The translations under genes and the position numbers were made by a program. The notes under the pieces were generated by a model. The model worked only from the letters and a program-made list of their open reading frames with translations, was not told the DNA's origin and searched no databases. Shown here one piece after another: positions 1 through 31,533 of a DNA stretch of 31,533 nucleotides. The stretch is from a virus. The stretch is taken from the IMG/VR virus record IMGVR_UViG_3300044971_002050, positions 1 through 31,533 of that record; one strand, 5' to 3'. Within the stretch, counting starts at the first letter, position 1, and each line of letters starts with the position of its first letter.

Positions 1-670
1 TAATGGATTCTGGTGCAATACGAAGACCTTGAGTTACGTTTGCAGTAAACGTTTGAGTTGTTGTACCTCGGTCATTGTACACATAATATTCAGCAACAGA
101 TTCGACAATTAAAGCACCGGTTTTGGGATCTCTTTCTTTTTTGACTTCACGCACTTTACGAATTTTACGTGGGTCAATATAACGGAGTTCTTGAATACCT
201 TCTTTTGGATTCTTATCATTAACTACCACATGGTAGAACATGCGACCGTCAATGTACCAACGTTTAAATAAGTCGTCGGCTAAGTTTGAAAAGTTTAACA
301 TCTTTTGGACATTATCAAACTCTTCAATAATTTTTTTCTTAATTGATTCTGGTTGTTTCAGATTATCTAAAACAATATCAACAACTTTGCCTCTATCATC
401 GTGTGTTATGGCTTCATTGACGATTTCATCAATTGCCATTTGACACTCTGGATGATTGGACATTTCACGGTAACGAGTGATAAGTTCTATCTCATTACGA
501 ACTGAACCTTCTAAATCTACGTATGTGCCATAATACGCATTTTGCGTAATAGTAACAGCACCGTCATCTAGTTGTGCAGCGGAAGGAAGAACGAAAGATG
601 ATTGTTCAGGTTTTTCTTTCTGAACAACATCTTTCGAACCTAAAGTAAAGCCAAACAGCTTAATCGCCAC
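1..670 (-). CDS. 20: Portal vertex protein, T4 gp20-like (N-terminal part, runs off window)
   Basis: Forms the dodecameric portal at the head vertex through which DNA is packaged and to which the neck attaches. Only the first 223 residues are in the window; the frame is still open at the left edge. I translated it by hand from a GTG start at 670. An ATG at 687 hits an in-frame stop after five codons, and AAAGGA lies about 8 bases upstream of the GTG. Family-like stretches are RYREMSNHPECQMAIDEIVN (residues 66-85), RWYIDGRMFYHVVV (137-150) and LRYIDPRKIRKVREV (162-176), all typical of T4-like portals. It follows gp19 after an intrinsic terminator, as in the T4 order gp17-18-19-20. Identification is secure; the C-terminal half cannot be assessed. 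Confidence 0.95.
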   Translation of the reverse strand, partial: MAIKLFGFTLGSKDVVQKEKPEQSSFVLPSAAQLDDGAVTITQNAYYGTYVDLEGSVRNEIELITRYREMSNHPECQMAIDEIVNEAITHDDRGKVVDIVLDNLKQPESIKKKIIEEFDNVQKMLNFSNLADDLFKRWYIDGRMFYHVVVNDKNPKEGIQELRYIDPRKIRKVREVKKERDPKTGALIVESVAEYYVYNDRGTTTQTFTANVTQGLRIAPESI

Positions 671-696
671 TAGAATTTTCCTTTCATTTTATAATA

Positions 697-723
697 AAAA
701 GTAGGGGTGTCCCCCCTACTTTT
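697..723 (-). terminator. Intrinsic terminator after tail tube gene
   Basis: A perfect 11-bp inverted repeat (AAAAGTAGGGG / CCCCTACTTTT) flanks a 5-base loop. On the minus strand the 3' arm runs into further T-rich sequence (CTTTTTATTATAAAA). The stop codon of the tail tube gene overlaps the 5' arm. The hairpin sits between gp19 and gp20 and probably ends or attenuates the sheath-tube transcript before the portal. Confidence 0.85.
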
Positions 724-1267
724 AGACCACACCGTCTGCTACTGCTTCCCACCACTGATAGGTAAGCGTTACAGAAAATTCTTCAATAGTATCATTTGAG
801 CCCCAATCAACATCGATTGGAGTGATATCTGTTGGAAATAAACCTACAAATTTATATTTTTTAATTGAGTTACCTGCTTTTCCAAACTGAGTAACTTCAC
901 CATCAACAGTATATCCTAGTGGTGTTCCAGCAATTGGATTACGAACATTAAGATTATGGCTATTAATGCCATTCATCCAACGTTCAAATGCATTACGAAC
1001 TGCAAAGTCTTCATCGTTGATAATTGTAACTGTCCAATCTGCAAAAGTACGATTACCTACGAACTTTAATTCACGACCGAAGTATTGAACAGGCACAACG
1101 CCCAGAGTTGAACCTGGAAGTTGTGCTGTTTTACACATGAACGTCATTTTTGTTTGTGCGTTTCCTGGTAATGAGAATGCAGGAAACGGCATACTCACTT
1201 CAAACAGATTAGGACGTGCGCCGTCACTTTGAAGTTGAGAGCGGAATTGATTTACGTTAAATGCCAT
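722..1267 (-). CDS. 19: Tail tube protein, T4 gp19-like
   Basis: Polymerises into the inner tail tube through which DNA passes. The 181 residues are slightly longer than T4 gp19 (163). The start MAFNVNQFRSQLQSDGARPN, the central FVGNRTFADWTVTIINDEDF and the C-terminal FSVTLTYQWWEAV are characteristic of T4-like tube proteins. The ATG at 1267 is preceded by a good AGGAG site and, further upstream, a CATAAATA late-promoter-like motif overlapping the sheath stop codon. It lies directly downstream of the sheath gene and is followed by a terminator. Confidence 0.95.
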   Translation of the reverse strand: MAFNVNQFRSQLQSDGARPNLFEVSMPFPAFSLPGNAQTKMTFMCKTAQLPGSTLGVVPVQYFGRELKFVGNRTFADWTVTIINDEDFAVRNAFERWMNGINSHNLNVRNPIAGTPLGYTVDGEVTQFGKAGNSIKKYKFVGLFPTDITPIDVDWGSNDTIEEFSVTLTYQWWEAVADGVV

Positions 1268-1289
1268 TTATTTTCTCCTGTTTCTCTCT

Positions 1290-1297
1290 TATTTATG
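1290..1297 (-). promoter_or_regulatory. Putative late promoter of tail tube gene (CATAAATA)
   Basis: The minus strand reads CATAAATA, one base from the T4 late consensus TATAAATA. It lies about 23 bases upstream of the gp19 ATG in the 25-base sheath-tube junction and overlaps the sheath stop codon. Short AT motifs arise often by chance in this DNA, so position is the main support. Confidence 0.45.
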
Positions 1298-2981
1298 CCG
1301 CACCTACGACTTCATTGAAAGATACTCCCGTACGAACTGCTACGAAGTTCAATTGAATGAAGTTGATAGAACGTGCTGGTTTAATATAGATGTCACCAAC
1401 GAATTCATTACGATCAATAACTTCTCCAGTGTTGTTTGTATCGTCACACACAACTCGATAGTCTGTGATACCACGACGACCTTGAACGTCACGTAAGAAT
1501 GGCTCAACTAGAGCAACAAACTGTGCGCGTGTGAATTGATCATTAAATTCAAACAACGAGAAACGTGCTGCACGTGAAATTGCTTTTTCAAGAGTGATGA
1601 ATAAACGACGAACATTGATACGATCAAATGCACTTGGCTTGCTCAGTAATGTTTTGTCACCGAACAGAACTGTACCTTCTCCTGGGAAAGAAACAACAGG
1701 ATTTACGCCAACAGAATACAATGAATCACGTTCTGATTTTAGTGGATTCCAAGCAAGTTTTACAACGTTCTTGATAACGCCACGATTTAAACCACCAGGT
1801 GAAAACCATGGGTCACGTTCTTGGTCTGTTCTTACACACAGACCAGCAATGTCACCGTTTAATGGTACCCAACGATAAACATCACTGTATTTGTCGTATT
1901 GATATTTGTAACCAGAATCTAGAACTGCATATGAAGATGATGTAAGTGAATTACGGAATGTAGTAATGTCACTAACTTCATTACCAGAATTGTCCACAAC
2001 ACTTGCTTTGGTTGGTGAAACAAATGCAACGCAATCTTTACGTGTTCCTACAATATTGTCAATAACATAACTTGAAATTGTAGAATTACCTGTGCCAGTT
2101 ACACAGAGTGAAATGTCTACTGATTCTGCATTCTTGAATTGGTCCCAGCTTGTAGTAATTTGTGAAGTATCAACTGTACCATCTGCTCCACCAGACAACG
2201 AGAACGTTACATTACCAGTTGTGTTTGCAAAACTAGATGCATTCGCTGATGAACCCCATGCTGTTCCTACACCAGTATTTTGTGTTGGATGTGACAACCA
2301 CCAAATATATTTTGACTTAGATTGAATTACATTCTTGTAGTAATTTGAATTTCCAGAGTCATCTTTAGCGTCAGATGCTTTCGAAACAAATGAATATTTT
2401 TCAAGAACTGTGCCTTCTGTACCACTAAACAATCCATCTTGGTCTACAACAACAACATGAAGTTCGTCAAACGAACCATTTCTTGCTGCTACATAACTTG
2501 AATTACTTGGTGCAGATGTAAATTGAGTTTTATATGCCCAAGTTGAATATGATGCAGCATCAGCCATAGAAACGCTTAATGAGTTACCTAAAGCACCAGC
2601 CCAACGTGCGCCGAAACCGTTATAAGAATTTGCAGCATATCCTGTATGATTTTCTTCATAATCGCTTTGATTTTTAATCAACAAACCAGTACCGTTTGCT
2701 GTAGCATTCAAAGTAGATGATGAATTGAATGCACGAACGACTTTTAGATTATTTCCGTATGCAAGAAAGTTTGCAGCAGAGAACCAGTATTCATAATTTG
2801 TGCTATCTGGTTTACCAAATGAATCGACTAAACGAACTTCATCGGAAACAGTTGTAACTTCACCACATGGTCCCCAAGCAAAAGGTCCTACAAAAGCACC
2901 TGTAGAAGTGCCCACTGAAGGAATAACTGTAGTCAGGTCAATCTCTGATACATTTACTCCAGGTGATAATTGAAATGCCAT
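1293..2981 (-). CDS. 18: Contractile tail sheath protein, T4 gp18-like
   Basis: Forms the contractile sheath around the tail tube. The 562 residues compare with 659 in T4. The N-terminus MAFQLSPGVNVSEIDLTTVI, then the VGTSTGAFVGPFAWGPCGEV segment (residues 23-42), is the hallmark of myovirus sheaths. The C-terminal half carries the conserved VNPVVSFPGEGTVLFGDKTL and FDRINVRRLFITLEKAI stretches, and the end VRTGVSFNEVVG is also typical. The ATG at 2981 has a strong AAAGGAG site. A CTAAATA late-promoter motif lies in the 56-base gap after gp17. The middle is rich in Ser, Asn and Thr and looks like the variable surface domain. Confidence 0.97.
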   Translation of the reverse strand: MAFQLSPGVNVSEIDLTTVIPSVGTSTGAFVGPFAWGPCGEVTTVSDEVRLVDSFGKPDSTNYEYWFSAANFLAYGNNLKVVRAFNSSSTLNATANGTGLLIKNQSDYEENHTGYAANSYNGFGARWAGALGNSLSVSMADAASYSTWAYKTQFTSAPSNSSYVAARNGSFDELHVVVVDQDGLFSGTEGTVLEKYSFVSKASDAKDDSGNSNYYKNVIQSKSKYIWWLSHPTQNTGVGTAWGSSANASSFANTTGNVTFSLSGGADGTVDTSQITTSWDQFKNAESVDISLCVTGTGNSTISSYVIDNIVGTRKDCVAFVSPTKASVVDNSGNEVSDITTFRNSLTSSSYAVLDSGYKYQYDKYSDVYRWVPLNGDIAGLCVRTDQERDPWFSPGGLNRGVIKNVVKLAWNPLKSERDSLYSVGVNPVVSFPGEGTVLFGDKTLLSKPSAFDRINVRRLFITLEKAISRAARFSLFEFNDQFTRAQFVALVEPFLRDVQGRRGITDYRVVCDDTNNTGEVIDRNEFVGDIYIKPARSINFIQLNFVAVRTGVSFNEVVGAA

Positions 2982-3026
2982 TGGATTTCTCCTTTATTGT
3001 TTGGGTCAATTTTCTTTTTGTTATTG

Positions 3027-3033
3027 TATTTAG
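3027..3033 (-). promoter_or_regulatory. Putative late promoter of sheath gene (CTAAATA)
   Basis: CTAAATA lies on the minus strand in the only clear gap between gp17 and gp18, about 45 bases upstream of the sheath ATG and before its strong Shine-Dalgarno. From memory, this motif is the late-promoter form in T4-like cyanophages, a variant of T4 TATAAATA. The same heptamer recurs in the loop of the hairpin at 14619-14663. Confidence 0.55.
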
Positions 3034-3037
3034 TTTT

Positions 3038-4669
3038 TTATAAATTTGATGATAAATAGCCAGCTGGAGGCTCCCATAAATCTCCATCAGCAATCTCAGC
3101 TTCTCTAGACAATCCATCTTCAATAAAACCAAATGGAAGCATGTTTTCTTCTCCAAGCATGTTTTGCTCTTCCAGCATAATTTTACGAATGTCAATTCGT
3201 GTCTCATCTTTGAAAAACGCTTGCGCTGTCAACCAAGAATATACCACCAAACCCATAACGATATCATCATTATTGCCCTCTTCGGCAGCATAAGTATCTT
3301 TGGTGCGAACAAATGTGTTCAGTTCAGCTATGGTGTTAAAATCATTGATAATTAGTTTGTCATTTTCTATCAATGTTTTTAAGTTCGCACAACCAATTTT
3401 CTTGACTGATTTGGTGGTTTTAATACCAAAAGCCACTGAACGTTTGAATCCAGATGAGATACTTTGACCTTTGATATGATGATGCTCAAGTCTATAAATG
3501 TTTCCGTACTCCAAATCATAATGTAGTATGTCCACCACCTGCTGACCGACATTATTGGTTTCAATCAAAACATAAGCTTCATTATACCGATTTGCCAATG
3601 CATAAATTACCGTAGGTAAAAACATTAACGGTAATTTATTATTACGATACAGTGCAACTTGTTTGTAGGGAGCTTCAGTTGCATCAATAATATTGATTGT
3701 GTGATAGTCTAGGTTAACACCTTCCGAGCAGTCTACAGTAGCAATGTAGATTCTTCCTGGTTTAGGATTTTCATATATGGCTAAATGACCATCATCTTCA
3801 ATACGCATTGGGTCATGGAACGCCATTGAGCGTAGTTTGGCACCAGATATTAGGGTAGCAGCCGAACCAATAAACTCAGTCTCAAACTCTTGTCGGAACT
3901 GTTCTTCCGAAGTGTTTCTTATCGTTTCTTCTTTCCACTTTTCATCTCGGCCTGGTACCATTGACCAGTGAACTTCAAGTGTTTTATATGTTGACCGATT
4001 TTCAATCGCATCTGTCCACATTTTATAAAACAGATTTAAGCCATTAGGCGTAGAAACAATAATTACTTTTGAGGATTTACCAGATGAAATAACAGGATAA
4101 GTAGAAGTGAAAAAGTCCACTGCCATGTTATGTGGAACGAACGCAAACTCATCAAGAAAAATTAAATTATATGTACCGCCACGAACACCCGCAGAAGATG
4201 TAGCATATGCATAAATCTTAGAACCGTTTTCTAATTCAATTGAACGTTTATTCCAGTTTATGATGCCTTGTTGAAGCCATGATGGAAGATATTCAAAAGC
4301 TTTCTGAATTTTGCCTAGGATGTCTTGTGCAAGTTGGAGTTTGTTTGCAAGAATACCAATAACATATTCTTCATTGAACAAAGCCGACCATAACATGTAA
4401 CCAACAGTCGTAGTTGTTTTACCAACTTGGCGTGGCATCTTTGCAATACAGAAACGATTGTCATGAAATGTGCGAACCATGTTTTCTTGAAAGTCCCACA
4501 TTTCAAATGGCACAAGACCACGGTCAACGTTGACAATCTTTACATAGTTTCGAATAAAATATACTGGGTCTTCAGCACATTTTGCTATTTCTAAAACTTG
4601 TTCTTCAGTATAGGATATTTCAACACCGGCTTTTTTTAACCGGGCATTACCAAGGTATCCGTCTTCCAT
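3038..4669 (-). CDS. 17: Large terminase subunit (packaging ATPase and nuclease), T4 gp17-like
   Basis: Motor that translocates DNA into the prohead and cuts concatemers. The N-terminal ATPase is complete: Walker A MPRQVGKTTTT (residues 78-88), Walker B LIFLDEF (169-175, D173/E174) and the coupling motif STPNG (206-210). The C-terminal RNase H-like nuclease shows acidic residues in TVDCSEG (D313), LIETN (E370) and NNDDIVMGLV (D468/D469). Length 543 versus 610 in T4. It starts only three bases after the stop of the Dps-like gene, with a weak Shine-Dalgarno, so translation may be coupled. Identification is secure. Confidence 0.98.
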   Translation of the reverse strand: MEDGYLGNARLKKAGVEISYTEEQVLEIAKCAEDPVYFIRNYVKIVNVDRGLVPFEMWDFQENMVRTFHDNRFCIAKMPRQVGKTTTTVGYMLWSALFNEEYVIGILANKLQLAQDILGKIQKAFEYLPSWLQQGIINWNKRSIELENGSKIYAYATSSAGVRGGTYNLIFLDEFAFVPHNMAVDFFTSTYPVISSGKSSKVIIVSTPNGLNLFYKMWTDAIENRSTYKTLEVHWSMVPGRDEKWKEETIRNTSEEQFRQEFETEFIGSAATLISGAKLRSMAFHDPMRIEDDGHLAIYENPKPGRIYIATVDCSEGVNLDYHTINIIDATEAPYKQVALYRNNKLPLMFLPTVIYALANRYNEAYVLIETNNVGQQVVDILHYDLEYGNIYRLEHHHIKGQSISSGFKRSVAFGIKTTKSVKKIGCANLKTLIENDKLIINDFNTIAELNTFVRTKDTYAAEEGNNDDIVMGLVVYSWLTAQAFFKDETRIDIRKIMLEEQNMLGEENMLPFGFIEDGLSREAEIADGDLWEPPAGYLSSNL

Positions 4670-4672
4670 TTT

Positions 4673-5107
4673 TTATCGTGTAAAACTTCTCAACATCCAT
4701 CCGTGTTTTTGATGAGCATCTAAAATATCTTGTAAAAAGTTTCCTACTGCTGGCTCATCAGCAGCATCAGCAAGAGCAATTCCTGAACGGAGTTCCATAA
4801 TAAATTTATCATTATCGTTTGCAAGTTCACTCATCATAATAAGTGGTGATGGAATAGCCACCAAGTCGTTGACTTTGGAAAGCTCAATCATTCTTGCCAA
4901 TGATGTTGGAGTGTATGAACCTAATGCACGAATATGTTCTGCAATTGAATCTGTTTGGTCAAATACAGCATCATAGAATGTTCCTAAAAATCCATGATAC
5001 TCTGCAAAATTAGGACCTTCTACATTCCAATGGAATGTGTGTGCTTTGAAGTACAAACCAAAATTTGTACCAAGAATAACTTTCATCTGTTCTATTAATT
5101 GTTCCAT
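4673..5107 (-). CDS. Dps-like mini-ferritin (ferroxidase)
   Basis: Predicted to oxidise Fe(II) with peroxide and store iron in a dodecameric shell, protecting DNA from oxidative damage. The 144 residues contain the Dps signature: HTFHWNVEGPNF, then H38, then FDQTDSIAEHIRALG. Candidate ferroxidase ligands are H26, H38, D53 and E57. Their 12/15/4 spacing equals that of E. coli Dps (H51, H63, D78, E82). The C-terminal HQKHGWMLRSF also fits the family. There is no lysine-rich N-terminal tail, so DNA binding of the E. coli type is doubtful. It has a good GAGG site, starts 11 bases after gp16 and ends 3 bases before gp17. It is an auxiliary gene inserted between two packaging genes that are normally adjacent. 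Confidence 0.92.
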   Translation of the reverse strand: MEQLIEQMKVILGTNFGLYFKAHTFHWNVEGPNFAEYHGFLGTFYDAVFDQTDSIAEHIRALGSYTPTSLARMIELSKVNDLVAIPSPLIMMSELANDNDKFIMELRSGIALADAADEPAVGNFLQDILDAHQKHGWMLRSFTR

Positions 5108-5118
5108 TGTTTCCTCAA

Positions 5119-5517
5119 TTATTTGTTGGATTTAATCATTTTTACAAGTTCCGCTGTTGAACCAACAAACACAGCTTTATCTATGTTCAGATTTTGTGTT
5201 GATTCTTTTGGCTGTAATTCTTTTTTACGTTTTTGAAGTTCTAATAAATCTTTATTCATGTCTGCTAAACTCTTCATCATAGTAGCAAGAACTTCATAAG
5301 CTCTTGGAGATTCAGACTGATTTGCTACAGTAGTTAATTCTTCAAAAGATTTACTACCTTTTTCAATGAGTTGTTTAATATTTTCTCTAGCAAAGTTGGT
5401 GTCAGTATCGATATCTGTACCAAAATCCACTGTTGTCAATTCTTTTTTTGGTTGTTCTTTTATTTCAATTGGTTCTATATCAAAAATTTCGGATAAATTT
5501 TGATTTAATTTTTTCAT
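5119..5517 (-). CDS. 16: Small terminase subunit, T4 gp16-like
   Basis: Recognises DNA and regulates the gp17 motor. The 132 residues are short compared with T4 gp16 (164). An acidic N-terminal segment is followed by a helical, coiled-coil-like centre (ESPRAYEVLATMMKSLADMN, then KDLLELQKRKKEL) and a C-terminal VGSTAELVKMIK. The ESPRAYEVL...M...N pattern recurs in small terminases of T4-like aquatic phages. Its ATG overlaps the gp15 stop (ATGA), indicating translational coupling. Assignment rests on the motif and on position between gp15 and gp17. Confidence 0.88.
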   Translation of the reverse strand: MKKLNQNLSEIFDIEPIEIKEQPKKELTTVDFGTDIDTDTNFARENIKQLIEKGSKSFEELTTVANQSESPRAYEVLATMMKSLADMNKDLLELQKRKKELQPKESTQNLNIDKAVFVGSTAELVKMIKSNK

Positions 5518-6515
5518 GATAATGTATCCGGATATGTTATAATAGTTTCAGTAAAACCAAAATCTTCTTCTGGTCCTGCATTTAATGGGTCAGGTTCGGT
5601 AATAACTTTAACTGCTTTTACAGCATTTTGGTCAAGAGATTGAACAGCATATCTGGAATTTGAATAATCTCCAGTCAACACATAATTTGGCTGAAGAGTT
5701 TTATTTGCACCAGTAAGTATAATTTCACCTGTAGTTGTATTAGAAAAATAATCTACCGTAGCAACAAAATTATTTGCAATATCTCGAACAGTTTCACCTT
5801 GAGTCAATACTCCATAACCATTTGCAAAATCAACATATGCTTTTTGTTGTGATGTATTTGATAAATCAATAAACAATTGAGTATTAGCTCGTGTAATAAG
5901 ATTGCCAGATTTGACTGGTGGCCAAATAAAGCCTTTTGCTGTAAAGTTTAAATCCCAAATAATTAAACGAGTTGTTCCATCAGCATCAACTCCCTCATAA
6001 TCAACTGTAGATGATACGGAATTTAATATAATTGGAACGGTATATTTTTGATTCATCGATGGAATAAAATCCACAACAACACTAAAATCTGGTGTAAAGA
6101 ATGGTAATATCTGTTCTAATATTTGAGTACCATCTTCAGTATTACGAACATACACAGATAAAGAAAATTCATAATTATATGGAACAGGAACAAATTGTGT
6201 TTTTACAGTCGAGTCTGTTTCACCTGCAAAGTTACGTAATGTTGAAACTTGTTTACGACTTGTATCGTATTCCAAATTTTCCAAATTAAAAGACATTCGA
6301 GGAACAAGAGTGTTGATTGTCTTAATTAAATTTGGGTCAGATGTTATTCGTGTTAGATATCTTTCTTTTGAACCATAAGAAAGTGGTACTTTTAGTTTTT
6401 CTTTTGGTGTACCTGCTTGAGTATAACGAACAATTTCAAGGTCGTTAAAAAGTGTACCAAAAGTTACGACCATCTTTCGAATGGTGCGATGATAAAACTG
6501 TGCGTTACCTAACAT
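5514..6515 (-). CDS. 15: Tail completion and sheath stabiliser protein, T4 gp15-like
   Basis: Forms the terminator ring that caps the finished tail and joins it to the neck. The 333 residues compare with 272 in T4. The N-terminus MLGNAQFYHRTIRKMVVTFG, then GTLFNDLEIVRY, and the later VPVPYNYEFSLSVYVRNTED stretch match T4-like gp15 proteins. The C-terminal part (about 200-333), which contains a TQGETVRDIANNF stretch, looks like an extension beyond the T4 core. Its ATG overlaps the gp14 stop by one base (TAATG), and its own stop overlaps the gp16 start. Confidence 0.93.
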   Translation of the reverse strand: MLGNAQFYHRTIRKMVVTFGTLFNDLEIVRYTQAGTPKEKLKVPLSYGSKERYLTRITSDPNLIKTINTLVPRMSFNLENLEYDTSRKQVSTLRNFAGETDSTVKTQFVPVPYNYEFSLSVYVRNTEDGTQILEQILPFFTPDFSVVVDFIPSMNQKYTVPIILNSVSSTVDYEGVDADGTTRLIIWDLNFTAKGFIWPPVKSGNLITRANTQLFIDLSNTSQQKAYVDFANGYGVLTQGETVRDIANNFVATVDYFSNTTTGEIILTGANKTLQPNYVLTGDYSNSRYAVQSLDQNAVKAVKVITEPDPLNAGPEEDFGFTETIITYPDTLS

Positions 6516-7423
6516 TATGGCTCACCAAAAGGATTTGTTTCTGAAAAATCAATAATACCATCTGATGCTGCCTCAATACGAGCATTATCAATGATATCTT
6601 CAAATGCATTATTTTGTGTTTCCGTATCAGAAACTAATGTGATACTCCAATTTGCTCCTGATGTATTTCCTTTTACAGCCGAAGTGTCCACAAAACTACC
6701 TTGTGTTCTGTAAATGTCAATATGTGTATTTGGAACAAAATCAAGAACAAGTGCTTGTGCTGTTGATGTAGCAAGAGTGGAACCCTGATAAACTATTTCA
6801 TCATTAACAAACTTACCTGTACCGCCAGCAGCAAGAGATATACGAGTTCTTGGATAATATGCTCTTATATTGTTATCAATCTCAGCAACTCCAGTTTCAA
6901 TAATTTCCGAAGAAAACACATATTGTTTCATTTTTAATGCATATACGTATACGTTGCCGCCACGACCACGACCTAAAGTATAATACATTGCTTGATTACT
7001 TTCATGTTCAACATAAGTAATCTCATACAGTCCAGTCATCATTGGAATATAAATTAAATCACCTTCACGTGGACGAGTCAATCCATTCACAGCATAACGG
7101 AAACGCAATCTTGAAACTAGAAAAGTAATCTCATCACGAATCTCTAAACCAAATTTGGAAATAAAATCACCTTCACCTTCCATTCCAGTAACATTTTCAA
7201 GATACATTTCAATAGGGCAAGCTGTACGATATTCTTTGAGAACGTCTTCGCCAAATAAGTAATCTACTTCATCTCTTGTAGTTCTTGGTAAATAATATAC
7301 ATCCAATCCGTATATTTTAAGTGCTTCAATAACCAAATCTTCCACCAATAACTGTTCTGGAGTAACGGAATTACCATTACCTAAACGAGATGGAAAAGGA
7401 TTAAAATAAAAATTAGTAGCCAC
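6515..7423 (-). CDS. 14: Neck protein, T4 gp14-like
   Basis: Neck component that completes the filled head and joins head to tail, together with gp13. The 302 residues compare with 256 in T4. The N-terminus MATNFYFNPFPSRLGNGNSV, then YGLDVYYLPRTTRDEVDYLF (residues 39-58) and GLEIRDEITFLVSRLRF, is diagnostic. The start is GTG at 7423, preceded by AGGA about 7 bases upstream and 2 bases after the gp13 stop. A Thr/Ser-rich stretch near 200-265 is probably a surface insertion. Confidence 0.95.
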   Translation of the reverse strand: MATNFYFNPFPSRLGNGNSVTPEQLLVEDLVIEALKIYGLDVYYLPRTTRDEVDYLFGEDVLKEYRTACPIEMYLENVTGMEGEGDFISKFGLEIRDEITFLVSRLRFRYAVNGLTRPREGDLIYIPMMTGLYEITYVEHESNQAMYYTLGRGRGGNVYVYALKMKQYVFSSEIIETGVAEIDNNIRAYYPRTRISLAAGGTGKFVNDEIVYQGSTLATSTAQALVLDFVPNTHIDIYRTQGSFVDTSAVKGNTSGANWSITLVSDTETQNNAFEDIIDNARIEAASDGIIDFSETNPFGEP

Positions 7424-7425
7424 AA

Positions 7426-8379
7426 TTATCCTATAAATATTTCAGAAGGTAATGAACCCATTTGGTACATTTCTTCTTCCATAGTTTTAAGCTCTTCTTC
7501 AGCTTCTTCATATATTTTTTGACCATTCAATGTCACACCACCCGGCATTTGAATACCTTCAAACTTTTTCAAATTATTACCCCACTGTTGTTTGATTTTT
7601 GCAGTAGCATATTTTTTTAGAAAACGGTCATTGTAAATATCTGTTAAACCATCAATTGTCACAGTCGAAGCTGTATGCGTTTGTGTTGGTGGTGAAGCTA
7701 AAGTTAAACTTGTTGGTGAAGCGATGTTCTTTACTTGAACAGATTCTCCCCCAATATTGATAAAATCAAATGGAACAATTTCTTGGTCAAATTTTGTTCC
7801 TGTTCCTACGATTGTATTTGATGATGGACTACCTGCAACTGTACCAGTTAGAGTTACAGTATCTGGACTTAAAACACGATAACATTCCACAATAACATAA
7901 TCTCCAGGCTCAACGTCACGTGTCCAGTCAATGTCTAAGAATACTTTGTTTTGATGACGATTGAAACGAAACTGTGGAGTTCCTGAGAATAAAAGATTTA
8001 ATGTACGTAAATGTTGCATTGTAATTTCATATGACACATATGATACTGATGTAAAGTCATATAAGTCATGTAAACGTAACTGATAACGCAAATCAAACAT
8101 ATTGATTGACGCATTTGATTGGTCAAATGGAAATATTCCAATAACAAACTGAACGGCATCAGGACAATAAATCCATTGACGTTCAATGTCTGCTTGTGTG
8201 ATTTGATGTTTCATGAACAGTTTTTCTGTTCCATCATAATGGTAATCACGCCAAAAAGATATTGCATCATCAATACGGTCTTCCACTTGGTCATCATCAA
8301 CATTAATTTCGATAACCGGAAAACCTAGCTTGCGTAGGCAATATTCTTTAAATTGTTGTCTTGTACTTATTTTTGCCAT
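7426..8379 (-). CDS. 13: Neck protein, T4 gp13-like
   Basis: Head-completion neck protein that works with gp14 to make the head competent for tail joining. The 317 residues are close to T4 gp13 (309). The FKEYCLRKLGFPVIEINVDD and RIDDAISFWRDYHYDG stretches (residues 10-46) are strongly conserved in T4-like phages of aquatic bacteria. A Ser/Thr-rich Ig-like stretch (about 175-248) separates it from the conserved C-terminal FLKKYATAKIKQQWGNNLKK and an acidic helical tail. The ATG lies 13 bases inside the preceding reading frame, so expression is likely coupled. Confidence 0.95.
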   Translation of the reverse strand: MAKISTRQQFKEYCLRKLGFPVIEINVDDDQVEDRIDDAISFWRDYHYDGTEKLFMKHQITQADIERQWIYCPDAVQFVIGIFPFDQSNASINMFDLRYQLRLHDLYDFTSVSYVSYEITMQHLRTLNLLFSGTPQFRFNRHQNKVFLDIDWTRDVEPGDYVIVECYRVLSPDTVTLTGTVAGSPSSNTIVGTGTKFDQEIVPFDFINIGGESVQVKNIASPTSLTLASPPTQTHTASTVTIDGLTDIYNDRFLKKYATAKIKQQWGNNLKKFEGIQMPGGVTLNGQKIYEEAEEELKTMEEEMYQMGSLPSEIFIG

Positions 8380-8672
8380 TTTTCGTTAGTTATCTTTGAT
8401 GTTTGATTTATTGTTTCTAATAAAACTTGTTGACTATTTTCATTTGCCTTTACCATCTCATTTCTAAAGCTCTCAATCGCAGCACCTGTTTGTCTTTGTT
8501 GTTGACTATTTTCTACTAGTAAAACAGGAAACCAAGTTATTGCACAATTCCATTCGTCAATTTCAGCTCCAGTATTTGGATTAGTACCTCTAATCTGAGT
8601 GAACCAACTGCACTGAATACCAATACAGTCTTTTTTAATTAACGGACAAAAATTACCAGGTTTAATTTGCAT
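8367..8672 (-). CDS. Conserved small four-cysteine protein of unknown function
   Basis: I recognise this as a recurrent uncharacterised protein next to neck genes in T4-like aquatic phages, but know no function. The 101 residues have four cysteines (C9, C16, C21, C43) in the N-terminal half, around NFCPLIKKDCIGIQCSWFTQ and WNCAITW. This could be a zinc or iron-sulphur site. The C-terminal half (SQQQRQTGAAIESFRNEMVK onward) is polar and probably a coiled coil. There is a good GGAG site before the ATG. The 3' end overlaps the gp13 start by 13 bases. Confidence 0.75.
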   Translation of the reverse strand: MQIKPGNFCPLIKKDCIGIQCSWFTQIRGTNPNTGAEIDEWNCAITWFPVLLVENSQQQRQTGAAIESFRNEMVKANENSQQVLLETINQTSKITNEKWQK

Positions 8673-8685
8673 AGTATCTCCATTA

Positions 8686-9156
8686 TCAAGCCCACTGTGG
8701 ATCTGGTACCACTGGCCAATCTATTTCACCACCAACAGGATTAAAAAATATCTGACGAATCAATGTTCTATAAGCGTCAAAATCTGATTTATTTAGTATG
8801 TTGACATCAGGAAGATAAACATAGTCTGTCATGAACAATTTTACTCTAGCTATTTCTTTATTGTCTTCAGCGGTATTTACATATGGTTGTTTACGTATTT
8901 CGTCTTTTTCTAACCACTCTTCAACCAGAGGTAAATATTCATCAACAGATGTTATTCTGGTATTTGGAGGAGTAACTTCATTTTCGTCTTTTGAATGCTG
9001 TAATTCACCGTAGCCTCTTGGGCCATACCAGTGAACGAAAGTAATATCAGAAGGCATTGTATTACTTAAATCGAATCCGTCAATGCAGTCACCATTTAAA
9101 CAAACCACGCCATCTTCTTTTACAAGAGTTAAATTATAATCGTTTATGTTAATCAT
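8686..9156 (-). CDS. Tail-fibre assembly chaperone-like protein
   Basis: The C-terminal 50 residues (FMTDYVYLPDVNI, then DFDAYRTLIRQIFFNPVGG and WPVVPDPQW) have the layout of the phage tail assembly chaperone family. In that layout an Asp/Leu-rich stretch precedes a helix and a W-P-x-x-P-x-x-x-W end (Pfam Phage_tail_APC type, from memory). The N-terminal half (VHWYGPRGYGELQHS) is typical of small fibre-linked proteins in marine phages. It starts two bases after the stop of the 1620-aa fibre gene, whose 3' end provides the AAGGATT Shine-Dalgarno. That position is standard for a chaperone dedicated to that fibre. The role is inferred from layout and context. Confidence 0.65.
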   Translation of the reverse strand: MININDYNLTLVKEDGVVCLNGDCIDGFDLSNTMPSDITFVHWYGPRGYGELQHSKDENEVTPPNTRITSVDEYLPLVEEWLEKDEIRKQPYVNTAEDNKEIARVKLFMTDYVYLPDVNILNKSDFDAYRTLIRQIFFNPVGGEIDWPVVPDPQWA

Positions 9157-9157
9157 G

Positions 9158-12100
9158 TTAATCCTTCGTTGCTATAATTACATCAACATACTGAACAGCA
9201 AAATCCATTGCTGTTCCAGTAAATGAACCTGACCATGATGGATTTGTAAAACCGTGACCGTGTACCGAACCCGAACCTGTTCCAAGTGTGGGTGATGTCG
9301 CAGTTCTGTTTGTAGTACCAGTAGCGGAACCACCAATACGTGTACCGGTTGTAGTCATCGTTGCAACGGATGACATTAATTGTTCGGTGTGTGCGTGAGA
9401 TGCTAATTGTGCTTCTGTTAGACCCGAATCGGAAACAGCACCACCCGAGTTAGTACCAGAAACAGTACCAGCCGGTGTTCTACTTGTAAACACTGAAGTA
9501 AAGTTTGTTGTACCTCCACTACTAGCAGTTCCAGTAACTACTCGTAATGCTTTATTATCATGTGTTGTTGATTTTGTCCAACCAGTTGGTGCTGTCGTTT
9601 GAACAAATAACATAGCAGTTCCACTAGGAAAAACAACAGCACTATTTGCCACAGAAAAAGCTGCATTTGCTTGAATGAATCCTGAATTAGCATGAACGAA
9701 TGCAGCATTGGCTTGAGTAAATCCTGAGTTTGCATGATTGAATGCAGCATTAGTAAGTGCAAAAGAAGTATTGGCTTGAATGAATCCTGAATTAGCGTGA
9801 TCAAATGCAGCATTGGCTTGAATGAATCCTGAATTAGCGTGATCAAATGCAGCATTGGCTTGAATGAAACCAGAGTTTGCTACAATAAACCCTGCATTTG
9901 CAAAAATAAATGTTGAGTTCGCATAATCAAATGCTGCATTAGCATGTATTCCAGATAAATCTACACCAAATGTTATTTCTTTAGTTGTTGAGTTGTAGTA
10001 TAATACATCATCAGAACTCACGTTTCTCAATGGATCAACAAAGAACCCAGTTGTAGTAGAATCTAATTGTCCATTAGCGGAAATAATAATACTGTTATCA
10101 TTTTGATTTAGATATCCGGCACCCACGCCGATAGCAATAGCACTATTACCTTGATTTGTTTGGCCTGCCACTGCGCCAATAGCAATTGCCTGGTAACCTT
10201 GATTCATTTCGCCTGCAAATCCACCAATTGCTACTGAGTTTTCACCCTGTGTACCTGCGCCTGCATAGTAGCCAATGGATACTGCGGTATTACCTTGAGT
10301 GGTTTCACCGGCTGCGGATCCAATAGCAATGGCACTCTCTCTTTGACCTACAGATCCCGCACTGGATCCAATCGCCACCGTGCCTACACCTTGAACTTGT
10401 TGACCCGCATTATAACCAATTGCGGTAGCAAACTGTCCTTGGAGAAGTTGACCTGCATTATAACCAACTGCAATTGCCTGGCTACCTTGGTCTTGATATG
10501 CTGCGCCGACTCCTAACGCAGTACCATAAGCTCCCTGGTTACTGAACCCTGCTTCTTGGCCAATAGCAATGGCATAAGTACCTTGATTGTCACTACCTGC
10601 GCCAGCGCCAACTGCTGTAGCGTATTGTCCTTGGTTATTGGCTGTGGAACCAATAGCAATATTAGATAATGATTCCAAATAAATTTTTACGTCAGTATTA
10701 CTATATGTTACAGATGCAATTGTGATTGTTTTTGTGCCAGAGTTTGTATTGATGATAATATTATTACCAGCAGTAATAGTTAATGTGTCTGTATTACTTG
10801 CTGGTGTTATACTGACACTATTTGCGGATATTGTTGTAAACCCTGTTTGTACTACACCGTTTGCTTTATTAAATGCGGAATTTGCATGTATGAATGCGCC
10901 ATTAGCTAATGTGAACGCAGCATTTGCATGTATGAATGCACCATTGGCTACTGTAAATGCACTGTTGGCATATTCACCTGTTGCATTCTGAGATTGATAA
11001 GCAGAATTTGCGTGAATAAACGCAGAGTTAGACTGAATGAATCCAGAGTTTGCGTGTTTGAAACTTGCGATTGCTAAATTTTCTGCAATATTGGCAGTTG
11101 CAAATCCTGCTTTAGCTTGTTCGTTTGTACTGTTGGCAAGATTTGCACCAATAGGATAAAACTCTTTTTCATATGCTTCGAAAGTGTTATATACTGCCCA
11201 TGAGTTGGCAGTTTTATTTGCAAGAAGAATATGGCCAGCTGCACCAGTGCCTTCGTATGCTAACCATTCATTAACAGTTTCATCCCAAAGAATATATGCA
11301 TTAGGTGATGTGCCACGATTGACAATGATTGCAGCATTGAGTGAAGGTTCACCAGTAACATTTGCACTCAAAATTACATTGTTACCACCAACAAATAGTT
11401 GGTCTGTAGTAATTGTTTGAGCATTGCTAATTACAAGATTTCCTGTAATAGTAAGATTACCTGTAAACAAACCATCACCAGCAACATGTAGATTTGCTTG
11501 TGGGCTGTCTGTATCAATACCTAAACGATCATTAACATAATCCCAATATAGTTTAGTTGGGTCCTGATCAATTGCACCATTTCGACCAAACAGAATAGCG
11601 CCATTTGATTTGTTCTTGCCTTCCATCAAATGAATATTGACAAGAATAGAACCACTAGATACATCAGAAGTTAGAATATAACCTACAGCAATAGGAACAT
11701 TTGGTGGTGCAGGTGGTGTAGTTTGATAATCCCCAGGAGTTGTTGATAGAAATAATTCTTGACCAGAATTAAACAACGAAGTGTTAATGTCATGAATTTC
11801 ACCAGTGGCTAAAACATATCCATATGAATTGTTTGCAATTGGTGCGATTGTGAAGCCAATTGCTTCTGCATTTTGTGCTGTATCAGCAGATGAAAGTATA
11901 ATGGAAGGAAAACCATTTGTTGATACATCGTTACCAATTCTTACAACTTTACCTTTGTTGACTGTAGAACCTGTATTGTTCCAAACACGAATAAAACTTT
12001 GTCCTATTTGAATCGTTTCACCAGAATCACCATAGAACGCAACCGATTTTTCATAATTATCATAAAATAAACGACCTTCATTTATTGCAGGAATACTTGG

Positions 12101-14020
12101 TGCTGTGTTTAGGTCAATGTAAGAACCAACAAAAACATTTTGCGTTGTTAGATTAGCATTGATTGTAACATTAGCTGTAATTATACCACCAAGATTCGCA
12201 TTCAGTGAATTGTTTGCTCTTACAAATGCAGCATTAGCATATTGACCAGTTGCATTCTGTGATTGATAAGCAGAATTGGCATGTATGAATGCAGAGTTCG
12301 CTTGAATAAATCCAGAATTGGAATGCTCAAATGCAGAATTAGCATGTATGAATGCAGAATTTGCATAAGAACCGGCTGATACTGCTTTACTATTTGATAT
12401 GTTTGCTGCAATAAATGCTCCATTAGCATATATGGCAGCAGAGTTTGCTACATGCGAGGGTGTATTTGCTCTTACAAATGCTCCATTAGCATATATGGCA
12501 GCAGAGTTTGCTACATGTGATGGTGTGTTGGCTGCAATTGCAGCACCATTGGCAAAATTAAATGCAGAATTAGCACGTATAAATGCTGAGTTTGCATATG
12601 AACCAGCAGACAGTGAATCTTGTTTGGCAATATTAGCAGCAACAAAAGCACTATTGGCATATACACTAGCAGAGTTCGCTACATGTGATGGTGTGTTGGC
12701 TGCAATTGAAACACCATTTGCAAAAATAAATGCAGAATTAGCATGTATGAATGCAGAATTCGCATAAGAACCGGCTGATACTGCTTTACTATCTGATATG
12801 TTTGCAGAATTGAATGCAGAGTTGGCATATACACTAGCAGAATTGGCTACATGTGATGGTGTGTTTGCTGCAATTGAAACACCATTTGCAAAAATAAATG
12901 TTGAGTTCGCATAATCAAATGATGCATTGGCTTGTGTTAATGCAACATTGGATTGTGCAAAAGCTGAATTAGCATGGTCAAAAGCAGAATTTGTTTTTAT
13001 AAATGCAGAATTTGCATGTATAAATGCACTGTTGGCATATTGACCTGTTGCATTCTGAGATTGATATGCACTATTTGCATGAACAAATGCAGCATTAGAA
13101 TATTGACCCGTCGCATTCTGAGATTGATATGCTGCATTCGCATGAATAAAACCAGAATTTGCGTGAATGAATGCACCGTTTGCTACTGTAAATGCAGCAT
13201 TAGCATATTCTCCTGTGGCATTTTGAGACTCATATGAAGAGTTCGCATGGACAAATGCAGAGTTTGCTTGTATTAGTGCTACATTTGATTGTGCAAAAGC
13301 AGAGTTTGCATATGCACCTGCACTAATTGCCTTACTATCGGCAATATTTGCAGCAACAAATGCACCGTTAGCATAAATTGCAGCAGAGTTTGCCACGTTC
13401 GATGGCGTATTAGCTGCAATTGAAACACCATTTGCAAAATTAAACGAAGAGTTTACATGAATAAATGCTGAATTTGCTTGAATAAATCCAGAATTAGCAT
13501 GATGATATGCTGAATACGAAAATACATTTACGGTGTTTGCAAAATTAAATGAAGAATTCGCATGAATTAACGCAGCATTGGCATATTGTCCTGTGGCATT
13601 TTGAGACTCATATGAAGAGTTCGCATGATTAAATGATGCATTGGTTTTTATAAAACTTGAATTGGCATGTATGAATGCACCGTTTGCCACTGTAAATGCA
13701 GAATTTGCATATTGACCAGTTGCATTTTGTGATTGATAAGATGCATTGGCATGATCGTATGCAGCATTGGCTTTTATAAATGATGCAGTAATCCCAGTGA
13801 GTGTGCTGTTTGCAGCCTCGAATGCGGAGTTAGCACGGTCTAATGAATTAATTGAACGAAGATATGTATCATATCCACCAATTGGAATCGTTCCTGTTCC
13901 GTTTGGGCTTCCTATGAATAGGGTGTTACTTGAATAAGAATATGCGGGTTCACCAACATTTAAAGATGCTGGTGTATTTGTTACTAATGATCTTTTTATT
14001 TGAATGGGTGTATTTGCCAT
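9158..14020 (-). CDS. Giant repeat-rich tail fibre with collar-type tip (1620 aa)
   Basis: Predicted long tail fibre or baseplate-attached adhesin. Regions in order are: N-terminal attachment-like domain (1-60, starting MANTPIQIKRSLVTNTPASL); long array of seven-residue F-x-x-A-N repeats (about 61-606) ending in a RANNSLNANLGG cap; globular/beta region (about 610-950, with LYWDYVNDRLGIDTDSPQA as in many fibres); short AN array (980-1055); about 12 YadA-head-like repeats (1119-1310); FFVDPLRNVSS linker; third AN array (1358-1460); and a tip (1461-1620) starting FPSGTAMLFVQTTAPTGWTK, rich in Gly, Ser, Thr and His. The tip resembles T4 short-fibre and collar-domain ends that bind receptor. The ATG at 14020 is 13 bases from GGAGG. 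It follows small structural genes and precedes the chaperone-like gene. Confidence 0.85.
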   Translation of the reverse strand: MANTPIQIKRSLVTNTPASLNVGEPAYSYSSNTLFIGSPNGTGTIPIGGYDTYLRSINSLDRANSAFEAANSTLTGITASFIKANAAYDHANASYQSQNATGQYANSAFTVANGAFIHANSSFIKTNASFNHANSSYESQNATGQYANAALIHANSSFNFANTVNVFSYSAYHHANSGFIQANSAFIHVNSSFNFANGVSIAANTPSNVANSAAIYANGAFVAANIADSKAISAGAYANSAFAQSNVALIQANSAFVHANSSYESQNATGEYANAAFTVANGAFIHANSGFIHANAAYQSQNATGQYSNAAFVHANSAYQSQNATGQYANSAFIHANSAFIKTNSAFDHANSAFAQSNVALTQANASFDYANSTFIFANGVSIAANTPSHVANSASVYANSAFNSANISDSKAVSAGSYANSAFIHANSAFIFANGVSIAANTPSHVANSASVYANSAFVAANIAKQDSLSAGSYANSAFIRANSAFNFANGAAIAANTPSHVANSAAIYANGAFVRANTPSHVANSAAIYANGAFIAANISNSKAVSAGSYANSAFIHANSAFEHSNSGFIQANSAFIHANSAYQSQNATGQYANAAFVRANNSLNANLGGIITANVTINANLTTQNVFVGSYIDLNTAPSIPAINEGRLFYDNYEKSVAFYGDSGETIQIGQSFIRVWNNTGSTVNKGKVVRIGNDVSTNGFPSIILSSADTAQNAEAIGFTIAPIANNSYGYVLATGEIHDINTSLFNSGQELFLSTTPGDYQTTPPAPPNVPIAVGYILTSDVSSGSILVNIHLMEGKNKSNGAILFGRNGAIDQDPTKLYWDYVNDRLGIDTDSPQANLHVAGDGLFTGNLTITGNLVISNAQTITTDQLFVGGNNVILSANVTGEPSLNAAIIVNRGTSPNAYILWDETVNEWLAYEGTGAAGHILLANKTANSWAVYNTFEAYEKEFYPIGANLANSTNEQAKAGFATANIAENLAIASFKHANSGFIQSNSAFIHANSAYQSQNATGEYANSAFTVANGAFIHANAAFTLANGAFIHANSAFNKANGVVQTGFTTISANSVSITPASNTDTLTITAGNNIIINTNSGTKTITIASVTYSNTDVKIYLESLSNIAIGSTANNQGQYATAVGAGAGSDNQGTYAIAIGQEAGFSNQGAYGTALGVGAAYQDQGSQAIAVGYNAGQLLQGQFATAIGYNAGQQVQGVGTVAIGSSAGSVGQRESAIAIGSAAGETTQGNTAVSIGYYAGAGTQGENSVAIGGFAGEMNQGYQAIAIGAVAGQTNQGNSAIAIGVGAGYLNQNDNSIIISANGQLDSTTTGFFVDPLRNVSSDDVLYYNSTTKEITFGVDLSGIHANAAFDYANSTFIFANAGFIVANSGFIQANAAFDHANSGFIQANAAFDHANSGFIQANTSFALTNAAFNHANSGFTQANAAFVHANSGFIQANAAFSVANSAVVFPSGTAMLFVQTTAPTGWTKSTTHDNKALRVVTGTASSGGTTNFTSVFTSRTPAGTVSGTNSGGAVSDSGLTEAQLASHAHTEQLMSSVATMTTTGTRIGGSATGTTNRTATSPTLGTGSGSVHGHGFTNPSWSGSFTGTAMDFAVQYVDVIIATKD
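9641..9949 (-). repeat. Third AN heptad array of the 1620-aa fibre
   Basis: Encodes about 14 copies of F-x-x-A-N-[SA]-[AG]. At the DNA level the period is 21 or 42 bases. The unit TTGGCTTGAATGAATCCTGA (plus strand), continuing through GTGATCAAATGCAGCA, appears twice in exact tandem around 9772-9855. The array joins the YadA-like block to the receptor tip, so it is probably a helical stalk. Confidence 0.8.
10091..10666 (-). repeat. YadA-head-like repeat block in the fibre
   Basis: About 12 repeats of 14-16 residues with the pattern [AI]-[IV]-[AS]-[IV]-G-x-x-A-G-x-x-x-Q-G, for example AIAIGQEAGFSNQG and AIAVGYNAGQLLQG. This is the left-handed parallel beta-roll pattern of trimeric autotransporter heads (YadA/Hep_Hag family), a trimeric fold. 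Its presence supports a trimeric fibre. Confidence 0.8.
10856..11083 (-). repeat. Second AN heptad array of the 1620-aa fibre
   Basis: About 10 heptads of the F-x-x-A-N type, including SYQSQNATG-like interruption units identical in style to those of the first array. It lies between the globular middle and the YadA-like block. Confidence 0.7.
12203..13840 (-). repeat. First, long AN heptad array of the 1620-aa fibre
   Basis: About 545 residues of F-x-x-A-N-[SA]-[AG] heptads. They are interrupted in regular fashion by two recurring cassettes: YQSQNATGQYANSAF, and a cassette with GVSIAANTPSHVANSA followed by an AGSYANSAFIHANSAF end. Each cassette recurs several times, so this is a higher-order repeat, not a simple tandem. 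The heptad phase (F at a, A at d, N at e) suggests a helical bundle or coiled-coil stalk; this fold is inferred. Confidence 0.8.
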
Positions 14021-14023
14021 ATT

Positions 14024-14278
14024 TTAGAATTGGCCTCCGTCAACCTTCTCAATAACAGCAATAGGAATTTCAAATTCGTAACGATTATTTGCTGAGTTGA
14101 AAGCTAAGAATCTTCCATCTTCAACGCCAACGGTTGACACATCATTTATTTCTGATAATGAGATATTCGGTTTTGGTTTAAAGTCTGGAGAAGTGAGCGT
14201 AGTACGATTTGGTTGTTGAACCGTAATCGTACCGAGAGTATTATTTCTAAGAGAAACCGAACCTAAATCTAATGACAT
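14024..14278 (-). CDS. Small structural protein of unknown role
   Basis: The 84 residues start MSLDLGSVSLRNNTLGTITV. The segment EINDVSTVGVEDGRFLAFNS (residues 43-62), with NNRYEFE after it, is a motif often seen in phage fibre and head-decoration proteins (D-V-x-x-x-G-x-x-D-G-x-x-L). It ends three bases before the 1620-aa fibre gene and begins three bases after the preceding 111-aa gene, so it belongs to the same late operon. It may be a fibre-attachment or virion-decoration protein; the specific role is unknown. Confidence 0.6.
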   Translation of the reverse strand: MSLDLGSVSLRNNTLGTITVQQPNRTTLTSPDFKPKPNISLSEINDVSTVGVEDGRFLAFNSANNRYEFEIPIAVIEKVDGGQF

Positions 14279-14281
14279 AAT

Positions 14282-14617
14282 TTACCTCGTTACCGAAGGC
14301 AATACAATCGCAATTCCCTCAATCACTCTAGTCTTAGAATTATCTACTGAATTTGTGATTACCAAGTCATATACATATCTTCCTGGTGTCAATACAGCAG
14401 TGTTTGCGGCAGTCATTGACAATGTTATTTGTCCATTGGAATTGCCCGTAACAATCGCACTAAGAGTATTAGCGGATGAAGAATAATAAGATTTGCGTAA
14501 TTGGGATGATGCGGTATAAGTTGAAAGATTAACCGCATCTCCTTGTGCGTCATTGACTGTGACTATGGATGTTAGATTTGCACCCTGTTCAATCGTTAGT
14601 TCTAGATAAGCAGCCAA
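14282..14617 (-). CDS. Small Ig-like/baseplate-associated protein, conserved in aquatic T4-like phages
   Basis: The 111 residues begin MAAYLELTIEQGANLTSIVT. The sequence is beta-rich with ITLSMTAANTAVLTPGRYVY (residues 69-88) and a C-terminal RVIEGIAIVLPSVTR. I recognise this as a recurrent uncharacterised protein in marine phages, similar in layout to N-terminal baseplate domains of the BppU type. The start is TTG at 14617, chosen because AAGGGG lies 7 bases upstream and no in-frame ATG lies between it and the hairpin. That Shine-Dalgarno forms one arm of a 14-bp hairpin (14619-14663), so translation may be switchable. Confidence 0.65.
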   Translation of the reverse strand: MAAYLELTIEQGANLTSIVTVNDAQGDAVNLSTYTASSQLRKSYYSSSANTLSAIVTGNSNGQITLSMTAANTAVLTPGRYVYDLVITNSVDNSKTRVIEGIAIVLPSVTR

Positions 14618-14618
14618 G

Positions 14619-14663
14619 TTAATTCCCCTTTTTAATGTACTATTTAGTCAAAAGGGGAATTAA
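14619..14663 (-). promoter_or_regulatory. Late-promoter hairpin sequestering a Shine-Dalgarno
   Basis: Two 14-base arms (TTAATTCCCCTTTT at 14619-14632 and its exact complement AAAAGGGGAATTAA at 14650-14663, plus strand) flank a 17-base loop. On the minus strand the 3' arm contains AAAAGGGG, the Shine-Dalgarno of the TTG-started gene at 14617. The loop contains CTAAATA (14641-14647), a late-promoter-like motif. A late transcript would start near the end of the loop and lack the 5' arm, leaving the site open. A read-through transcript would contain both arms and hide it. There is no T-run after the 3' arm, so a simple minus-strand terminator is less likely. Confidence 0.6.
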
Positions 14664-14668
14664 ACTGG

Positions 14669-14776
14669 TTAACTTCCTAAAGGTAATTGTCCAGAAGGCG
14701 CGGCTGATATAGACGCTAAAATTGGATTAACAGTGACTACTGTTCGTGTAAAAAGCGTCATTAGTATTCCACTCAT
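14669..14776 (-). CDS. Putative 35-aa small protein
   Basis: A short frame from ATG at 14776 to TAA at 14669. It reads MSGILMTLFTRTVVTVNPIL for the first 20 residues and ends SGQLPLGS. It starts immediately after the stop of the 88-aa gene, with AAAGGA about 7 bases upstream of the ATG, a good Shine-Dalgarno. The N-terminal half is hydrophobic and could be a short membrane segment. There is no known homology. The good ribosome site and tight packing support expression; length and unknown conservation argue for caution. Confidence 0.45.
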   Translation of the reverse strand: MSGILMTLFTRTVVTVNPILASISAAPSGQLPLGS

Positions 14777-15043
14777 TTATATTCCTTTAGCAAAAACTAC
14801 GGTTTCGTCATCTACAAAAACAGCATTCATTAGACATCTTGGGGGGAATTCAATCAGGGTACATTTCTTTGCAACACCAGAACGATATGTATTGAAAATG
14901 TTACTATGTATTGTTAGAAACTCTTCACTATTGTTAAACAGTATTAGGGCATCACCTTCAGAGAATTCCCCATGTTCTATGATTATGTGAACACAATTCA
15001 CAACATTAACTAGTTTGTTGGCATGTTCTTTCTTTAGAATCAT
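14777..15043 (-). CDS. Hypothetical small protein (88 aa)
   Basis: The start MILKKEHANKLVNVVNCVHI is followed by segments rich in acidic and hydrophobic residues (IIEHGEFSEGDALILFNNSE) and the end DDETVVFAKGI. No domain is recognised. The ATG overlaps the stop of the glycosyltransferase-methyltransferase gene by one base (TAATG), so translation is probably coupled. It could be a partner or regulator of that enzyme, but nothing in the sequence shows this. Confidence 0.6.
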   Translation of the reverse strand: MILKKEHANKLVNVVNCVHIIIEHGEFSEGDALILFNNSEEFLTIHSNIFNTYRSGVAKKCTLIEFPPRCLMNAVFVDDETVVFAKGI

Positions 15044-16389
15044 TATTTAACAGCTTCCAATCTGAAATTTTTACCTGGATGCTTTCCTATTGGTTGCAAT
15101 ATTTTAATGTCTTTAAATCCAATTACTTTACACAAATCAGTAAGTGATTGTGGTGTGTAACCCCAAAGATGTGGATATAACGCACCTTTTTCCCGTGTCT
15201 CAGCAGATTCTTCTTCTGCCGCAGCACCAAAAATACATGTCATCAAAGTTCTTTTTTCAACCTCATCTTTTGATTGAATATAATCTCTACACATTTCATC
15301 AAAATTCGGAGTTTCTAAAACAAGTTTACCGGAAGGTTTTAATGTTTTGTGCCATTTTTGCAGAATCTCTGGCGCACGATGTTGTGGCAAATGTTCAATT
15401 AAATGACTTGCAAGAATTTCGTCTGTAACATTTTCTGGTAAATCCATTTTTAAAACATCTACTTTAATGTCGGCATCTTTATTGTTTTTATCAACACTCA
15501 GATATCCTGGAATCTTGTCACCGCCAGAACCCATATTGAAACGGATTGGTTCTTTTTTATCCAATTTACTTTGAATGAAAGATTTGTAACTTGTGCCATC
15601 CGGCAATCTATCAATCCAACGACGGTCAATAAACTCTTTATCATCCAATGTTAGTGGACGAGTTGGTTTAATATTTGTATAATATTTTGTTAAATCAACG
15701 GAAGGATGTGCTGTATACATGCCTGTTGCTAAGTCCATATGTAGACATTGAACATCTGTATTTACAAGAAGCTTTGTTCCTCTCTTGTGTAGACGATGCA
15801 CAAAGAAGTTATCTTCACCGATAAATGGAATTTCGTCGTTGATGTTATTACCAATACAACAGAAAGGAAGTTCTGGTTCTTCTTCTTTCATTTGCTTGAG
15901 CAAATCAATCGGAACTAACATAACATCCATACCAGTTTGCCACGCTTCAATGACTTGACCGGGATCAACATTAGGAATAGTAATCCAATCTTCTTCACGA
16001 ACCATAATCATAGCATCGGAGCATTTAATATAATAAACTCCTGTAACAACTGCTCCAGGATTCTCTTCAGCAGTTTTCATAAGCTTTTTAAAGCCATCAT
16101 AAGGAAGTACAGTATCTTCGCCAACAAACAAAAGATACTTAGCACCGCTCTCTAATGCTTGTTCAATAAGATAGTTTCGTGCAACGTCAACTTTTTCACC
16201 GCCAATGTTGCAGAAACCGTGAGAGAATCCCATCAAATCAATATGAAGACCCTCATAACCGTCAAAATTTTGTGCAGGTGTTTCTTTTAAGTCTCTTCGC
16301 GGCTGTGCAATTACAACATACGGTTTGATTGTTTTAGATTCACTATAAATCTCTTTCATTGTGTTAATGATTTTGTCTCGATTATACAT
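15043..16389 (-). CDS. Fused glycosyltransferase (GT-A-like) and SAM-dependent methyltransferase
   Basis: Two-domain enzyme of 448 residues. The N-terminal half (about 22-235) looks like a GT-A glycosyltransferase: PYVVIAQP first strand, VDVARNYLIEQALESGAKYL, the acidic metal-site-like stretch LLFVGEDTVLP (E91/D92), and later GEDNFFVHRLHKRGTKLLVN with H217/D219. The C-terminal half (about 282-446) is a class I methyltransferase: glycine motif FNMGSGGDKIPGYLSVDK (G287-G290, D300), SHLIEHLP (328-335) and KPSGKLVLETPNF. It lies inside the fibre island, just downstream of the propeller proteins, with a GTGAGGA ribosome site. Virion or fibre glycosylation is a possible job, but host envelope modification is equally open. 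The metal-site assignment is tentative. Confidence 0.78.
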   Translation of the reverse strand: MYNRDKIINTMKEIYSESKTIKPYVVIAQPRRDLKETPAQNFDGYEGLHIDLMGFSHGFCNIGGEKVDVARNYLIEQALESGAKYLLFVGEDTVLPYDGFKKLMKTAEENPGAVVTGVYYIKCSDAMIMVREEDWITIPNVDPGQVIEAWQTGMDVMLVPIDLLKQMKEEEPELPFCCIGNNINDEIPFIGEDNFFVHRLHKRGTKLLVNTDVQCLHMDLATGMYTAHPSVDLTKYYTNIKPTRPLTLDDKEFIDRRWIDRLPDGTSYKSFIQSKLDKKEPIRFNMGSGGDKIPGYLSVDKNNKDADIKVDVLKMDLPENVTDEILASHLIEHLPQHRAPEILQKWHKTLKPSGKLVLETPNFDEMCRDYIQSKDEVEKRTLMTCIFGAAAEEESAETREKGALYPHLWGYTPQSLTDLCKVIGFKDIKILQPIGKHPGKNFRLEAVK

Positions 16390-16409
16390 AATTTCCTCAC
16401 GTTAAAAAA

Positions 16410-17831
16410 TTAATATTTGTTAAAAAATGGCGATAAAACTCGACCTGGCGATATATTTATGCCCGTTGAAATCTTCTGTCCTATGTTTCCAGAAAAAGGA
16501 GCAAAATGAATATCACCATTCTGTGCAAGAACGCCTCCATAATGTAGCTGAGTTCCAGTAGTAATTAGAGAATAAGTTGTTACAACGCCATCAGCAGACA
16601 CTTTTTGTCCTACGATTGCACTAAAACGAATAAAATGAATATCACCATTAGGTGCAAGAACACCGCCAGAATAAGCCGCACCAGTAGTATAAACTAAAGA
16701 ATATGTTGATACGACACCAGCAGAGGATATTTTTTGCCCTCTGTTGGCACGATAAGGAACAAAATGAATATCACCATTCTGTGCAAGAACGCCTCCAAAA
16801 AATGCAGCATTTGCCGTTGTATAAACTAATGAATAAGTTGAAACAACACCAGCAGAGGATATTTTTTGACCTCTCTCAGCAAATGAAGGAACAAAATGTA
16901 TGTCACCATTGGGTGCAAGAACGCCACCTGCATAAGCAACGGTTCTAGTGTATACTAATGAATATGTTGATACAACGCCAGCAGCAGATATTTTTTGACC
17001 TCTCTCAGCATTAAAAGGCACAAAATGAACATCACCATTTGGTGCAAGAACACCACCCAGATAACCAGATGTGAGTGAATAAACTAAAGAATACGTTGAT
17101 ACAACACCCGATGCGGATATTTTTTGCCCTCTATTTGCATCATGAGGAATAAAATGGATGTCGCCATTTGGTGCAAGAACACCACCCCAGTATGCACCTT
17201 GACCATCAACACCAGCAGTAGTATAAACTAACGAATAAGTCGATACAACACCAGATGCAGATACTTTTTGACCCCTATTTGCGAAACCTGGAACAAAGTG
17301 AATATCACCATTAGGTGCAAGAACACCACCACGATAAGCTTGAGAAGTTGTATAAATTAACGAATAAGTTGATACTATACCGCCAACGCCACCATTATCA
17401 AATGGCGTACCTCTTATAACACCCTGTCTCAATTCCCTCTCTAGACCACGCCATGAAATTAAATTATTCGTGGTTGATGCATCATCTGAAGTAGGTATGG
17501 TTCCCGGAACAAGTTCTGCAGGAAAAGTTATTGTAACATTTTTAACGCCAGCTGGAAAATTAATTTTTCTACCATTATCTTGAGAATCCGAAATTTCATC
17601 TCTGGTTATGGTAAACTGCACGTTTGAATAAATGTCTGGTGAACTTACTTGAATGGTACCTATTCCAACTTCCCAACGCGATCCACTAGTAACGAAATAA
17701 TGAACTTTGTTATTAGCATCAGAAGCATTTAAAGTTCTATACTTGGATGTAGAGGTAGGAAACAATAATAAATCATTGTTACCTGTTGTAGCGGTTCCCA
17801 TTTGAACCAAATCTCTGACAATAAATGACAT
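16410..17831 (-). CDS. Propeller adhesin A: virion domain plus one seven-blade array (473 aa)
   Basis: The smallest of three related adhesins. Residues 1-110 form a single N-terminal virion domain common in phage structural proteins: TTGNNDLLLFPTSTSKY, then VTSGSRWEVGIGTI, then ITRDEI and INFPAGVKNVTITFPAEL. A linker ISWRGLERELRQGVIRGTPF (125-144) follows, then exactly seven repeats (about 152-457) of the STYSLxYT..GGVLAPNGDIHFVP..GQKIS type, and the end VLSPFFNKY. In this copy the virion domain is uninterrupted, unlike in the two paralogues upstream. A beta-propeller that binds a surface ligand is inferred. It lies 3 bases downstream of the 770-aa gene. Upstream of the ATG I see no strong ribosome site, so coupling is likely. 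Confidence 0.75.
   Translation of the reverse strand: MSFIVRDLVQMGTATTGNNDLLLFPTSTSKYRTLNASDANNKVHYFVTSGSRWEVGIGTIQVSSPDIYSNVQFTITRDEISDSQDNGRKINFPAGVKNVTITFPAELVPGTIPTSDDASTTNNLISWRGLERELRQGVIRGTPFDNGGVGGIVSTYSLIYTTSQAYRGGVLAPNGDIHFVPGFANRGQKVSASGVVSTYSLVYTTAGVDGQGAYWGGVLAPNGDIHFIPHDANRGQKISASGVVSTYSLVYSLTSGYLGGVLAPNGDVHFVPFNAERGQKISAAGVVSTYSLVYTRTVAYAGGVLAPNGDIHFVPSFAERGQKISSAGVVSTYSLVYTTANAAFFGGVLAQNGDIHFVPYRANRGQKISSAGVVSTYSLVYTTGAAYSGGVLAPNGDIHFIRFSAIVGQKVSADGVVTTYSLITTGTQLHYGGVLAQNGDIHFAPFSGNIGQKISTGINISPGRVLSPFFNKY
16454..16461 (-). promoter_or_regulatory. Possible late promoter of the glycosyltransferase gene (CATAAATA)
   Basis: CATAAATA on the minus strand, the same octamer as before the tail tube gene, lies about 65 bases upstream of the glycosyltransferase ATG, inside the 3' end of the 473-aa gene. 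Chance occurrence in AT-rich coding DNA is quite possible. Confidence 0.3.
16461..17378 (-). repeat. Seven-blade array of the 473-aa adhesin
   Basis: Seven units of 41-48 residues, each with STYSL-type start, GGVLAPNGDIHF core and GQKIS end. Unit 2 has a five-residue insertion. Unit 7 diverges (TYSLITTGTQLHYGG). Confidence 0.9.
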
Positions 17832-17834
17832 ATG

Positions 17835-20147
17835 TTATAACTTATTTAAGAATGAACCGAGTGCTATTTCACTATCTAGGGGTTTAGATAATGTGTATAT
17901 TTTTTGTGATACGCCGTTTTGTCCTACTGGAATAAAATGAATATTACCATCAAAATCTAAAACACCAAAAGAATATGGTCCTTGATTTGCGCCCATAGAA
18001 ATTGGTGTAACTGGATATGTAGATGCAACGCCATTTAAAGATATTTTTTGACCAATTCCCACACCCAAATCATCACGAGCTGCCCAAAATGGAACAAAAT
18101 GAATTTCACCATTTGGTGCAAGAACACCTCCAGCGTATGCATTGTTACGAGTGTATGCTAATGAATATGTCGAAACCACACCATCAATAGAGACTTTTTG
18201 TCCAACTCTTGCATCATAAGGAACAAAATGTATGTCTCCATTGGGTGCAATGACTCCACCAGCGTAGGCTTCAGTAGTAGTATATGCTAATGAATATGTA
18301 GACACAACACCTGATGCTGATATTTTTTGTCCAACAGGAGTAAGAAAAGGAACAAAGTGTACTTCACCATTTGGTGCAAGAACACCACCTTCATAATAAG
18401 CAAGGGTTCCAGTATTTACCAATGAGTATGTCGAAACTACACCAGTGGTAGATACTTTTTGGCCTATTCTTGAAGCCCAAGGCACGAAATGTATATCTCC
18501 ATTTGGTGCAACAACACCACCAACAAACGCCTCACCTCTTTGATACACTAATGAATATGTTGACACAACACCAGAAGCAGATATCTTTTGTCCAACAGTT
18601 GCATCGTTAGGTACGAAATGTATATCGCCATTAGGCGCAAGAACACCGCCCCAATAACCTCCATAAGCTATAACAGAATAAGTAGAACTAATACCAGTTG
18701 GAGATAATTTTTGTCCAATATTTACATTATATGGTACAAAGTGGATGTCACCATTAACTGCAAGAACACCGCCACTGTATGCGTTTTCAAAAGTATATGT
18801 CAATGAATATGTTGATGGAATAGGATTCTTGAATGTCGTTCCAGCTGTAATGCTTTTCATCAAACTTCTTTGAAGTCCTTTCCACGCATTTAAACTCGAA
18901 TCAATTGAAGAATCATCTGCCGTAGCAGCGGAACCTTGCACTAGTGTTGATGGCTGTGGAATATAAACACTTTTCGTGCCAGCAGAGAAATTTACTTTAT
19001 TATCATTGTTACTTGATGCAAGTACAAAGTCTCTTTCCATTCGAGGTGTTGTTATTTTTTGTCCAACTGTTGCATCAAATGGAACGAATTGTATGTTATT
19101 ATTTGCATCCAAAACACCACCAAAATAAGAAGTCGATGTGGTGTAAGCTAGTGAATATGTTGAAACAATGCCAGTGGTCGTTGAAATTTTTTGTCCAACG
19201 GGTGAACGATATGGAACAAAATGTATATCTCCATTGGGAGCAAGAACTCCGCCAGCGTGATATGCCAAAGTGTTGGTGTATATTAACGAATAAGTTGACA
19301 CAACACCAGTTTTAGATATTTTCTGTCCAACCGAAGCATTTTCCGGAATGAAATAAACATCGCCATTGGATGCAAGAACACCACTTTGATATGCATCAGA
19401 AGTAGTATATACTAATGAATATGTTGATACGACACCCGAAGTTGTTGAAATTTTTTGACCAATTTCAGATTCATTGGGAACAAAATGTATATCTCCATTT
19501 AAATCTAAAACACCACCGGCGTATGCATCCGATCTGGTATATACCAATGAATATGTTGACACGACACCAGCCGAGGATATTTTTTGTCCAACGGGTGCAT
19601 CTCTTGGTATAAAATGAATATCTCCATTTAAATCTAAAACACCACCATGATAAGCAAATGCTGTAGTGTATATCAACGAATATGTTGATACTACGCCTAA
19701 CGAAGACACTTTTTGTCCAACCGGACTGCCGCTAGGAACAAAGTGAATATCTCCATTTGTTGCAAGAACACCACCAATATGTGCTCCATTATCAGTATTT
19801 TGTGTGTATATCAATGAGTATGTTGAAACTACACCAGAAGCAGATATCTTTTGTCCAACTTCGGCAAATGAAGGAACAAAATGTATGTCACCATTTTGTG
19901 CGAGTACACCACCGTAATATGCATTATTACTTGTATATAATAGAGAATATGTTGACGGAATCTGCGTTTTTACTGTACCAACACCTATCTCAAAATTTGA
20001 TGCATCAGTAATTGCATAATAAGTTTGATTATTATTTCCAACATCTGAAAAATCAGTATATCCCGAAACAGTAGGTCCAAATAATATGGTACCAGTTCCA
20101 GTCGTATTCGATGTTACGTTCGCTCTATCTAAAGCAACAAAAGCCAT
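17835..20147 (-). CDS. Propeller adhesin B: virion domain split by one array, followed by a second array (770 aa)
   Basis: N-terminal residues 1-60 (TTGTGTILFGPTVSGYTDF, ITDASNFEIGVGTV) are the first half of the same virion domain as in the 473-aa paralogue. A seven-unit array (63-366) interrupts it. The second half resumes at RDFVLASSNNDNKVNFSAGT and SVYIPQPSTLV (372-403), followed by the linker NAWKGLQRSLMKSITAGTTF. A second seven-unit array (443-753) then runs to a conserved end EIALGSFLNKL. Some units replace GGVLAPNGD with GGVLDLNGD or GGVLATNGD. Blade 6 of array 2 carries a seven-residue insertion (WAARDDLGVGIGQK). It is probably a virion adhesin with two propellers and lies in the same operon as its neighbours. 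Confidence 0.75.
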   Translation of the reverse strand: MAFVALDRANVTSNTTGTGTILFGPTVSGYTDFSDVGNNNQTYYAITDASNFEIGVGTVKTQIPSTYSLLYTSNNAYYGGVLAQNGDIHFVPSFAEVGQKISASGVVSTYSLIYTQNTDNGAHIGGVLATNGDIHFVPSGSPVGQKVSSLGVVSTYSLIYTTAFAYHGGVLDLNGDIHFIPRDAPVGQKISSAGVVSTYSLVYTRSDAYAGGVLDLNGDIHFVPNESEIGQKISTTSGVVSTYSLVYTTSDAYQSGVLASNGDVYFIPENASVGQKISKTGVVSTYSLIYTNTLAYHAGGVLAPNGDIHFVPYRSPVGQKISTTTGIVSTYSLAYTTSTSYFGGVLDANNNIQFVPFDATVGQKITTPRMERDFVLASSNNDNKVNFSAGTKSVYIPQPSTLVQGSAATADDSSIDSSLNAWKGLQRSLMKSITAGTTFKNPIPSTYSLTYTFENAYSGGVLAVNGDIHFVPYNVNIGQKLSPTGISSTYSVIAYGGYWGGVLAPNGDIHFVPNDATVGQKISASGVVSTYSLVYQRGEAFVGGVVAPNGDIHFVPWASRIGQKVSTTGVVSTYSLVNTGTLAYYEGGVLAPNGEVHFVPFLTPVGQKISASGVVSTYSLAYTTTEAYAGGVIAPNGDIHFVPYDARVGQKVSIDGVVSTYSLAYTRNNAYAGGVLAPNGEIHFVPFWAARDDLGVGIGQKISLNGVASTYPVTPISMGANQGPYSFGVLDFDGNIHFIPVGQNGVSQKIYTLSKPLDSEIALGSFLNKL
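17889..18821 (-). repeat. Second seven-blade array of the 770-aa adhesin
   Basis: Exactly seven units. The first begins IPSTYSLTYTFENAYSGGV and the last (VASTYPVTPISMGANQGPYS) is degenerate. The core APNGDIHFVP is conserved in most units. Confidence 0.88.
19050..19961 (-). repeat. First seven-blade array of the 770-aa adhesin (inserted in the virion domain)
   Basis: Exactly seven units from IPSTYSLLYTSNNAYYGGV to DANNNIQFVPFDATVGQKI. It is flanked by the two halves of the domain that is continuous in the 473-aa protein. Confidence 0.88.
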
Positions 20148-20156
20148 ATTTTTTCT

Positions 20157-22628
20157 TTAAAGTTTGTTTAAAAATGGACTGAGACATGCATTCATAGGTA
20201 ATGGTGTACTAGGAAGTGTTGAAATCATTTGACCAACAGCATTTGTAGGTACAAAATGTATGTCACCATTAGGTCTGAGAATACCACCAAAATGAGAACC
20301 AGTGGCATTTGTATGTATCAATGGATATGTTGACACTACACCAGCAGCAGATATTTTTTGTCCTCGATTTCCCCACCAAGGAACAAAATGAATATCACCA
20401 TTTGGCGCAAGAACACCACCAGCATGAGCAAGAGTTGCAGTATACACTAACGAATATGTTGAAACGGTACCATTAATAGATATTTTTTGTCCTACAACAG
20501 CATTGGCAGGAATAAAATGTATATCACCATTTGGTGCAACAACACCACTCCAATAAGAACCACCGGAATTCGTATATATCAATGAATATGTTGACACTAC
20601 GCCAGCAGCAGATATTTTTTGTCCTCTGTTACCCTGTAACGGTACAAAATGTATATCGCCATTAGGCGCAAGAACACCACCACCATAAACGGCAGGACCG
20701 GTATAAACTAATGAATATGTTGACACAACGCCAGCAGCAGAGACTTTTTGTCCTCTTTCGGCACTATAAGGAATAAAGTGTACGTCTCCATTTGGTGCAA
20801 GAACACCACCACCATAAGAAGTGAGCGTTGTATATAGTAATGAATATGTGGATACAACACCGTTTATATTAATTTTTTGTCCTACTCTAGCACTATGAGG
20901 AATAAAATGTATATCACCATTTGGTGCAAGAACACCACCCAGATAAGCGTCGGAAGTATAAACTAATGAATATGTTGATACGACACCAGATGAAGAGATT
21001 TTTTGTCCTCTATTAGCCAGATAAGGAACAAAGTGAATGTCTCCGTTTGGTGCAAGAACACCACCACGATAAGAATTAGTAAGCGTATAACCCAAAGAAT
21101 ATGTCGATACAATTCCACCAACTCCACGATTATTAAATACATTACCGCCCAGAACGCCTTGTTCTAACAAACCACGAAATGCTCTCCAACCAGATAAATC
21201 CGGTCCAATTTCATTGTTATCCCCCGATGGAACACCACCAACGGCAACAGCATTTGGATAAACAACGTAAGGACCTTCGTATATGCTCGGAGTAAAATCA
21301 AAATCAACGGGATTATTATTATTTGATGAAGAATATACTGTGTCTCTAGTTATTGTATTGTAAGATAATTTTTGTATTTGATTGGCATTACGTGGAACAA
21401 AGTAAATATTTTTTGAAAACACCTCAATTACACCACCCTCATATGCTCCGGTAGTTGTGTAAGGTAAAGCATATGTTGTTACCATGCCACTGAAGGTTGA
21501 ATCAAAAGTTGATTGTTGAAATATTTTCTGACCGACTCTTGCATTATGTGGAACAAAATGAATACTGGGACCACTGTCTTCAGAACCATCAGGCAAAATT
21601 TGTGGACGACCTAGGTCGTCTAAAACACCACCAGAATATGCACCCGTTGTTGTATATGCAAGTGAATATGTCGTTACAATATTTTCAACTACTCCGTCTT
21701 GATTATAAGTACCCCTATTCGCATTGTATGGAACATAATGAGCATTACCTAAATAATCTAAAACAGCGCCTCGATAAGCACCAGCAGCGGTATAGGGTAA
21801 TGTATATGTTGTAATTACTGGAGGCGCTGATGTTGTTGTTTCGGGATCAGTATTAGCCTCTACTTTCATTCCTCGGTTTGCATTATAATTAACAAAGTTT
21901 GCAGCAAATGGACCTTGAAATCCACCCCAATATGCACCAGCTGTTGTATAGGGTAATGAATAAGTTGAAACTAAACCATAATCTGTTCCTTGGCCAACTC
22001 GTTGTCCCCTATTAGCATTGTGTGGAACAAAATGAATATGATCTTGTTGAAATGGATCCAGAACGCCGCCGGCATACGCTCCAGCCGTTGTATATACTAA
22101 TGAATAGGTTGATACAGTACCATTGAAATCTACTTTTTGTCCAACTCTTGCATTGTGGGGAACAAAATAAACATGACCATCATCACCAAGAACACCACCA
22201 ACATAAGCACCAGCAGTGGTGTAAATTAATGAATAGGTTGACACTACACCAGCGTCGGATATCTTTTGTCCAACAGTCGCATTGTATGGAACAAAATGAA
22301 TGTAACCATCATTTCCAAGAACACCATCCGAATACGCATCACTGATTGTATATGAAGCCCTTTGAGTGTAAACTCTAAAATCAGAAATATACAGTCTACC
22401 TTTTCCAACTTCCCAATCAGTTCCCGTACTCATAGAATAATATATACTATTTCCGGATGCAACATTGCTAAGACCAAAGCCTGTTCCTGCACCATCAATT
22501 CTCCAGTACGCTTGACCAGAGCTTAGTCCTGTTGGAAGACCAACAGGACCTGTTAATTGAAAATAAGTATTTTGAGTGGCGTATTGGTCAGTAATACCAT
22601 AAACTCTATTTCTAAAAATAACTGCCAT
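20157..22628 (-). CDS. Propeller adhesin C: virion domain split by a degenerate array, followed by a second array (823 aa)
   Basis: I chose the ATG at 22628 (MAVIFRNRVYG) over an upstream in-frame ATG at 22655. It overlaps the preceding stop as TAATG, has GGGGAA upstream, and matches the start of its paralogues. N-terminal residues carry the half-domain ending TGTDWEVGKGRLYI. A seven-unit array (about 85-422 in this numbering) interrupts it. The domain resumes at ITRDTVYSSSNNNNPVDFDF and VVYPNAV, then the SGWRAFRGLLEQGVLGGNVF linker. A second seven-unit array (506-804) ends in NACLSPFLNKL. Array 1 is unusually divergent: units 3-7 have long insertions and lose the APNGD core (for example GGFQGPFAANFVNYNANRG). 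It may have diversified to bind another ligand. Confidence 0.75.
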   Translation of the reverse strand: MAVIFRNRVYGITDQYATQNTYFQLTGPVGLPTGLSSGQAYWRIDGAGTGFGLSNVASGNSIYYSMSTGTDWEVGKGRLYISDFRVYTQRASYTISDAYSDGVLGNDGYIHFVPYNATVGQKISDAGVVSTYSLIYTTAGAYVGGVLGDDGHVYFVPHNARVGQKVDFNGTVSTYSLVYTTAGAYAGGVLDPFQQDHIHFVPHNANRGQRVGQGTDYGLVSTYSLPYTTAGAYWGGFQGPFAANFVNYNANRGMKVEANTDPETTTSAPPVITTYTLPYTAAGAYRGAVLDYLGNAHYVPYNANRGTYNQDGVVENIVTTYSLAYTTTGAYSGGVLDDLGRPQILPDGSEDSGPSIHFVPHNARVGQKIFQQSTFDSTFSGMVTTYALPYTTTGAYEGGVIEVFSKNIYFVPRNANQIQKLSYNTITRDTVYSSSNNNNPVDFDFTPSIYEGPYVVYPNAVAVGGVPSGDNNEIGPDLSGWRAFRGLLEQGVLGGNVFNNRGVGGIVSTYSLGYTLTNSYRGGVLAPNGDIHFVPYLANRGQKISSSGVVSTYSLVYTSDAYLGGVLAPNGDIHFIPHSARVGQKININGVVSTYSLLYTTLTSYGGGVLAPNGDVHFIPYSAERGQKVSAAGVVSTYSLVYTGPAVYGGGVLAPNGDIHFVPLQGNRGQKISAAGVVSTYSLIYTNSGGSYWSGVVAPNGDIHFIPANAVVGQKISINGTVSTYSLVYTATLAHAGGVLAPNGDIHFVPWWGNRGQKISAAGVVSTYPLIHTNATGSHFGGILRPNGDIHFVPTNAVGQMISTLPSTPLPMNACLSPFLNKL
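20217..21113 (-). repeat. Second seven-blade array of the 823-aa adhesin
   Basis: Exactly seven regular units, starting IVSTYSLGYTLTNSYRGGV and ending HFGGILRPNGDIHFVPTNAV. Cores are nearly identical; differences cluster before GG and between HFVP and GQK. Confidence 0.9.
21363..22376 (-). repeat. First seven-blade array of the 823-aa adhesin (divergent)
   Basis: Seven units counted from the recurring YT..GAY..G cores. Lengths range from about 43 to 65 residues because of insertions in units 3, 4, 5 and 6. It is the least conserved array, but the count is still seven. Confidence 0.8.
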
Positions 22629-23953
22629 TATATAGCATTCCCCATAATCACACAACTATTAGAAGTTGTAAACAAAATTGTTGCAATGCCTCTTGGTGAA
22701 AGAGATACACTAGAAACATCAGTATCAAATGCTGCAATGTAAGCTACAGCTATATCACATGTTATTGTTTTGCTAGTGCTTGTATTATTATAAAGTGTTA
22801 CAACATCATTTTCTGAAAATGTGTTGTTTGGTATCGTGATTGTACCAGCAACTTTAATATATTTTCCAACATCAGAAACTTGTAAAGTATAAAATGTTTT
22901 ATCTCCAGCCGATGGTATGTTTCTAAAACCAACAGTGAAATTTTCACCCGGAATCGTAACAGTAACGTTACTTGTAAGTGTGTCTGGTACAAGTGTTGCA
23001 GAATATGAACTAGTTCCACCATTTCTGCCTTTTAGAATAATAGCATCTTGTAAAATATCATTTTCTACTTTTATACCGACAGATGATCTAACGATAACAT
23101 TACCAGTAACAATACCACCATTGTTTGCATCTAAGGAGTTATTGGCACGAATAAATGCAGCATTTGCACTATTGAATGCTGCATTGGCTTGAATGAATCC
23201 AGAATTAGCATGATCAAATGCAGCGTTTGCTTGTATGAATCCTGAATTCGCATGATTGAATGCAGCATTAGTACGTGCAAAAGAAGTGTTAGCTTGAATA
23301 AATCCTGAATTAGCGTGGTCAAATGCTGCATTGGTTTGAATAAATCCACTGTTTGCTGTAATAAAAGCAGCATTTGTTTGAGTGTAAGCTGTGTTGGTTT
23401 GCGTGAATCCAAAATTAGCATGTACAAACGCTGAGTTGGCTTGAATGAAACCAGAATTAGCATGGTCAAACGCAGCATTAGTTTGAATAAAACCAGAATT
23501 GGCATGTATAAATGCTGCATTTACAGAATCATATGCAGAATTGGTTTTTATAAAACCAGAGTTTGCATGAATAAATCCAGCATTTGCGTGATCATATGCG
23601 GGTTGCACCTTTTGTATTAGCGGTAGAAGATTTGCACCCTTCTGATAAATCTCGTTTGCGTAAATACTAACTGTCGATAAATTTCTTCCAACAGTTAAAT
23701 CTAGTTGAATATTTACATTACTCTCACTAAATCTGGTATTACCAATGTTTGCAGTATTTGCTTGCAGAGTATTAATATTCGCAAGTGTACGAACGTTTAA
23801 TGATGCACCTTCACCTTGAATGAAGATTGAAGAGTTGGCAATAAGACCGCCACTAGCATTACTTGTAAGACTGTTGGCAACTTCAATTAATGAAGAAGTT
23901 GCTTGCAACCAGTCTGTAAATGTATTCGAAGTTGATAGTTGATTTATTGCCAT
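22628..23953 (-). CDS. AN-repeat fibre without propeller arrays (441 aa)
   Basis: N-terminal domain (1-120, MAINQLSTSNTFTDWLQATS, RTLANINTLQANT, LDLTVGRNLS) is shared with the 1064-aa protein. A helical AN-heptad array follows (118-272) and ends in the IRANNSLDANNGG cap. The C-terminal beta domain contains TLTSNVTVTIPGENFTVGFR, then IKVAGTITIPNNTFSENDVV and the end SLSPRGIATILFTTSNSCVI. The protein aligns along its whole length with the 1064-aa neighbour once two propeller arrays are removed from the latter. It therefore represents the uninterrupted backbone. Probably a trimeric tail fibre or baseplate adhesin; function is inferred from repeats and context. Confidence 0.75.
   Translation of the reverse strand: MAINQLSTSNTFTDWLQATSSLIEVANSLTSNASGGLIANSSIFIQGEGASLNVRTLANINTLQANTANIGNTRFSESNVNIQLDLTVGRNLSTVSIYANEIYQKGANLLPLIQKVQPAYDHANAGFIHANSGFIKTNSAYDSVNAAFIHANSGFIQTNAAFDHANSGFIQANSAFVHANFGFTQTNTAYTQTNAAFITANSGFIQTNAAFDHANSGFIQANTSFARTNAAFNHANSGFIQANAAFDHANSGFIQANAAFNSANAAFIRANNSLDANNGGIVTGNVIVRSSVGIKVENDILQDAIILKGRNGGTSSYSATLVPDTLTSNVTVTIPGENFTVGFRNIPSAGDKTFYTLQVSDVGKYIKVAGTITIPNNTFSENDVVTLYNNTSTSKTITCDIAVAYIAAFDTDVSSVSLSPRGIATILFTTSNSCVIMGNAI
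23131..23603 (-). repeat. AN heptad array of the 441-aa fibre
   Basis: About 21 heptads of F-x-x-[AT]-N-[SA]-[AG] with a 21-base DNA period. Stretches such as GFIQANAAFDHANSGFIQA are nearly identical to the third AN array of the 1620-aa fibre. Confidence 0.8.
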
Positions 23954-23972
23954 TTTTGTTTTCTAAAAATAA

Positions 23973-26900
23973 TTACTCTAATTCTATTATTGTTCCAGAT
24001 AAAACACAACTGTCAATGTCTGTAAACATGATTGTTACGATACCTCTTGGACCAATTTTAACACGAGATACATCTGTATTTATTCCCGCAATATATGACG
24101 TTGTTATAGCTCCACAATTAATATTAACGTTTCCTCTACCGTTATTTACAATCGTGATCACATCACCATCAGTAAATGTTGCTGCTGGAATGTTTATTGT
24201 TGCAAATGTTGAAGATTTAACTTGTTTACCTAAATCATCTCTACCAAGCGTGTGTTCGGTTGATAATGTTATTTTTTGACCACGAAAACCATCGTCTGGA
24301 GCAAGATGAACTTCACCATTTGGTGCAAGAACACCACCACTATAATCAAGAGGTGTGGCAACTGCATAAGTGGATATTATTCCAGAAGATGATATTTTTA
24401 ATATTCTATTAGCATCACCAGGAAGAAAATGAATGTCACCATTCGGTGCAAGAACACCACCATTATAAGCACTTTGTTCCAGCACGTTAAATAAAATTGA
24501 ATAAGTGGATACTACACCAGAAGCAGAAACTTTTTGTCCTCTATTTGCGTTATATGGAGCAAAATGTATGTCACCATTTGAATCAAGAACACCACCATAA
24601 TATGCGCTCGAAGTAGTATATGCTAGTGAATATGTTGACACAACACCCGATGCGGATATTTTTTGCCCTCTATTTGCATCTTGAGGAATAAAATGGATGT
24701 CGCCATTTGGTGCAAGAACACCACCCCAGTATGCAAAACTCGTTGTGTATACCAACGAATAAGTGGATACTACACCAGCCGATGATATTTTTTGTCCTCT
24801 GTTTGCGCTACGGGGAACAAAATGAATATCACCATTAGGTGCAAGAACGCCACCAGCATATGCACGACTCGTTGTGTATACCAACGAATAAGTGGATACT
24901 ACACCAGCCGATGATACTTTTTGTCCTCTATTGGCAAGAAAAGGAACAAAATGTATATCACCATTCTGTGCAAGAACACCACCAGAATATGACCCACCAG
25001 TTGTATATACTAACGAATATGTTGATACCACACCGGCTGTAGATACTTTTTGTCCAACTGGCGCATTAAACGCAACAAAATGAACATCACCATTTGGATC
25101 AAGAACACCACCAGAATAAACTGCTGGAGTTGTACTAGTGTATACTAGTGCATATGTTGAAACTATATCAGAGTAAACGAATGCATTTGCTTTTGGTATA
25201 TTTCTGAAACCTACTGTAAAGGATTCATTTGGAATAGTTACAGTCACATTTGCAGTCAATGTGTTTGGTGTTAGATTTGCGGTATTTGCTCCTGTTCCAC
25301 CAATAGGATTTTTGATTATGATAGAATCTTGTCCAGCAGCAACTTCAGTTTTTATACCTTCAGTCGATCTTATTGTAAGATTAGCGAAATCATATGAATA
25401 TGTCTTTGATAAGTCTAATTTTAATCCAAAACTACTGGAATATGGAACTGGAATTAGTTCTTTATTTGTATTTAAAACTCCGCCAAAAAATCCACTGGCA
25501 GCGATAGATGGTAATGCATACGTTAAAACAATACCGTCAGATGTTATTTTTTGTCCTCTGTTAGCATTAAAAGGCACAAAATGTATATCTCCATTTGGTG
25601 CAAGAACACCATCAACATAAGCATTAGTTACCGTATACAGCAATGAATAAGTAGATACCACACCAGCAGATGATACTTTTTGTCCTACTCTAGCACTAAG
25701 AGGAATAAAATGAATATCACCATTGGGTGCAAGAACACCACCTGCATAAGCGCCTAAAACAGTGGTATATACCAAAGAATAAGTTGTGACAACGCCGCTA
25801 GATGATATTTTTTGTCCTACTATTGCTCTATTAGGAACAAAGTGAATGTCACCATTTTGTGCAAGAACACCACCTTGATAAGCGGAAGAAGTTGTATATA
25901 CTAATGAATAAGTTGAAACTACACCAGCGGAAGAGATTTTTTGTCCAACTCTTGCAAAATTAGGAACAAAGTAAATTTCTTCATTAGTTGCTAGAACACC
26001 ACCTGCATAAGCACTTGTGGTAGTATATGCTAATGAGTAAGTCGATACAACACCAGCAGAAGATATTTTTTGTCCAACTCTTGAACTATTGGGAACAAAG
26101 TGAATGTCTCCATTAGTTGCTAGAACACCACCATTATGAATACCAGAAGCCGCAGATGTTGTATAAGCTAACGAATATGTTGATACTACACCAGCAGCAG
26201 ATATCTTTTGTCCTATATCAGCTTGAAGAGGTACAAAATGCACATCACCATTAGGTGCAAGAACACCACCGCCATAAGACTGGCCAAAAAATCGAGTATA
26301 GACCAATGAATAAGTTGAAAATGCAGGTGTAGCAGTTACCAATCCGCCATTGTTTGCATCTAATGAATTATTAGCACGAATGAATGCTGAATTCGATTGT
26401 GTTAACACAACATTTGCGTATGCAAATTGAGAATTGGCAGCAGCAAATGATAAATTGGCTTGAGGAAACGTTACATTTGCTTGAACAAATGCAGCATTAC
26501 TCAAAGCAAATGCAGCATTCGATTGTATAAACTGTGAATTTGTATAATCAAATGCCGTATTAACTTTAATAAAACTAGAATTGGCATGATTAAATGAAGA
26601 ATTTACATGATTATATGCAGCATTGGATTGTATAAATTGGCTATTTGCGTGATTATAAACTGCATTAGATTGTATGAATGCAGAATTGGAACGAACAAAT
26701 GCGGAGTTAGATTTTACAAATTCTGCGTTTGCATGATTAAAGGATGAATTTGTATGATTATATGCAGAATTTGATTGAACGAAAGTAGAGTTTGCATGTA
26801 TAAATTGTGCATTTGCCTGATCATATACACTTATTGCTTCATCTAAATTGTTAAAAACAAAAATCGTATCAGCGTAAAGAGTATTGGCTGTTAGTTTTCT

Positions 26901-27167
26901 TCCAACGGTTAAATCTAATTCAACCGATGCATTGCTTTTTCCAAAATAAGAATTAGCAATATTGCCCGTGTTTGCCCTCAGTGTATTAATGTTCGCATGT
27001 GTTCGAACATTAATTGAAGATTGATTACCTTCAATTGAGATTGAAGAGTTTGCTAAAAATCCACCGTAAGTATTGTTGGTAAGATTATTAGCAACAGCAA
27101 TTAATCCGGAAGTTGTTGACAACCACTCTTCAAAAGTGTTTGCGGATGTAAGTTGGTCTATTTTCAC
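23973..27167 (-). CDS. AN-repeat fibre with two inserted seven-blade arrays (1064 aa)
   Basis: The start is GTG at 27167, one base after the stop of the 73-aa gene. Order: N-terminal domain shared with the 441-aa protein (1-116, MKIDQLTSANTFEEWLSTTS, RTHANINTLRANT, LDLTVGRKLT); AN-heptad array (117-270) with the IRANNSLDANNGG cap; propeller array 1 (282-586); backbone segment with TLTANVTVTIPNESFTVGFR (636-655); propeller array 2 (667-969); and C-terminal LGRDDLGKQVKSSTFATINI to GPRGIVTIMFTDIDSCVLSG. Both arrays have exactly seven units. The two insertion sites correspond to points that are continuous in the 441-aa paralogue. Probably an adhesin with a helical stalk and two ligand-binding propellers. 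Confidence 0.78.
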   Translation of the reverse strand: MKIDQLTSANTFEEWLSTTSGLIAVANNLTNNTYGGFLANSSISIEGNQSSINVRTHANINTLRANTGNIANSYFGKSNASVELDLTVGRKLTANTLYADTIFVFNNLDEAISVYDQANAQFIHANSTFVQSNSAYNHTNSSFNHANAEFVKSNSAFVRSNSAFIQSNAVYNHANSQFIQSNAAYNHVNSSFNHANSSFIKVNTAFDYTNSQFIQSNAAFALSNAAFVQANVTFPQANLSFAAANSQFAYANVVLTQSNSAFIRANNSLDANNGGLVTATPAFSTYSLVYTRFFGQSYGGGVLAPNGDVHFVPLQADIGQKISAAGVVSTYSLAYTTSAASGIHNGGVLATNGDIHFVPNSSRVGQKISSAGVVSTYSLAYTTTSAYAGGVLATNEEIYFVPNFARVGQKISSAGVVSTYSLVYTTSSAYQGGVLAQNGDIHFVPNRAIVGQKISSSGVVTTYSLVYTTVLGAYAGGVLAPNGDIHFIPLSARVGQKVSSAGVVSTYSLLYTVTNAYVDGVLAPNGDIHFVPFNANRGQKITSDGIVLTYALPSIAASGFFGGVLNTNKELIPVPYSSSFGLKLDLSKTYSYDFANLTIRSTEGIKTEVAAGQDSIIIKNPIGGTGANTANLTPNTLTANVTVTIPNESFTVGFRNIPKANAFVYSDIVSTYALVYTSTTPAVYSGGVLDPNGDVHFVAFNAPVGQKVSTAGVVSTYSLVYTTGGSYSGGVLAQNGDIHFVPFLANRGQKVSSAGVVSTYSLVYTTSRAYAGGVLAPNGDIHFVPRSANRGQKISSAGVVSTYSLVYTTSFAYWGGVLAPNGDIHFIPQDANRGQKISASGVVSTYSLAYTTSSAYYGGVLDSNGDIHFAPYNANRGQKVSASGVVSTYSILFNVLEQSAYNGGVLAPNGDIHFLPGDANRILKISSSGIISTYAVATPLDYSGGVLAPNGEVHLAPDDGFRGQKITLSTEHTLGRDDLGKQVKSSTFATINIPAATFTDGDVITIVNNGRGNVNINCGAITTSYIAGINTDVSRVKIGPRGIVTIMFTDIDSCVLSGTIIELE
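24261..25169 (-). repeat. Second seven-blade array of the 1064-aa fibre
   Basis: Exactly seven units from IVSTYALVYTSTTPAVYSGG to GEVHLAPDDGFRGQKI. It includes two neighbouring units with 50 identical bases (start points 129 bases apart), and one unit nearly identical in DNA to a unit of the 473-aa gene. Confidence 0.9.
25410..26324 (-). repeat. First seven-blade array of the 1064-aa fibre
   Basis: Exactly seven units, from FSTYSLVYTRFFGQSYGGGV to a degenerate last unit (TYALPSIAASGFFGGVLNTN). It is flanked by backbone segments continuous in the 441-aa paralogue. Confidence 0.9.
26355..26819 (-). repeat. AN heptad array of the 1064-aa fibre
   Basis: About 22 heptads, with more Ser and Gln variants (FVQSNSAYNHTNSSFNHAN) than in the other arrays. 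It ends in the cap IRANNSLDANNGG, which is shared with the 441-aa protein and nearly so with the 1620-aa fibre. Confidence 0.75.
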
Positions 27168-27168
27168 T

Positions 27169-27390
27169 TTATGACTTTGCTACAAGTTGACGCAGAAGAT
27201 TTTTTATTTCAGATACATCCTCTTCTAATTTATTTACTTTATTTTCCATTTCTTCTTTTTTTCGCATCTCTTTTAAACGCAATTCTCGTTCGGCGTAATA
27301 AGTTTTAAGCTCCTCAACGTTAACGTTGAGGAGCGCATTACTTTCCGTATCACGATAAAAGTTTTTATTATCTTTAATTTGAACGTACAT
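27169..27390 (-). CDS. Small coiled-coil protein (73 aa)
   Basis: I take the ATG at 27390 (MYVQIKDNKNFYRDTESNAL). The upstream extension of the frame runs back inside the DUF4815 gene and is non-biological in composition. The C-terminal 40 residues are a charged heptad-like helix (ERELRLKEMRKKEEMENKVN, then KLEEDVSEIKNLLRQLV), predicted to be a coiled coil. No function is known, although short proteins with this layout recur in T4-like aquatic phages. It starts one base after the stop of the DUF4815 gene. It carries a 26-bp perfect palindrome (27309-27334). Confidence 0.75.
   Translation of the reverse strand: MYVQIKDNKNFYRDTESNALLNVNVEELKTYYAERELRLKEMRKKEEMENKVNKLEEDVSEIKNLLRQLVAKS
27309..27334. 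repeat. 26-bp perfect palindrome within the small coiled-coil gene
   Basis: GCTCCTCAACGTT is followed directly by its exact complement AACGTTGAGGAGC. As RNA it can fold into an 11-bp stem with a TTAA loop. On the minus strand the following bases are TTAAAACTTATT, only partly T-rich, so a weak attenuator or processing site is possible. Confidence 0.7.
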
Positions 27391-27391
27391 A

Positions 27392-30300
27392 TTATGTAGT
27401 AGATGCAGGTAAAGCAACAACACGCAACTGTGAAATTTTAGGAACATTAACAGTGCTTGTTCCATACATAACCACTTTGATTGCAAATAATGAGAAATCT
27501 GTGTATGGATCAATGCTTCCGTTAGCAGACAAATACGAAACCTTATTATCAAATTCGCCTGTACCATAGGTACCTGGAGCGTAGATAGCTTCAAAGAAAT
27601 CGTTTTTAGCCGTAGAAGTCACGTTTAAAGTGTCTGAAAATTCAGTCATCAATTGATAGTTATTGTCATCAAAGCTTGCACTATCTGAATCTGATAGTAG
27701 TTTGTAATACACTAAAATTCCAGAACCTGGTGGACGATAGACATCCATGTAAACACGCAAATCACCCGCTTCAAAACCAGAAGCAAGTTTCACACGCTTG
27801 GTAATATAACGAATGTTTGAATTACCACCAGAAGATTTATCTTCACCATTATAAACAGCCGTTGCACCAGAACCACCTCCACCAGTAATTTGTAATATAG
27901 GAGAAGTCAAATATCCAGTTCCAGCATTTGTTAATTCAATTCGAGTAATTTTATCTCCATCAGTTACTGCTCTTGCAGCACCACCCGCACCTTGACCAAC
28001 GGCACCATCTGGATAACTAAAGATAACACTGCCATTCGTTGTGTATCCAGAGCCTTGATTTACAATAATGAATCCTGTGTTTTGCAATTCCATATTGTTA
28101 ATCTTATTTTCAATAGTCAACAAATTCAAACGAGAGATATCAATCATAGGAGAAATATCTGAATTTGTTGTTGAAAGTGTTGCTCTTAATTGGAATGATG
28201 TGTTTCCAATAGTTTTACTCAGAATTCTTCTGCCATATCCATCAACACAATCATAATCCAAATTAGGAATAATTGGTAAAAATGGTTGAGAATCTCCAGA
28301 CTCTGGTTGAGCAATAAAGTCATAAGAAATATTTGTATTCAATACAGTTGCATCAGTAGACATAAAATTCAATGTATCGAATACTGTATTAGAAGAATAT
28401 CCAGAAAGGTCAGCTTCAAAGAATGCTTGTCCAGAATTTTGTGAGAATACTCTTTTTTGAATACTGAACATGATATCCAATTCTTGGTCTGCGGTCCATG
28501 TAGAACCATTTTGAGATAAGAATAGTGAACCCGTATATGGTTGTTCAGAGATTTTTACGCTGGTACGGATGTCTGTACCACCAATCTGTGCAACATAACA
28601 TTCATAACCATTACTATTTGAAACCAGAACAAACGAATGCTCTCCAGGTAACAAGAGAACGGGTACATCAAATTTAAATTCTGTATATTTGTTTGCATCA
28701 CCCAAATCTGGAATATCTGTTATATTAACTTCGTCTGGAGTTAATGTTTTTTCAGCATATGGGTAAATCACAGCAGATGATGGGTAACCATTATTAACTG
28801 GTCGAATCTGACATGTAACAGGTTCACTCACATCTTTTGTTTTGAAACAAACACGCACAGAATCAATCACAATACCTTGTGGATATTGATTTGGATTAAT
28901 TAAAAATGTCTGTGCAAGTGGGTCATAATAACCAATGACAACGTTATTTTTTGTTGTTGTATTAGTTACTGATTTTACCGAAGTTACCGTATCTGTAGTT
29001 TGTTCCGTAACAGAAGTTTGTGTTGATGTTGGTACAAAAACTGTAACAATTTGTTCTTGTTTAGTATCAACTTGACCCTGTGAATAGAACTTAGCATTGC
29101 CGTTGGTTCTTGAATTTTCGATATTGTTAAACTCGTCATCAATCAAACGAAGAACTTTTTCACCTGTTCTGTAAACATCAGCAGGCATAAAGAACACTGC
29201 CGCACATGCACCTTCTTTAGTTGTTTCTAGTGTTCCAATAGTATAAACAGAAGTTGAATCTGGATTTGTTTTCCAAGTTCCATCAATATCTGCAACACCA
29301 GTGCCAAAGGTATAATTGCTAATTGTTGCAGATTGTCCTTTACCTTTTCCAGCAATAATACGAATTGTCTTGCCGACATAATCTGTTGCATTTGATGCAC
29401 CACCCACACTGTGTGCAAGTGAAATTGTTGTTGCGCCACCAGCACGTGCGATACCTGATTGATGAATCCAATTTGTGGTTCTATAAACTTGACCAGTAAC
29501 ATCACCTTTAATCCAAATGCCATCTGGTGTACACTGTATCCATGAACCGAATGTTGGTTCTGGAGTGATGCTCACAATAAATGCATTTTTGCTAGAAGTT
29601 AAAACAACTTTACCAGTACCAATCTGTATATCAGTATCTTTTAAACCACTTGTATCGGATACTTTATAAAAAGTTACAGTTTCAGCATCAGCAATTGTTG
29701 TTTTATATTTTAATTTATTTTGAGTCATTTCAAAACGATTTATTTTTGCAATATTATCGTTTACGTTTACGTTATCAAAGAATGCATTTAGTGTTGTAAA
29801 TGGTTTAAACTTTGTACCAAGAATTAAAATATTCTTTTCTCTCATGTATTGTACAACACTAACATCAACTAAACGGTCTCCAAAAGATTCTGTTAATTGT
29901 TTTGGTGTAATTGTTGTAACTAGATTGGTACGAGTTTTTTCTAAAGTTTGTGTTTCTAGATAGTTTGTAGTTGTGATATAATCAACATCACCTTTAATCG
30001 CAGCTCCTGTTCCACCCGCAACAGATGACGCTTTTCCCGTTTTTTCAAACTGGGCACTAGCCTCTGCTGCATATTTACCAGATGCGCTTGTAACATCAAT
30101 TTTAGTTGATTTATCTAATACTTGTTTTGAAACACCAATAACCTCTGTATTCCAATAACCATACGATGTAAACTCCATTGCTGACCATGCATCTGCTGCT
30201 TCTTGGCCACCAGAAAGATCAATGTTTTGAGATTCTAAACGAGTTTCTGAGCGCCAAACATCAGATGGTGGATCAAGCTTAACTGTTCCAATATAATTAA

Positions 30301-31533
30301 CAATGTTGAACGGATTAATGTTCATCGTCTTCGATGCTCTATTTTGCGAAACAAACGTAGTGTTTGAAGAAGACAACAGCAACAATGGACCATTAATTTC
30401 AATATTTTGATTTGAAATAGAATTGTTTGAGAATATTGTTGTAGAATTTAAATTGAATGAACCTCTACACAAACGAGATACAATATCGATTGCAGCATCA
30501 AAATCTGGCTGTGTGATTGCAGCGGCAGCTTTGTCAACAAATGAATCAACAAATACTCCATTTTTTGGTCTTGATAAACCAACAGAATCACGAACCGTTC
30601 TATCATTCTTATTAATTGTGGCTAATTCGGCAATTGATAGTGATGTATACAATTCAAGATTCGAAATTCTTTTGTCCAATCTCGCAATATCTCTCATTGT
30701 ATAGCGTCTATGATTGAATGTCTGAATTGTAGCCGAATTTGTAAATGTTGTGTATGGTGGATATGACAAAACATACAATGTCATAGAATCGGTTGGTTCT
30801 ATAGGAACCACAGGATTAATCGCAGGTATACCCTGTAATACCTGAAACTCTCTGCTCTTATTTAAGACAACCCTATCAATTCTTGGTAAGTAATATTCAT
30901 AATCAGTAATAATATCTAATCCTGGCTCGGCAATCTGTGGACCAAGAACGGCTTCATCAACATTCAATACAAAGTTATTTGCTCTATATGTTGAAGTAGC
31001 ATCAGCACGAACTGGTCTAAAATCTAGATAATCTTTTAAAGGTATTTTCGCTCCATCTTGTGTAGTGAAAATAGGAACCAATCCATAATCAAGACCTTGT
31101 CCACCCTTCTCTTGTGATCCCAATCTTGTGTATGAATCAATATCAAAATATCCTGAGCCGTTTGATGTGAATCTGTTATAACGAACAACAAGAGGTCCAA
31201 TTGGAGCATTTTGACCAGGTTTTAAAGTAATTGATGCCCATTCATAATAAGAATCTTTTTGGCCAGTATTCAATACATAACGGCTTGTTACATTAGATGC
31301 CTCTGTCAGAGAATTGTAAACGGATGTTGAAACGTTTGAGCCATTTAAATCAAAAATAGCATTAATAGAATGAACATCTGTTACATACAAATATTGTGGT
31401 GCACCAGGTTTTCTTTCAACAATATTTTGATTAATGATTGTTTGTCCATCATATGGTGCAATATTTGCATTGGTATTACCTGAAGCATTAGTACCAAAAA
31501 CGCTAATATAAGTTCCTAAACCAAGACCCCAAG
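27392..31533 (-). CDS. Large virion protein with DUF4815-like domain (C-terminal 1379 aa; runs off window)
   Basis: A structural protein typical of T4-like aquatic phages. The frame is open to the right edge, so the true start is outside. The TTG at 31390 is not a convincing start, because the codons before it continue the protein (GAPQYLYVTDV). DUF4815-like features, numbered from that TTG, are LKDYLDFRPVRADATSTYRA, the helix RRYTMRDIARLDKRISNLEL (229-248) and the SLVQ-poor beta-rich middle. Near the C-terminus two glycine-rich segments (NQGSGYTTNG and LQITGGGGSGATAVYNG) look like a repeated beta motif. The end PKISQLRVVALPASTT is typical of the family. Probably a baseplate or tail-associated protein; the exact virion position is unknown. 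Confidence 0.8.
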   Translation of the reverse strand, partial: WGLGLGTYISVFGTNASGNTNANIAPYDGQTIINQNIVERKPGAPQYLYVTDVHSINAIFDLNGSNVSTSVYNSLTEASNVTSRYVLNTGQKDSYYEWASITLKPGQNAPIGPLVVRYNRFTSNGSGYFDIDSYTRLGSQEKGGQGLDYGLVPIFTTQDGAKIPLKDYLDFRPVRADATSTYRANNFVLNVDEAVLGPQIAEPGLDIITDYEYYLPRIDRVVLNKSREFQVLQGIPAINPVVPIEPTDSMTLYVLSYPPYTTFTNSATIQTFNHRRYTMRDIARLDKRISNLELYTSLSIAELATINKNDRTVRDSVGLSRPKNGVFVDSFVDKAAAAITQPDFDAAIDIVSRLCRGSFNLNSTTIFSNNSISNQNIEINGPLLLLSSSNTTFVSQNRASKTMNINPFNIVNYIGTVKLDPPSDVWRSETRLESQNIDLSGGQEAADAWSAMEFTSYGYWNTEVIGVSKQVLDKSTKIDVTSASGKYAAEASAQFEKTGKASSVAGGTGAAIKGDVDYITTTNYLETQTLEKTRTNLVTTITPKQLTESFGDRLVDVSVVQYMREKNILILGTKFKPFTTLNAFFDNVNVNDNIAKINRFEMTQNKLKYKTTIADAETVTFYKVSDTSGLKDTDIQIGTGKVVLTSSKNAFIVSITPEPTFGSWIQCTPDGIWIKGDVTGQVYRTTNWIHQSGIARAGGATTISLAHSVGGASNATDYVGKTIRIIAGKGKGQSATISNYTFGTGVADIDGTWKTNPDSTSVYTIGTLETTKEGACAAVFFMPADVYRTGEKVLRLIDDEFNNIENSRTNGNAKFYSQGQVDTKQEQIVTVFVPTSTQTSVTEQTTDTVTSVKSVTNTTTKNNVVIGYYDPLAQTFLINPNQYPQGIVIDSVRVCFKTKDVSEPVTCQIRPVNNGYPSSAVIYPYAEKTLTPDEVNITDIPDLGDANKYTEFKFDVPVLLLPGEHSFVLVSNSNGYECYVAQIGGTDIRTSVKISEQPYTGSLFLSQNGSTWTADQELDIMFSIQKRVFSQNSGQAFFEADLSGYSSNTVFDTLNFMSTDATVLNTNISYDFIAQPESGDSQPFLPIIPNLDYDCVDGYGRRILSKTIGNTSFQLRATLSTTNSDISPMIDISRLNLLTIENKINNMELQNTGFIIVNQGSGYTTNGSVIFSYPDGAVGQGAGGAARAVTDGDKITRIELTNAGTGYLTSPILQITGGGGSGATAVYNGEDKSSGGNSNIRYITKRVKLASGFEAGDLRVYMDVYRPPGSGILVYYKLLSDSDSASFDDNNYQLMTEFSDTLNVTSTAKNDFFEAIYAPGTYGTGEFDNKVSYLSANGSIDPYTDFSLFAIKVVMYGTSTVNVPKISQLRVVALPASTT

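Follow-up and report, generated by a model that had tools for sequence, protein, structure and literature searches.

Seven-unit arrays in the structural genes of a T4-like phage: predicted seven-bladed beta-propellers with one variable face

The propeller locus

The window analysed here is the whole of a 31.5 kb stretch of viral DNA, IMG/VR record IMGVR_UViG_3300044971_002050, and it features four propeller genes, all on the minus strand (Table 1). These genes are flanked by T4-like tail, terminase and DUF4815/phrog_358 genes, which together form a virion structural module. The terminase is ~55% identical to cyanophage terminases, and the sheath protein is ~55% identical to the sheath proteins of Stenotrophomonas, Pelagibacter and Methylophilales phages. 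Judged from these two proteins, the phage is T4-like. No close DNA match to the window was found among GenBank phages, and psbA, a sign of a cyanobacterial host, was looked for and not found. A pattern scan of bacterial and archaeal genomes found no relatives of the propellers.

Table 1. Coordinates of the propeller genes, their arrays and associated genes in the window
Feature	Position	Strand	Description
448-aa glycosyltransferase-like and methyltransferase protein	15043..16389	-	phrog_34859; Pfam methyltransferase; directly downstream of the last propeller gene
473-aa protein	16410..17831	-	uninterrupted N-terminal domain (WEVGIGT...TRDEI), one 7-blade propeller, ...FFNKY tail
Array of the 473-aa protein	16461..17372	-	residues 154-457, 7 units; unit HMM
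770-aa protein	17835..20147	-	N-terminal domain split by propeller 1, propeller 2, tail ...SFLNKL
770-aa propeller 2	17898..18815	-	~residues 445-750; 28 strands, model 444-750
770-aa propeller 1	19050..19955	-	~residues 65-366; 28 strands, model 63-364
832-aa ORF	20157..22655	-	TTG start; 823 aa from ATG at codon 10
832-aa propeller 2	20217..21107	-	residues 517-813, 7 units
832-aa propeller 1	21348..22364	-	divergent, 7 units; ends approximate
441-aa protein	22628..23953	-	AFxHANSGFIQ repeats, no blades; insert-free paralogue of the 1064-aa protein
1064-aa protein	23973..27167	-	GTG start; 441-aa architecture with two inserted propellers
1064-aa propeller B	24267..25160	-	~residues 670-967; site equivalent to 441-aa residues 349|355
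1064-aa propeller A	25413..26318	-	~residues 284-585; site equivalent to 441-aa residues 283|285

In the 832-aa ORF, the N-terminal domain is split by a divergent propeller, and a second propeller is followed by the tail ...SPFLNKL. The C-terminal end [LIVMF]NK[FLY] is found on 110 of the 113 distinct tails of proteins that end with a propeller (window positions 16410-22655 and relatives), and it is also present in distant Cylindrospermopsis phages. The 441-aa gene sits within the propeller interval and is absent from an earlier note on this DNA. Both the 1064-aa protein and its 441-aa paralogue contain numerous short, fibre-like repeats of the AFxHANSGFIQ type. Weak Pfam matches to bCoV_NSP1 and DUF1161, as well as the match of the 441-aa protein to the phrog_18811 'toxin', were discarded as matches to repetitive sequence.

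The 448-aa glycosyltransferase-like protein has no close relative among GenBank phages. In related loci its gene is tightly linked to the propellers: a relative starts 12-75 bases past the last propeller gene in 85 of the 87 loci with room for it, and a reverse search with the 448-aa protein found a propeller directly upstream in 56 of 56 such loci, both counts including several loci from the same contigs. That the protein modifies the propellers is a natural guess from this gene order; the linkage may reflect the shared ancestry of these phages.

Unit number and predicted fold

Splitting at the STYSL motif in combination with a unit HMM determined that the four genes encode 49 units of ~43 residues in seven arrays. 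Each unit features four predicted strands, D at positions 1-5 (STYSL), A at ~13-18 (YxGGVL), B at 24-28 (IHFVP) and C at 33-37 (xGQKI), and the first strand of each array is a D strand, the last a C strand. Three of the proteins score above the curated cut-off of 50 bits for the Pfam family Vgb_lyase (PF24684), namely the 473-aa protein (E 2.4e-16, 59.9 bits), the 832-aa ORF (E 1.6e-22, 80.1 bits) and the 1064-aa protein (E 1.9e-28, 99.6 bits); the 770-aa protein is not listed. A sequence search of the PDB with the 473-aa protein matched structures 2qc5 (1e-11) and 2z2n/p of virginiamycin B lyase (Vgb), a seven-bladed propeller of solved structure.

An AlphaFold model of the 770-aa protein, built from 24 sequences and of moderate confidence (pLDDT 76, pTM 0.48), features 28 strands (7 x 4) in each array; the model starts at residue 2, so that its numbers are one below those of the protein. 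Foldseek superposed the model on full-length 2qc5 with a TM of 0.87 and an rmsd of 2.7 over 307 columns, and on Vgb entries including 2z2p with a TM of 0.85-0.88, the full-length superposition being reported for single arrays, one at a time. The best viral fold match of this model is a collagen-repeat protein of Hokovirus, a giant virus (BFVD A0A1V0SG21, rmsd 2.2 over 314 columns).

The earlier note had proposed seven arrays of exactly seven units each, forming seven-bladed propellers. The unit HMM confirms the count (7 in the 473-aa protein, 7+7 in the 770-, 832- (823-) and 1064-aa proteins), including the divergent first array of the 832-aa ORF, and the strands of the model and the Foldseek match to Vgb agree with the predicted fold. 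The same note had named a fold other than a closed propeller, and widely varying unit counts among homologous arrays, as evidence against this reading, and both checks came out in its favour. Scans of viral contigs found 162 distinct complete arrays of exactly seven units in related IMG/VR contigs (156 clusters at 90%). Two continuous arrays deviate, one with six units (L005) and one with five (L081, in which the N-terminal domain is cut short), both in metagenome assemblies in which similar repeats may have collapsed. Three interrupted arrays sum to seven, one broken by a frameshift (L006) and two (L025 and L030) by the insertion of a domain along with a further gene. Other runs in the relatives have 14 and 21 units, or have a divergent seventh blade that was recognised by eye. 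So constant a number goes far beyond what chance would give. The model, the sequence matches and these counts give good support to the propeller reading, and we hold it to be likely that each array closes into a seven-bladed beta-propeller related in sequence to the Vgb lineage, with a fixed scaffold and one variable binding face.

Insertion of whole propellers into other domains

Two comparisons with insert-free proteins bear on how the propellers are placed. The 441-aa protein aligns with the 1064-aa protein in three pieces (residues 3-283, 285-349 and 355-441), and propellers A and B lie in the gaps. The N-terminal domain is whole in the 473-aa protein, whereas in the 770- and 832-aa proteins a propeller separates its WEVG strand from the strand that follows; in the 770-aa protein the insertion falls between the strands FEIGVGT, which is of the WEVG type, and RDFVLASS. 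By these comparisons, insertion of a whole propeller into another domain has taken place at least four times. With D as the opening strand of an array and C as its closing one, the last blade is expected to be completed by the first strand, which would thereby close the ring. The two ends of the array would then meet at the C-D, or bottom, side, so that a hairpin loop in a different virion protein could take up a whole propeller while the variable top face of the propeller would point away from the side of attachment.

The longest runs suggest a further step. In one relative (L022, represented by two near-identical contigs), runs of 14 and 21 blades at L022:7989-11222 and L022:11226-15581 have irregular seams after units 2 and 9 in the first and after units 3, 8, 15 and 17 in the second, always in the C-D turn and exactly seven (or fourteen) units apart; the seams of another relative (L069) agree. 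Propellers that simply follow one another would place the seams at 7/8 and 14/15, and the observed pattern is that expected of a propeller within a propeller. From the positions of the seams it is possible that the L022 propellers are nested two and three deep. A test of unit similarity is weakly supportive of nesting: with array 1 of the 770-aa protein as the reference, one of several used, the outer 2|5 split fits best (869, against 847 for the highest-scoring contiguous set).

In two other relatives (L025:10180-12882 and L030:10225-12511), a Gly_rich_2-like domain with a stop breaks into blade 5 of the third propeller gene, the Pfam match to Gly_rich_2 being below the cut-off. An ORF that starts inside blade 5 and carries the last 2.5 blades follows this domain, with a 161-aa gene in between in L025. 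The interruption is an apparent replacement of an adhesin module.

The variable face and the role of the propellers

Variation within the units is concentrated in two segments. The entropy computed from 629 units of 43 residues averages 1.75 bits in the D-A loop and 2.32 bits in the B-C loop, compared with 0.53 bits in the A-B turn, 0.90 bits in the C-D turn and 0.15-0.62 bits in the strands. Eight positions per blade (9, 10, 11, 14, 29, 30, 32 and 33) hold most of the entropy. In beta-propellers the D-A and B-C loops are on the same side of the ring, opposite the A-B and C-D turns. By this topology the variable positions share one face of the predicted ring, and the two variable segments, which the earlier note had taken to be ligand-facing loops, correspond by their entropy to D-A and B-C.

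Two cultured relatives, the Cylindrospermopsis isolates Cr-LKS4 (g13) and CrV-01T (gp012), allow the variation to be followed between close genomes. Their shared locus is 97% identical, and they are two isolates of one cyanophage species; Cr-LKS4 has a laboratory host, C. raciborskii KLL07, of which resistant substrains exist (PMC10811720). Each has exactly seven GGVLAPNG blades, which form the end of a protein of 1130-1138 aa (L053:5556-8948 and L054:4550-7966), with variable sites equivalent to those of the window and a ...SLNKF/I tail. These proteins differ from those of the window in that they are ~35% identical to them, feature one propeller per protein and belong to a different type of phage. 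Between the two isolates, 13 of the 14 scored variable codons have changed, all of them non-synonymously, compared with 4 of 182 scaffold codons, one of them silently, and the B-C loop has changed in all seven blades. The 800 codons ahead of the blades carry 32 amino-acid changes and 6 silent ones, which indicates fast change beyond the blades too, although its density there is far lower.

A diversity-generating retroelement was considered as the source of this variation and was not found in the phage genomes searched; one borne by the host is conceivable. No reverse transcriptase was found in the genomes of Cr-LKS4 and CrV-01T, and no RVT_1 was found in 17 related records, many of them fragmentary. 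A template repeat was not detected in either cyanophage genome, in which a scaffold 20-mer matches the seven blades only (at up to 2 mismatches).

It is plausible that the propellers are adhesins, and receptor binding is their most likely role. The propeller proteins would be located on the tail or the fibres of the virion, the variable face would bind molecules of the host surface, most likely glycans, and changes on that face would track changing receptors, so that the propellers probably grip changing host surfaces. A different reading, that the propellers are structural or decoration domains which stabilise or space other parts and bind no specific host molecule, is unlikely. The immunoglobulin-like decorations of other phages are likewise present in many copies in loops, as are these propellers in the loops of fibre-like proteins, and the conserved [LIVMF]NK[FLY] end suggests a fixed assembly. 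The concentration of non-synonymous change on the loops between the two isolates is not expected of a passive spacer.

The propellers could instead be enzymes, for instance Vgb-related lyases or glycan-cleaving enzymes whose variable positions adjust the substrate specificity. The nearest family in sequence, Vgb lyase, is an enzyme, and as we read the alignments its active site lies on the face of the variable positions. However, the pattern E12-x-H14, which we take to correspond to the Vgb catalytic pair from phmmer alignments and active-site numbering, is present in 0 of 299 units, and Glu is found at position 28 in none of them and at position 29 in three. The PDB title of 2z2p names H270A as inactive; a literature search on Vgb with its active-site residues returned no match. 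The arrays are filed as having a Vgb-like fold and not as lyases because the catalytic His and Glu are absent, and seven near-equivalent blades, none of which keeps a catalytic position, are more in keeping with binding. We rate an enzymatic role as slightly less probable than a decorative one.

The likeness of the blades, which are 80-86% identical to one another at scaffold positions, could also stem from a tandem duplication that is recent, drifts and lacks a fixed architecture. Between genomes, silent codon identity amounts to 0.42 compared with 0.41 expected from codon usage, and within arrays it is 0.53 compared with a within-genome expectation of ~0.47. In the window the values are 0.62 within arrays and 0.59 between arrays, compared with 0.50 expected. 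High silent-site identity, the signature of recent amplification of one blade, was not found. As silent sites are near saturation, with an identity close to the expectation from codon usage, it is mainly selection that keeps the blades alike, and most of their likeness does not come from recent duplication; given also seven units in each of 162 arrays, drifting duplication is hardly credible. In Cr-LKS4 the scaffold codons are identical across all seven blades, whereas the blades of CrV-01T vary, which suggests that the blades of Cr-LKS4 were recently homogenised, the one case in which this was seen.

Comparison with known propellers separates what is familiar from what is new. Vgb (PF24684; PDB 2qc5, 2z2n/o/p) resembles the arrays in its seven blades, its ~42-residue units and its significant sequence similarity. 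The arrays differ from Vgb in that they have no catalytic signature, have near-identical rather than divergent blades and are arrayed and inserted in phage structural proteins. The receptor-binding protein Gp45 of phi11 uses a propeller platform with a putative sugar cavity for host recognition (PMC4901313); unlike the propellers of the window, it is five-bladed and trimeric with one propeller per chain. For PhiKZ gp131C (PDB 4GBF), compared by description, the paper describes no repeated cassettes or variable face. Highly repetitive beta-propellers likewise have nearly identical blades, and their blade numbers form a continuum from 2 to 47 (Pereira and Lupas 2022, PMC9218822), whereas the phage arrays hardly ever depart from seven and owe the resemblance among their blades mainly to selection on the protein sequence. 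A literature search with the unit motif found no match.

The fold and the count are thus known kinds of thing, and what is new is that a fixed seven comes together with one variable face, insertion as a cassette and a tightly linked gene of a modifying type. A tentative extension, which we rate as possible and short of probable, is that the propeller is a mobile cassette and a general display scaffold, with a hypervariable face, a plug-in face, nested rings as in L022 and possibly a dedicated glycosyltransferase. The usual view of phage host recognition is that it shifts when entire tips are swapped or when fibre loops acquire point changes. The symmetric ring seems to be a reusable frame, which presents ~56 variable positions on one face and is inserted as a unit. 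The propellers are a natural scaffold on which to study the evolution of a binding face while the fold stays fixed, a question that the cultured cyanophage pair makes testable now.

Follow-up and report, generated by a model that had tools for sequence, protein, structure and literature searches.

Two adjacent genes in the 31,533-nucleotide stretch of viral DNA analyzed here (the window) encode proteins built on one fibre backbone, p441 and p1064, and p1064 differs by two additional arrays of seven blade repeats. The insertion of whole propellers into this backbone is the best-supported reading of the pair. Overall, we consider it likely that the two are paralogous tail fibres, one of which has gained two propellers that it displays for receptor binding. 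The source is an uncultured T4-like lake virus: the window carries T4-type portal, tube, sheath, terminase, neck, and head-closure genes, and its terminase is nearest to those of marine Synechococcus myoviruses (55%). Phage fibres are known to be modular, and clear cases in which a large domain was spliced in with the fibre left intact are useful and not common.

The sequence-only reading of the window had claimed that the two proteins match in the N-terminal domain, the stalk, the cap, the middle segment, and the C-terminal end. An unmasked BLASTP comparison bore this out, recovering three homologous blocks (E 3e-88, 5e-19, and 2e-18, from N- to C-terminus; Table 1) that are collinear in p441 and p1064. 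The masked alignment it had suggested was also run: with the arrays cut out of p1064 (amino acids 279-595 and ~661-973), the remainder aligned with p441 end to end at 51% identity. The flanks are thus homologous and in the same order, rather than unrelated or rearranged. As also claimed, the extra content of p1064 consists of seven-blade arrays at the two named sites, with repeats of ~43 amino acids starting at residues 284, 329, 375, 418, 461, 505, and 548 (n = 7) and at residues 670, 715, 758, 801, 844, 887, and 932 (n = 7). Site 1 follows GGIVT/GGLVT (p441 283/284), in the linker joining the cap and the middle segment. At site 2, array 2 stands in place of the SAGDKTFY loop of p441, correctly identified earlier, at the N-terminal edge of the C-terminal domain. 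In the p441 model, both sites are junctions between segments and not loops within a confidently modelled domain. The earlier proposal of whole propellers inserted into one backbone is therefore upheld by the homologous, ordered flanks, the seven repeats per array, the 28 strands modelled for array 2, and a 452-amino-acid orthologue in a related virus (contig L018) that has no arrays.

Table 1. Positions in the window of the fibre pair, its parts, and the neighbouring array-bearing genes
Feature	Position	Strand	Remark
p441, propeller-less fibre paralogue	22628..23953	-	441 aa
Parts of p441			aa: N-domain 1-112; heptad stalk ~110-268; cap to 283; middle segment 284-347; C-terminal beta domain ~356-441
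SAGDKTFY, empty site 2 of p441	22889..22912	-	p441 aa 348-355
p1064, p441 backbone plus two seven-blade propellers	23973..27167	-	GTG start
p1064 N-domain, stalk, cap (aa 1-278)	26334..27167	-	54% identity to p441 1-283
p1064 insert 1 (aa ~279-595): array 1 (repeats from aa 284) and linkers	25383..26333	-	repeats, cut-out alignment; PF24684 match in p1064
p1064 middle segment (aa 594-660), flanked by both propellers	25188..25388	-	60% identity to p441 285-349 over p1064 596-660
p1064 insert 2 (aa ~661-972): array 2 (repeats from aa 670)	24252..25187	-	Pfam, repeats, model m5f28019e9cf3, Vgb lyase match
p1064 C-terminal domain (aa ~973-1064)	23976..24251	-	homologous to p441 C-domain; p1064 970-1061 about 44-45% identical to p441 ~356-441
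p832, two seven-blade arrays, one within WEVG hairpin of N-terminal domain	20157..22655	-	
p770, two seven-blade arrays, first in same WEVG hairpin as p832	17835..20147	-	
p473, ordinary one-propeller form, hairpin without propeller	16410..17831	-	

The arrays of p1064 match the Pfam family Vgb_lyase (PF24684; E 1.9e-28, 99.6 bits against a cut-off of 50). We folded residues 590-1064 with an alignment of array sequences alone, so that the middle segment and C-terminal domain are poorly modelled there; pLDDT within the array was ~70-95. The resulting array 2 has 28 strands, or seven times four, and its first strand (residues ~668-673) completes the blade formed by the last three. Its best structural matches (Foldseek, VIA-align) were virginiamycin B lyases, at a TM score of 0.9 of the target, Z 34.2, and an rmsd of 2.1 Å over 294 residues; these lyases were also the only matches when the PDB was searched by sequence. 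As modelled, array 2 is a closed Vgb-type seven-bladed beta-propeller, and array 1, at 66% identity to array 2, is predicted to be another. Weak Pfam matches to bCoV_NSP1 and DUF1161 fall on the blade repeats and were dismissed as spurious.

The backbone itself was modelled from p441. The prediction contains a long helix (residues 110-268) and a C-terminal beta domain (~350-441, with pLDDT of 94-97 over most of it); confidence is low elsewhere, the middle segment and N-domain being poorly modelled. The stalk sequence repeats strictly every seven residues as [AG]-F-x-x-[AT]-N-[AS], and its self-identity peaks at lags 7 and 14. This heptad points to a coiled coil whose core holds Phe and Asn. 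In the PDB, the p441 model resembled only phage spike, tailspike, and baseplate proteins, and these weakly. A PHROG "toxin" label for p441 (E 3e-4) was rejected, as the match covers the repetitive stalk. The structure predictions are of monomers; by analogy with phage fibres in general, we infer that the p441/p1064 fibre is trimeric.

These observations suggest the following scenario. p441 and p1064 would be paralogous tail-fibre proteins of a T4-like, cyanophage-related myovirus, in which the p1064 lineage, after the divergence of related viruses, gained two complete Vgb-type propellers, one at the junction of cap and middle segment and the other where the middle segment meets the C-terminal domain. 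The two ends of a closed propeller would lie side by side, so that a propeller could occupy a junction and leave the backbone unbroken. Since the backbone is probably trimeric through its heptad stalk, p1064 would show two tiers of three propellers, the hypervariable face of each presented to glycans or proteins of the host surface. Most likely, then, the p1064 fibre is a trimer that carries receptor-binding propellers in two tiers, its oligomeric state, place in the virion, and receptor binding being inferred.

Three downstream genes, p832, p770, and p473, which the sequence-only reading did not mention, also bear arrays of this kind. p832 probably starts at the ATG that shares bases with the stop codon of p441 (TAATG). 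Both p832 and p770 have their first array in a small N-terminal domain, within a hairpin between WEVGIGT and LSRD that is unbroken in p473 and most relatives. In a related virus (L183, 8988-16580), the p770 counterpart has 14 blades at this hairpin and the next gene has 21, corresponding to two and three whole propellers. The hairpin thus holds none (p473), one (p770, p832), two, or three propellers, always in multiples of seven blades, and with few exceptions complete contiguous arrays consist of 7, 14, or 21 blades. In another locus (L161, 6963-8993), the same hairpin holds a lectin-like Laminin_G_3 domain (E 6.6e-20). Two further loci (L042, 4341-6509; L185, 5435-7684) carry a different propeller-like repeat (KPDGLKMYVVG) at a second loop of this small domain, and an ordinary seven-blade array follows.

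The blades vary mostly on one face. Across 1338 blades, the strands are nearly fixed (0.53 bits of entropy), whereas the D-A and B-C loops average 2.5 bits. Similarly, in seven pairs of related arrays, with loop classes defined from the strand layout, dN/dS was 1.04 and 0.71 in the D-A and B-C loops and 0.07 in the strands and A-B turn; the C-D turn, on the opposite face, was also moderately variable (0.58). Going by the strand order of Vgb, the D-A and B-C loops would lie on the face where that enzyme binds its substrate. Such one-face variability is compatible with relaxed or with diversifying selection and would be expected of a binding surface. The blades do not resemble a DGR-diversified target in their codon usage, as the variable codons are not A-rich in the manner of adenine mutagenesis: at blade position 14, the most variable, there was no excess of A at the first (2/25) or second (4/25) codon base.

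The addition of whole propellers in tandem at one hairpin could also lengthen a fibre, and the propellers might accordingly be structural spacers or virion decoration instead of receptor-binding parts. We regard this as unlikely, though it is the alternative that fares best: one face evolves at a dN/dS near 1 while the strands are held at a small fraction of that value, and a lectin-like domain occupies the very same hairpin in L161.

A second possibility is that the arrays are enzymes, either virginiamycin B lyase-like or glycan-cleaving. The Vgb_lyase family score and the structural match both point in this direction, and virginiamycin B lyase (PF24684; PDB 2z2n, 2qc5) shares with the arrays a seven-bladed fold and clear sequence similarity. 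The catalytic residues of Vgb, which we take to be H228, E268, and H270 (the title of 2z2p gives H270A as inactive), are however not conserved in the arrays. With H228 placed by the printed alignment and E268 and H270 by repeat register, no window array that has residues at top-loop positions 9-11 of blades 6 and 7 carries His or Glu there, and across 167 arrays these two residues are almost absent from the same positions. Since other residues occupy these positions, and hypervariable loops are ill suited to a conserved active site, we consider an enzymatic role improbable; some other chemistry may be associated with the arrays. In contrast to the lyases, the phage arrays have far more regular repeats and reside in fibre genes. 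In the open-access literature, we found no published Vgb-like propellers in phage fibres.

The alignment of the pair would in principle fit loss, with an ancestral propeller-bearing form from which p441 and its relatives shed both propellers. A related virus, represented by L018/L019 and again by L183, has at this place a pair of neighbouring genes, both without propellers, whose products are 452 and 455 amino acids long. A tree of 42 N-domains joined p1064 with the 452-amino-acid protein (support 99/93) and p441 with the 455-amino-acid protein (99/94), and a 5-residue gap is common to the first two. p1064 and its 452-amino-acid orthologue are the sole with/without orthologue pair on this backbone, observed in two contigs belonging to a single virus type. 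Among 44 distinct N-domain proteins, blades occur solely in p1064, which is likewise the only one of ~175 blade-bearing ORFs with the heptad stalk. In the collected loci, the middle segment and C-terminal domain lie within about 10 residues of each other in other proteins that have both, compared with ~308 in p1064. Loss would require several independent exact excisions, and the basal relatives of the backbone that we found have no propellers; we therefore judge it very improbable. The empty orthologue, the tree, the bladeless N-domain proteins, and the short junctions elsewhere make insertion in the p1064 lineage much the likelier direction. As the two arrays are not each other's closest relatives in a shallow tree, two insertion events would be the simplest count. 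The middle segment of p1064 is 59% identical to that of p441 and 39% to that of its orthologue, and recombination between the paralogues is thus likely, making the history other than a simple tree.

Repeats are a known source of misassembly, but a chimera of neighbouring repeat genes is scarcely credible: the frame of p1064 is intact across 1064 codons, an independent contig from a different metagenome record covers the whole region and is 99.99% identical to the window over 18.9 kb, and the p1064 arrays, at only ~65% identity to the rest of the window arrays, are not copies of them. Nor are the two p1064 arrays recent duplicates, whether of one another or of a neighbour: identities among all window arrays are 50-70%, and the two from p1064 do not cluster together.

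Several known proteins resemble p1064 in part. According to the excerpts of the structural report used here (PMC4901313), Gp45, the receptor-binding protein (RBP) of Staphylococcus phage phi11, has a trimeric coiled-coil stem, followed by a platform to which each chain gives one propeller and by a beta tower; its propellers make little mutual contact and are thought to hold the glycan site. This order of coiled-coil stem, propeller, and beta domain in one chain recurs in p1064, taking the stalk helix and beta C-domain as modelled in p441. Whereas Gp45 has one propeller of five blades, p1064 has two of seven astride a small segment, the sequences are unrelated, and the same excerpts describe no with/without paralogue. 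By analogy, the phi11 RBP is the closest working parallel in outline; p1064 is not a member of its family. PhiKZ gp131C (4GBF), as those excerpts cite it, is a seven-bladed propeller at the edge of a myovirus baseplate for which receptor binding was proposed, not shown; on that description, its propeller is a C-terminal domain, unlike the two inserted copies in p1064. Finally, the consulted part of the phage SU10 report (PMC9509320) describes a nozzle protein with a velcro-closed seven-bladed propeller, which the chain enters from the surrounding platform domain and leaves again at the same blade. Propellers connected in this manner therefore do occur in phage tail proteins, although the nozzle is part of the tail channel and not a fibre, and that part of the report mentions no paralogues that have gained or lost one.

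The pair belongs to a broader pattern, which points to a large, uncharacterized, and highly variable propeller family in aquatic phages. One scan found at least 75 loci of the family, and most relatives are single-propeller genes in tandem clusters. At the sensitivity used, a scan of GTDB genomes confirmed none, and the only phage records with similar arrays, at 25-36% identity, were those of Cylindrospermopsis and, with weaker matches, Streptococcus phages. We propose, tentatively and at slightly less than an even chance, that in aquatic T4-like phages whole seven-bladed propellers are a standard receptor-binding cassette that moves between fibre genes, docks at set junctions or hairpins either alone or as two or three stacked together, shares one docking site with unrelated lectin-like domains, and diversifies on one face of each blade. 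Annotation pipelines may label this family as antibiotic lyases. One genome that holds the backbone both with and without propellers, together with an empty orthologue and a second docking hairpin occupied by zero to three propellers or a lectin-like domain, allows the gain of domains by host-recognition proteins to be tested directly, and offers a before-and-after view of phages adding what are probably receptor-gripping parts to their fibres.

Some additional features of the region were observed. A 1620-amino-acid protein (p1620; 9158-14020), possibly a long fibre, is built mainly from the AN heptads that also make up the p441 stalk. Between it and the propeller genes lies a single ORF (15043-16389) with a glycosyltransferase-like N-terminal half and a methyltransferase C-terminal half. 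The C-terminal domain of the pair (YTLxxxDVGKYV...FNNT...TAYIAG; loci L197-L276) is very common in aquatic phages, with at least 585 matching stretches in IMG/VR. A 17.3-kb contig (L035) matches the window at 1530-18826 with 99.8% identity; most of its 38 mismatches fall in the conserved neck/terminase half, and only 6 lie in 8458-18826.
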